A stretch of 64,000 bases of DNA from Anadara kagoshimensis (lineage: Eukaryota; Mollusca; Bivalvia; Arcoida; Arcidae). The DNA is taken from NCBI GenBank assembly GCA_021292105.1, contig CM037857.1:42649464-42713463 (forward strand), read 5' to 3'. A program made the position numbers and the translations under genes. The notes under the pieces are model-generated. The model did not search any database. It worked only from the letters and a program-made list of their open reading frames with translations, and had not been told where the DNA came from. This document shows, piece after piece, positions 1 through 64,000 of this stretch. Every line of letters starts with the position of its first letter. The first letter of the stretch is position 1.

Positions 1-20
1 GAAGACCTAATAGTTGCATA

Positions 21-206
21 CAGTAAAACCTTGATTACGTGCCCCATTTGTTACCCTGGTAGTTAGAGTTTGGCATTATAAAGGGTTTTGACAATAAAGT
101 GAGGAAGAAAAACATATATGAAATGGATTTTGAGACAGCAATAAAAGTTGTGACAATAAATGAGGTGACAAAGTCATCAAGGGGCATTATAACAATGTTT
201 TACTCT
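21..206. mobile_element. MITE-C copy (ACAGTAAAACC termini)
   Basis: Starts CAGTAAAACCTTGATTACGT and ends near cattataacaatgttttact. The interior ggattttgagacagcaata matches the copies at 9791 and 52213. An open frame at 99-392 begins inside it and is not a gene. Confidence 0.75.
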
Positions 207-623
207 CCAACGAACAAAGATAATGATATTCCCATGAACTGGAATTTGGTGGAAAAACATTATTTAGACCTTTCGAGGCCAAGTTGTGTGAACCGCTTGG
301 TTACAGATCACCAAGTCTCTAGCTGCCAAGGTCCAAATCCTATTCATTCATATGATCATATCCTAGTAAGACAGTTTATCAGTCCTCAGTAAATAGTTGT
401 CTAGGGGCATTGCTGTGTCATAATACCATACCAGAATTGATTTTCTCCATACAGGTGAAATACATTTTACTTTTGAATATGGCATAATACCCATTATTCC
501 ACTTTCATAACTAAATACAAGTGCCACTATCACCTTCAGGGAAAATCCTAATGCGAAAAAGTTTGTCGGTTTATTTGCTTAACATGAAGGTTTTCACTGT
601 TATATGTTTTTTTCCACCATTTC
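206..623. other. No recognisable feature
   Basis: AT-rich single-copy-looking sequence with no coding exon, RNA or element seen. Confidence 0.5.
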
Positions 624-1526
624 AGAACTGGCTGCAATAATCTTGACTTTGGTTTAACATGTAACAGTCATAACATACTGCCAGTTCACACCATTATAAT
701 CTTGACTTTGGTGTAACATATACCAATCATTACGTACAGCCAGTTGACACCATCATAATCTTGACTTTGGTGTAACATATACCAATCATTATGTACAGCC
801 AGTTGACACCATTATAATCTTGACTTTGGTGTAACATATACCAATCATTACGTACAGCCAGTTGACACCATCATAATCTTGACTTTGGTGTAACATATAC
901 CAATCATTACGTACAGCCAGTTGACACCATCATAATCTTGACTTTGGTGTAACATATACCAATCATTACGTACAGCCAGTTGACACCATTATAATCTTGA
1001 CTTTGGTTTAACTTGTAACAGTCATAACATACTGCCAGTTCACACCATTATAATCTTGACTTTGGTGTAACATATACCAATCATTACGTACAGCCAGTTG
1101 ACACCATCATAATCTTGACTTTGGTGTAACATATACCAATCATTACGTACAGCCAGTTGACACCATCATAATCTTGACTTTGGTGTAACATATACCAATC
1201 ATTACGTACAGCCAGTTGACACCATTATAATCTTGACTTTGGTGTAACATATACCAATCATTACGTACAGCCAGTTGACACCATCATAATCTTGACTTTG
1301 GTGTAACATATACCAATCATTACGTACAGCCAGTTGACACCAACATAATCTTGACTTTGGTGTAACATATACCAATCATTACGTACAGCCAGTTGACACC
1401 ATCATAATCTTGACTTTGGTGTAACATATACCAATCATTACGTACAGCCAGTTCACACCATTATAATCTTGACTTTGGTGTAACATATACCAATCATTAC
1501 GTACAGCCAGTTGACACCATCATGTA
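624..1526. repeat. 59-bp minisatellite, about 15 units
   Basis: The unit aatcttgactttggtgtaac...cagttgacaccatcat shifts one base per 60-base line, giving a 59-bp period. Two units carry a variant form (taacatgtaacagtcataac) at both the start and near 1010, suggesting a block duplication inside the array. Confidence 0.93.
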
Positions 1527-1707
1527 TGACCGGGTCATTGTTGTCACATTATATGATTGTTAACATTTATATACATCTTCATTATATGTGGCATCTGATC
1601 ACACCTGGTCCTTTTTCTACCTGTATGTTTCTCATTACTTACTCTGTGAATTTCATAAGACTGTTTCTTTTGTCAGACACAATCAAGGTCCTACCTTTTC
1701 GTAATTA

Positions 1708-1891
1708 CAGTCAAACCTGTCTATAAAGGTCACCCAAGGAAACCAGTAAAAGTGGTCTTTATGGGCAGGTAGCCTTTATATACAGGTGAGGTTCAAATAA
1801 TATGGATAAAGAACAATTGGGAAACAATTCTACTGGCCTTAATTAGCAGGTGGCCCTTATATAGAGGTGATCTTTAAGGCAGGTTGGACTG
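1708..1891 (+). mobile_element. MITE-A copy
   Basis: Starts CAGTCAAACCTGTCTATAAA and ends GCAGGTTGGACTG, with TA on each side. Internally it has alternating 'ggcctttatagacaggt'-like motifs and aataaagaacaattggga. Ten or more relatives share this structure in the window. The TA duplication and terminal CAGTC suggest a Tc1/mariner-type transposase source. Confidence 0.85.
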
Positions 1892-1911
1892 TATGTAATG
1901 TAAATTTTACT

Positions 1912-2116
1912 GGTACTCAGCAGTCGTGAGGCTGTGGGTTCAAACCCCGGCTGCTGGGATCTGACCAAGACTTGAAAATAGATAGTGAATTTTTCTTTCG
2001 CCAAACACACAGCATTTAGAAATATGTCACTTGGTCCTTCCGAAGAGACCTTAACACTGATGTCCTGTGTCACGTCAGGCATGGTACATTAAAGAATCAA
2101 TCAATCAATCAATCAG
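1912..2116 (+). mobile_element. tRNA-derived SINE
   Basis: gaggctgtgggttcaaaccc + cggctgc is a B-box-like region; it is followed by ctgaccaagacttgaaaata + gatagtga, a body seen in the other copies, and an (aatc)n tail. Confidence 0.75.
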
Positions 2117-3147
2117 TGACCAGTAACTGCTGTGTACATATTTTAATCTCCAGATTTACATTAATTATTTGGGGGCCTCTGTTTTGCTGATTAAACTAAA
2201 ACATTGGCTTTATTTATTAATATATCTATATCACTGCTAAGGTTTTAATCCCACACTGCTGCTGGCAAACCAAATACAATGTTTGGTAAAGTTTGCCGAT
2301 TCATTTCTTGAAGGTCTCTGGGTTTCAGGTTACTCCAGTTTTCTCCTCCATTTATGAACTAACCACCTCAATAGAAATGCAGGGATCTTGACTGGGGCAT
2401 AAAAAACCCTTACTTCATACCACAGTTTGAAACAGAAGTGAATAACTATATAGGGTACATAGTTGACTAATGTACACCCACATAGTTTAAATCTAGGTCC
2501 CAATTTCAAAATCATTTCTTAACTAAGATTTTCCTTAACTTAAATTTGAGCAAATTTTGGAGAGTCTTTTTTGAAACTTCTTATAATATTTTTGACAAAA
2601 CTAAATGCAGATGTTTTAAGCTAGAATGATCTTCAAAATTATTAAGATTTGAAATTTTGTCGAAATTAAGTTAAAGAAAATCTTTGTTATGGAGTGAAAC
2701 TGGGGCCAGGACTGGATAACTCAAAGCTATCTTCATAATAATAGTTTATATCAGTGTCACATATAAAATTACTAAAATATTAATACATGGAAATAAAACA
2801 CAATAAAATTTTGTACCCTGCCAAATTTGGCCTATGAGACACTACTATTTAAAACACATACCGTAGTTACAGTTAAAGTATGTACATGTATAAAATAAAA
2901 GTGCCAGTTGTCACAACAAGGTCCTTGTCCAGATCCCAAAAAGAGGGCAATAAAAAACAAGTTTTTTGGTAACTTACGGTAAGCAGCCATCTTTTGAAAT
3001 CTGACCAAGCCCCAAGTAGCAAATAGGTGGCACTATAAAGTTGAAATGCCTATTATAGACCCTAAATTATTCAGCTAAGAACTTAGAAAGGTGTTTACAT
3101 TGCCCCACATATGGCCAGAACAAGCAATCATTTTACTGATCCGAGTA
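2117..3147. other. No recognisable gene
   Basis: AT-rich sequence. Motifs such as tcccaatttcaaaatcatttctta and ttaagttaaagaaaatcttt recur at 35800-36000 and 55240-55460, so at least part (2495-2700) is an old dispersed repeat. Confidence 0.5.
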
Positions 3148-3350
3148 CTGTAAATGTATTTAATTCTGCGTGTATTTATTTTTGCGGAATGGAATATTTA
3201 GACATATCCGCGTAGTTAAATTTTTACATTTGTGAAATGTGCACTATAACACAATAAGCATAATATTATTTTCTGTCTGTATTAATTTTCATGCAAAACA
3301 AATGGCCGCGAAAATTAGTACACCGCGAATATAAATACATCTTTACTGTT
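3148..3350. mobile_element. MITE-D copy
   Basis: ctgtaaatgtatttaattct to cgaatataaatacatcttta, imperfect inverted termini; interior gcactataacacaataagca is shared (inverted) with the copy at 15450. Confidence 0.7.
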
Positions 3351-4054
3351 ATTGTGATGTTTAAGCCATTTCCCTTATTGATTTAAACACCCAAAGATTT
3401 AATGTTGTAGGACACATGTGTCTTCTGCTACAGAATTTCACATAGGTACATGTATACTACACAATGGTAAATGATGAACTCATTTAATTTATCTCTTATT
3501 CTGTCTGATAAACTAGCTAACTTCAGGTAGTAGGTGTAACACCAGTGTTCATTCTAGAAAGGGGGCATGGGGCAACTGATCCTTTAATTTGCCAAATGAC
3601 CCCATTATTAAGACCTTGACATGAATGCAAACATATTGATGTTCTGGTTTAAATAATGGCCCCATATGAAAAATTTATAGAATGAACACAGCAAATTTAA
3701 CTTGATGATTTAAAATATTCTTCATATATACTTCTACCACCCCTGACCACTATAGTACAATGTACTGGTAATAGGCTGTTCACAAAGTGTGAGTGGAGGA
3801 CAGGGGCTTGATTCTGTTCTTGGTCAGAATCAATAATATTAGGTAGCAATTGTTGCATGTTATCCCCCGCCTTTCAAAGAAAGAGTGGGATAGTAAATTC
3901 TAGTGTCCATCCGTCTTAAATTCTTGTCTGCGGTAATTCTCCAAAATTATGAAGCACTCAAGAATAAAAACAGAAAAAAGGCTTCTACTTGCCAGTTCAG
4001 ATCTATCTTGCTTTTTTAGAAAAAAAAATTTATTAAAAAAAATTACATTTTGTT

Positions 4055-4092
<38 letters not shown>

Positions 4093-4115
4093 TTTAAAAA
4101 AATTACATTTTTGTT

Positions 4116-4163
<48 letters not shown>

Positions 4164-4186
4164 TTTAAAAAAATTACATTTTTGTT

Positions 4187-4223
<37 letters not shown>

Positions 4224-6514
4224 TACATCAGTGTAATAATTTTCTACATCAATATAATTATGGCATTTCCTGTAAGAATACCAATTTTTTCTTCATTTAT
4301 TCTGGTTTTATTATCGTGTAAATAATTGCGGTTGTTTTGTTTTTCCTCGTGATATTTAAGTGGATTTGTAAGCTTGGTCGTTATATACTGCTGACATAAA
4401 TCACACGTATGTACTAACTAAATCGCTAAATCTTAACTTTAAACATTACTGTAATAAAGATTTGAAATTCGACACAGTATTCAAGTGCGTGACAAAGTCA
4501 TATTACATACACATTTCCACTTGATGGAAATTAAAAACAAATAATTTATGTAAACTTCTATTTAAACTGAGCTATATACACATGCATTTTAATGTCCATT
4601 AGTTCAGAACATTTCAATATGTAGGAGTTTATGTTCTTGTCAAATTTACTTAAACAAAAACTGTTTTAGGTAATTTAATCATATGTTAATGATTATAAAA
4701 CAATTTTGATTTCAATACAAGAACTAGAATGCATTGCAATGGAACAATTAGCGAATTTTTATCAATTTTTATGAAATATTTAAACTTTGAATTTAAATGT
4801 ATATAATTGAATATAATATCATAATGAAATTCATTTAATCTACCAGTAGAATTTTGATTTTAAAATAAAACTAATTGTGTTTTAAGTTAGAAATATATAT
4901 ATAAAATATGTTTGTTCACAATGACAACATGTGATTTTAAAATGAATAATTTTTTGCATTTACACAATGGCCGTATTTAAGGAGAAGTCATTAATCATAT
5001 TTTATTTTTTATTTGAATACGAATTGAACTTTTTTACTGGAACTTGGGAGGTAGTAGTGTTTAACAAGTAAAATTAACATTAAATTTGAATTAGAAATTT
5101 TACAGAGTATACAACAGTTTAAAAATTTAAAAAATTAATGAAAATCAAAATTATTACGGTATTATTTTCCTTATGGGAACCCCCGTGGAAGATAAACATG
5201 ATAATTTGCTGCAGTAAATCATATTAGATAGACACCGATTAGTCATATATAGTGTGTTAACAATATTTCAACAAATTGTTTATTAAAACTCTGAAAAAAT
5301 TATTTTCATTTTGTTCCCACAAAGTGTTCTGTTTACTTTTTATCTTAAAAAAGATAAGAGTCAGCTGATTTTCTGGGAAAGATGCAATACCCTTCCACAG
5401 AATTTTTCTGTGGCAGGGTATTTTACTTATAGTAATTATTTTTGTAGTCATATTTTTTACCGGTATACCAGTAACTTCCCCACCCAACCCTCACCCCACC
5501 CCACCCCACCCCGAGTCACTACCCTCCCAATATGTATTGGGGCTTCATTAACTTAGTGTCTGTCTGCTGTTAGTTTGTTAGTTATAGTACCCAGTACCTT
5601 TAAAGTTACAAAATTTATTTTTTATGGGATGTCACATATAGATGTCATATTACAAAATGTTTAGTGTCTGTTCCTCCATGGAAGGATGTAATTAATTTAT
5701 AGCCATATTGTTTAACATGGATGGTACTTAATATTGTATTAGCGACTTGACACATTAAAGTTTTTGTTGTTTTGTTGTACCAGCTCTCACTCATTCCCCC
5801 CCCCCCCCCCCACCCCATGATGTTTATTATTATTACTGCAAATATACTGATATATGGTACATGTACTGGTAAATCTCTTGTACCACCTATTAAATTCTTC
5901 TGTAAATTAATTATTGAAAATAAAGAAACTGTTCATAGAATTGTTAAATTTAAAATCCCATTATTCAGTCATTTTTATACTTTTTCAATCAATGTATTAT
6001 ACCAAGGATGATGGTGTTTTTCCTTCACTGACAATGGGGACATATTTGTGTTATTTTCATGTTTATCCACCATGATGAACCCTAAGTCTTGTTTATTTTT
6101 GGTAGTATGTAAATTTGATAGGACTTCCTTTTGTATCCCCATCCACTAAATTCTATGTAAAATAATTTTTTTCTCAAAATACACATGTATGTTCAAAATG
6201 TTCTTTATTTTGTCATTTTAAGTCTTTTTCATTCAAATTAAAAAAAAATTTCAGTTCCGATACAAATGGAATGCCCTCTGTAAAATGATCAAAGATTAAG
6301 ATTTAATGAAAGAAAAAAATTAGAAAGGGTTAGGATAGAGGAAACACAAGTTATTTGTTTTTCTGTGATAGAATGTATTAATATAAAGAAATATAAAATG
6401 TATTTTCACAGGAAAAATGAATATTGATACTTGTGAATTCAGTACACAGTTTCAAAATGATGTTTTATTTATAATTTAATTTGTGTTGTATACATACTAC
6501 AGTGTGTTAGATAT
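3351..6514. other. AT-rich stretch without gene
   Basis: Apart from the T tracts, this holds a weak inverted pair (gtgttcattctag at 3546, tagaatgaacac near 3677), a tatccccc-cttt-gaaagaaaga repeat fragment near 3860-3970 related to 20917-21030, and a C run at 5796-5812. No exon-like frame was found. Confidence 0.5.
4018..4222. repeat. Homopolymer T tracts with A-rich flanks
   Basis: Three poly-T runs of about 28 to 36 bases are separated by aaattatttaaaaaaattacat + ttttgttaa spacers of the same sequence, that is a tandem repeat of about 60-75 bases with a long T run. Run lengths may be unreliable. Confidence 0.85.
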
Positions 6515-6543
6515 GTATTATATATATATATATATATATATAC
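6515..6543. repeat. (TA)n microsatellite
   Basis: Uninterrupted TA run of about 28 bases beside a MITE-E copy. Confidence 0.85.
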
Positions 6544-6562
6544 CTTGATGGAGTATATAATA

Positions 6563-6820
6563 TAGTGTGATAAGTTTGACCTGGCGATTCGACCTTTAAT
6601 TTGAATAATCTAACAGACATATCTATTGTGTAATTTAGGGGCTATATATAGTTCATGATAGTAATACTAGGTACCGAGTGATATTAGGTACCGAGTGATA
6701 TTAGGTACCGAGTGTTATTATAATGAAACATGCTGTCTTACCTAAATCACACAGTCTATTTACCCAATCTAATATTGAATTTAAAGGTCAAAGGGCCAGG
6801 TCAAACTCAGGCATTATACC
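6563..6820. mobile_element. MITE-E copy (GACCTGTCC...GACCTTTAATT termini)
   Basis: gtttgacctggcgattcgac + ctttaattt at the left pairs with aatttaaaggtcaaagggcc + aggtcaaac at the right. A three-fold attaggtaccgagtg repeat lies inside (about 6665-6715). Confidence 0.75.
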
Positions 6821-6977
6821 TGTAGTGTGTATTACAGTACAGAAACTTTCTAGAAACAGACTATAAAAAGTTAATCTGGTTATCATCATTCATCTCTTGT
6901 TTAAATCCTTACCGTTTAGATTGGCAGTATATAAAATATGAAAGTCCGTCTCTCTGCCACCTCTCTCTCTTAATCAC

Positions 6978-7262
6978 TATGGTAGATCAGGTTGTAGAGT
7001 GCTCACTCCAAATATGGGAGATCAGGGTTTGAACCCTAGTTGGGTCTGCCCAACACTTGGTAAAAGGTAGTGATTGTGCTTTATCTAACTAAGCACTCAG
7101 AATTTAGAAATGAAAGAGGTAACCGATGTCCTGTATCATGGTACACCTGCCATGCTAAAGAACCATCCATGTACACAATCCTGAGTGCACGACAAAGATA
7201 AATAACGGTATTTCTGCCACTAATCACCTATAGCTTGTGGCAATAAAGTGAAATATTCTTCA
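6978..7262 (+). mobile_element. tRNA-derived SINE
   Basis: tatggtagatcaggttgtag + agtgctcactcc (A box) and gatcagggtttgaaccctag (B box), then the shared body (aaaggtagtgattgtgcttt, aagcactcagaatttagaaa, gatgtcctgtatcatggtac). Confidence 0.82.
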
Positions 7263-7308
7263 CAAAAATACAAAAAATTCCAAACAATTGCTATAATGTA
7301 TGTGACCT

Positions 7309-7334
7309 CTCTCTCTCTCTCTCTCTCTCTCTCT
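7309..7334. repeat. (CT)n microsatellite
   Basis: Uninterrupted CT run of about 26 bases. Confidence 0.85.
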
Positions 7335-7463
7335 TGCAGACGAAAGTATGGCAAGCACATTGTCAAATTTTCTCACACTAAGATCTGCATATGTAAGACT
7401 CTAACTTAGGCTTGGTAGAACATATTGTGATCTGTAAGCTAGTTCCCTAGACCTCATGACCAC

Positions 7464-7520
7464 TGAGCCCCCTTGGCCAAGTGGTTAAAGTTGTGGGCTT
7501 AAATTCAATTGACCATATGT
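7464..7520 (+). repeat. tRNA-like fragment
   Basis: gagcccccttggccaagtgg + ttaaagttgtgggctt resembles the A-box half of a tRNA-Ser/Leu type head; no B box or body follows convincingly. Confidence 0.4.
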
Positions 7521-8310
7521 GAGTAGGTTTTTCCTTTTGTGGTCTTGTCCTATTGATCAGTTATTTGTTAGAGGTGTAATTATACACTTAAAATCGTGCA
7601 TCAGTACCGGTATATATTGTTAACCCTATTGCAGCCAAATTCATTTTCAGCACAATGTTGGCAATGCCGAATTGAAGTTCACAATGTGAAAATGATATTA
7701 TGTAAACAATAGAATATGACGTCGAGCATGTTTGTAGCCATATAACATCATTTGTTAATGGTAGATTAATAGAATCTATCACAACTTGTGGTGCCAGATA
7801 GGGAAATCTCAAACCTGGTTCTAATGTATTTGGTCCAGAACGAGGCTTGCTTTGTAGGGGTACAAGATGTCTCTGAATTCCCTGGGTAACAAAGGCAGCA
7901 ACAACACCTCTCCAACAGACGCAGTTCTTGGAGATCCTCTTAACCTTGGTTCATTTCTTTTCAGTTCCTCTTGCTTCTATGTCAGTGCTTCTATGCAAAG
8001 TCTGTTTTGGCTGCCCTCTCTTCCTCTTCCCATGCAGATTCCAAACAGCTTGCCTGGTCGCATTTGATGCAAGCTTGTGGAACATGCAGCCAATCCATCT
8101 CCATGACATAAATTATATTATCATAAATAGTTAAGAAAGGTTCTGAAAAATGTTTCATGAACCAGAACCATTGCTGATGATGTAAACCAAATAGCTTACT
8201 TTCTCTGGTTTGATTGGAGATATTCATCTAGTCAGTCACCATTAAATCTTCACTACACTAATTGCATTCCATTAAGCAAGCAATTAGACCCCCTTAATCT
8301 TACAAGTGGA
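7520..8310. other. No recognisable gene
   Basis: Short overlapping frames exist on both strands near 7.9-8.2 kb, but none has splice context or a known motif. Confidence 0.45.
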
Positions 8311-8316
8311 ATAGTA

Positions 8317-8474
8317 CAGTCAACCCTTTCTGTAAAGACCACCTAAGGGAACCGGTATCAGTGGCCTCTAAGGATAGGTGGCCTTTTTATACAGGTTCAA
8401 ATGACATCAATTTTACTGACTTTTATAAGCAGGTGGTCCTTATATGGAGGTGGTCTGTAAGGCAGGTACCACTG
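8317..8474 (+). mobile_element. MITE-A copy
   Basis: CAGTCAACCCTTTCTGTAAA to GTACCACTG with flanking TA at 8315-8316 and 8475-8476; 158 bases, internally shortened. Confidence 0.82.
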
Positions 8475-8737
8475 TATTGCAAACCAAAAAATGAAAATGA
8501 CTACATACAGTATGTCTTGAAACATTTCTCAACACCTTTATTGTATAAAGAGTAGACAATGACAAAATGTCTAAAGAATCAGTAGCAACTTTCTCTAGTA
8601 ACACTAGTTGTATGGAGCCAAATAAAATGTATAACTCAAATAATGTGAATAACATGTCCATGTGAATTCAATACTTTTCAACAAAATTCAACATAAAAAT
8701 TATATAACCTGAGATCATTCATCTCTGCTAAATCTTA

Positions 8738-8848
8738 TCCCAATTCCTCTTTATTTGTGTTATTTGAACCTGTATAAAAGGTCCACCTGATCATAAAGGC
8801 CACTATGACAGGTTCCATTGGGTGGCCATTATAGACAGGTTTGATTGT
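8738..8848 (-). mobile_element. MITE-A fragment
   Basis: Only one end is present (ctttatttgtgttatttgaa through gacaggtttgattgta); the other terminus is missing. Confidence 0.75.
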
Positions 8849-9309
8849 ATTTCACAGTTTTCTTAAACTTTAAATCCATGATCAGCAAACACAGCATAGA
8901 ATGATATCGTTGAGATGGCATATAACAGATGTCATTAAAGTTGATTGCTACGTATTTTAAACCCAGTCCTTTCAAAAAATGACCAGTCCATATTTTCTAT
9001 ATTGCCTTGTATATTTTATTGACCAACTGATGTCCTGTTTAACTTGTTATTATAAAATTATAAATTGTATAAAGTACTCTTACACATTTATATGGAATAT
9101 AACAAGTTAAAAAAAGCTTTAGAATTTTAATTTTTGTTATTTAAATAAAATTTTAACACCAAATAACTGGTACTTTCACAGATTTGTCCTAATTATGAAA
9201 TTTTTACTTGTTGACTTAAAATGTGGTAAATCTTCTAAAATTAATACATCCTGTAATATATGGTATAAAATTACAAAAATTTAATTTTGAATGAGAAAGT
9301 TTGAAAATA

Positions 9310-9488
9310 CAGTCCAACCTGCCCTAAAGGCCACCTCTATATAAAGGTCACCTGCTTATAAAGGCCAGTAGAATTGTATCCCAATCGTTCTTTATTCATA
9401 TTGTTTGAACCTGTATATAAAGACCACCTGCCGATAAAGACCACTTTCAATGGTTCCCTTGGTTGGCCTTTATAGACAGGTTTGACTG
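9310..9488 (-). mobile_element. MITE-A copy
   Basis: CAGTCCAACCTGCCCTAAAG to AGACAGGTTTGACTG with internal ctttattcatattgtttgaa. TA on the left; TG on the right. Confidence 0.83.
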
Positions 9489-9790
9489 TGCATCTACTTT
9501 AGGTCAACAATTTTGAATGAGAAAGTTTAAAAATAATAGAAATTTGGAATCAATTCATGTGGATAACATAATAATAACTTTATTGTATATTTTGTAAAAT
9601 AAATTTTGGTCCCACTATTTTTATCATTTCAACATTTCTAAAAATAATTAAATTTCCACAATTTTGGTCCGAGCACTACTGATAAGGAATTTTATTCTGA
9701 AACTGCCATCTAGTGTTGTAAAATTAAGACAGATTTAGTAATGCTATCAGTGTTAATGGTTGAGGAAATATATAGGCTACACAATATATA

Positions 9791-9977
9791 CAGCAAAACT
9801 TCGATTCATCCCTACCATTTGTTCAGTCAAATTTTGGCGTTACAATAGGGTTTGGCGATAAATTTAGGGAGGCAGATAAAGAAAAACATAAACAAAATGG
9901 ATTTTGAGACTTCAAAATACTATGGCAATAAGCGAGATGGAAAAGTTATCGAGGGGCATTATAATAAGGTTTTACTG
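9791..9977. mobile_element. MITE-C copy
   Basis: CAGCAAAACTTCGATTCATC to AATAAGGTTTTACTG with flanking TA; interior attttggcgttacaataggg and aaaacataaacaaaatggat. Confidence 0.85.
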
Positions 9978-10127
9978 TATATGTATAAGCACACCATATT
10001 GACCTGTCCACTTGACCTTTGATTTACATACTAGTGTTTAATATAAACCATTGCATGGTTGTACAAAGGGAACACAAGTTTGTGTTTATTTGTCTGCATC
10101 ATTGGAAACACTTATTTCAAACACGTA

Positions 10128-10415
10128 TCCATATCCTTATGTAGACCCAGACAGAGTCTAACCCAAGACTTGATAGTGGGTAGTGACTGTTCTTTTGCGA
10201 AGCACTCAGCATTACAAAAATGAAAGTAATGATTCTTTCAGATGGGAAATTAAAATAAACCAGGTCCCCTGTCATGGTAGGCATGGCATGATAAAAAACC
10301 CTGCTGTATGCCATAAGCACAATACATAGGCAAAATTTTTGCACCATTGCCTAAAGCTGGCAACCTCTTGATATCAGTGAAATATTCTTGACTGGGATGT
10401 TAAACACCATAACTC
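10128..10415 (+). mobile_element. tRNA-derived SINE, 5' truncated
   Basis: Body acccaagacttgatagtggg + tagtgactgttcttttgcga, then tgtcatggtaggcatggcat and the tail ttcttgactgggatgttaaa + caccataactc. The tRNA part is missing. It abuts the 39-bp minisatellite. Confidence 0.8.
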
Positions 10416-10424
10416 AACTCAACT

Positions 10425-13400
10425 CTATTTAGAATCAATGTTCATTGGTTTAAGACAATATCTGAAGTTAGAATCAATGTTCATTGGTTTAAGACAGTGT
10501 CTGAAGTTAGAATCAATGTTCATTAGATTAAGACAGTGTCTAAAGTTAGAATCAATGTTCATTGGTTTAAGACAGTGTCTGAAGGTAGAATCAATGTTCA
10601 TTGGTTTAAGACAGTGTCTGAAGGTAGAATCAATGTTCATTGGTTATGACAGTATCTGAAGTAGAATCAATGTTCATTGGTTTAAGACAGTGTCTGAAGG
10701 TAGAATCAATGTTCATTGGTTTAAGACAGTGTCTGAAGTTAGAATCAATGTTCATTGGTTTAAGACAGTGTCTGAAGTTAGAATCAATGTTCATTGGTTT
10801 AAGACAGTGTCTGAAGTTAGAATCAATGTTCAGTGGTTTAAGACAGTAAAGTTAAAATCAATGTTCATTGGTTTAAGACAGTGTCTGAAGTTAGAATCAA
10901 TGTTCATTGGTTTAAGACAGTGTCTGAAGTTAGAATCAATGTTCATTGGTTTAAGACAGTGTCTGAAGTTAGAATCAATGTTCATTGGTTTAAGACAGTG
11001 TCTGAAGTTAGAATCAATGTTCATTGGTTTAAGACAGTAAAGTTAGAATCAATGTTCATTGGTTTAAGACAGTGTCTGAAGTTAGAATCAATGTTCATTG
11101 GTTTAAGACAGTAAAGTTAGAATCAATGTTCATTGGTTTAAGACAGTGTCTGAAGTTAGAATCAATGTTCATTGGTTTAAGACAGTGTCTGAAGTTAGAA
11201 TCAATGTTCATTGGTTTAAGACAGTGCCTGAAGTTAGAATCAATGTTCATTGGTTTAAGACAGTGTCTGAAGTTAGAATCAATGTTCATTGGTTTAAGAC
11301 AGTGTCTGAAGTTAGAATCAATGTTCATTGGTTTAAGACAGTATCTGAAGTTAGAATCAATGTTCATTGGTTTAAGACAGTGCCTGAAGTTAGAATCAAT
11401 GTTCATTGGTTTAAGACAGTGTCTGAAGTTAGAATCAATGTTCATTGGTTTAAGACAGTGTCTGAAGTTAGAATCAATGTTCATTGGTTTAAGACAGTGT
11501 TTGAAGTTAGAATCAATGTTCATTGGTTTAAGACAGTAAAGTTAGAATCAATGTTCAGTGGTTTAAGACAGTGTCTGGAGTTAGAATAAATGTTCATTGG
11601 TTTAAGACAGTGCCTGAAGTTAGAATCAATGTTCATTGGTTTAAGACAGTGCCTGAAGTTAGAATCAATGTTCATTGGTTTAAGACAGTGCCTGAAGTAG
11701 AATCAATGTTCATTGGTTTAAGACAGTGTCTGAAGTTAGAATCAATGTTCATTGGTTTAAGACAGTGTCTGAAGTTAGAATCAATGTTCATTGGTTTAAG
11801 ACAGTGTCTAAAGTTAGAATCAATGTTCATTAGTTTAAGACAGTATCTGAAGTTAGAATCAATGTTCATTGGTTTAAGACAGTGTCTGAAGGTAGAATCA
11901 ATGTTCATTGGTTTAAGACAGTGTCTGAAGTTAGAATCAATGTTCATTGGTTTAAGACAGTATCTGAAGTTAGAATCAATGTTCATTGGTTTAAGACAGT
12001 GTCTGAAGTTAGAATCAATGTTCATTGGTTTAAGACAGTGCCTGAAGTTAGAATCAATGTTCATTGGTTTAAGACAGTATCTGAAGTTAGAATTAATGTT
12101 CATTGGTTTAAGACAGTGTCTGAATGTAGAATCAATGTTCATTGGTTTAAGACAGTAAAGTTAGAATCAATGTTCATTGGTTTAAGACAGTATCTGAAGT
12201 TAGAATTAATGTTCATTGGTTTAAGACAGTATCTGAAGTTAGAATCAATGTTCATTGGTTTAAGACAGTGTCTGAAGTTAGAATCAATGTTCATTGGTTT
12301 AAGACAGTCTGAAGGTAGAATCAATGTTCATTGGTTTAAGACAGTGCCTGAAGTAGAATCAATGTTCATTGGTTTAAGACAGTGTCTGAAGTTAGAATCA
12401 ATGTTCATTGGTTTAAGACAGTGTCTGAAGGTAGAATCAATGTTCATTGGTTTAAGACAGTGTCTGAAGGTAGAATCAATGTTCATTGGTTTAAGACAGT
12501 GTCTGAAGTTAGAATCAATGTTCATTGGTTTAAGACAGTGCCTGAAGGTAGAATCAATGTTCATTGGTTTAAGACAGTGTCTGAAGTTAGAATCAATGTT
12601 CATTGGTTTAAGACAGTGTCTGAAGTTAGAATCAATGTTCATTGGTTTAAGACAGTGTCTGAAGTAGAATCAATGTTCATTGGTTTAAGACAGTATCTGA
12701 AGTAGAATAATGTTCATTGGTTTAAGACAGTGTCTGAAGTTAGAATCAATGTTCATTGGTTTAAGACAGTATCTGAAGTTAGAATTAATGTTCATTGGTT
12801 TAAGACAGTATCTGAAGTTAGAATCAATGTTCATTGGTTTAAGACAGTGTCTGAAGTTAGAATCAATGTTCATTGGTTTAAGACAGTATCTGAAGTTAGA
12901 ATAATGTTCATTGGTTTAAGACAGTGTCTGAAGTTAGAATCAATGTTCATTGGTTTAAGACAGTGTCTGAAGTTAGAATCAATGTTCATTGGTTTAAGAC
13001 AGTGTCTGAATGTAGAATCAATGTTCATTGGTTTAAGACAGTGAAGTAGAATCAATGTTCATTGGTTTAAGACAGTATCTGAAGTTAGAATAATGTTCAT
13101 TAGTTTAAGACAGTCTGAAGTTAGAATCAATGTTCATTGGTTTAAGACAGTGTCTGAAGTTAGAATCAATGTTCATTGGTTTAAGACAGTATCTGAAGTT
13201 AGAATTAATGTTCATTGGTTTAAGACAGTGCCTGAAGTTAGAATCAATGTTCATTGGTTTAAGACAGTATCTGAAGTTAGAATTAATGTTCATTGGTTTA
13301 AGACAGTGTCTGAATGTAGAATCAATGTTCATTGGTTTAAGACAGTGTCTGAAGGTAGAATCAATGTTCATTGGTTTAAGACAGTGTCTAAAGTTAGAAT

Positions 13401-14583
13401 CAATGTTCATTGGTTTAAGACAGTGTCTGAAGGTAGAATCAATGTTCATTGGTTTAAGACAGTGTCTAAAGTTAGAATCAATGTTCATTAGTTTAAGACA
13501 GTGTCTGAAGTTAGAATCAATGTTCATTGGTTTAAGACAGTGTCTGAAGTAGAATAATGTTCATTGGTTTAAGACAGTATCTGAAGTTAGAATCAATGTT
13601 CATTGGTTTAAGACAGTGTCTGAAGTTAGAATCAATGTTCATTGGTTTAAGACAGTCTGAAGTTAGAATCAATGTTCATTGGTTTAAGACAGTGCCTGAA
13701 GTAGAATCAATGTTCATTGGTTTAAGACAGTATCTGAAGTTAGAATAATGTTCATTGGTTTAAGACAGTGTCTGAAGTAGAATCAATGTTCATTGGTTTA
13801 AGACAGTAAAGTTAGAATCAATGTTCATTGGTTTAAGACAGTATCTGAAGTAGAATAATGTTCATTGGTTTAAGACAGTATCTGAAGTTAGAATCAATGT
13901 TCATTGGTTTAAGACAGTGTCTGAAGTTAGAATCAATGTTCATTGGTTTAAGACAGTTCTGAAGTTAGAATAATGTTCATTGGTTTAAGACAGTCTGAAG
14001 TTAGAATCAATGTTCATTGGTTTAAGACAGTGTCTGAAGTTAGAATAATGTTCATTGGTTTAAGACAGTGTCTGAAGTTAGAATCAATGTTCATTGGTTT
14101 AAGACAGTGTCTGAAGTTAGAATCAATGTTCATTGGTTTAAGACAGTGTCTGAAGGTAGAATCAATGTTCATTGGTTTAAGACAGTGCCTGAAGTTAGAA
14201 TCAATGTTCATTGGTTTAAGACAGTGCCTGAAGTTAGAATCAATGTTCATTAGTTTAAGACAGTGTCTGAAGTTAGAATCAATGTTCATTGGTTTAAGAC
14301 AGTGTCTGAAGTTAGAATCAATGTTCATTCGTTTAAGACAGTGTCTGAGTTAGAATCAATGTTCATTGGTTTAAGACAGTGTCTGAAGGTAGAATCAATG
14401 TTCATTGGTTTAAGACAGTGCCTGAAGTTAGAATCAATGTTCATTGGTTTAAGACAGTGCCTGAAGTTAGAATCAATGTTCATTGGTTTAAGACAGTGTC
14501 TGAAGGTAGAATCAATGTTCATTGGTTTAAGACAGTAAAGTTAGAATCAATGTTCATTGGTTTAAGACAGTGCCTGAAGTTAG
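10425..14583. repeat. 39-bp minisatellite, more than 100 units
   Basis: The unit gaatcaatgttcattggttt + aagacagtgtctgaagtta is repeated with point variants. Recurrent shorter variants lack four bases (cagtaaagtta in place of cagtgtctgaagtta) or one to two bases near agaat(c)aatg. As 39 is a multiple of three and the unit has no stop in several frames, long open frames appear on both strands; they follow array phase rather than a gene. It ends about 310 bases before exon A. Confidence 0.95.
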
Positions 14584-14894
14584 GTGCTTTATATGCAAGT
14601 TCACATTGTATATATATTTGCAACAAATGATAAAGGACAGTAGTTTTCTCTGGGTACTCAGGTTTCCTTCATTATTCCAAAACTGACTGCCTTGATATAA
14701 GTGAAAGAATCATGACAGGGCACTCTATCCCACTCTACTCTGTATACAGTATATGTATCACTGTTATCAAGATTATCAGTGTTCAAAGTTTATATTGTAT
14801 AAAGGTTTTGTATGGACCTCTGATTTGCTATATTTGTTTAAATGGTATGTTTTTGCTTTTTTCATTATTATTTTATTTTATTTCTTTTTTTCAG
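14584..14894 (+). other. Sequence before exon A
   Basis: Holds a SINE-tail-like phrase (cttgatataagtgaaagaat near 14692) and a long T-rich tract (14850-14892) that serves as the polypyrimidine tract for exon A. The 5' non-coding exon is not in this stretch. Confidence 0.55.
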
Positions 14895-15198
14895 GTTAGC
14901 CCATTCAGACAAGTTTCAGTTATTCATTGTTTAGAGTAAGTAGAAGTTAGGATGGAAGAATTAGAAATTACAGTTCAGACAATTTTGCCTGGGTTGGAAG
15001 AACAAAGAAAACTGTCTATTTATATGTCAGAAAATCAAACAGTTGGTTCACTATTGAGGAAAGTTTGTAAGGAAAATGGAATACCGATGCAGTCAAGTTA
15101 CTGTTTACAGAATGCCAGTCACCAGGAGTTAAGATGGTCATCTACATTGAGGGATGCACTGGTGATGAGTGGTGCTGTGTTATACCTGTGTGATAAAT
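14895..15198 (+). CDS. ENTPD: Exon A: 5'UTR plus first coding exon, ELMO-RBD/ubiquitin-like domain
   Basis: A pyrimidine-rich acceptor (cag at 14892-14894) opens the exon. ATG at 14952 follows an in-frame TAA at 14937-14939, so the start is fixed. Translation gives 82 residues and one spare base before a strong donor (gtaagt at 15199), phase 1. The protein has a beta-grasp look: strand, PG turn, strand, a helix with VCKENGI, then YCLQNAS and a final SGAVLYL strand. The order and spacing recall the N-terminal Ras-binding ubiquitin-like domain of ELMO1-3 (VC helix, Y-x-LQ strand, G-x-x-L-x-L end). The phase-1 T joins CT at 30140 to make a serine codon, reading on into exon B. A 5' non-coding exon must lie further upstream; I could not place it. 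The alternative is that this exon belongs to another gene nested in or before this one. Confidence 0.7.
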
Positions 15199-18100
15199 GT
15201 AAGTACAGTCTAACTTGGGATAGCAACCACCTTGTCCCAACACCTTTTTAACCTGATTATTCCAATACCTTCTCTGAAGGTGCTGTGCCCAATAAGACCA
15301 ATTTGGTGATGATGTAAATTACCATTTATAGAAATAGATATATAGCTAATTGTTTATTGTAAAGATTTAGTCTAAATTTGATATATAGAAAGAAATACAT
15401 AGCTATTTAACATATTTAGTCTTTTTAGTGACCCAATTTTAACAAAGTACTGTAAACGTATTTATTTTTGGGTGTACTAATTTTCGCTTATTTTGCAGTT
15501 GTTTGTTTTGCACAAAAATTAAAAATGAGCGAAAGTTATATTAGGCTTATTGTGTTATAGTGCATAGTTCAAAAAGGTGAACATTTTAACTGTGCAGATA
15601 TGTCTAAATTTTCTATACAGCGCAAATAAATATACACGAAATTAAATACGTTTACAGTATGAGAATTATGTTTTATTTTTTAGCCAAGTCTTTTAAATTA
15701 TTAACCAAATTGAATAATATTTGGTATGGATCTTAGGTTAATGCAGATTTAAAATTGTGTCTGGCATGGCTATTCAAAATTCAGATGCATATTAGTATTA
15801 GTTCATCAATCAATAAAAGAGTCGTTGGGTCTCTTGATTGATTTGAGATTTGGCTTTGGTCAAAGGGAGATAACTGTTGTAGGTAATCAACAAGGTCTGG
15901 CCTAACATTTAGAGCAAGGACACTGCTGGAGATACAAAAACCAAACAAGACTTTTGGGTGGTCATATAGCCTATCTTGTGTTTTATCAGAAAAGTTTAGT
16001 CAAAAATAACGGAAATAAATTCAAACTTTAATGAAAAAAATTGTGATCTAAAACATACATGTATTTCATCAGTTTACCCCATGTTTGGGTATATATAAAG
16101 CAGTTTTATCACCATGGAAACATATCTATAAACTACAAACAAGAACAAAAATGTATTACAGTACATTGCAGAAATTTTAGCTTGAAAATTATATCAAGAT
16201 TTCTGTGATATCCAGGTAACAAAAGTAAAAAAATTGCCCCAAAAAATCATTGCATTTTTTCAATCATTAATATCAATAAAATGCTGACTGTGGGATTGGT
16301 ACTACCAGCATACAGGTATTGGACAATACAGTCAAACCTGCCAATAGAGCCACCATTTTACATGTACGAAGATAAACTGCTTTTGAAGACCACCAAAGGG
16401 AACAGAAAAAGTGGCCTTTATGAGCAGGTGACCCTTGAAATAACATGAATAAAGAGCTATTGGGATAAGATTGTACTGGCCTTTAAAAGCAGGTGTTCCT
16501 TATATAGAGGTTGAAATAACACGAATAAAGAGCTATTGGGATAAGATTGTACTGGCCTTTAAAAGCAGGTGTTCCTTATATAGAGGTTGAAATAACACGA
16601 ATAAAGAGCAATTGAGATAAGATTGTACTGGCCTTTAAAAGCAGGTGTTCCTGATATAGAGGTTGAAATAACACAAATAAAGAGCAATTGAGATAAGATT
16701 GTACTGGCCTTTAAAAGCAGGTGTTCCTGATATAGAGGTTGAAATAACACAAATAAAGAGCAATTGAGATAAGATTGTACTGGCCTTTAAAAGCAGGTGT
16801 TCCTGAAATAGAGGTTGAAATAACACGAATAAAGAGCTATTGAGATAAGATTGTACTGGCCTTTAAAAGCAGGTGTTCCTTATATAGAGGTTGAAATAAC
16901 ACGAATTAAAAGCTATTGAGATAAGATTGTACTGGCCTTTAAAAGCAGGTGTTCCTTATATAGAGGTTGAAATAACACGAATAAAGAGCAATTGAGATAA
17001 GATTGTACTGGCCTTTAAAAGCAGGTGTTCCTGATATAGAGGTTGAAATAACACGAATAAAGAGCAATTGAGATAAGATTGTACTGGCCTTTAAAAGCAG
17101 GTGTTCCTGAAATAGAGGTTGAAATAACACGAATAAAGAGCTATTGAGATAAGATTGTACTGGCCTTTAAAAGCAGGTGTTCCTTATATAGAGGTTGAAA
17201 TAACACGAATAAAGAGCTATTGAGATAAGTTTGTACTGGCCTTTAAAAGCAGGTGACCCTTATATAGAGGTTGAAATAACACGAATAAAGAGCTATTGAG
17301 ATAAGATTGTACTGGCCTTTAAAAGCAGGTATTCCTGAAATAGAGGTTGAAATAACACGAATAAAGAGCTATTGAGATAAGATTGTACTGGCCTTTAAAA
17401 GCAGGTGTTCCTGATATAGAGGTTGAAATAACACGAATAAAGAGCTATTGAGATAAGATTGTACTGGTCTTTAAAAGCAGGTGTTCCTGATATAGAGGTT
17501 GAAATAACACGAATAAAGAGCTATTGAGATAAGATTGTACTGGTCTTTAAAAGCAGGTGTTCCTGAAATAGAGGTTGAAATAACACGAATAAAGAGCTAT
17601 TGGGATAAGATTGTACTGGCCTTTAAAAGCAGGTGTTCCTGATATAGAGGTTGAAATAACATGAATAAAGAGCAATTGAGATAAGATTGTACTGGCCTTT
17701 AAATGCAGGTGTTCCTGATATAGAGGTTGAAATAACACGAATAAAGAGCAATTGAGATAAGATTGTACTAGCCTTTAAAAGCAGGTGTTCCTGATATAGA
17801 GGTTGAAATAACACGAATAAAGAGCTATTGGGATAAGATTTTACTAGCCTTTATGAGCAGGTGACCCGTATATAGAGATTGAAATAACATGAATAAAGAG
17901 CAATTGAGATAAGATTGTACTGGTCTTTAAAAGCAGGTGTTCCTGAAATAGAGGTTGAAATAACACGAATAAAGAGCAATTGAGATAAGATTGTACTGGC
18001 CTTTAAATGCAGGTGTTCCTGATATAGAGGTTGAAATAACACGAATAAAGAGCAATTTAGATAAGATTGTACTAGCCTTTAAAAGCAGGTGTTCCTGATA

Positions 18101-21100
18101 TAGAGGTTGAAATAACACGAATAAAGAGCTATTGGGATAAGATTGTACTGGCCTTTAAAAGCAGGTGTTCCTGATATAGAGGTTGAAATAACACGAATAA
18201 AGAGCAATTGAGATAAGATTGTACTGGCCTTTAAAAGCAGGTGTTCCTGATATAGAGGTTGAAATAACACGAATAAAGAGCTATTGGGATAAGATTGTAC
18301 TAGCCTTTATGAGCAGGTGTTCCTTATATAGAGGTTGAAATAACACGAATAAAGATCGGCAATTGAGATAAGATTGTACTAGCCTTTAAAAGCAGGTGTT
18401 CCTGATATAGAGGTTGAAATAACACGAATAAAGAGCTATTGGGATAAGATTGTACTGGCCTTTAAAAGCAGGTGTTCCTGATATAGAGGTTGAAATAACA
18501 CGAATAAAGAGCTATTGGGATAAGATTGTACTAGCCTTTATGAGCAGGTGTTCCTTATATAGAGGTTGAAATAACACGAATAAAGAGCAATTGAGATAAG
18601 ATTGTACTGGTCTTTAAAAGCAGGTGTTCCTGATATAGAGGTTGAAATAACATGAATAAAGAGCTATTGGGATAAGATTGTACTGGCCTTTAAAAGCAGG
18701 TGTTCCTGATATAGAGGTTGAAATAACACGAATAAAGAGCAATTGAGATAAGATTGTACTGGCCTTTAAAAGCAGGTGTTCCTGATATAGAGGTTGAAAT
18801 AACACGAATAAAGAGCTATTGAGATAAGATTGTACTGGCCTTTAAAAGCAGGTGTTCCTGATATAGAGGTTGAAATAACACGAATAAAGAGCAATTGAGA
18901 TAAGATTGTACTGGCCTTTAAAAGCAGGTGTTCCTGATATAGAGGTTGAAATAACACGAATAAAGAGCTATTGAGATAAGATTGTACTGGCCTTTAAAAG
19001 CAGGTGTTCCTGATATAGCGGTTGAAATAACACAAATAAAGAGCTATTGAGATAAGATTGTACTGGCCTTTAAAAGCAGGTGTTCCTGATATAGAGGTTG
19101 AAATAACACGAATAAAGAGCTATTGAGATAAGATTGTACTGGCCTTTAAAAGCAGGTGTTCCTGATATAGAGGTTGCCTTTAAGATAGGTTTGACTTTAC
19201 ATTATTTGGAACCAATTTATTTGAATATTTTGTGGTAAACAATCCTTTTTATGGATTGAAAGAACATTAATTAGTCTGGGTTTTTTTCAACTTTTCATTA
19301 TGCTAGCAGTCATGTCATTATATTCTGTATCGTGTGCAGTGCACGTAGATTTAGACTCAATAGATGATAATTATAATTAGATCATATTTATTTATATTTA
19401 TTGTGTAATATGGATAATTTTAGCTAAAGACCATGAGTGTATTTTCTGTCCGGCATGAATAAATTTTATCTACCGGTAAAATATTGAGTTTATTTTCCGA
19501 TGTCTAACTTGATAATTCAGTCTGTTAAAGAGTTATAGCAACAATAGCAAAGATTGCACAAAATCAATAAATATCGTTATGTTAAGATCTAGTGATGATC
19601 ATCACGAGGCCATCCATGCTGCTATAGACAAACAACATTGACCTGTGAGTTTTACCTTTAATTAAAATAATTTATTATGAACCAGAATATTCATGTATGG
19701 GGAACACTGGTGTTTATTTTGTCTACATTGTAGCAAACATGCATTGTTTATTTGAACTGCAAATCCTAACAATACCTTTGTATTAGATGGATCAATTTAT
19801 ATTATTATTCCTAATGCAAGGTCAAGCGGACAGGTCAATGTTGTTTCCCTATACAAATAAATCTGGTAATTCTTATTTTTAATTCCGCTTGTGGTTGAAA
19901 TGAGATATTTATAACCAGAAAATAAAGAGAATTTTGGAATCAATACAAATTACAACTATTATGTCACTATACAAACTTTAAATGGAGTTCATTGTCCATG
20001 TGTCTGTAAAAATGTAACTCACAATAAACAATTTCCAAGTTTTATTTTACATGAACATGATGAAGGTTGTTTTCATGGTTCCCACACATCAGGGGATTGA
20101 AAGTCAGGGAATTTTTATTTTTTTCAAGGTTAGGGAATTTGAAAAATTATAAAATGTCGGGGATTTTGTATTTCTCAAGAGTTATGACCCTTTGAAATTA
20201 TAATCATCTTGTTTCTTATCTGGTCTACTCTTCCCATACTACTGAAGAGGACATGTTATGGACTAGTGCCTTAGTTTTTGTTTCTCGTTTCACATATTGT
20301 ATGTCTCTTGGTACTTTGCTAACTGTTTATTAACTGTCTAATGGCAAAAATATAAACAGGTGTATCTTGTTGCACCTAGCAGCATTCTTGTTTTGATGTG
20401 CGTTAGAATGTCAAGGATAAATGGAATTCTGTCAGAGAATTTTCAGGGAATTTTGAACAAAGACAAGTGTGGGAACTATGGTATTACTATGAAAGAATTT
20501 TACAGGGCTATGATTGGTTGGTTGAATGTTTCAGCAATTTTTCAGCTATTCGCTATGAACTATTTTATTAATCTCTATGGATTACATGTGACCTATGAGT
20601 GCATGTGAAGTCCAGTGTGTTTTATGGTCTGCCTTGTACTAGCGCACACTCAGGGCAACTTTAAAGTGCAAGCTCACAGAGTCAGTACGCCACAGACAAG
20701 CTTACCACTCCCCCAGTCCATTATACTGATACCAGGTAAACCAGTAAAGGCCAACTGCAAGGAAAATTCACTTTCCCACATGTGTTCTGAGCGGGACTCA
20801 AACTCACAGCCATGAGAGACCTACAGGGCTATGAGTGTCAGATCAGTTTTTCTGAGTCATCCAGTATTGTTTTATGTTTGTTGTTGTGTTAGTTGTTGCC
20901 AAGTACATGTACATGTTTTATCCCCCACTTTTGGAAGAAAGAGAGGATATTAAATTCGAAGTTCTGTCAGTCCTTCTGTCCATCCAGTCACTTCTTGTCC
21001 ATAACAATTCTCCAAAACTGTGAAGCATTTTTTTTTTTACAACACTTCTGTCAACCCTTCCTTCCGTCCAAAACATCAGCATTAATAGGAGATAGGCATA

Positions 21101-24100
21101 TCAATAAACTAAACTAAGTTGGTTTGCTCATTTACCAGGAGTTACGTCCCTTTGAACATAAGTGCAAATCACAAAAAGTACTAAACATACTGATGGAAAT
21201 TCACTAAATTTGGGGTTTTGTGTTGTTTTTTAATTTTAGTTTTATATGTTCTAATAAATTAAATATCCCTGTGTTTTACAGCAATTCAGTTAAATTATTG
21301 GTATAGGCAAACAACATTGACCTGTCCGCTTGACCTTTAATTGAAATATTTATTATGAATGAGTATACATGTATATTATAAGTTGTACAGGGCTTTGGCA
21401 GGTTACACGGCCCCATGTACCCCGTCAAAGATTTATGTACCCTGAGCCGCAGGCGAAGGGTACATTCATCTTTGACGGGGTACATGGGGCCGTGTAACCT
21501 GCCAAAGCCCTGTATAACGTTTTTGTCACCCTTCAAAGCGTTACCAGTTGGATCTTTTTAACTTCCATTTCGTATTTTGTGTGACTTGCGTACGCGATCG
21601 CCATGTTTGTTTACTGTAACTAGACGTCAGCGTTGTACGAGTTACTTCCCTTTTACCGCTAAATGTCGCGTGCGTCCATGTACCCCGGCAGATTTCCGAA
21701 CATAGTTCCATGTACCCCGGCAAGTTAATTAATCGCTATGCGAGAAATTTCTTTGAAGGGTGACAAATATATATATATAATATATATATATATATATCAA
21801 GGGAAACTTATTTATTTTGTTTACATAATGAGAAACACTAACCACAAACACTGTGTATGTATGAACTGTGAGTTCTAATACTACCCATGTAATGGGTGGA
21901 TTCTCCTTTAAGAATATTTTTAATGAAATGTCAAGCTGACAGGTCAATGTTTGCCTATATAATTAAGGGTTTTATCAGTAATATAAAAAATAACCACCAG
22001 AAGAAACAAATTTTTGTACTTTCATTACCAGTTGTTTTGAATGAGGTATCAACTATGTTCACTCTTGAAGGGACCATGGTGCTTTTGATCCAATATTTTG
22101 CCAAATGACCCCATTATTAAAGCCATAGTGGGCCTGATAATTAACATGACACAAATGCAATAATATTGGTGTTGTGTTGTTTGAGAGGAATGATTTTGAA
22201 AACGGACTCCTAAAAAATCCTTAGATTCAACAATGTATCAAAGATTTTTTTTTGATGCATTACTTAAACACAGTTTTACTAAATATACTAAAAGTGTACC
22301 AGTACAAATGTTAGATTCTCCATAGACTTTAGAAATTAAAACGATACTATTATATTAATAATTGATAACTGAAGCTAGTCAAGGTGATATGCTGATAAAG
22401 TCTACCTATGATCATGCAATATTGATTTTTACGACTGGAGAACTCAGGTGATGATAATATTACACTGACACAATAAACATGATAAAATATAAATATAATT
22501 CTATTTTTTATATAAAAATCACTAGATTGTTCAATACTTAAAATCACTGCAAAATCCAGGAGATTGTTCAATAATAAAATTCATTACAAAAACTACTAGA
22601 TTGTTCAAATACTAAAATTATTACAACAATACCAAAATTCATTACAAAAAACATTAGATTGTTCAATACTAAAATTCATTACAACAATACCAAAATTCAT
22701 TACAAAAAACATTAGATTGTTCAATACTAAAATTCATTACAAAAACTACTAGATTGTTCAATACCAAAATTCATTACAACAATACCAAATTCATTACAAA
22801 AACATTAGATTGTTCAATACTAAAATTCATTACAACAATACCAAAATTCATTACAAAAAACATTAGATTGTTCAACACTAAAATTCATTACAAAAGCCAC
22901 TATATTGTTCAAATACTAAAATTCATTACAAAAACTACTAGATTGTTCAATACCAAAATTCATTACAACAATACCAAAATTCATTACAAAAAACATTAGA
23001 TTGTTCAACACTAAAATTCATTACAACAATACCAAAATTCATTACAAAAAACATTAGATTGTTCAACACTAAAATTCATTACAACAATACCAAAATTCAT
23101 TACAAAAAACATTAGATTGTTCAACACTAAAATTCATTACAAAAGCCACTATATTGTTCAAATACTAAAATTCATTACAAAAACATTAGATTGTTCAATA
23201 CTAAAATTCATTACAACAATACCAAAATTCATTACAAAAAACATTAGATTGTTCAATACTAAAATTCATTACAAAAACTACTAGATTGTTCAATACCAAA
23301 ATTCATTACAACAATACCAAATTCATTACAAAAACATTAGATTGTTCAATACTAAAATTCATTACAACAATACCAAAATTCATTACAAAAAACATTAGAT
23401 TGTTCAACACTAAAATTCATTACAAAAGCCACTATATTGTTCAAATACTAAAATTCATTACAAAAACTACTAGATTGTTCAATACCAAAATTCATTACAA
23501 CAATACCAAAATTCATTACAAAAACATTAGATTGTTCAACACTAAAATTCATTACAAAAGCCACTATATTGTTCAATACTAAAATTCATTACAAAAACTA
23601 CTAGATTGTTCAATACCAAAATTCATTACAACAATACCAAATTCATTACAAAAACATTAGATTGTTCAATACTAAAATTCATTACAACAATACCAAAATT
23701 CATTACAAAAAACATTAGATTGTTCAATACTAAAATTCATTACAACAATACCAAATTCATTACAAAAACATTAGATTGTTCAATACTAAAATTCATTATA
23801 AAAACTACTAAATTGTTCAATACCAAAATTCATTACAACAATACCAAATTCATTACAAAAACATTAGATTGTTCAATACCAAAATTCATTACAACAATAC
23901 CAAATTCATTACAAAAACATTAGATTGTTCAATACTAAAATTCATTACAACAATACCAAAATTCATTACAAAAAACATTAGATTGTTCAATACTAAAATT
24001 CATTATAAAAACTACTAAATTGTTCAATACTAAAATTCATTACAACAATACCAAAATTCATTACAAAAAACATTAGATTGTTCAACACTAAAATTCATTA

Positions 24101-27100
24101 TAAAACTACTAAATTGTTCAATACTAAAATTCATTACAACAATACCAAAATTCATTACAAAAAACATTAGATTGTTCAATACTAAAATTCATTATAAAAA
24201 CTACTAAATTGTTCAATACTAAAATTCATTACAACAATACCAAAATTCATTACAAAAAACATTAGATTGTTCAATACTGACATTCATTATAAAAACTACT
24301 AAATTGTTCAATACTAAAATTCATTATAAAAACTACTAAATTGTTCAATACTAAAATTCATTACAACAATACCAAAATTCATTACAAAAACTACTACAGT
24401 CCAACCTTCCTTAAAGGCCACCTCTATATAAGGGCCACCTGCTTATAAAGGCCAGTAGAATTATATCCCATTTGTTCTTTATTCATATTATTTGAACCCA
24501 TAAAGGCCAGTTCTACTGGTTCCTTTGAGTGGCCTTTATAGATAGGTTTGACTGTAGATTGTTCAATACTAAAATTCATTACAAAAACTACAAGATTGCT
24601 CAACACTAAAATTCATTACAAAAGCCACAAGATTGCTCAATACCAAAATTCATTACAAAAGCCACAAGATTGCTCAATACCAAAATTCATTACAAAAGCC
24701 ACAAGATTGCTCAATACCAAAATTCATTACAAAAGCCACAAGATTGCTCAATACTAAAATTCATTACAAAAGCCACAAGATTGCTCAATACTAAAATTCA
24801 TTACAAAAGCTACTAGATTGCTCAATACCAAATTCATTACAAAAGCCACAAGATTGCTCAATACTAAAATTCATTACAAAAGCCACAAGATTGCTCAATA
24901 CTAAAATTCATTACAAAAGCTACTAGATTGTTCAATACCAAATTCATTACAAAAGCTACTAGATTGTTCAATACCAAATTCATTACAAAAGCTACTAGAT
25001 TGTTCAATACCAAATTCATTACAAAAGCCACAAGATTGCTCAATACTAAAATTCATTACAAAAGCTACTAGATTGTTCAATACCAAAATTCATTACAAAA
25101 GCTACTAGATTGCTCAATACCAAAATTCATTACAAAAGCTACTAGATTGTTCAATACCAAATTCATTACAAAAGCTACTAGATTGCTCAATACCAAAATT
25201 CATTACAAAAGCCACAAGATTGCTCAATACTAAAATTCATTACAAAAGCTACTAGATTGTTCAATACCAAAATTCATTACAAAAGCTACTAGATTGTTCA
25301 ATACCAAATTCATTACAAAAGCCACAAGATTGCTCAATACTAAAATTCATTACAAAAGCTACTAGATTGTTCAATACCAAAATTCATTACAAAAGCTACT
25401 AGATTGCTCAATACCAAAATTCATTACAAAAGCTACTAGATTGTTCAATACCAAAATTCATTACAAAAGCCACAAGATTGCTCAATACTAAAATTCATTA
25501 CAAAAGCTACTAGATTGTTCAATACCAAAATTCATTACAAAAGCTACTAGATTGTTCAATACCAAATTCATTACAAAAGCCACAAGATTGCTCAATACTA
25601 AAATTCATTACAAAAGCTACTAGATTGTTCAATACCAAAATTCATTACAAAAGCTACTAGATTGTTCAATACCAAAATTCATTACAAAAGCTACTAGATT
25701 GCTCAATACTAAAATTCATTACAAAAGCTACTAGATTGCTCAATACCAAATTCATTACAAAAGCCACAAGATTGCTCAATACTAAAATTCATTACAAAAG
25801 CCACAAGATTGCTCAATACTAAAATTCATTACAAAAGCTACTAGATTGTTCAATACCAAATTCATTACAAAAGCTACTAGATTGTTCAATACCAAAATTC
25901 ATTACAAAAGCTACTAGATTGCTCAATACCAAAATTCATTACAAAAGCTACTAGATTGTTCAATACCAAATTCATTACAAAAGCTACTAGATTGCTCAAT
26001 ACCAAAATTCATTACAAAAGCCACAAGATTGCTCAATACCAAAATTCATTACAAAAGCCACAAGATTGCTCAATACTAAAATTCATTACAAAAGCTACTA
26101 GATTGCTCAATACCAAAATTCATTACAAAAGCTACTAGATTGCTCAATACCAAAATTCATTACAAAAGCTACTAGATTGTTCATTACCAAGATTCATTAC
26201 ATAAGGATTAGCTCTGAAAAATGTGATAAATGGCTTCTCATTAACCAAAGGGCTCGTCATAATCAAATTCCATATACAGAATCAGAAGACTCAAATAAAA
26301 ATTGCTTTCATTTTGGCTAATGCTCACTAGGTGAGCGATACAGGCCCTATTGTTTTCTTAAAATATTTTGTTGAAATGTTTAAGGTAGTCACTATTTATC
26401 AGGTGAGCATATCAGGCCCAATGGGTTTCTTTTTTATGTATGTGATAGTAGTTAACTCAACTGGCAATAGCTTATGGGAGGCAAAGGTTGTGTTCATGCA
26501 TCCATGCATAAACTTTAATCCTTTTCTCTGAAACTGCTGAGGTAATTGAAACCAAATTTAGTGTTGAAAGTCCTCAGATGGTGTAGACTAAAGTTTGCAC
26601 AATGCGACCCCATCAGACATCCCAGATGGTCGCCATTACTTCAAATAGCAAAAATGCAAAAGTAGCCATTGTGCATTGAATTTTCAACTAATTTTGTTGT
26701 GGCCAATAAACTAGAGTAACATTAATAAACAGTACAAAAATACTAAGTTGTAATGTGTGGTTAATTATGTCAGTTATAAATCTGCAATAATCAGTATGAT
26801 CTTTTTTATTTTAGCTGAAGATGGGACAACTACAAAAATGCCAAGTTGTAATGTGTGGTTAATTATGTCAGTTATAAATCTGCAATAATCAGTATGATCT
26901 TTTTAGCTCACCTGAGCCAAAGGCTCAGATGAGCTATTGCAATCTATCACCGTCCGTCGTCCGTCGTGTGTAAACTTTACATTTTAATCTTCTCCTCCAA
27001 AACTACTGGGCCATATTTGATGAAACTTGGTGAATATCATGCCTGGGTAACAGCCTTTCAAAATTGTGTTCGGGGTTTGGCCACGCCCAACAAGATGGCC

Positions 27101-30100
27101 GCTGTTACTAAAAATAGCAAAAAGACAAAAAAAATCTTCTTCTCTGAAACCAAAAGGTGCAGGCAAATTTTGATTAGATATTTGGATTCAGCATACCTGG
27201 GAACATTAAAATTGTGTTTTTCATGACAATTAGACGAAAAATATGTTACGCGTTTTTTGCGTAAAATTATGTAATTTTTAAAATCAGACATTTATTGTTA
27301 TAACTTCATAACAGCTGAAGATAATTGTATGGAGTTTTCACTGTTGATCTTGTCTTGCAATTTTCTTCCAATTGATGTCAAGGTCGAAGGTCAAGGTCAT
27401 GTCCCAGTTTTTGACCTTTGATAAAAATTGCTATTTTTTTAACATTTCTTGTAATAATGGCGTAGGATTTTCAGTTATTTGTAGGTATTGACATGACAAT
27501 CATTTTGATACATAGATCAGGGTCATGGGTTCAAAGGTTAAGGTCACAGATGTCCAAGAATACCAAAATAGTTAATTATCTGCAAAACTATGAATTTTTT
27601 GTATAGGCATGTATATCAGAATATTGTAGATAATGGCACAATGGTCATTTTGATATATGAATAAAGGTCATGGGTTCAAAGGTCAAGGTCACAGATGTAA
27701 ACAAGTACTGAAATGGTTAATTATCTCAAAAACTATAAACATTTTGTATAGGCATGTATATTGGAATATTGTAGGTATTGGCCTAACGATCATTTTGATA
27801 TATGAATGAAGGTCATAGGTTCAAAGGTCAAGGTCATAGACACGAACAAATACTTAAATGGTTAATTATCTCAAAAACTATAAACTTTTTGTATAGGCAT
27901 GTATATTGAAATATTGTAGGTATTGGCCTAACGATCATTTTGATATATGAATCAAGGTCATAGGTTCAAAGGTCAAGGTCATAGCTGCAAACGAATATTT
28001 AAATGGTTAATAATCTCAAAAACTATAAACTTTTTGTATAGGCATGTATATTGGAATATTGTAGGTATTGGCCTAACGATCATTTTGATATATGAATCAA
28101 GGTCATAGGTTCAAAGGCCAAGGTCATAGCTGCAAACGAATATTTAAATGGTTAATTATCTCAAAAACTATAAACTTTTTGTATAGGCATGTATATTAGA
28201 ATATTGTAGGCATTTGCACAACGATCATTTTGATATATGAATGAAGTTCATATGTTCAAAGGTCAAGGTCATAGATGCAAACTAATACTTAAATGGTTAA
28301 TTATCTCAGAAACTATAAACTTTTTGTATAAGCATGTATATTAGAATATTGTAGGTATTGGCCTATCGATCATTTTGATATATGAATGAAGGTCATAGGT
28401 TCAAAGGTCAAGGTCATAGATGCAAATGAATACTTAAATGGTTAATTATCTCAAAAACTATAAACTTTTTGTATAGGCATGTATATTGGAATAAGGTACG
28501 TATTGGCCTAACGATCATTTTGATATATGAATGAAGGTCATAGGTTTAAAGGTCAAGGTCATAGAGGCGAACGAATACTTAAATGGTTAATTATCTCAAA
28601 AACTATAAACTTTTTGTATAGGCATGTATATTGGAATATTGTAGGCATTTGCACAACAATCATTTTGATATATGAATCAAGGTCATAGGTTCAAAGGTCA
28701 AGGTCATAGATGCAAACGAATACTTAAATGGTTAATTATCTCAAAAACTATAAACTTTTTGTATAGGTATGTATATGGGAATATTGTAGGTATTGGCCTA
28801 ATGCACATTTTAATATACAGATATCTTAGCTATTTATAAATAATATATTGTAGCTAGACTTTAAATATGTTATATATAGCATACTTATATAATAATTATT
28901 ATAATTAATTTGCAAAAATACTTGCATATTATTGGCCCTTACTGCTGAAAATTTTGATATTCTCTTGTATTAATGTCATTGACCATTGAACCTCTGCATA
29001 AGATATGTACTCTTCCTCAGGTGAGCGTTAAGGCCCATGGGCCTCTTGTTTATTTTAGCTGAAGATGGAACAACCACAAAAATGCCAAGTTGTAATGTGT
29101 GGTTAATTATGTCAGTTATAAATCTGCAATAATCAGTATGATCTTTTTTATTTTAGCTGAAGATGGGACAACTACAAAAATGCCAAGTTGTAATGTGTGG
29201 TTAATTATGTCAGTTATAAATCTGCAATAATCAGTATGATCTTTTTTATTTTAGCTGAAGATGGGACAACTACAAAAATGCCAAGTTGTAATGTGTGGTT
29301 AATTATGTCAGTTGTAAATCTGCAATAATCAGTATGATCTTTTTTATTTTAGCTGAAGATGGGACAACTACAAAAATGCCAAGTTGTAATGTGTGGTTAA
29401 TCATGTCAGTTATAAATCTGCAATAATCAGTATGATCTTATTTTGTTTTAGCTGAAGATGGAACAACCACAAAAATGCCAAGTTGTAATGTGTGGTTAAT
29501 CATGTCAGTTATAAATCTGCAATAATCAGTATGATCTTTTTTATTTTAGCTGAAGATGGGACAACTACAAAAATGCCAAGTTGTAATGTGTGGTTAATTA
29601 TGTCAGTTGTAAATCTGCAATAATCAGTATGATCTTTTTATTTTAGCTGAAGATGGGACAACTACAAAAATGCCAAGTTGTAATGTGTGGTTAATCATGT
29701 CAGTTATAAATCTGCAATAATCAGTATGATCTTTTTTATTTTAGCTGAAGATGGGACAACTACAAAAATGCCAAGTTGTAATGTGTGGTTAATTATGTCA
29801 GTTGTAAATCTGCAATAATCAGTATGATCTTTTTTATTTTAGCTGAAGATGGGACAACTACAAAAATGCCAAGTTGTAATGTGTGGTTAATCATGTCAGT
29901 TATAAATCTGCAATAATCAGTATGATCTTATTTTGTTTTAGCTGAAGATGGAACAACCACAAAAATGCCAAGTTGTAATGTGTGGTTAATCATGTCAGTT
30001 ATAAATCTGCAATAATCAGTATGATCTTATTTTGTTTTAGCTGAAGATGGGACAACTACAAAAATGCCAAGTTGTAATGTGTGGTTAATCATGTCAGTTA

Positions 30101-33100
30101 TAAATCTGCAATAATCAATATGATCTTATTTTGTTTTAGCTGAAGATGGAACAACCACAAAAATGCCAAGTTGTAATGTGTGGTTAATCATGGCTGTTAT
30201 AAGTCTTACCATGGTTGTTCTGGGATAATAGCTATGGCAATTCTCAGAAGTCAAGATCTAGTTACTGTTTATGAGGTAAATGTGTTTATTGTTGAATGTT
30301 AAGAGTATGAGTTACTGTATATCCAAATATTAAGTGCATATGGAAAATGCAAGAATAAAGTCCTACTTAATTTCCAACAACCTCAGAAAATATTGTCTAA
30401 ACTTGATACAAAATCTACTGATCCAAAAGTGAATTTAATTCTGTACATAGAGCAATTTTTGAAGTTTTTAACAAAACAACAAATAGAACTATGTCAAAAT
30501 TATGATACTTTAAAATCATAACTTTTATGAAATAAACAACAATGGCAGTTGAATTTTACTAATTCTTTATGAAATCTGTGGTAATTTTAATTTATTTTGA
30601 AGGGTATAACGTATTTTGGTGTTTAGGTATTCTGTCACATTTTAAAACTGATTTATCGATTAGATTTCACTTCTGTGAAAGGGAGATAAATTGTACAGTG
30701 CCATGTGCAAACTGAGCACATGGAATACAAATGTGGATTTTAAATACTTCATCGATTTTGAAGTAAAATTTACATGAAACGGGAATATTGTGAGTGGTAT
30801 TCAACAGTTTAATAAAAACTAGACTAAGCAGCAAATGATCCAGTTACATACAAACACTAGAATGAGCCCCATCATAGCGGTGGTCGGGTCTGCAAAAACT
30901 CTACTTTGTCTCTATCCAAAATGACAAACAATTGATAGAACTTTATTTAATTTTAATTACTTATCATCTTTTTCATATATTTATGGTAGAACTTTATTAA
31001 ATTTTAATTACTCATCATCTTTTTCATATATTTATGGAATTATTATTTTCTGCCGTTTTTACATAACAATACATGTACATGGTTTGGTACGTTGTTCATC
31101 ATCCGTCTGACTATGCATTGATCGACCCCTTTTCCCTATCAACCTTTTCAACTATTGGTTATGAAATGAAGAAGTATTAATTAATGATCAATGACAACTG
31201 TAACAAAACATTACATGGCTGCAATACGGGAGTACCAATAAAATGGAATATGGAAATTGTCACCGTTATATATAGACAGTTGTGACAAATGATCATTTGT
31301 TTATGATTATGTCATTTGTTGTGTTTTCTGATAATGTTTAATGTTTGTACCTGTAATTATGCCCATCAAATGACAAAACTTACACTGTCTTATTTACAAA
31401 TTTTGACATTTTATTTTAATGTGTTTCAGTATGGCGTTGTTTTTGATGCTGGTTCTTCACATACTGCACTGTTTGTGTATAAATGGAATGGTGAAAAATT
31501 TAACAACACAGCTCTAGCTAACCAGATTGGTTACAAAAAAGCAGGTATACATTTATATAGGCTGGGATTATGCTTTTAGTACTGTTAGATTTTAGCTCAC
31601 CTGACCAAAGGTCATATTGAGACTAGTTACTTTTGACCTACATATTGGGTCTAGTTAATTTTGACCTACATATTGGGACTAGTTACTGTTGACCTACATA
31701 TTGGGACTACTGTAGTTCTTTAAATAGTAGAATAGGTAATTTATGGCTACAAAAAATCTAAATTTCAATATCATAAAGAAAGATCTGTGAAATTATATTC
31801 AATACTAAAATACCTTTAAGAAAAAATGCTTATAGACTTTTGATAATTGTATACAATTCTGGGTATAGAGAAAAAATGAACGCTGTACAAAATACTTAGT
31901 CTGCAACGAAGTCACAAAACACCCAAATGTACCTCTTATTTATCCACATACCCCAAATGATGTCACATGTATATATATAGGTTACATAGAATCACACCTG
32001 TAAAAGGTGTTCAACAGGTGTGTTGATTATTTTAAGAGGGGTAAGCTCAAAACATAAAATTTGCATATGGGGCACTAAAGGTTATCTTCATAGTAAAAAA
32101 GATCTGTAAGAGACCACATTTTCCTCTATATAGCAGAAAACGTAAGACTTAATATTTTGGAATTATGTCAAATTTAGAAAGGAATTTTGATTGTATACCA
32201 CTTTTCATTATCTGATTTTTGCTAAGAATTCACAGAAACTTTTTATTGCAACAAATGATCTATTCTACTATATAAAGAACCACAGTAGTTACTTTTGACC
32301 TACATATTGGGACTAGTTACTTTTGACCTACATATTGGGACTAGTTACTGTTGACCTACATATTGGAACTAGTTACTTTTGACCTACATATTGGGTCTAG
32401 TTACTGTTGACCTACATATTGGGTCTAGTTACTTTTGACCTACATATTGGGTCTAGTTACTTTTGACCTACATATTGGGTAGTTACTTTTGACCTACATA
32501 TTGGGTCTAGTTACTGTTGACCTACATATTGGTCTAGTTACTGTTGACCTACATATTGGGTCTAGTTACTTTTGACCTACATATTGGGTCTAGTTATTGA
32601 CCTACATATTGGGTCTAGTTACTTTTGACCTACATATTGGGTCTAGTTACTTTTGACCTACGTATTGGGTCTAGTTACTTTTGACCTACATATTGGTCTA
32701 GTTACTTTTGACCTACATATTGGCACTAGTTACTTTGACCTACATATTGGGTCTAGTTACTTTGACCTACATTTGGGTCTAGTTACTTTTGACCTACATA
32801 TTGGGTCTAGTTACTGTTGACCTACATATTGGGTCTAGTTACTTTTGACCTACATATTGGGACTAGTTACTGTTGACCTACATATTGGGTCTAGTTACCT
32901 ATGACTATTTTCTAGTCTGAATGAGCAGTTAGTAATGAAAATATTAGAGCAAAACTAAGCGTCATTAAAAGATCTACTTGGATTGTAAAGAAAATATAAA
33001 TTGTATTCTAATAATTTAGGTACCACTGTACTGGTAAATGGCACCAGCCCAACTGCACTTGTACCACTTGTGCTATCTATACTAGTCCCAGATATCCTAT

Positions 33101-36100
33101 TGCCTCCCACTGTTGCAGGTAGTTTTTTCTTGATTTTATGTTTTTGAAAGGGTTCATAAAAATGGGGCTTTTCTGGGTTCAAATTAGATTTTAAAACAGA
33201 GAGTAGTGATTTCTTTCTCAGATTAGGGAGAAGTTTTTTCAAAACAGGGAGAAGTTTTTCTTCAGCAGAATTTTCACTTTAAATATGGTTGCTATTTTGT
33301 TCCTTCTACAGTTTTCAACTATTGACATGTTGGAAATTCCTATACTTTCCGCTTAAAAACTATGTAAATAATAGTACTACCAATACATACAGGAATAAAA
33401 TAGATGAACAGGTTTTATACCATACTTTATGGAAAAACAGTTGAAAAAAATTATTTTATTAAAATCAGGGTTAAGATTTTAAAACAGTTGACAGACTATA
33501 TCAAGTTGTATGATTACCTGAAACATGTGTAAAACAAACTTGATTCTGGTAAACGTTTAAGAAGTTTAATCTGTTTCACCTTAAAACTAACATATTGCAG
33601 TCCTTTAGGAATGGATACTGTAATGGGGTTCGCCGCTGTATCACATGATACACCCTAATGTTTTTGCGGAACTATTATCTTCATTGGATATGGAGTCCTA
33701 TCAGTCCACATTTTCCAGTAAAAACGACATTATACCAGGAGGTTATGATGTAAACATTTTCCAAAATGTCCCAAACAAACGTTAAGGGGTGTTGATCATA
33801 GGGAACAGCCGATGCATTTCATTGTCACAAATTAGCATTTCATCTCCACGAATAGAATATATCATTTTGCGAGTAAAAGTATTAATCCCCGCAAGTAGGT
33901 ATAAATATACTATTTTTATACCTTTACATTTATATGTTCTGTTTACCTGGTCAATCTGGCCAATTCATGGAACTTAAGTATGATTAATAAAATTTTACTC
34001 AAGGAGATGAAGTATACATTTATCACAGAGATGAAGTATACGTTTATCACAGAGATGAAGTATTACAATTCTTAAAAATTCACAGAGATGAAATGCAGCC
34101 GATACAGCAGCCAATCCCATTATCACTTTATCATTATCATTTTACAATTTTCAGAACCAGGTATATCCAGTTACGAAGCTGATCCTCAAGGAGTTGAACA
34201 AAATCTTAATACACTGTTAGATTATGCTAAAACAGTTGTACCCAAAGAAAGTCAGTCATCTACGTCTGTCTATCTGGGAGCAACAGCTGGAATGAGATTA
34301 CTAAGGTAGGACAGTTTTCATTGGAGGAAAACTCAGAAGAGTGGGGTAGAGTAATGGTGTTTTATAGCCTAGTCAAGATCTTTCACTTATATCGAGACGT
34401 CGCCAGCTATAGGCGAAAGTGCAGAAATTTTGCCTGTGCGTTGCGCTTATGGCATTATACAGCAGGGTTCTTTAGCATGCCAAGCCCACCGTGACACGGG
34501 ACCTCGTTTATTTTAAGTTCCCATCCAAAAGAACCATGATTTTCATTTCGTAATGCCGAGTGCTTGGCGAAAGAACATTTACTACCCACTTTCAAGTCTT
34601 GGGTCAGACCCCGGGGTTCGAACCCACGACCTTCCACTTACGGAGCGAGCACTCTACCAACTGAGCTACCGCAGGTGCTTATATATGAGACTGTCAGTTT
34701 ATGGAGGATGGAGGATTCAGGAATGCCCAGAGAAAATCACTGACCTTTGGCAAGAAAATGACAAACTTTCTTCATATTACTTCATGTATAGAATCACTGC
34801 CTCGAGTTATACAAAGTTTTGAATAGATTTGACCTTGACCTGCATTAAAGGTCACAGTGACCCTTTGAACAAAAAATGCTTAAAATGAATTTTGGTCATG
34901 ACCCAAAAGGAATATATTCATCAAACTTTATTTATAAAATCAGTTTAAGTTCTGCAAATAGATATGTCCTTAGCCGTGACCTTGTACATAAAAATGCTCA
35001 AATGACTTCTTAATGAACCAAAAAGTATATAATTATCAAACTTCATATAAAGAATCAGCATGTTGAGTTCTACAAAATTTGTGAAAAGTTTTTACCTTGA
35101 CCATCATTCAAGGTCACAGTGACCTTATTTCAAAAAAGCTATACATGACTTTTTATTAACCAGGAGGCTTGTCATCATCAAATTCTATATATAGAATCAG
35201 AAAACATCCACCAAAAATGCTTTGATTTTTGGCTAATGCACACCAGGTGAGTGATACAGGCCCTATTGGGCCTTTTGTAATATAAACCTATTGCGAATTT
35301 AAATTTGTATGGCAGTGTATGGTAAAATTCATACTATACTTAAACCTGTCTTAAAAGGCTACCCAGATGAATTGGCACAATTGGTCATTATAGGCAGGTG
35401 GTCTTTAGATACAGTTTCTTATAACATGAATAAAGAGCAATTAAGAATGGAATTTTAATTGCCTTTAAAAATAGGTAACCCTTGTACTGAGGTGATCTTA
35501 AATGCAGATTTGACTGTAGTTGAACAGTAATATTTATTAAGTTTTTCTGATTATGGTTCAGTAAAGATATATTTTTTCAGGGCAGTCAATGACACCATCA
35601 GTAGTGCCATAATGAATGTTACCAGAGACGCAATTAAAAACTCCCCATTTGAGTTTTCTAATGACACTGTAGACGCTAGGATATTATCTGGTGGTGAAGA
35701 GGGCATGTATTCATGGGTTACCAGTAATTATTTCGCAGGAAGATTTGGTGTGGTAAATATGAAATATATATTAGCCCCCAATTTAACAATCATTCCTTAA
35801 CTGTGATTTTCCTCAACTTTAATCTAGCAGAATTTTAACAATCTCTTTTGAAACTATGAATGAACATTTTTGACAATACTAAAGAGAGATGTTATAGGCT
35901 TAAAGTGATCTTCAAAATCACACCTTAAATTCATGAACACCTTAATTGACAAAATTATTAACATTTCAAATTTGCCAGATTTAAGTTTAAAAAATTTTAA
36001 TGAATGAATGATTGTGTAAACTAGGACCAGTTATAAGAAAAGATTTATTAGTAACAAGTGGTTCCTGTCAAACCAATCTTCAGGGTTTTCCCTGACGCAC

Positions 36101-39100
36101 AAAAAGCTGTGTTTTGCCGTGTTTTTATCACCAATGTCCCTTAAAAAATCATCAAATGTGCCCATGATGGCACAATCTTGAATGAACGCATGATCCGGTA
36201 ATATTCCGATTCAGTTTATTTTTCGTTTTTTGTTTTAATCCAAGCTCAAGCTCTGAAACAGCGCCGACCTAGCTTCGTATGTCGCAAGGTAGACAAGTCA
36301 TAAAAGAGATACAAATGTTGGCTGCTGTGCAGAGCTTGGTCCAAGCTAGTTAACCCGTATATGCAAAGCATTTTTAGCGATATTTTGCACAAATGCTGTC
36401 ATGTCATCCAAAAACTATTTAGTATTTTTGACCAAGAATTACACAAACGTACTGACGGTGAAAAATCAGATTCTGAAAATGCTGTCAGTCTGTCTGACCC
36501 TAAAAAAATTTAATATTTCAGAAATTCTCCGCCCGCTGAAAAAGCACAAGACGCCCACGAGTAAAATGACATGACAAAATTTAATTATTTCCATTATTTA
36601 AAATTATTTCACCAGTATCACATCTGCTGTGTCTATAATTAATTTCGATAAACTTTTTTGGCCAGTTCATCTTCCTTTTGCTTTAAACAACTTTGTTGTT
36701 ATGTCCCCCGAAAATTTTATTTATCACTCAAAATTTTATGGTAAGGGAACATGTGTCCCCAAGTTTTAAAAACCAAGAGAAATCCCTGAATCTTCAATTG
36801 GGAAGTGGGAGTGGGGGTAACAGAGAGCTTTTGCTGAGTGGTTAGACAATTTTACACATGTAAAGTGGGTATGGAATTGATGAATATATACAACTGTTTT
36901 GTTAACTGTATCGAAAGTTTGAATTTTTTTTAACCTTGACCTTTGATCTGTATTTACTATTTTGTGAACACACTGAGATTTCCAACATTCAGAACCATGG
37001 AGAACTCGTAATAAATAACACACTGAGATTTCCAACATTCAGAACCATGGAGAACTTGTAATAATGAAAGAGTAGAGTTGAGAAATGGTGTTTAATGTCC
37101 CAGTCAAGAATATTTCACTTATATCGAGACATTGCCAGCTATACGCGAAGGTGCAGAAATTTTGGCTTTGTTGCGCTGATGGCATTATACAGCAAGGTTC
37201 TTTAGCGTGCCAAGCATACCGTGACACTGGACCTCGTTTATTTCAAGTTCCCATCCGAACCTTGATTTTCATTTCGTAATGCTGAGTGCTTGGCAAAAGA
37301 ACAGTCACTACCCACTTTCAAGTCTTGGGTCAGACAGGGTTTGGGGTTGAATCCATGACCTACCACTTAGGGAGCAAGCACTCCTCCAACTAAGCTACTG
37401 CAGTGGTCATTATAACTATAGAGGAATATAGGTCTGTAGATAACTCGCCTAAAGTGCAGGGGGTCATGGGTTCAATCCCCAGTCTGGCCCTTCAGTGTTC
37501 ATGGATTTGATTGGTTGGTTTGTCATTTGGCTGGGTTTTGTAAAAAACACATAGCAGAAAAATATTATTACATCATATTACTTCCAGTATTACTGTATAT
37601 GTTATCAGGTCAGCATTCCCAGTTTTGACATTGAAAAATTACAAAATTTTTACATTTTAGTGATATTTCAAATGTCTAAATTATCCCTGTCACAATCTTA
37701 GCTTTTTAAAGGTTGGTGATCTTCTCCAGGTACCCCAGTTTCCACCACTATCAAGTACTGACTGCTTCTAAATAAGTGAAAGAATGTTGACTGGGGTGTA
37801 AAACACCATTACACCACTCTATTATATGTGAAAGATATACATTTATATTAAGGCTGTGACGAATACCCTGATACCCATTCACGGTTAGGGAATTGTCTGT
37901 ACCTGGGTAACAAATAGTTTACCTGTTGCCCGTTAAATCATGTATCATTAATGTAGACCTAAAATAAAATGTATATAAGTTCTTGACTTTCATTCAAAAT
38001 GACACGACATGTCAGTAATCGTAAACATTGTATATACTTCTGTCAGTTTGTGGCACACGAGGCAAGTATCGGAACACCTTGAGGAAGTACATTCAACCCA
38101 GTTATACAAACTACGGTTCCAAACGGTAATATCCATCTTATTATCGGGGAACCTTTATAAGCAACTTTCAACATGACAGAGAGAAAATCGGAAATGGAAA
38201 TTACTTTATTCAAGAAAATTAACAAAACAATGAAAGTTATTGATTCTATTAAACCTTACAAAACAATACCTATGTAGGGTAACTCATATGAGCAATTGGC
38301 ATGCATAATTAAGGTTTCATCAGAGGCGGGTTTTATGGTAGGTTACTATAGTATACCGATTGCTGCAGATTTATCTGCAATTTAGACATTTGTTTATGGT
38401 AAAATCATCTATATAGATAAATAATCATTTATTTAATAATATGTTTATTCTGGTTATTTATTCACGGTTTGTGAAATAGATTCTTAATTGAAATGTGTGG
38501 AAGTTGAAAAGCATCGGGTACTCGGTACGGGTCGGGTACAAGATTTTGGGTACCCAGGTACAGAATTCCCTACCCGTCAGAGCCCTAATTTCTATAGTTT
38601 AAAAATTTTACTTAACTTGAATTTCAGAAAAACCCAAAACAGTTTAGTGCTGCCGAGGTAACAAAAAGTTTATTGAATTTCAGAAAAACCCAACACAGTT
38701 TAGTGCTGCCAAGGTAACAAAAAAATTATTTACTAACAAGGCAGACAGCACTGTAGGTGCCCTTGACCTTGGTGGAGCATCAACACAGATCACATTTTAT
38801 CCAGGAAGTTCTGTAAATATTCCGGTGAAGTACAGAGGAGATTTAGTGTTATATGGCATGAACTACACTGTATACACAAATAGCTATCTGTGTTACGGTA
38901 TCAATGAAATCACCAGGAAGTACAAGGCATTGTTGGTAAAAGTAAGTACTGTATCAATGAAATCATTAGGAAGTACAAGGCATTGTTGGTAAAAGTAAGT
39001 ACTGTATCAATAAAATCACCAGGAAGTACAAGGCATTGTTGGTAAAAGTAAGTACTGTATCAATGAAAGCACCAGGAAGTACAAGGCATTGTTGGTAAAA

Positions 39101-42100
39101 GTAAGTACTGTATCAATAAAATCACCAGGAAGTACAAGGCATTGTTGGTAAAAGTAAGTACTGTATCAATGAAAGCACCAGGAAGTACAAGGCATTGTTG
39201 GTAAAAGTAAGTACTGTATCAATGAAATAACCAGGAAGTACAAGGCATTGTTGGTAAAAGTAAGTACTGTATCAATGAAATCACCAGGAAGTACAAGGCA
39301 TTGTTGGTAAAAGTAAGTACTGTATCAATAAAATCACCAGGAAGTACAAGGCATTGTTGGTAAAAGTAAGTACTGTATCAATGAAATTACCAGGAAGTAC
39401 AAGGCATTGTTGGTAAAAGTAAGTATTGTATCAATGAAATCACCAGGAAGTACAAGGCATTGTTGGTAAAAGTAAGTACTGTATCAATGAAATCACCAGG
39501 AAGTACAAGGCATTGTTGGTAAAAGTAAGTACTGTATCAATGAAATCACCAGGAAGTACAAGGCATTGTTGGTAAAAGTAAGTACTGTATCAATGAAAGC
39601 ACCAGGAAGTACAAGGCATTGTTGGTAAAAGTAAGTACTGTATCAATGAAATTACCAGGAAGTACAAGGCATTGTTGGTAAAAGTAAGTACTGTATCAAT
39701 GAAATCACCAGGAAGTACAAGGCATTGTTGGTAAAAGTAAGTACTGTATCAATAAAATCACCAGGAAGTACAAGGCATTGTTGGTAAAAGTAAGTACTGT
39801 ATCAATGAAAGCACCAGGAAGTACAAGGCATTGTTGGTAAAAGTAAGTACTGTATCAATGAAAGCACCAGGAAGTACAAGGCATTGTTGGTAAAAGTAAG
39901 TACTGTATCAATGAAATCACCAGGAAGTACAAGGCATTGTTGGTAAAAGTAAGTACTGTATCAATGAAAGCACCAGGAAGTACAAGGCATTGTTGGTAAA
40001 AGTAAGTACTGTATCAATGAAATCACCAGGAAGTACAAGGCATTGTTGGTAAAAGTAAGTACTGTATCAATGAAAGCACCAGGAAGTACAAGGCATTGTT
40101 GGTAAAAGTAAGTACTGTATCAATGAAATTACCAGGAAGTACAAGGCATTGTTGGTAAAAGTAAGTACTGTATCAATGAAATCACCAGGAAGTACAAGGC
40201 ATTGTTGGTAAAAGTAAGTACTGTATCAATAAAATCACCAGGAAGTACAAGGCATTGTTGGTAAAAGTAAGTACTGTATCATTGAAAGCACCAGGAAGTA
40301 CAAGGCATTGTTGGTCAAAGTAAGTACTGTATCAATGAAAGCAAAAGGAAGTACAAGGCATTGTTGGTAAAAGTAAGTACTGTATCAATGAAATTACCAG
40401 GAAGTACAAGGCATTGTTGGTAAAAGTAAGTACTGTATCAATGAAATCACCAGGAAGTACAAGGCATTGTTGGTAAAAGTAAGTACTGTATCAATAAAAT
40501 CACCAGGAAGTACAAGGCATTGTTGGTAAAAGTAAGTACTGTATCAATGAAAACACCAGGAAGTACAAGGCATTGTTGGTAAAAGTAAGTACTGTATCAA
40601 TGAAAGCACCAGGAAGTACAAGGCATTGTTGGTAAAAGTAAGTACTGTATCAATGAAAGCACCAGGAAGTACAAGGCATTGTTGGTAAAAGTAAGTACAG
40701 TATCAATGAAATCACCAGGAAGTATAAGGCATTGTTGGTAAAAGTAAGTACTGTATCAATGAAATCACCAGGAAGTACAAGGCATTGTTGGTAAAAGTAA
40801 GTACTGTATCAATGAAATTACCAGGAAGTACAAGGCATTGTTGGTAAAAGTAAGTACTGTATCAATGAAAGCACCAGGAAGTACAAGGCATTGTTGGTAA
40901 AAGTAAGTACTGTATCAATGAAATTACCAGGAAGTACAAGGCATTGTTGGTAAAAGTAAGTACTGTATCAATGAAATTACCAGGAAGTACAAGGCATTGT
41001 TGGTAAAAGTAAGTACTGTATCAATGAAATCACCAGGAAGTACAAGGCATTGTTGGTAAAAGTAAGTACTGTATCAATGAAATCACCAGGAAGTACAAGG
41101 CATTGTTGGTAAAAGTAAGTACTGTATCAATGAAATCACCAGGAAGTACAAGGCATTGTTGGTAAAAGTAAGTACTGTATCATTGAAAGCACCAGGAAGT
41201 ACAAGGCATTGTTGGTCAAAGTAAGTACTGTATCAATGAAAGCAAAAGGAAGTACAAGGCATTGTTGGTAAAAGTAAGTACTGTATCAATGAAATTACCA
41301 GGAAGTACAAGGCATTGTTGGTAAAAGTAAGTACTGTATCAATGAAATTACCAGGAAGTACAAGGCATTGTTGGTAAAAGTAAGTACTGTATCAATGAAA
41401 TCACCAGGAAGTACAAGGCATTGTTGGTAAAAGTAAGTACTGTATCAATGAAATCACCAGGAAGTACAAGGCATTGTTGGTAAAAGTAAGTACAGTACTG
41501 TAAATTTCAATTTTTATAAAGCGATATAGGTATTAGACCCATTGTTTGCTAAAGCTTGTTCTGGACAGAAAAATATTCATCTTTGTACTTGCACTGTTAC
41601 CAGTGTAAGATTCTAATATGTTAACTTCTGTTCATCCAGAGTACCAGTAATTCTCCAAAACTATTTTACAAAACTTGGTGCAAAGAATCAAGGTTGATAG
41701 ATAACATATCATTAACTGGATTTGGTTTGCTCATTTTTGTGGGAGTTATGGCCCTTTGAACATTAGTACAAATCACAAAAAAGTACCTAATGACAGGGAT
41801 ACTAATTCACTAAATCGTCTTGTGGATACTGCACTGTACCTAATAACAGGGATACTAATACACTAAATCAGCCTGTGGATACTGCACTGTACCTAATAAC
41901 AGGGATACTAATACACTAAATCAGCCTGTGGATACTGCACTGTACCTAATGACAGGGATACTAATACACTAAATCAGCCTGTGGATACTGCACTGTATAT
42001 TATCTTGATTACAGCACTAATGGTAATGACATCTACAGTCAGTCATGCCTTAAAGGTAACCTCTATATAAGGGCCACCTGCTTTTAAAGGGTATTTAAAT

Positions 42101-45100
42101 TTTATCCAAATTGCTCTTTATTCATGTTATTGGAACCTTTATATAAGGGCCTACTTCTCATAAAAGCCACTTTCACAGGTTCCTTTGTGTGACCTTTATA
42201 GACAGGTTTGATTGTATTTATATTGTTGTCTATTACAGAGTCAGTCTTTCAATGAGACTATTATAGACCCATGTGGACCTAAAGACAAAGAGTGGGTAGA
42301 AGATTATACAGATATATTTGAAGCCCCCTGTACCAAGCAAGCAAATCTGCCTGATATTATTGTGAAGGTTAGTATAACAAGCCACCAAAGGTTTGTCCTT
42401 GAAAGTGTTTTAGGTGACCTTTGTGGCAGAGTGGTCTTAAGCATGTGCTAACAGATCACAGCACTTCTCACCAGCTTGGTTCAAATTCCACTCCAGACAG
42501 TTTCTATTGCGAGAAAGATTGTCAGTTCCCTTGCTGAAGGTCAGTTTCCCCCACAATCCTAGAGCTGATCACCTCAGTTTCCTTGCTGAAGCTTGGTTTC
42601 TTCCACAATTCCGGAACTGATCACCTTATTTCGCTTGCTGAAGGTCGGTTTCTTCCACAATTCTGGAACTTGTCACCTCAGTTCCCTTGCTGAAGCTTGG
42701 TTTCTCCCACAATTCTGGAACTTATCACCTCAGTTTGCTTACTGAAGGTCGGTTTCTCCCACAATTCTGGAACTTATCACCTTATTTCGCTTACTGAAGG
42801 TCGGTTTCTCCCACAATTCTGGAACTTATCACCTTATTTCGCTTACTGAAGGTCGGTTTCTCCCACAATTCCGGAACTTATCACCTTATTTCGCTTACTG
42901 AAGGTCGGTTTCTCCCACAATTCCGGAACTGATCACCTTATTTCGCTTACTGAAGGTCGGTTTCTCCCACAATTCTGGAACTTATCACCTTATTTCGCTT
43001 ACTGAAGGTCGGTTTCTCCCACAATTCCGGAACTTATCACCTTATTTCGCTTGCTGAAGGTCGGTTTCTCCCACAATTCTGGAACTTATCACCTCAGTTC
43101 CCTTGCTGAAGCTTGGTTTCTCCCACAATTCTGGAACTTATCACCTCAGTTTGCTTACTGAAGGTCGGTTTCTCCCACAATTCTGGAACTGATCACCTTA
43201 TTTCGCTTACTGAAGGTCGGTTTCTCCCACAATTCTGGAACTTATCACCTTATTTCGCTTACTGAAGGTCTGTTTCTCCACAATTCTGGAACTGATCACC
43301 TTATTTCGCTTGCTGAAGGTCGGTTTCTTCCACAATTCTGGAATTATCACCTCAGTTCCCTTGCTGAAGCTTGGTTTCTCCCACAATTCTGGAACTTATC
43401 ACCTCAGTTTGCTTACTGAAGGTCGGTTTCTCCCACAATTCCGGAACTGATCACCTATTTCGCTTACTGAAGGTCGGTTTCTCCCACAATTCTGGAACTT
43501 ATCACCTTATTTCGCTTACTGAAGGTCGGTTTCTCCCACAATTCTGGAACTGATCACCTTATTTCGCTTGCTGAAGGTCGGTTTCTTCCACAATTCTGGA
43601 ACTTATCACCTCAGTTCCCTTGCTGAAGCTTGGTTTCTCCCACAATTCTGGAACTTATCACCTCAGTTGCTTACTGAAGGTCGGTTTCTCCCACAATTCT
43701 GGAACTGATCACCTTATTTCGCTTACTGAAGGTCGGTTTCTCCCACAATTCTGGAACTTATCACCTCAGTTTGCTTACTGAAGGTCGGTTTCTCCCACAA
43801 TTCTGGAACTGATCACCTTATTTCGCTTACTGAAGGTCGGTTTCTCCCACAATTCTGGAACTGATCACCTTATTTCGCTTACTGAAGGTCGGTTTCTCCC
43901 ACAATTCTGGAACTGATCACCTTATTTCGCTTACTGAAGGTCGGTTTCTTCCACAATTCCAGAACTTATCACCTCAGTTTGCTTACTGAAGGTCGGTTTC
44001 TCCCACAATTCTGGAACTTATCACCTTATTTCGCTTACTGAAGGTCGGTTTCTCCCACAATTCTGGAACTTATCACCTTATTTCGCTTACTGAAGGTCGG
44101 TTTCTCCCACAATTCTGGAACTTATCACCTTATTTCGCTTACTGAAGGTCGGTTTCTCCCACAATTCTGGAACTTATCACCTTAATTCGCTTACTGAAGG
44201 TCGGTTTCTCCCACAATTCTGGAACTTATCACCTTATTTAGCTTACTGAAGGTCTGTTTCTTCCACAATTCCAGAACTGATCACCTCAGTTCCCTTGCTG
44301 AAGGTCAATTCCTCCACAATTTTGGAGTTGATCACCTCAGTATAAGTGAATGAATCTTGACTGGGGTTAAAAACCCTACTCCACATCTGTTTTAGTAATT
44401 CAATATCAATGACTTCACTCTTGTTCATTGTGATCCATCAAAGTTGATTAAAACCAATTTTTATACGCCCGTCATATGACGGGACGTATTATGTTACGGT
44501 GCTGTCCGTCCGGGCGGGGGGCGTCTGTTAACAATTTGTCTTCCGTTCAATAGAGACCACAAACATTTATGGATTCAAATGAAATTTGGTATACAGCTTT
44601 ACCATGGTAATACCTTGTGCAAGTTCGAATTACAACTTTTTCGGATTATTTTTGGAGGAGTTATGCCCCTTTTTAACTTAGAAATTTTTGTATGTATGAC
44701 CATGTGGTTTCCGATCATTAGAGCCTACAACTATTTATGGATTCAAATGAAATTTGGTATACACATTTATGATGTTAATATCTGGTGCAAGTTTGAATTA
44801 CAACTTTTTTCGGATTATTTTGGAGGAGTTATGCCCCTTTTTAACTTAGAAATTTTTGTATGTATGACCATGTGGTTTCCGATCATTAGAGCCTACCACT
44901 ATTATGGATTCAAATGAAATTTGGTATACACATTTACGATGTTAATATCTGGTGCAAGTTGGAATTACAACTTTTTCGGATTATTTTGGAGGAGTTATGC
45001 CCTTTTTAAACTTAGAAATTTTGTATGTATGACCATGTGGTTTCCAATCATTAGAGCCTAGCGCTATTTATGGATTCAAAATGAAATTTGGTATACACAT

Positions 45101-48100
45101 TTACGATGTTAATATCTGGTGCAAGTTCGAATTACAACTTTTTCGGATTATTTTTGGAGGAGTTATGCCCCTTTTTTAACTTAGAAATTTTTGTATGTAT
45201 GACCATATGGTTTCCGATCATTAGAGCCTACAACTATTTATGGATTCAAATGAAATTTGGTATACACATTTACGATGTTAATATCTGGTGCAAGTTGGAA
45301 TTACAACTTTTTCGGATTATTTTTGGAGGAGTTATGCCCCTTTTTTAACTTAAAAATTTTTGTATGTATGACCATGTGGTTTGTATTCCATTCAGTAGAC
45401 AATACAAACATGGATTTAAATAAAATTTGTTATACAGTTACACCTTAATCATGGTAATATCTCGTGCAAATTTGAATTACAACTTTTTTGGGTTAAGAGT
45501 TATGGCCCGAACACGGAGTTGGTAATATATTTTTACATACATATATCCTAGTTGTACTTATACTTCTCAGTAATATGGAAAGGAAACCAACACCCCTAAG
45601 GTACTAATTATGGCTATTATTATTCTTAGTGGATACCTATGGTATTCAGTAGAGTTCCATAAGTCAGTGTAATTAATTAAATAAATAAAGTATGGCTCTA
45701 AACCCAAAATTCCGGATAGTAGCAGCAAAAAGGGAAATCACCACCGCCAATCATGAAACTTACACCAGGAAAGAACGGAACTACAGCCATACCAATAAAA
45801 AATCAAGAAGAATTTGAATTACCTCCACATTTAATCGATGATCCAACGTCTATAAACTACAAAACCTTAGGATATCAATCTAATTCTAACACATCCTTGA
45901 ATAATAAATTTAATGAAATCATAAAGGAATTAAATTTAGACTATAAAGATGTCAACCAAGAAATTGAATCCTACAGTACAGTTAAATCTACGATGCTCCT
46001 ATCAACGGAAGAAAATACAGTATGCTTAGATGAACTTCCTCCTTCGCTAACAACGAGGGAAGTATATGTTTACAGTGTTTATGGAATATTCAGCGGACAA
46101 TATAAATAACAACAAACAATCAGGTTAATTTTCTCTTTTTTTTTTTTGAATTTTAATGATTTTAATAAGTGAACAATATTACAAACTGTTAAATTACAAT
46201 AATACTTACAAGTGTAAACAAACAGTACAGTTACTAACAACACAATCAAAACAATCAATATCACGTGATTATACTTAGCCAATTTTGAGCCATTTATGTA
46301 GCCATTTTTTGTACTTCAAGGAAATTGAAATTGTATTACATGTATATCAGTCCTGATGACGGCAGCCTAGCTGTCGAAACATGTCGACAATAAATCATAT
46401 TAGCATCAGTTATTCTAAGTGTTGAGAGCCATACTTTATTTATTTAATTAATTATACTTCTCAGTAAATAGTACTACTCGATCAATATAACACGGGCGTA
46501 TAATGCTCCGCTCGGCGGTGCTCTTGTTACACTGGAAATGGGACTAACATATTCTATAAAAGTACAGTCAAAACTCGTTATCTCGAAATTCACGGGAGGA
46601 AGAAAAATACTTCGTCTTACCCGAAGTTCAACTTAACAGAAGTTGGGGTGTTGACGAAATTCGAAACAATGGGAAGTAACACAAGTTTTGTACCCTGCAA
46701 TATGTGATCGGAATATTTTAAAGTATGTATGACAGAAACTCACCGTAACTTACAAGGTTACATTGAGATCACCGTCAAATTATATTAAACATGAGATTGG
46801 GCATGACAGAAACTCACCGTAACTTACAAGGTTACATTGAGATCACCGTCAAATTATATTAAACATGAGATTGGGCATGACAGAATCTCACCATAACTTA
46901 CTAGGTTACATTGAGATCACCGTCAAATTATATTAAACATGAGATTTGGCATGACAGAATCTCACCGTAACTTACAAGGTTACATTGAGATCACCGTCAA
47001 ATTATATTAAACATGAGATTGCGTTGACAGATCCATTGAGATAACCATCATTATCGGGTTCTTGTCGATGTTGTATTGAAAATAAGACACAACAAAAAAA
47101 TAGTTTACATACATTTATATCTCACTAAACATCTACGTGACAATGAATACACAATAAATACACAATGTGCATGTATAATTTACAGATTGAAAAAAGCAGG
47201 TAGATAGTTCAACATATTGAACAGGTTGGGTAATGATAAATGTTTCGAAATTCTTGTTTATATGGGGAATTTATAATTTGTCACGAAAAACTCATAATTA
47301 ACAGAAGTGGAGAGATTTTTATTTTTAAAGATTAAACGTCACACGCCAAATATCTGTTATCTTTTTTTTCTGAAAGATAGCATTCTGTAATTTCTAATAA
47401 CCAAAGAGTTTTACCTGTAGTAAATACACGTGATTAAACACCAAGCAGACGTCGATTATTCGGCTTTCACCTAACAAAGTTTAATCACAACCATACTGAC
47501 TAATACTCACTGAATGGCTTCAGAAACCCCTTCAATTAATTGTTTATTTACCAACAGTTAAGTCAAGATATTCTGTACAGGTGTGAGTACAAACAATAGG
47601 TTATTTTACCTTTGAAAAATTGGACATAACGAGATTAATATCTATTGAAAATTTACAGACGGACCTGGAATTTACTTGGACATATCCGATATTTCAAGTT
47701 ATCAGAATTAGACTTAAATGGAGTATTTTACGTTGTAATATATAGCGACTAGTTTCGGACCAAATAAAAAGCTTCGAGATATCTAAAGTTTCGACTTATC
47801 TGATTTCGAGATAACGAGTTTCGATTGTATAATAGTTTCTCAGTTTTGGTTTGTATAGAAGCCATCCCCATTACTTCTTTGATTTATTGTATATATAATT
47901 ACAGCTTTCATTAATTTAACAGTTGATAAATCTTCAAAAAGTAAGCACTGGAGATAAAATCTTTGATTGACTTTAATTTGAGTTGGATTGTGGAGAAAAC
48001 CGACCTTTGACAAGTGAACTGACAAACTTTCTTGCACTAGAAACTCCCAAAGTTCGAGTCAAATCTAGTGAGAGGCAGTTAGTTCATGGACAAAGGGAGA

Positions 48101-51100
48101 TAATATGATGATTTATTCATTACTTGGGAGTTCAAATGAATTTAATGCATAATGCTCAGATGAGCTATTGCAATCTATCTTCGTCCGTCGTGCGTCGTGT
48201 GTAAACTTTACATTTCAATCTTCTCCTCCGAAACTACTGGGCCATATTTGATGAAACTTAGTGATTATCATGCCTAGGTAACAGCCTTTCAAAATTGTGT
48301 TCGGGGTTTGGCCACGCCAAGCAAGATGGCCGCTGTTACTAAAAATAGCAAAAAGACAAAAAAATCTTCTTCTCTGAAACCAAAAGGTGCAGGCAAATTT
48401 TGATTGGATATTTGGATTCAGCATACCTGGGAACATTAAAATTGTGTTTTTCATGAAAATTAGACGAAAAATAGGTTACGCGTTTTTTGCGTAAAATTAC
48501 GTAATTTTTAAAATGAGACATTTATTGTTATAACTTCATAACGGCTGAAGATAATTGTATGGAGTTTTCACTGTTGATCTTGTCTTGCAATTTTCTTCCA
48601 ATTGATGTCAAGGTCGAAGGTCAAGGTCATGTCCCAGTTTTTGACCTTTGCTATTTTTTTTAACATTTCTTGTGATAATGGTGTAGGATTTTCAGTTATT
48701 TGTAGGTATTGACATCACGATCATTTTGATACATAGATCAGGGTCATGGGTTCAAAGGTCAAGGTCACAGATGTCCAAGAATACCAAAATAGTTAATTAT
48801 CTGCAAAACTATGAATTTTTTGTATGGCATGTATATCAGAATATTGTAGGTAATGGCACAATGGTCATTTAGATATATGAATAAAGGTCATGGGTTCAAA
48901 GGTCAAGGTCGCAGATGTAAACAAGTACGAAATAGTTATTATCTCAAAAACTATAAACTTTTTATATAGGCATGTATATTGGAATATTGTAGGTATTGGC
49001 CTAACGCTCATTTTGATATATGAATGAAGGTCATAGGTTCAAAGGTCAAGGTCAAAGACGCGAACGAATACTTAAATGGTTAATTATCTCAAAAACTATA
49101 AACTTTTTGTATAGGCATGTATATTAAAATATTGTAGGTATTGGCCTAATGATCATTTCGATATATGAATGAAGGTCATAGGTTCAAAGGCCAAGGTCAT
49201 AGCTGTGAACGAATATTTAACTGGTAATTATCTCAAAAACTAATTTTTTGTATAGGCATGTATATTAGAATATTGTAGGCATTTGCACAACAATCATTTT
49301 GATATATGAATGAAGTTCATAGGTTCAAAGGTCAAGGTCATAGATGCAAACTAATACTTAAATGGTTAATTATCTCAGAAACTATAAACTTTTTGTATAG
49401 GCATATATATTAGAATATTGTAGGTATTGGCCTATCGATCATTTTGATATATGAATGAAGGTCATAGGTTCAAAGGTCAAGGTCATAGATGCAAATGAAT
49501 ACTTAAATGGTTAATTATCTCAAAACTATAAACTTTTTGTATAGGCATGTATATTGGAATATTGTAGGCATTTGCACAACAATCATTTTGATATATGAAT
49601 GAAGGTCATAGGTTTAAAGGTCAAGGTCATAGATGCAAATGAATACTTAAATGGTTATTATTAAAACTATAAACTTTTTGTATAGGCATGTATATTAGAA
49701 TATTGTAGGTATTGGCCTATCGATCATTTTGATATATGAATGAAGGTCATAGGTTTAAGGTCAAGGTCATAGATGCAAATTAATACTTAAATGGTTAATT
49801 ATCTCAAAAACTATAAACTTTTTGTATAGGCATGTATATTGGAATATTGTAGGCATTTGCACAACAATCGTTTTGATATATGAATGAAGGTCATAGGTTC
49901 AAATGTCAAGGTCATAGATGCAAACGAATACTTAAATGGTTAATTATCTCAAAAACTATAAACTCTTTGTATAGGCATGTATATTGGAATATTGTAGGTA
50001 TTAGCCTAATGCACATTTTAATATACGGATGTTTTAGCTGTTTATAAATAATATATTGTAGCTAGACTTTAAATATGTTATATATAGCATACTTATATAA
50101 TAATTATTATAATTAATTTGCAAAAATACTTGCATATTATTGGCCCTTACTGCTGAAAATTTTGATATTCTCTTTTATTAATGTCATTGACCATTGAACC
50201 TCTGCATAAGATATGTACTCTTCCTCGGTGAGCGTTAAGGCCCATGGGCCTCTTGTTTTCTTTTTTACTTGACATTACTTAAATATTTTTTATGCCCCAT
50301 TGTACTTTTTTTCACCATCGTCATCTTTGTTTTCAGTTTAATGGCAAAAATGTAAATACAAGTAAGTGTATCTTGCTCTACCTAGCGGTGTTCTTGTTTT
50401 AAACTTTGTAAGACTGTTGGGGGGAGATGGAATTCTGTCAAGGAAGTGTCAGGATATTTTCAGGGAGTTTCGAATGAATTGAAATGTGCTTACTACATCA
50501 TACACAGATACCAGTATATAAACATGTACAGTCCAACCTGCCTCAAGTCCACTCTGTATAAGGGACACCTGCTTATAAAGGCTGATATGATTGTATCCCA
50601 ATTGTTTTTTATTCATATTATTTGAACCTGTGTATAAAGGCCAAATTTACAGGTTCCCTTGGATGGCCTTTATAGACAGGTTTGACTGTTTAAGTTAATG
50701 ATTTTATATCAGAGTTTTGTAATTTAATATTTTTAGAACACCACATCGACTTATAAATTTAAAGGAAGTAGCAATTCTACTGAATGTCAGAACATGGTCA
50801 GACAACTGTTTAACTTCAGCACATGTTCTTACAAACATTGTGGATTTAACGGCGAATATCAACCTGAAGTAAATGGACAATATTATGTAAGTTATTGCAT
50901 TATCAATTTGCAGTGGTTTCAATAAAGCCAGCAAGGTGATGGAAATTGTCTGCTACTTTGGATTTGGATTAAGTTTGTCATCTACTTCTACTACTGTAGG
51001 AACCACTCTGTTTGTGACAGTGAAATACTATTCATATTCATAGAAAATCCAATAAATTTGAATAAAGATTGATATTTTTCACTTACTTGTACCTAGTCAT

Positions 51101-54054
51101 AATTGGAAATCTGTATGCGCATCCACAATTAGTCCAGAATATATCTGTACAGGGTAAAACGTTGATGTTATGGGGATTTGACTTGTTGAAAAACCAGGCA
51201 AATGGCGGATTCTGCTGTGCAAATGACATACAACATGGCAAAGGACATCACTTCCAGTGTAAAAATCCCCATAACGCCAACATTTTCCTTTCTACAGACA
51301 TACTTTATGACAATGGCGGATGCGCATACAGATTTCCTGTTACATCTAGGTGCAAGTAAGTGAAAAATATCAATCTTTATTCAATTTTATTTGATTTTCT
51401 ATGGATATAAAGAGTATTTTACTGTCACAAACAGAGTGGTTCCTACAGTAAGTACATGCTCTGAATTTGTTTCATAATACATATTACTTCATACTTCCTG
51501 CCTGCTTTAAGAAATTTGTCCTCTATTTGAAAATTTACCGAAAGAATTGTTATGAAATGTGCTTGTCAAACCTCTTGGTACTTGTTCAATCAACTCCTCG
51601 CTGTAAATAAGGATATTCTCACATTTTAAGTTTTACATTTTACACCACTATTTCTCATTCAAAATTAAAAAAATGTCTAAACCAAATTATTCGCTTGTTA
51701 TTTTTGTACAAATGGAAAAAGGAGGGATAGTGTTGTGGCCTTATGTCCCCTCTGGTGAGGGGAGCATAAGGTAAGGTAAGAAATCTTGTACAAAAAAACA
51801 GCCAAGATACAAATATGTAATGCTGAACAGGGATTTTTTATATGGAGTTAATTTACAAGCAATCTTCACTGTTCTGATCTAATTATTTCGAAAAAAATGA
51901 TGCCAAATATTTGTAATGTCGCCTTGTTGACTTAAAATATTTATATTTTGTGTATTAGTGGGTAGTGATATCTGAATTTTTATCAAATTTTATTTGGTTT
52001 TCTTTCAGGCTTTTTCCAACTTTGTTTCATAAATTTTATTCGGTTTTCTTTCAGGCTTTTTCCAATTTTGTTTACCAGATGATGTTTCTAAATGTTAATC
52101 TCAATTTAACATTTAACAATGGCACAACAGATTTAATGGAATACACTCGCAGTCTTAATACATTGTGTAGCAAAGATTGGACAGAGGTAAATGTTGATAT
52201 GACTTTATAATACAGTAAAACCTCGATTCATCGCCACCATTTGTTCAGTCAAATTTTGGCGTTATAAAGGGGTTTGGCAATAAATCGAGGGAGGCCCATA
52301 AAGAAAAACATAAACAAAATGGATTTTGGGACTTCAAAATAGTATGGCAATAAGCGAGGTGGCAAAGTTATCGAGAGGCATTATAATGAGGTTTTACTGT
52401 AATCTGTTATCTTCTATAAATGACTTCTTAGGCCTTGCCAAATTTATCTGTAGTTTGTTGGAACTCTAAATTTCAGAATTTAGTCCTTTAGTCCAAAAAA
52501 AAAAATTCAGTTCCACCTGTTGAAAATTCAAAATTTCAGGTAAAATTTTATGACAAGTTTAGTCCCATTTTTTATCAAGAAATGAAATTTTTAATTGATA
52601 AATTTGTCAACAAAATTTCTTTATAATATCCAAAATTTACAACAAACTGTTACAGTCTTTGTTTTGTGAATGGAGTGTTATGCCCTAGTCAGGAATTATT
52701 CACTTTATCAAGGTAGTGATTTCAAGAATGGTGGAGAAAACCCAAAGTGCCCAGAAAAAACCACCTACCTTCAGCAAGTGATCTGACAAACTTTCTTATA
52801 CTAAGATCTGTCCCAAATGGGATTTAAACCTAGGAAGTAAAAAACTGTAGTCCGTAAGAGTGTGCTTTAGACCACTAGCCCTGCCACTAAGCTGCCTTAA
52901 TCTTAAAATGCTGGCATCAAAGTTTTTACTTTGCTCTTGACATTGTGGTTTGTACATAGACCAGTAACAAAGGTGCAAGGGAAATAACTCTCATTTATAA
53001 CAACAGTTGATTTGTAAATTTTTGTCTGTCTTTACAGGTTCAGAAGATGAAGGCTAATGTAACTAGTGTGTTGCCATGGTATTGTTTCCGTGGACACTAC
53101 ATTCTAACTTTGATGACAGAAGGCTATAAATTCAACAATGATACCTGGAAAAATGTTAATTTTATAGATAAGGTACTTCTTATAAACATATAACATCCAG
53201 CCACCACAGAGTATAGAAGAACTTATACCGTACCTCTGTTGGTATTAGTTAAGTTTAGTCACCCATTGCTAAAGTTTATGATCAGTTAATTATATTAACA
53301 GGAAATATGGGCAATATTCTGTAAATTAACATATAAAAGTCTAGGTCACCTTATCAGGTGAAAAGTCAATCATCAAGCATAGATGGCTCAGATATTTTAC
53401 TGGTGTTTCGTAATCAGCTTAGGATATTAATGAATCGTCTCATGAAGTTAATTTCTAATCACAAGTAGCACACAACATTCCACACTAATTGTTTCATTAC
53501 CATTTGAGAAATATTTATTGTTCAAGCAAGCAGATGTATTCTAGCTTTTAAAGTTCCACCCATCAAGGTTTATTTATGTAGGATATACACGTAATTGGAA
53601 TTTGGTCAGAACCTGCAGATGACTTTGAGTTGACCAGGGTTTTTCGAGGTATCTTTATTTGAGCGATGGAAGTTTTGACTGTATATGATGACTTACTTGC
53701 TTCTTCACTGGCAAACTATTTACAGATTGTTTTTATATATATTTACAGATTGTTTATTTATATATATTTACAGATTGTTTATTTATATATATATATTTAC
53801 AGATTGTTTATATATATTTACAGATCAATGGGACAGAGATTGGATGGAGCCTTGGTTTTATGTTAGATTCCAGTAATTCTGAGCCAGTAAAATCCCCAGT
53901 ATCTCCTATATCATTAGTGACATTTATTTTGTTAGTTGTACTTTTTGTGGTTTTCCTTCTGATTGCAGTTGGTTTCTTCTGTCATGCACATAAATATCGC
54001 GATTTAAAGCGTAAAGGAATGTACGAGAAGTTGGTGAATTATGGAACAATTTAG
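14952..54054 (+). CDS. ENTPD: Cell-surface NTPDase (CD39/ENTPD1-2-3-8 type) with ELMO-like N-terminal extension; 11 coding exons
   Basis: Ectonucleoside triphosphate diphosphohydrolases hydrolyse extracellular ATP and ADP to AMP with Ca2+/Mg2+ and so control purinergic signalling. The spliced model has about 618 residues (family about 500; the excess is the N-terminal extension). In order: an 82-residue cytosolic domain, membrane segment about 95-118, ACR1 DAGSSHT (exon 2), ACR2 YLGATAGMRLLR (exon 3), ACR3 with the GGEEG catalytic glutamate (exon 4), ACR4 DLGGASTQI (exon 5), ACR5 across exons 9 and 10 ending GWSLGFML, and membrane segment about 571-594. Eight ectodomain cysteines sit where the family has disulfides, and many NxS/T sequons are present. 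Two membrane segments place it with NTPDase1/2/3/8 rather than the secreted or Golgi forms. Every junction is GT-AG with matching phase. A one-base frame break lies at 30222-30224. The family call is near certain; joining exon A to exon B is inferred. Confidence 0.9.
15450..15657. mobile_element. MITE-D copy in the intron after exon A
   Basis: CTGTAAACGTATTTATTTTT to AAATTAAATACGTTTACAG, a good inverted pair with TA on both sides. Confidence 0.8.
16329..19197 (+). mobile_element. MITE-A copy whose interior became a 76-bp satellite (36 units)
   Basis: The element opens CAGTCAAACCTGCCAATAGA and closes with aagataggtttgactt, TA at both sides. Between 16437 and 19175 the MITE interior (gaaataacacgaataaagag ... 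ggcctttaaaagcaggtgtt) is repeated; 2739 bases equals 36 units of 76 plus a 3-base insertion seen as aaagatcggcaattg near 18355. Repeated minus-strand open frames here come from the array. Confidence 0.92.
19625..19855. mobile_element. MITE-E copy
   Basis: acaaacaacattgacctgtg...acctttaattaaaat pairs with gcaaggtcaagcggacaggt + caatgttgt. Confidence 0.75.
21305..21960. mobile_element. MITE-E copy enlarged by a nested foldback element
   Basis: Outer ends caaacaacattgacctgtcc and gacaggtcaatgtttgccta are an inverted pair as in the 230-260 base copies, but this one is about 650 bases. The extra material from about 21380 to 21800 has its own inverted repeats (21386-21514; 21522-21538 with 21751-21767). 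Confidence 0.75.
21386..21514. repeat. Perfect 47-bp inverted repeat (hairpin)
   Basis: The arm 21386-21432 (tacagggctttggcaggtta...) is exactly complementary to 21468-21514, with a 35-base loop that itself contains gtaccct/agggtac. Such a stem would form a cruciform or a strong RNA hairpin. Confidence 0.92.
22530..26195. repeat. AT-rich composite minisatellite, 3.6 kb
   Basis: Units of about 37 bases built on attgttcaatactaaaattc + attacaaaa, in the left half often joined with an acaataccaaaattcattac half unit and in the right half nearly pure gctcaatacc/agccacaag and tactagattg types. A MITE at 24397-24554 separates the two subtypes. Open frames here are array phase only. Confidence 0.93.
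24397..24554 (-). mobile_element. MITE-A inserted in the AT-rich array with a clean TA duplication
   Basis: The array motif ctacTAgattg is split: ctacTA, then CAGTCCAACC...TTTGACTG, then TAgattg. Removing 158 bases plus one TA restores the array unit. Confidence 0.92.
26300..26445 (+). mobile_element. 3' end fragments of the 'gtgagcgataca-ggccc' repeat family
   Basis: Two nearby copies of ggtgagc(g)at(a)tcaggccc are seen, and another at 35240-35275 (caggtgagtgatacaggccc + tattgggcc). These resemble the tail of the 2.1-kb element. Confidence 0.55.
26732..30139 (+). repeat. 98-bp tandem array of the exon B acceptor boundary (12 full copies before the real exon), split by an element
   Basis: Copies start (first base after ttttag) at 26815, 29059, 29157, 29255, 29353, 29452, 29550, 29647, 29745, 29843, 29942 and 30041, with the real exon at 30140; a partial copy begins near 26732. 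Each has a polypyrimidine tract, an AG, and the first 50 or so bases of exon B, then a short intron-like tail. The copied frame ends MSVINLQ-stop. A 2.1-kb element interrupts the second copy at 26903-29050. Confidence 0.95.
26903..29050 (+). mobile_element. 2.1-kb interspersed element with internal 145-bp array, copy 1
   Basis: Opens with agctcacctgagccaaaggc + tcagatgagctattgcaatc and closes gagcgttaaggcccatgggc + ctcttgtt. The interior has about nine units of about 145 bases (ggtcataggttcaaaggtca ... tttgtataggcatgtatatt). It lies in the second copy of the exon B acceptor array. I see no transposase frame. Confidence 0.85.
30140..30275 (+). CDS. ENTPD: Exon B: first membrane segment of the NTPDase, with a one-base frame break
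   Basis: Acceptor ttttag ends at 30139 and donor gtaaat begins at 30276. From phase 1 it reads SEDGTTTK, then a hydrophobic run starting MPSCNVWLIM and ending MVVL, and in the next frame GIIAMAILRS and on to VYE, which joins exon 2 (YGVVFDAGSSHT) in phase 0. The change of frame falls at the three Gs at 30222-30224: read straight, the frame stops at TAA 30226-30228. A fourth G would make one continuous membrane segment and leave the total coding length a multiple of three. A strong-context ATG at 30146-30148 opens a short out-of-frame ORF, which argues against exon B being the first coding exon. It is the last of at least 13 tandem copies of its own 5' end. Confidence 0.8.
30276..31429 (+). 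other. Intron B, no element recognised
   Basis: AT-rich; one 50-base local duplication (tagaactttatttaatttta + attactcatcatctttttca) at about 30939-31035. Confidence 0.55.
31430..31544 (+). CDS. ENTPD: Exon 2: ACR1 (DAGSSHT)
   Basis: Acceptor tttcag precedes 31430 and donor gtatac follows 31544. The exon is phase 0 in and phase 1 out. It encodes YGVVFDAGSSHTALFVYKW, the phosphate-binding ACR1 of apyrases, followed by NNTAL, a possible glycosylation site. The downstream intron carries a 28-bp minisatellite split by a TIR element. Confidence 0.93.
31616..32905. repeat. 28-bp minisatellite in intron 2, interrupted by a TIR element
   Basis: The unit ttttgacctacatattgggt + ctagttac occurs in a short left block (31616-31709) and a longer right block (32286-32905), with the two blocks separated by a 576-bp insertion. 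Confidence 0.92.
31710..32285. mobile_element. 576-bp TIR element inside the 28-bp array
   Basis: CTGTAGTTCTTTAAATAGTA + GAATAG at the left and CTATTCTACTATATAAAGAA + CCACAG at the right are imperfect inverted repeats, flanked by TA at 31708-31709 and 32286-32287. Joining across one TA recreates the array unit gggacTAgttac. Confidence 0.88.
32906..34006 (+). other. Intron 2, right part
   Basis: No exon or element recognised. The minus-strand frame at 32955-33242 has no supporting feature. Confidence 0.5.
34007..34093 (+). repeat. Short tandem repeat with acceptor-like motifs before exon 3
   Basis: Three to four imperfect units of about 24 bases (tatacatttatcacagagatgaag) end some 60 bases before exon 3. 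Each has a cacag that could compete as an acceptor. It is not a copy of the exon 3 start. Confidence 0.6.
34155..34305 (+). CDS. ENTPD: Exon 3: ACR2 (YLGATAGMRLLR)
   Basis: Acceptor ttttcag ends at 34154 and the donor is gtagga at 34306. Phase 1 in and phase 2 out. It encodes EPGISSYEADP, a helical stretch and SVYLGATAGMRLLR, which is ACR2 of the GDA1/CD39 family. A 24-bp tandem repeat holding cacag acceptor-like motifs lies about 60-145 bases upstream. Confidence 0.93.
34345..34675 (-). mobile_element. tRNA-derived SINE, full length
   Basis: On the minus strand it begins CCTGCGGTAGCTCAGTTGGT + AGAGTGCTCGCTCC (A box) and GTGGGTTCGAACCCCGGGGT (B box), then the body with ttgaaagtgggtagtaaatg, and ends in gactaggctataaaacacca. 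The tRNA head is well preserved. Confidence 0.88.
34800..35277 (+). mobile_element. Interspersed repeat with ttgacctt(n)aaggtcacagtgacc motifs
   Basis: Two diverged units (accttgacctgcattaaaggtcacagtgacc and ttgaccatcattcaaggtca + cagtgacc) precede the tail caggtgagtgatacaggccc. This is a repeat remnant in intron 3 with no coding content. Confidence 0.6.
35335..35516 (+). mobile_element. MITE-A copy upstream of exon 4
   Basis: Degenerate left end (taaacctgtcttaaaaggct), interior aacatgaataaagagcaatt, and right end gcagatttgactg-TA. It ends 62 bases before exon 4. Confidence 0.8.
35581..35752 (+). CDS. ENTPD: Exon 4: ACR3 with catalytic glutamate
   Basis: Acceptor tttttcag ends at 35580; donor gtaaat starts at 35753. 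Phase 2 in and phase 0 out. It encodes ARILSGGEEGMYSWVTSNY, which is ACR3; in the family the glutamate of the EEG motif activates the attacking water. A MITE-A copy ends 62 bases upstream of the exon. Confidence 0.93.
36969..37064. repeat. About 50-bp direct duplication in intron 4
   Basis: cacactgagatttccaacat + tcagaaccatggagaactcg and the near-identical second copy are adjacent. Confidence 0.85.
37078..37407 (-). mobile_element. tRNA-derived SINE in intron 4
   Basis: Same structure as the copy at 34345, in the same orientation: ccactgcagtagcttagttg and gtcatggattcaaccccaaa head and gactgggacattaaacacca tail. The promoter boxes are degenerate. Confidence 0.85.
37425..37490 (+). repeat. tRNA-like fragment
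   Basis: agataactcgcctaaagtgc + agggggtcatgggttcaatc + cccag has A- and B-box spacing, but the 5' part is eroded. SINE head remnant. Confidence 0.4.
38628..38683 (+). repeat. 56-bp duplication of the exon 5 acceptor
   Basis: Two adjacent copies run from the AG through the first ten codons of exon 5 (AAAAACCCA...CAGTTTAGTGCTGCC). The upstream acceptor gives a reading frame that hits a TAA soon after the second copy starts, so the downstream one at 38683 is the productive site. Confidence 0.9.
38684..38941 (+). CDS. ENTPD: Exon 5: ACR4 (DLGGASTQI)
   Basis: Acceptor tttcag ends at 38683 and donor gtaagt starts at 38942; the exon is 86 codons in phase 0 on both sides. It encodes VGALDLGGASTQITF (ACR4) and YTNSYLCYG, typical of cell-surface NTPDases. 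Both of its boundaries are duplicated: an extra acceptor copy 56 bases upstream and 48 extra donor copies downstream. Only the copies used here keep the frame. Confidence 0.93.
38942..41485 (+). repeat. 53-bp tandem array of the exon 5 donor boundary, 48 extra copies
   Basis: Each unit carries the last 40 or so bases of exon 5 (from tgtatcaatgaaatc to ttggtaaaa) followed by the gtaagt donor. The donor at 38942 recurs up to 41486; the distance of 2544 bases is exactly 48 times 53, so the array has no net indel. Differences are mainly point changes (for example atcacc, agcacc, attacc, and aaaatc). Because 53 is not a multiple of three, any donor beyond the first brings the copied exon end out of frame, and a stop (TGG TAA) appears in the first extra unit. 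Confidence 0.95.
41780..41998. repeat. 53-bp tandem repeat, four units, intron 5
   Basis: The unit cctaataacagggatactaa + tacactaaatcagcctgtgg + atactgcactgta occurs about four times. It is unrelated in sequence to the nearby donor array although the period is the same. Confidence 0.85.
42036..42214 (-). mobile_element. MITE-A copy upstream of exon 6
   Basis: CAGTCAGTCATGCCTTAAAG to GACAGGTTTGATTG with TA at 42034-42035 and 42215-42216. It ends 22 bases before the exon 6 acceptor. Confidence 0.85.
42239..42367 (+). CDS. ENTPD: Exon 6: ectodomain linker with DPC and APCTK cysteines
   Basis: Acceptor attacag ends at 42238 and donor gttagt starts at 42368; 43 codons, phase 0. IIDPCGP and EAPCTKQ match the conserved cysteine-bearing segments of NTPDases between ACR4 and ACR5. 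A MITE-A copy with its TA duplication ends 22 bases upstream, so the branch point must lie in or right next to the element. Confidence 0.9.
42500..44330. repeat. 52-bp minisatellite in intron 6, about 34 units
   Basis: The unit tgaaggtcggtttctcccac...cttatttcgcttac repeats with tcagttcccttgctgaag and similar variants. The right end runs into tataagtgaatgaatcttga and ctggggttaaaaaccc, a sequence also found at SINE tails in this window, so the array probably grew from a SINE remnant. Confidence 0.9.
45574..46467. mobile_element. Nested insertion flanked by a 16-bp direct repeat and holding a 30-bp inverted repeat
   Basis: ttatacttctcagtaa occurs at 45558-45573 and 46452-46467, as expected for a target duplication. 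Inside, 45671-45700 (taattaattaaataaataaa...) is inverted at 46426-46455. Near the right end is cctgatgacggcagcctagc + tgtcgaaacatg, a stem-loop. Confidence 0.7.
45753..46109 (+). CDS. Hypothetical 118-residue frame inside the nested insertion
   Basis: The frame starts MKLTPGKNGTTAIPIKNQEE and ends YGIFSGQYK with a stop. It is hydrophilic, rich in N, E, T and S, with a DELPPSLTTREVY segment. No domain recognised. Its composition is protein-like compared with the AT-rich frames around it, and an ATG at 45692 opens a different short frame. It could be the end of a retroelement or host-derived ORF carried by the insertion, or chance. Confidence 0.3.
   Translation: MKLTPGKNGTTAIPIKNQEEFELPPHLIDDPTSINYKTLGYQSNSNTSLNNKFNEIIKELNLDYKDVNQEIESYSTVKSTMLLSTEENTVCLDELPPSLTTREVYVYSVYGIFSGQYK
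46565..47827. mobile_element. 1.26-kb TIR element (CAGTCAAAACTCGTTATCTCGAA)
   Basis: CAGTCAAAACTCGTTATCTC + GAAAT at the left and the complement ATTTCGAGATAACGAGTTTC + GATTG at the right, with TA at 46563-46564 and 47828-47829. The interior has a 73-bp repeat. No transposase frame is seen, so it is non-autonomous. Confidence 0.88.
46735..47030. repeat. About 73-bp tandem repeat, four units, inside a TIR element
   Basis: Units of the form catgacagaaactcaccgta + acttacaaggttacattgag + atcaccgtcaaattatatta lie inside the 1.26-kb element at 46565-47827. Confidence 0.8.
48150..50258 (+). mobile_element. 2.1-kb interspersed element, copy 2, in intron 6
   Basis: Same order of parts and same orientation as the copy at 26903, including the phrases gtttggccacgcc, aagatggccgctgttacta and the closing gcccatgggcctcttgtt, with small deletions. 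The 5' hairpin part is missing. Confidence 0.85.
50529..50688 (-). mobile_element. MITE-A copy upstream of exon 7
   Basis: CAGTCCAACCTGCCTCAAGT to GACAGGTTTGACTG, TA on the left and TT on the right; it ends 48 bases before exon 7. Confidence 0.84.
50737..50886 (+). CDS. ENTPD: Exon 7: ectodomain cysteine segment
   Basis: Acceptor tttttag ends at 50736 and donor gtaagt starts at 50887; 50 codons, phase 0. TECQNMVRQLFN, STCSYKHCGFNGEYQP correspond to the CQ...LFN...C-x-x-x-x-C-x-FNG region of CD39. It follows an 8.4-kb intron filled with a 52-bp array and several elements. Confidence 0.92.
50994..51448. mobile_element. 455-bp foldback element, palindromic nearly throughout
   Basis: CTGTAGGAACCACTCTGTTT and its complement bound the element, TA on each side. 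The similarity of the two arms runs more than 200 bases inward, past gaaatctgtatgcgcatcc/ggatgcgcatacagatttc and gttatggggattt/aaatccccataac. An open frame at 51069-51359 arises from the palindrome. Confidence 0.88.
51449..52008 (+). other. Intron 7, right part
   Basis: No element recognised; a small ggtgaggggagcataaggta + aggtaag motif near 51750. Confidence 0.45.
52009..52054 (+). repeat. 46-bp duplication of the exon 8 acceptor
   Basis: The sequence ggttttctttcaggctttttccaa occurs twice, with exon starts at 52009 and 52055. The first copy differs by a few bases and reaches TAA after seven codons. Confidence 0.9.
52055..52186 (+). CDS. ENTPD: Exon 8: ectodomain AFS-F segment
   Basis: Acceptor tttcag ends at 52054 and donor gtaaat starts at 52187; 44 codons, phase 0. 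AFSNFVYQMMFLNVN and LCSKDWTE match the family's AFSAFYF and CxxxWEE segments. A duplicated acceptor lies 46 bases upstream at 52009; using it would run into a TAA after seven codons. Confidence 0.92.
52213..52400. mobile_element. MITE-C copy in intron 8
   Basis: CAGTAAAACCTCGATTCATC to AATGAGGTTTTACTG with flanking TA, about 27 bases after exon 8. Very similar to the copy at 9791-9977. Confidence 0.87.
52401..53037 (+). other. Intron 8, right part
   Basis: Has a SINE-like 3' remnant (gagtgttatgccctagtcag + gaattattcacttta) and a degenerate tRNA-like head on the minus strand near 52860-52900. Confidence 0.45.
53038..53172 (+). CDS. ENTPD: Exon 9: start of ACR5
   Basis: Acceptor tttacag ends at 53037 and donor gtactt starts at 53173; 45 codons, phase 0. 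It encodes LPWYCFRGHYILTLMTEGY and WKNVNFIDK, the N-terminal part of ACR5 in the CD39 family. Confidence 0.93.
53173..53718 (+). other. Intron 9, unremarkable part
   Basis: No feature recognised before the acceptor repeats. Confidence 0.5.
53719..53823 (+). repeat. Five tandem copies of the exon 10 acceptor (tttacag)
   Basis: AG dinucleotides of the tttacagat motif end at 53725, 53748, 53773, 53802 and 53823, separated by TA-rich spacers of 21-29 bases. Starting at 53749 or 53803 would add 75 or 21 bases in frame without a stop. Confidence 0.9.
53824..54054 (+). CDS. ENTPD: Exon 10: end of ACR5, second membrane segment, cytosolic tail, stop
   Basis: The fifth of five tttacag acceptors ends at 53823; the exon starts INGTEIGWSLGFML (ACR5). 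A 24-residue hydrophobic span follows, then the tail from HAHKYRDLKRKG to the stop TAG at 54052. The tail holds YRDL, YEKL and a terminal YGTI, each fitting YxxPhi, the AP-2 sorting signal, which suggests regulated endocytosis. AATAAA candidates for the 3' end lie at 54637 and 54699. Confidence 0.93.
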   Translation: MNGTEIGWSLGFMLDSSNSEPVKSPVSPISLVTFILLVVLFVVFLLIAVGFFCHAHKYRDLKRKGMYEKLVNYGTI

Positions 54055-54381
54055 ATTTTATAGTTAAAGACAAAATGAACTTGTGCCAAATATTCAAACT
54101 TTTTATTGATATCTAGACCTTCTTCACTGGCAAATGCCTTTGTGCTGTACAGTTTTACTGTCTGATAGGCATATATAATGCCATGGTGAATTTATTTTAA
54201 AAGTTGATAGACAACCTTTGAAAAATATGAACATTAATTCATTGTCAACAGTAAATATTTCTAGTGCCACTTGAAGTTCTTTAAAAACTTTTTTATTTTT
54301 ATATAATAGTTTTCTCTCTCTCTCTCTCTCTCTCTCTTGAAGTTTTTTTTTAACAATTTCTTTTTTATTTTTATATAATAG

Positions 54382-54429
<48 letters not shown>

Positions 54430-54720
54430 CAAAGTTTATGATAGGTTTAACTTGAAGTATATTTGAAATGTTTTTCAGACCATGATTTTAAGGAGTCTTT
54501 GAAAATCCTATAACTCCAGCTAGGCTTTGCATGATTAATTTTGTTGAACATTTAACTCAAGTTTTTGAATATATTGCTGTGTCTGTAAATCAGAGTGTAT
54601 ATACTAGTGCTTAATGTTTGAAAATTAAAAAATTATAATAAATTTTAAAAATATATTATTTTTATATAAATTTCAAATTTAAACACGATTTTATACAAAA
54701 TAAATTATTTCCATTGTATA
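54055..54720 (+). other. Probable 3'UTR of the NTPDase gene
   Basis: AT-rich sequence following the stop codon with two (TC)n tracts at about 54312-54338 and 54386-54424, and AATAAA hexamers at 54637-54642 and 54699-54704. No further coding signal is seen. Which hexamer is used cannot be told from sequence. Confidence 0.5.
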
Positions 54721-54911
54721 TGGAATTGTATCAGTTCACATTTTTCCAGTAAAAACACCAACATCATTCTGGGAATTTGCAATGTAAAGATTTTCAAAAA
54801 TGTCCTGCACAAATGTTATGAGGTTTATATACTGTGGTACAGTGGTTAACCTAATTGCTTTGTTTTCATAAAATGAGAAACTGTATTCATAAGTTTTATT
54901 AAATGGAATTA

Positions 54912-55145
54912 CAGTCCAACCTGCCTAAAGTCACCTCTATAAGGAGCACCTGCTTATAAAGCCAGTAGGATTGTATCCCAATTGTTCTTTGTATTAATAT
55001 TATTTGTACCTGTATATAAGGCCACCTGCCCATAAAGGTCTGTAAAAGTTTATCCCAATTGCTCTTTATTCATGTTATTTGAACCTATTGTATATAAAGG
55101 CCACCTGCCCATGAAAGCCACTTTTACTGATCCCTTGGGTGATTT
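54912..55145 (-). mobile_element. MITE-A copy, internally duplicated and right-truncated
   Basis: CAGTCCAACCTGCCTAAAGT at the left; the interior block ending aattgctctttattcatgtt occurs twice; the right terminus fades after gatcccttgggtga. This is an early form of the same internal repetition seen at 16329-19197. Confidence 0.78.
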
Positions 55146-55516
55146 TCACCATGTGATAAGAATCACATGGTAATGAAGAGAACTTTATCAACATTCTGAT
55201 GGATGAATTCTTACATGATGTACCAAGTTCCAGTTTCACAATCATTCCTTAATTAAGGTTTTCCTAAGCTAAATCTGGTAATTTTTGACAATATTTTATT
55301 GTTCTACAAATACGAAAATTTCAACAAAATTAGAATATAGATATACATGTATGAAGCATAGTATGATCATCAAAGTGAAACCTTAAATTTAGAATATCTT
55401 GAAAACTAACAAAGTTATTCAGATTTCAAATCTGTCCAATTTAAGTTAAAGAAAATCTTAGTTCAGGAACGATTGTGAAAATTAGGAATGTATATAAATT
55501 TTACATTTCAATGCAA

Positions 55517-55570
<54 letters not shown>
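55517..55570. repeat. (GT)n-(AG)n compound microsatellite
   Basis: A gt run of about 32 bases is followed directly by an ag run of about 20 bases. Confidence 0.85.
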
Positions 55571-55857
55571 GAGGGAAATATACCAGAATGTAAAAAATTG
55601 ACATAATGTTACCCTAGGTTATGTATTGTATTATCAGATAATTGATGCATGTAGCTTTTGTTTTGATAGCAGTGGTATGTTTGAGATTGTCACTATTGTG
55701 TAGTCTAGCCAGTTTTCTTTGTTTTAGAAAAAAATATTAGGGTATTACAGTAGGTAAGGTAATTGTTATAAAGTCCATTTTTCAGCTTTCAAGTACAAGG
55801 TACTTAAAAGTGTTCATTTCATACCCATCAAGAGTGTTAGTATCAGAGTCAGCAGGG

Positions 55858-56398
55858 TTCAGAATTTAGGTCAGTTCACAAGTCTGAGGTCTATGTCACC
55901 TTTGAGTGATCAGTTAGGCCTGGTCAGTTCACAAGTCTGAGGTCTATGTCACCTTTGAGTGATCAGTTAGGCCTGGTCAGTTCACAAGTCTGAGGTCTAT
56001 GTCACCTTTGAGTGATCAGTTAGGCCTGGTCAGTTCACAAGTCTGAGGTCTATGTCACCTTTGAGTGATCAGTTAGGCCTGGTCAGTTCACAAGTCTGAG
56101 GTCTATGTCACCTTTGAGTGATCAGTTAGGCCTGGTCAGTTCACAAGTCTGAGGTCTATGTCACCTTTGAGTGATCAGTTAGGCCTGGTCAGTTCACAAG
56201 TCTGAGGTCTATGTCACCTTTGAGTGATCAGTTAGGCCTGGTCATTTCACAAGTCTGAGGTCTATGTCACCTTTGAGTGATCAGTTAGGCCTGGTCAGTT
56301 CACAAGTCTGAGGTCTATGTCACCTTTGAGTGATCAGTTAGGCCTGGTCAGTTCACAGTCTGAGGTCTATGTCACCTTTGAATGATCAGTTAGGCCTG
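55858..56398. repeat. 53-bp minisatellite, about 10 units
   Basis: Near-identical units of cagttcacaagtctgaggtc + tatgtcacctttgagtgatc + agttaggcctggt. Very low divergence suggests recent expansion. Confidence 0.93.
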
Positions 56399-56654
56399 GA
56401 ATATATTCTGTATACCTCATATGTTACTATTGTTTTGACCCAGCCTGGTAAGAATTTCAGGAGATGGGCATCATAATGGATTTTTATGGACTATATGTAC
56501 ATGCCAACTAAACTGTTCCTTTCCATTGACATTTGTGATATATTTAAATAATTTTTTTTAAATATGTGTCTCATATTGTTACTGTTCATATACCCCACTT
56601 TGAAGAAGAGGGGGGTTTACTGCTTTACCCGTCCGTTCGTCTGTCCGAAAAAAA

Positions 56655-58015
56655 ATTTTGTTGGTTTGCTTTCCAAAGGTCTGTGGTTTTCTCTTGGCAC
56701 TCCAGTTTCCTCCATCATTCACAATATAACTGCCTTGATATAAGTGAAAATACTCTTGACTTTAGTCAAGAACTAGAAAAACTGTGAGCCACAAGCTCAC
56801 GAAAAATACCCCCTGCTCCCAAAAATCCATCGGATCAAATTTTTAAATAGGAAGTGCACATCTACATTATATCACAAAGATTGTGTGAAAGTTTCATGAA
56901 AATCCATTGAAGGGTTTAGGAGGAGTTGCGGATAAAAGATAGGTACCCTAAGGTGTAACGGAAGGACGAACGGACACCCCTATCACTACCGGTATATACC
57001 CCCCACTTTTTAAGTGGGGAGTATAAAAACAAGTAATATTATACTGGCATGTATCTAGACGATAAGTTCGGGAATGGTGGAATGGATTAAAACTACTTAC
57101 ACCCAAGTCAAGATTCTTTCACTTATATGGAAGGTCAGTTCTGAGATGATGGAAGTCTAGAAATGGTGTTTTACTTCCCAGACAAGATTTTTTTCACTTA
57201 TACCAAGAGCTGGTGAAGTTGAGTATTGATGCTTCATTACCGTTAAGATTCCAATAACTTATCTTGATGGATTGGAGTAATGGTGTTTCATATTTCATTA
57301 CTTCGAAGTCAAGATTCTTCAAGATCCTGTTTTAGGCTGTCAAATTGCTGACATTCAAACCAGCTGTTTATCGATAGGTGGATTGAGTTGATGAGCCATC
57401 AAAACTGCAACAGAAAATTAAAACGGACCACAAAGCAACACATTCTTTTGCAGGATAAAAAGATTTAAATAAATAAAAAATTATCTGATTAAATTATAAA
57501 TAAGATTCATAAAGAATTAAAAATTAAAAAATTCATCACAGCGAACAAAAGCATAGATACACGATCATTTACAGAAAAGTTTATGATGATTGTATTTCAA
57601 AATGAGTGAAGTAAACTAATGCTGTTTAAGACCCCACTCAAGATTCCATTTTTTAAATGCAGTCAGTTAATAGGGTGGTGGAGGAAACCAGAGTACCTGA
57701 AAAACCCTAGATTTTAGCTAGTGAGCAGATACTTCCGACTTTTTCTTGTTCAAGGATCCTTGACGACCAAGTTTTCTAAAGCACATGCTTACTCAGTTGG
57801 AAGTTCATGTGTCTAACCCGACTTGTCAGTTCCAAAGTTTTTACTTTGCTTTTGGATTGTGTTTTAGACATGGATTGGTATGTTTGTTTTTGTTTGATAT
57901 CAGTGTCTCTCACTACTTGGTATGTTAGAATCCTACTTCAGAAGAAGAAGAAGCTAGCATGAGAAAGTTTGTATTTTCTGAGTGAGATGGACATTGTTCA
58001 GTAGGCAAGCTGATA
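56655..58015. repeat. Diverged segmental duplication, copy 1
   Basis: ttggtttgctttccaaaggt + ctgtggttttctcttggcac matches 61786 onward, and similarity continues through atactggcatgtatctagac, gatcctgttttaggctgtca, aaaacggaccacaaagcaac and agatggacattgttcagta. This copy contains an extra block at about 56768-57035. Confidence 0.85.
56765..57035 (+). mobile_element. Block ending in ccccactttttaagtgggga, absent from the paralogous copy
   Basis: gaaaaactgtgagccacaag + ctcacgaaaaataccccctg to ccccactttttaagtgggga + gtataaaaacaagtaa interrupts the duplicated segment. Related text (tatcccccacttttggaaga) is at 20917 and 3860. Confidence 0.7.
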
Positions 58016-59595
58016 AAATGTTCTTGGAATCAGCAGCATAGGCCCATCAAGTATACACCAATCTTAAGACTAGAAAAAAAGAGAAAAACATGTTTGACTA
58101 CAGATTGTGTAATACTGGCTTGGGATACAATGACCGAGTTTCATCTGGGGATTGCAGATTATTTGAATTATTGTCCTCAAAAATACAATTACGTAATTGC
58201 TCATTAATTCATCTATAATAGCAATTTTCATAAAAATAATTTGTGGAATGAAAATATATCATATTTTACACATTCTGACCAAATATTGACCTAATAACCC
58301 CTGTAAATCGTGAGAAATAACGGGCTCGTAGTGTCGTGTACAGGCGGTCGGAGGAGGTCGGAAATCGGTTTTTAATTATTGAATTATATTTGAAAAATCA
58401 CCCAGGAGGAATATTATGATGAACGCATGTTTTGAATTACATTACACCATGGGTCAATTTGGTTACGGGCCGACTTTGTTATGGGCCATATTGTCATAAG
58501 CCGATTTGGAATCGCACGTGTCATGGACAAACTCCCCCCCCCCCCCCCCCCTTCAAATTCCTTGATCTGCCTATGAGTTTGTCGTCGATTTCGAATCGTA
58601 ATTAGCTTTGTACTCAGAATAATCATTGTCTGGTTATTATACGATGTTTTCATACAAGCAAAATTGTATTCTGACTCACCTGACTTCGTCTTCAATCAAA
58701 TCAATCTTCCATAAGCATAACCAGCTTGGTGATCCCGTATATTCCGCCGTTGACTTGGAGAACTAACGTTGCTATTTCTTCTAAGCGCACCCTCAACAGA
58801 CTTTTGCAACCCAGATATTCGTCAGTTTATCGCATATATGTACACTTTCAAGTAGACCGCCGTTTTTTATCTATAAACAAAATGGCTTCTTGTGTAGATA
58901 TCTCGAGATGCCGAACGCTGATTGGTTAAGTGACGTATTGAACTCTGTTGACCTTGTCATTGAAATCGTACGATTTACCACGTGCATTTCGGCGGACTTT
59001 TGTATATTGGAAGACAGGGTTGAATTTAAACATTAATACTGCATTTTTTGCATAAAATAGAAAGAATATAAGAATATCGTTATTTTCTTAATACTTTAAA
59101 ATATATTTTGACCAATTTTCAAGTTGATAACTAAAGAAATGCCTGCGTTTTTGAGAAAATTCATTCCCCAGTCTGCACGTGCCGTTCGCGGATTTTTTTT
59201 ATTTTTATGATAGGGTCGACTTTAAACACTTATTGTGGATTTTGTGTACAAGATAGAAAAAATATAAAAATACCGTTTTTTTCGTGAGACCTTAAACTTT
59301 TTTCGGTTAATGGACGACTTTTTCGTACAATGAACGGTTATTCAACGGGAGTGCGTTAAACTTGACTGTTTTCTGAAAAATCCATTTTTTGCATTTTTGA
59401 CCATAAAATTAAGTGTGATACCGATTTTTCCCAAAATTTCACCAAGTTAGATAGCTAGATCGCATTAGACTCCATAACCTCAGAAATTTTTTATCAAAAT
59501 CTATCGAGTAGTTTTCAAGGTTCCCAAGATGCAAGAATATGCTGCTAAAAAGGGAAAAGTTGTCGCCTTTATCATTTCACATCCAGAGGATGTTC
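58015..59595. other. Intergenic, slightly GC-richer stretch
   Basis: Contains a C run (58535-58550). The part at 58690-59000 has CpGs and the text aaaatggcttcttgtgtaga, which opens only a 15-codon frame. It could be a promoter or an element; I cannot decide. Confidence 0.4.
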
Positions 59596-59782
59596 CGAAT
59601 GAATTCGGAACTAATCCTCTAGATTGTTCCATTCTTTAGATATAACGAGTTAACAATCATTTCGGAATTTGACAGCTTTGCAGAGATATTTACCGAGATT
59701 ACACAGTTGCTTTACATTACTAGTTTGGCGACACCTTTAGGGGTTTCGCGGGAAAGAATGGAACAATCTAGAGGATTCCCAT
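59596..59782. mobile_element. Short inverted repeat: aatcctctagattgttccattcttt
   Basis: aatcctctagattgttccat + tctt at about 59611-59635 and the complement aaagaatggaacaatctaga + ggatt at about 59753-59777 surround about 118 bases. Possibly one end structure of an element joined to the inverted 145-bp array. Confidence 0.7.
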
Positions 59783-59789
59783 TGTATTC

Positions 59790-60205
59790 CAATACACATG
59801 CCTGTACAAAGTTTTCCAGACAATTAACCATTTTAGTATACTTTTGCATCTGTGACCTTGACCTTTCAATCAATGACCTTCATCTTTACAGCAAAATGAC
59901 CGTTGTATCAATACCTACAATATTCCAATATACATGCCTTTATAAAAAGTTTAAAGTTTTCCAGATAATTAACAATTTACATATTTTTTGTACCTATGAC
60001 CTTGACCTATGAACTCATGACCTTCATTTACATCTCAAAATTAATGTTGTATAAATACCTACAATAATCCAATATACATGCCTATATACAAATGTATGTA
60101 TAAAAAATGATAATTCCAGATAATTAACCATTTTGATTTTCAGTTGTATCTATGACCTTGACCTTTGAACTCATGACCTTCATTTACATATCAAAATGAC
60201 ATATT
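59790..60205 (-). mobile_element. Fragment of the 145-bp array, inverted
   Basis: About three units reading on the minus strand (aatgaccttcatttacat, tgaccttgacctttgaactc, aatatacatgcctatata) match the arrays at 27.5-28.8 and 48.7-50.0 kb. Confidence 0.75.
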
Positions 60206-61127
60206 GCATACATGGGGTGTCCAGGTTAGGTTGGTAATGTTTAAAACAGACCTGGTGATGTCTTGATATAAGTGAAATATTCTGTACTAGGAAAAACTCA
60301 TTTAATCAATAAATTAAGGTGTGGGGGATTGTGCTTAACAGGTGACCAGGTAGCTCAATACCAAAGCATTCTGTTAGTATGGGAAGGTCCCAGATTCAAA
60401 GTACACATATAGGTTTTCCATGTGCATTTGTCTCAGAGTCTCCTTTCTCTTTCGTAGGCATTAACTACTAAGGCCACAATTAAAAGAATGTATGTTTCCC
60501 CAAACCCCTACCCACATTTTTGTAGGTGGGTAGGTAGGTAGGGTTTTTTTTTTTTTTTTATATCTTGATATTTTTTTTAATATCCAACAGAGCAAAACAA
60601 ATCGATTATGTGTATGTCTGGCATATATAGCCATCTGTAGCAACTTAAATGTACGTGTTAAATTGTCTAAATGTTTGTAGCTCTCTGTGTCAGGTGTCAA
60701 CTTGACATTAATTTTATTTGATTTTATTTGGATTTGTATCTCAGAATTGTTCATGACTGTGATTTTTTCCCTCTTTGACAGTGACTACTAAGTAGCAAAC
60801 TGTTTTAAATATATATATGCATGTACTGTAGTTGTTCAACCTGAAGAATGTTCCATCAAACAATTTACCCTCTGACAGCTCAGGACTCAGATTTTGCTTC
60901 TCACATTGAGGAAATCACCAATATTAATAAAATTATTAGAATGAACTTTATTTGAGCTAAAAGATAACAAACTAAACTAATATGCATATAGTCTCAATAG
61001 ATACAAAGTGATTTTTAAGTCCTGAGTAATGAGGGGGTAGATTCTTTGCTGGAAAAGCCTTGACACTTATTTATCAATACATCAGACAGATTTTAATGCT
61101 TTAATGAATTTTGAATTAAACAAATGA
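60206..61127. other. Intergenic sequence with SINE remnant
   Basis: gaccaggtagctcaatacca + aagcattctg near 60340 is a degraded tRNA-like head. A tttatt at about 60948 is an AATAAA on the minus strand, in range for the small minus-strand gene. Confidence 0.4.
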
Positions 61128-61511
61128 CTAGATTGAAAACAAATTAATAGAAATAAAACAAATGTCGGACAGAACTTCAAACAATGAATCAATATAAAAG
61201 GTTACATATTTCAATGTTCTGTCAAATTCCTTTACGATTCTGATGGGTTCTTCCATATCTGGCTTAAAAGTTGCCGTTCCCATTAATTTATCGGAAACAA
61301 ATGTAGTAATAGTGTCAGTTTTGTGGAACGGGAAGTTTTCTCCTTCCAAAACGTCATGCAGCACGTCGTTCCATGTTTCTTGATCCTCATACTCGTACAG
61401 GTGATTTTTGCACAAGTTTTTTATTTCATTACCACATTTTGCAATTACTGAAGAACACAAGGTAAACGTTCCGCCACCCTTAACTCTTTTGTCTCCTCGT
61501 GTAGACGACAT
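61128..61511 (-). CDS. Small hypothetical protein, minus strand
   Basis: From MSSTRGDKRVKGGGTFTLCS the frame runs about 127 residues to INLFSI and a stop; a further in-frame ATG (MVCYEM) lies five codons upstream. The composition is protein-like, with a K/R-rich start and an acidic middle (YEYEDQETWNDVLHDVLEG). No motif recognised. A gtaacc on the minus strand near 61207 could be a donor, in which case the last 27 or so residues are intronic. The GC-richer stretch just upstream (61500-61700) could be its promoter. It lies outside the recognisable repeats. Confidence 0.5.
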   Translation of the reverse strand: MSSTRGDKRVKGGGTFTLCSSVIAKCGNEIKNLCKNHLYEYEDQETWNDVLHDVLEGENFPFHKTDTITTFVSDKLMGTATFKPDMEEPIRIVKEFDRTLKYVTFYIDSLFEVLSDICFISINLFSI

Positions 61512-61781
61512 TTCATAGCAGACCACCTAAATATTTGTATCGTTTCATGACTTCCGGTCATCATAAAATGATCATCGGCACCGGATCGGCACCGGAAACA
61601 ATCCGGAAATAAAAAAAAAATGTTGCAAAAAAACGGAATAAAAACTTTTGAGTCGGCGGGATTTCTCTGAGTCGGTCGGGCGAGGGGAAACAAACCATAT
61701 TTTTATTTTGGCCTAAGCAACCATTACCCCATTAAATGATTAAGGCCATGTTGTTTTAATAGATCTTAGTGTGAGAAAGGT

Positions 61782-63105
61782 TGTTAGTTTGCTTTCCAAA
61801 GGTTTTTGGTTTTCTCTTGGCACTCCAGTTTCCTCCACCATTTACGATAAACTGCCTTGATATAAGTGAAAATACTTTTGACTCTAGTAAAATAAAAAAG
61901 TGTTATATTATACTGGCATGTATCTAGACAATCAGTTCAGGAATGGTGGAATGGATTAAAACAGTTTTACACCCAAGTCAAGATTCTTTCACTTATATTG
62001 AGATGGCCATTTCAGAGATGATGGGAGTCTAGAAATGATCTTTTACTTCCCAGACAAGATTCTTTCACTTGTACCAAGAGTTGGTGAAGTTAAGTATTGA
62101 TGCTTCATACCTGTAAAGATTCTATCACTTATCTTGATGGGGGTGGAGTAATGGTGTTTTACATTTAATTACTTCACAGTCAAGATTCTTCAAGATCCTG
62201 TTTCAGGCTGTCAAATTGCTGATATCCAATCCAGCTGTATTGATAGGTGGATTTAGTCAATGAATCTTCAAAGCTGCAACAGAAAATTAAAACGGACCAC
62301 AAAGCAACGCATTCTATTCCAGGATAGAAGTAGATTTTAAGAAATACAAATTCTGATTAAATTAAATAGATAAGTACATAAATATTTAAAAACTCATCAG
62401 TGATCAACATGATCAAATAGATGAATAAATGAAACCCATGCAGACAGATTTAAAATAGTTGTATATTCTGAATGAGTGGATCAATTGAGTGATTGGTTGA
62501 AATGTTTTTACATGTCTTTTATATTGAGACATCACCAGGTATTGGTGAAGCGGCAGATAATTTTGATGTTCTCAGGACCAGGTGCGGTGAGCTTTTTTTT
62601 ATGTACCACACTTGTCGTGGCACGGGACAGAAATTTTTAAGGTCTCTTCATTTCTTAACATTGATTTGTTAGTAAAATAACAGCCAGTACCTATTTTCTA
62701 GTGGCTGGGATTGGAACCCACAACCTCCCTCATATGGAGCAAGCAGTCGAATGATTGAGCTACTGCAGTGGTTTCTGAATGAGTGGAGCTACACTGTATA
62801 ATACCCCGCTCAAGATTCTTATAGTATAAAAAGAGGTAAATTCTGAAGGTTTTAATTCTGAGAGGGTGGAGGAAATCAGAGTACCTGAAAAAAACCTATT
62901 GAGCTAACAATGTAATTTTTATACTGTGAAGCTAAGGTCCTTGATGATTAAATTGTCTAAATCAATAAAACACAAGCTTACTGTTACAGATCAGTGTCTC
63001 TCAATACCTAGGTTAGAATCTCACTTCTGAGTGGGAGATGGACATAGATAGCTCAGTAACTGATAGAATGTTCTTGGAAATAGCAAGGTCCATCAAAAAC
63101 ACACT
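61782..63105. repeat. Diverged segmental duplication, copy 2
   Basis: Direct-repeat partner of 56655-58015 about 5.1 kb away. It carries a SINE (62495-62771) that the other lacks. Both copies hold several cttatatt(g)aga/caagattctttcactta SINE-tail phrases and no coding frame. Confidence 0.85.
62495..62771 (-). mobile_element. tRNA-derived SINE
   Basis: ccactgcagtagctcaatca and gttgtgggttccaatcccag on the minus strand, followed by the shared body. It is absent from the paralogous segment at 56.7-58.0 kb, so it inserted after that duplication. Confidence 0.82.
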
Positions 63106-63306
63106 AAAAGTAAGACTGAAAAATAAGGGGGAAACACATGTTGGGCTACTGATTATAGCAACACTGTCAGTGAACACCAAAAGGTGTTGAAAGTTGTGTA
63201 TTGACACCTGATGTGATTTACTGTTTATTTAGCCTATTTCGGAGAAAGCAAGATCGCAAAATACTCTATAAATTTCAATACGACGGGTACAATTCAATGA
63301 TTCTTT

Positions 63307-63851
63307 TACTTACATGAGCCGAGTCGTAACTGAAAATTTCTGTTTCGGTTCCATCCTTGCTTAATATATCATTTTATGCGACAAAATTTAACCTGGGTGG
63401 GCGTTTACAATGGTAATCTTTTTTACGACATGGCGGGGTTCTTTATGGTACGTAGTCATGACGAGAGAGTCGACTATTTACGTAGGTAGTGCAGCTCAAG
63501 AACGAATTGATTTTTGCTTAACCGGGATGACCAAAATCGATTTAAGAAAGTTATGAAGTGAACTACCTTTCTGCATTTTCAAACTTTTGAAAAAAATTGA
63601 CGTAAATTCAAGCTTTAAAACTCAACCCGACCTTTGAATTACCCTTCATTGTACCCCTCCTGAACCTACGTAAATAATAAATTCTTCCGTCATCATTACG
63701 TCACATTAAAGACTCCGCCATTTTGTCAAATTTTTTACCATTGAATTTGTAAACACCCACCCAAAACACGTTTTGGTGCATTAAAGGAGTTATAATGCAC
63801 GAATTAGCTCGAAATAAGGATTATTAGCAACGACTCGGCTCATGTAAGTAA
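63307..63851. mobile_element. About 545-bp TIR element (TACTTACATGAGCCGAGTCGT)
   Basis: The left arm at 63308-63328 is perfectly complementary to 63830-63850. The interior includes attacgtcacattaaag and ccgccattttgtcaaa, which resemble CRE and YY1-type sites. No open frame of note. Confidence 0.85.
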
Positions 63852-63919
63852 ATGATTATTTGATTTTTAACCGTGCCATTCCAATCTTTGAGATATAAGC
63901 GTTATTCCTTTCTCTCCAG

Positions 63920-64000
63920 CCGAGTAAACGGACAGCAATCAAAAGAACTGTGATGGCAGTTGGCCATTTTTTTGGATCCATGATAATGCCATTAATGGAA
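63920..64000 (+). CDS. Candidate exon of an SLC22-like (MFS) organic ion transporter, cut by the window edge
   Basis: A clear acceptor (ttcctttctctccag, ending 63919) opens a 27-codon frame PSKRTAIKRTVMAVGHFFGS + MIMPLME that stays open to the last base. The pattern P-x-K/R-R-T followed by a hydrophobic helix with G-x-x-x-G and a MxMPLxE/A-Y end recalls the cytosolic loop and next helix after the ELVGP motif of SLC22 transporters. Short, and the family is inferred. It marks a second gene continuing to the right. Confidence 0.45.

Follow-up and report, generated by a model that had tools for sequence, protein, structure and literature searches.

The window, a stretch of 64,000 nucleotides from Anadara kagoshimensis, carries on its forward strand a gene for an ENTPD1/2/3/8-type ectonucleotidase of the GDA1/CD39 family. 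The predicted protein matches the Pfam profile GDA1_CD39 (PF01150) near full length (331.7 bits, E 7.7e-99, profile positions 10-421 of 423) and matches NTPDase 2 in the PDB with an E-value of 1.2e-78. Membrane segments at both termini would mark the cell-surface subtype; a hydrophobic segment at the C-terminus, judged by eye, is encoded in exon 10. The main feature of the locus lies at the end of exon 5, which sits between introns of 2931 nt and 3297 nt and whose donor is the first of a long tandem series. The gene and this series are laid out as follows:

30140..30275, + strand: exon with the start codon and a membrane segment; frame broken in the window copy, reading through in a second copy of the gene
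31430..54054, + strand: nine coding exons, one open frame of 490 codons, with the PF01150 and NTPDase 2 matches
31430-31544, 34155-34305, 35581-35752, 38684-38941 and 42239-42367, + strand: the first five of these coding exons in the joined frame
50737-50886, 52055-52186, 53038-53172 and 53824-54054, + strand: the last four coding exons in the joined frame
38684..38941, + strand: exon 5, 258 nt, phase 0 at both ends, with the authentic donor AAA/GTAAGTAC (the slash marks the exon-intron boundary)
38942..42238, + strand: intron 5, 3297 nt, about three quarters of it donor array
38894..41497, + strand: donor array, 49 units of 53 bp, from TRF and unit decomposition

TRF gave the array a period of 53, 49.1 copies and 0% indels, and the unit decomposition agreed that the exon's own donor has been amplified into 49 tandem 53-bp units, as the original prediction had proposed; the number of units stands, but the proposed span of 38885..41490 becomes 38894-41497. 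Each unit consists of 48 bp of the exon-5 end followed by GTAAG. Unit 1 (38894-38946) is the exon itself, with the true exon-5 end and its GTAAG, and the other 48 units are intronic. Cut into 53-mers, the array yields 49 units that each differ from the consensus at 0-3 positions and fall into 12 distinct types, and a block of variant units, 27-29, recurs 17 units later as 44-46. Chance is impossible as the source of such an array. All 49 donors read AAA/GTAAGTA, and the nine donor positions are invariant across the units of the window copy. They had been called equally strong, and they are equal, but their strength is middling: the computed pairing with the 5' end of U1 is -7.0 kcal/mol, compared with -5.3 to -9.2 for the gene's other donors (the figure for the membrane-exon donor was computed one base out of register) and -14.0 kcal/mol for a perfect site.

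Judged from frames, donor 1 alone among the 49 gives a stop-free product. With any of donors 2-49, the decoys, exon 5 would grow to between 311 and 2802 nt and take in a stop. That stop is identical for all 48 and comes after 16 codons of added sequence, within the first extra unit, as had been predicted. It had also been held that only the first donor keeps the frame. That is correct in the sense that no other donor is stop-free, but 16 of the decoys add a multiple of three bases and meet the stop nonetheless.

A second copy of the gene was found in the same assembly:

C1:42932883-42969048: second gene copy, nine exons, about 250-265 kb from the window copy

Across the nine exons the two copies differ at 3 of 1473 nt, all synonymous third positions, and at 0 of 490 residues. 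The donor array of the second copy spans 7.4 kb, with 137 copies by TRF and 149 units by anchor search, roughly three times the 49 units of the window. The 149 anchor-found units carry 105 GTAAGT, 36 GTGAGT, 5 GTAAGA and three other donors, which makes 141 GTAAGT or GTGAGT. The array borders are the same in both copies and the internal variants are different: the window has 11 unit types and the second copy 33, with just two in common. Other arrays of the locus also differ in copy number between the window and the second copy (98 bp, 11.8 vs 4.5; 50 bp, 2 vs 8; 52 bp, 35 vs 122), and the two-copy acceptor repeats described below show no length difference. The donor array is a hypervariable minisatellite, and that it changes fast is supported by a copy with an identical protein, an about threefold length difference and mostly different unit variants. 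The description of the array as exact and indel-free holds for the window copy; it is not a general property, because the second copy has indels, with 30-bp and other spacings. Selection to keep or to lose the decoy donors was considered and left no clear sign, the donor being invariant in the window copy and variable in the second. The second copy is probably the other haplotype, left un-purged in the assembly, because homology to it starts at the first base past a 1000-N gap and because 20 of 87 myosin matches, picked by eye, fall into ten pairs that share a chromosome and have nearly the same score; three pairs come from the gene adjoining the locus and the other seven are on C5, C15, C16 and C18. 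It could also be a real recent duplication.

Four acceptors of the gene, on which the original prediction was silent, are repeated as well:

29044..30206, + strand: membrane-exon acceptor with the first part of the exon (TRF; 98-bp unit, about 12 copies, the last abutting the exon body)
38617..38730, + strand: exon-5 acceptor repeat (TRF; 56-bp unit, two copies, the downstream one taken as the working acceptor)
51985..52073, + strand: exon-8 acceptor repeat (TRF and frames; 46-bp unit, two copies)
53717..53825, + strand: last-exon acceptor repeat (TRF; five TTTACAG/AT copies in a repeat of 21-29 bp)

Boundary duplications affect 5 of the 19 splice sites examined in the gene, one donor and four acceptors, the latter in 2, 2, 5 and about 12 copies. 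The membrane-exon repeat holds 12 copies of TTTTAGCTGAAGATGG. The upstream copy at exon 5 would shift the frame and lead to a stop after 29 codons, and the upstream copy at exon 8 would lead to one after 7 codons. At the last exon two of the four decoy acceptors are in frame and would reach the normal stop; this repeat extends only about 2 nt into the exon and is a borderline case of a boundary-spanning repeat. Judged from frames rather than transcripts, at exons 5, 8 and 10 it is the exon-adjacent acceptor that leads into the open frame; at the membrane exon this is so in the second copy only.

Arrays with a score of at least 100 end within exons in 5 of 48 cases in the window (P about 0.01 by rotation, 0.004 by independent placement), and in 4 of 46 without the donor array that prompted the study (P 0.03). 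Within the gene span, again without the donor array, the count is 4 of 30 (P 0.10), or 3 when the borderline last-exon case is also left out (P 0.11). Arrays cover 37% of the window, and under a strict rule 4 of the 19 splice sites lie inside arrays, which is no excess (P 0.86 by rotation). Targeting of arrays to splice sites is not claimed, because the enrichment fades without the prompting array and in the gene span, where P is 0.10-0.11, and because of the high array cover and the lack of excess at splice sites. For these counts and the following comparison the membrane exon was taken as 30138-30274 instead of its read borders of 30140-30275, with negligible effect.

An array with a score of at least 100 touches the exon edge in 4 of 10 exons of the host gene and in 1 of 53 control exons (Fisher P 0.0016); without exon 5 the comparison is 3 of 9 (P 0.008). 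The controls, for which match borders stood in for exon borders, were 16 other NTPDase exons, 25 myosin exons and 12 ABC-transporter matches. The NTPDase controls came from 30 loci, after 8 loci belonging to the host gene's two copies were set aside and one was taken per presumed pair; the six presumed second copies showed no array overlap. The myosin exons, in 20 stretches, were drawn from 87 matches, and the ABC-transporter matches were 12 of 80, with 300 bases of flank only. The sole control with an exon-edge array, L063, has it in an AT-rich acceptor region at a score of 101, and one NTPDase control, L031, has a weaker array below the cut (score 68) that lacks the AG. Exon 5 of the neighbouring second NTPDase paralogue (L039, L040) is free of arrays. 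Exon-edge arrays as a general habit of the genome were rejected on the 1 in 53 of the controls against the 4 in 10 here.

The closest known systems are the amphioxus 'mirages', described as duplications of exon-intron boundaries that resemble minisatellites and do not disturb regular splicing, in the genes for Adh3, troponin C, the globins BflGb6 and BflGb9, and PGBD5 (PMC3087553, PMC3902484). As in those accounts, 5' and 3' boundaries are both affected here, the unit spans the boundary in the donor array and all four acceptor repeats, splice signals persist in many copies (49 of 49 donors in the window, 141 of 149 in the second copy), and the authentic boundary, judged from frames, is the exon-adjacent copy. 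Length variation between haplotypes may be a further likeness: BflGb6 is reported with 6 vs 3 copies (PMC3902484), and the presumed haplotypes here, so called from the N gap and the paired genes, have 49 vs about 137-149 units. The Adh3 mirage is reported with somatic length instability (PMC3087553). What is new relative to the amphioxus mirages is the phylum, the copy number and the concentration in one gene. The host is a mollusc, as muscle-myosin similarity also indicates, the arrays have 49 and about 149 units vs 3-6 in BflGb6, the only mirage compared by count, and five boundaries are affected in one gene. No report of mirages in molluscs was found in the open-licence papers searched.

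Intron gain by tandem genomic duplication reportedly has a case in potato. Duplication of proto-splice sites goes back to Rogers 1989 as cited in PMC3087553, which itself proposes mirages as raw material for such gain. The likeness is a tandem duplication with splice signals within a gene, but no new intron is seen here, where an existing intron has been lengthened at its 5' side. Earthworm metallothionein genes likewise have invertebrate intronic minisatellites, with identical coding sequence between tandem gene duplicates and a diverging repetitive intron, but the account in PMC12783039 describes no unit as spanning a splice site.

Altogether this suggests, with a probability of about three in four, that the array is a minisatellite of the mirage kind, born at an exon-intron boundary and tolerated because donor 1 is favoured. 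A 53-bp stretch over the exon-5 end and its donor may first have been duplicated between two similar short motifs, exonic TACGGTA and intronic TACTGTA. TACGGT stands in unit 1 of both copies, the other 48 window units have TACTGT (46) or a variant of it (2), and TACTGTA sits just past the array end in both copies; the layout fits a template switch between the two motifs. Repeated slippage or unequal exchange would then have expanded the array on its intron side, and the extra copies would cost little while splicing stays with the copy that abuts the exon body. This exon-adjacent donor would be the expected choice of the spliceosome because both flanking introns are long: with pairing across the exon, the donor nearest the acceptor should be favoured. 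On this view array length would be nearly neutral and drift fast.

By analogy, such a preference fits an exon between long introns. In the exon-defined minigenes of PMC9225289, two identical donors led to exclusive use of the upstream one. The genome-wide upstream preference at near-equal strength is given there as only a bias (60% over all classes), and earlier studies are cited there in which the winning donor lay closest to the downstream acceptor. For acceptors under long flanking introns, that study reports an upstream preference that is reduced, not reversed. The four repeated acceptors of the gene described here need the downstream copy, which counts against the proposed reading.

A different role for the decoys is length-dependent tuning, in which a few transcripts would use decoys, gain a stop and undergo nonsense-mediated decay, so that more units would mean less enzyme. 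Every decoy stop precedes later junctions, lying within the first extra unit, the donors are intact (49 of 49 in the window; in the second copy GTAAGT or GTGAGT in 141 of the 149 units found by anchor), and unit number differs about threefold. Rapid array turnover by itself also predicts intact decoys, however, amphioxus mirages are reported without aberrant mRNA (PMC3902484), and identical donors in the minigenes led to exclusive use of the first (PMC9225289); we consider tuning unlikely. An allelic rheostat, with decoy number setting the unproductive share and all five boundary duplications kept as regulatory, is a still slimmer prospect.

The broken membrane-exon frame of the window copy raises the question of a decaying gene, a pseudogene whose splice sites are free to scramble. 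Two one-base indels separate the copies there, of which one falls in coding sequence, and the N-terminal membrane segment, judged by eye, can be read through in the second copy only. But nine further exons, their splice signals and the 490-codon frame are intact, and the three coding differences between copies are all synonymous, which together with the second copy's open membrane exon makes decay improbable. The window copy might be a null allele, or there might be an assembly error at this place. That the assembler made up or distorted the array length itself seems very improbable. Kilobase arrays are hard to assemble, and the assembly seems to contain duplicated haplotypes and possible one-base errors, but two separately placed copies have the same array borders with different internal variants, and the 53-bp period over 49 units, with its recurring variant block, is a trace of tandem growth. 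Hardly credible is the U1 snRNP sponge, by which the array would hold and sequester U1 or block early polyadenylation in a long gene: the array has 49 of the 86 GT sites in the gene span (30138-54054) that pair with U1 at least as well as donor 1, but that pairing is middling, the nascent RNA of one gene is unlikely to titrate an abundant snRNP, and nothing was found to support the U1 titration originally suggested.

For the mirage reading, which we prefer, the locus would extend mirages from lancelets to a mollusc, and it illustrates that a splice site can sit within a hypervariable minisatellite with the coding frame kept. Two-site constructs are the main experimental source of the rules for choosing among identical splice sites. 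The locus offers a natural test, with one exon that has 49 near-equal donors and a near-identical one that has about 149; in the copy examined every donor after the first would be unproductive. The repeated acceptors add a test in a setting for which the cross-exon rule is known to hold only weakly.

The window carries a GDA1/CD39 ectonucleotidase gene on the + strand, recognised by a profile match to PF01150 that covers the protein length (331.7 bits). Its nine exons, spanning 31430-54054 and joined at junctions with GT/AG splice signals, form a single open frame of 490 codons. The protein also matches solved structures whose entries carry the names ectonucleoside triphosphate diphosphohydrolase 2 and 1, with E values from 1e-78 to 2e-77. 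Two further open frames were also found, at 61128-61526 (- strand, 132 codons) and at 45723-46109 (+ strand, 128 codons), the second inside an intron of the ectonucleotidase gene. The end of exon 5 is where the main feature begins:

38684-38941, + strand: exon 5, 3' end AAA followed by GTAAGTAC
38894-41497, + strand: donor array, 49 repeats, period exactly 53 bases

The amplification of exon 5's donor into a tandem array, as originally predicted, is real and clean. Each unit consists of the final 48 bases of exon 5 plus GTAAG, and the donor is intact in 49/49 units. There are 12 unit types, with 0-3 differences from the consensus, and a block of variant units, 27-29, reappears 17 units (901 bases) further on as 44-46. 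This indicates that the array grew at least partly through multi-unit copies. The donors were expected to be equally strong, and they are equal among themselves, but their strength is middling: the computed U1 pairing of -7.0 kcal/mol is mid-range among the gene's own donors. The original prediction that only the first donor keeps the frame holds in outcome, since the sequence added by donors 2-49 (the decoys) reaches a stop after 16 codons in 48/48 cases; however, 16 of them add a multiple of three bases, and there it is the preceding stop that closes the frame.

The whole assembly (1.115 Gb, 36 contigs) was searched, and a second copy of the gene was found 252-266 kb downstream on the same contig, C1. 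Its nine exons encode an identical protein, with 3/1473 bases different, all at third positions. In long stretches that are mostly unique, substitutions between the two copies amount to about 0.3-0.8% (mismatches at 15/4791, 46/8216 and 17/2183 bases). Homology to it begins at the first base following a 1000-N gap (42922517-42923516). Of 87 myosin matches, 20 make ten same-chromosome pairs, picked by eye, of near-equal score and 150-1350 kb apart; some of these are in opposite orientation, and three of the ten come from the gene adjoining this locus. Among the matches listed, several NTPDase loci are likewise paired, while no partner appears for those on C17 and at C1:45.9 Mb. The gap and the paired myosin and NTPDase loci suggest that the doubled loci are likely un-purged haplotypes, and the second copy is thus probably the other allele; a recent duplication is a possible alternative. 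Within C1:42649464-43025351 the gene, a neighbouring paralogue and a myosin gene each occur twice, with the N gap opening the second set. Judging from gene positions, the two NTPDase genes are some 57 kb further apart in the first set than in the second.

The second copy's donor array is 7.4 kb long, with 137 copies by TRF or 149 units by anchor (105 GTAAGT, 36 GTGAGT, 5 GTAAGA and three others). The original description of the array as exact and indel-free fits the window copy throughout but not this one, where spacings of 53 bases (118 times) are joined by 30 bases (26 times) and a few others. Only two unit types are common to both (11 types in the window copy, 33 in the second). Since both copies carry the array, it probably predates their parting, and the differing lengths and unit types point to fast turnover since. 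Copy number differs between the gene copies for other arrays of the locus too.

In both gene copies unit 1 reads TACGGTATC, as in the exon, and the intron directly beyond the array end reads TACTGTAAATTTC. The remaining 48 window-copy units have TACTGT in 46 cases and a variant in two. A switch between exonic TACGGTA and intronic TACTGTA may have produced the first duplication, and would account for both the unit border and the T of later units. No array accompanies exon 5 in the neighbouring NTPDase paralogue.

According to PMC9225289, where flanking introns are long the donor nearest the upstream acceptor is favoured among near-equal donors, a preference that is exclusive in two-donor minigenes and a bias genome-wide. 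Because the introns flanking exon 5 are long (2931 and 3297 nt), donor 1 would be expected to win, leaving the other donors as inert intron. The same paper describes the upstream preference as weakened, not reversed, for acceptors, which makes harder cases of four acceptors of this gene that are also tandemly repeated:

29044-30206, + strand: acceptor repeat of the membrane exon (start codon and N-terminal membrane segment), about 12 copies of a 98-bp unit
Exon 5: acceptor repeat, 56 bp x2
Exon 8: acceptor repeat, 46 bp x2
53717-53825, + strand: last-exon acceptor repeat, 5 copies, 21-29 bp unit

The reading frames indicate that the functional copy would in each case be the one touching the unique exon body, that is, the first donor or the last acceptor. 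Upstream acceptor copies at exons 5 and 8 lead to stops, and these two-copy repeats are unchanged between gene copies. Two of the four last-exon decoys are in frame and would insert 7 or 25 residues. The membrane exon (30140-30275) has a broken frame in the window copy and is open solely in the second, from which it differs by two one-base indels, one within the coding part; the break may be either a null allele or an assembly error. A mobile-looking element with 145-bp repeats and a common tail ending ...GGCCCATGGGCCTCTTGTTT occurs at 27479-29043, abutting the membrane-exon array, and at 48700-50260. Overall, the most likely mechanism is that splice sites are chosen in the ordinary way and the minisatellite is tolerated.

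Tandem arrays cover 37% of the window. Coverage is 2-16% for stretches nearby, and two control sets of loci have 2.5% and 4.0%. The larger ones include:

10429-14583: tandem array, 39 bp x108
16435-19176: tandem array, 76 bp x36
22514-26205: tandem array, 37 bp
42526-44337: tandem array, 52 bp x35
55869-56399: tandem array, 53 bp x10

Some large arrays have very different copy numbers in the second gene copy, and a 53-bp period occurs in three arrays of mutually unrelated sequence. An array lies at the exon edge in 4/10 exons of the gene versus 1/53 control exons; within the window, with the donor array left out, array ends fall in exons only weakly more often than under rotation (P 0.03 to 0.11). 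Most likely the locus is rich in repeats, and arrays that happen to include an exon edge are tolerated. At the control locus L063, a myosin exon, a 40-bp x2 AT-rich duplication (413-490) places a second TACAG just upstream of the acceptor, possibly a small case of the same kind elsewhere in the genome.

Such minisatellite-like duplications of exon-intron boundaries are described in amphioxus genes, in PMC3087553 and PMC3902484, as mirages, which vary in length between haplotypes and leave splicing undisturbed. The donor array appears to fit them in the sequence-level features tested, and the kind of repeat is already known from lancelets. The source here is most likely a mollusc: a muscle-myosin fragment of the assembly scores 404-407 bits against chains 2ec6, 1dfk and 1b7t and 394 against 3i5f, which are scallop and squid proteins, well ahead of the chains named Myosin-7 (at most 344). 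This and the repeat motifs suggest a bivalve. What makes the array a good natural experiment is its copy number, its phylum and the presence of paired gene copies.
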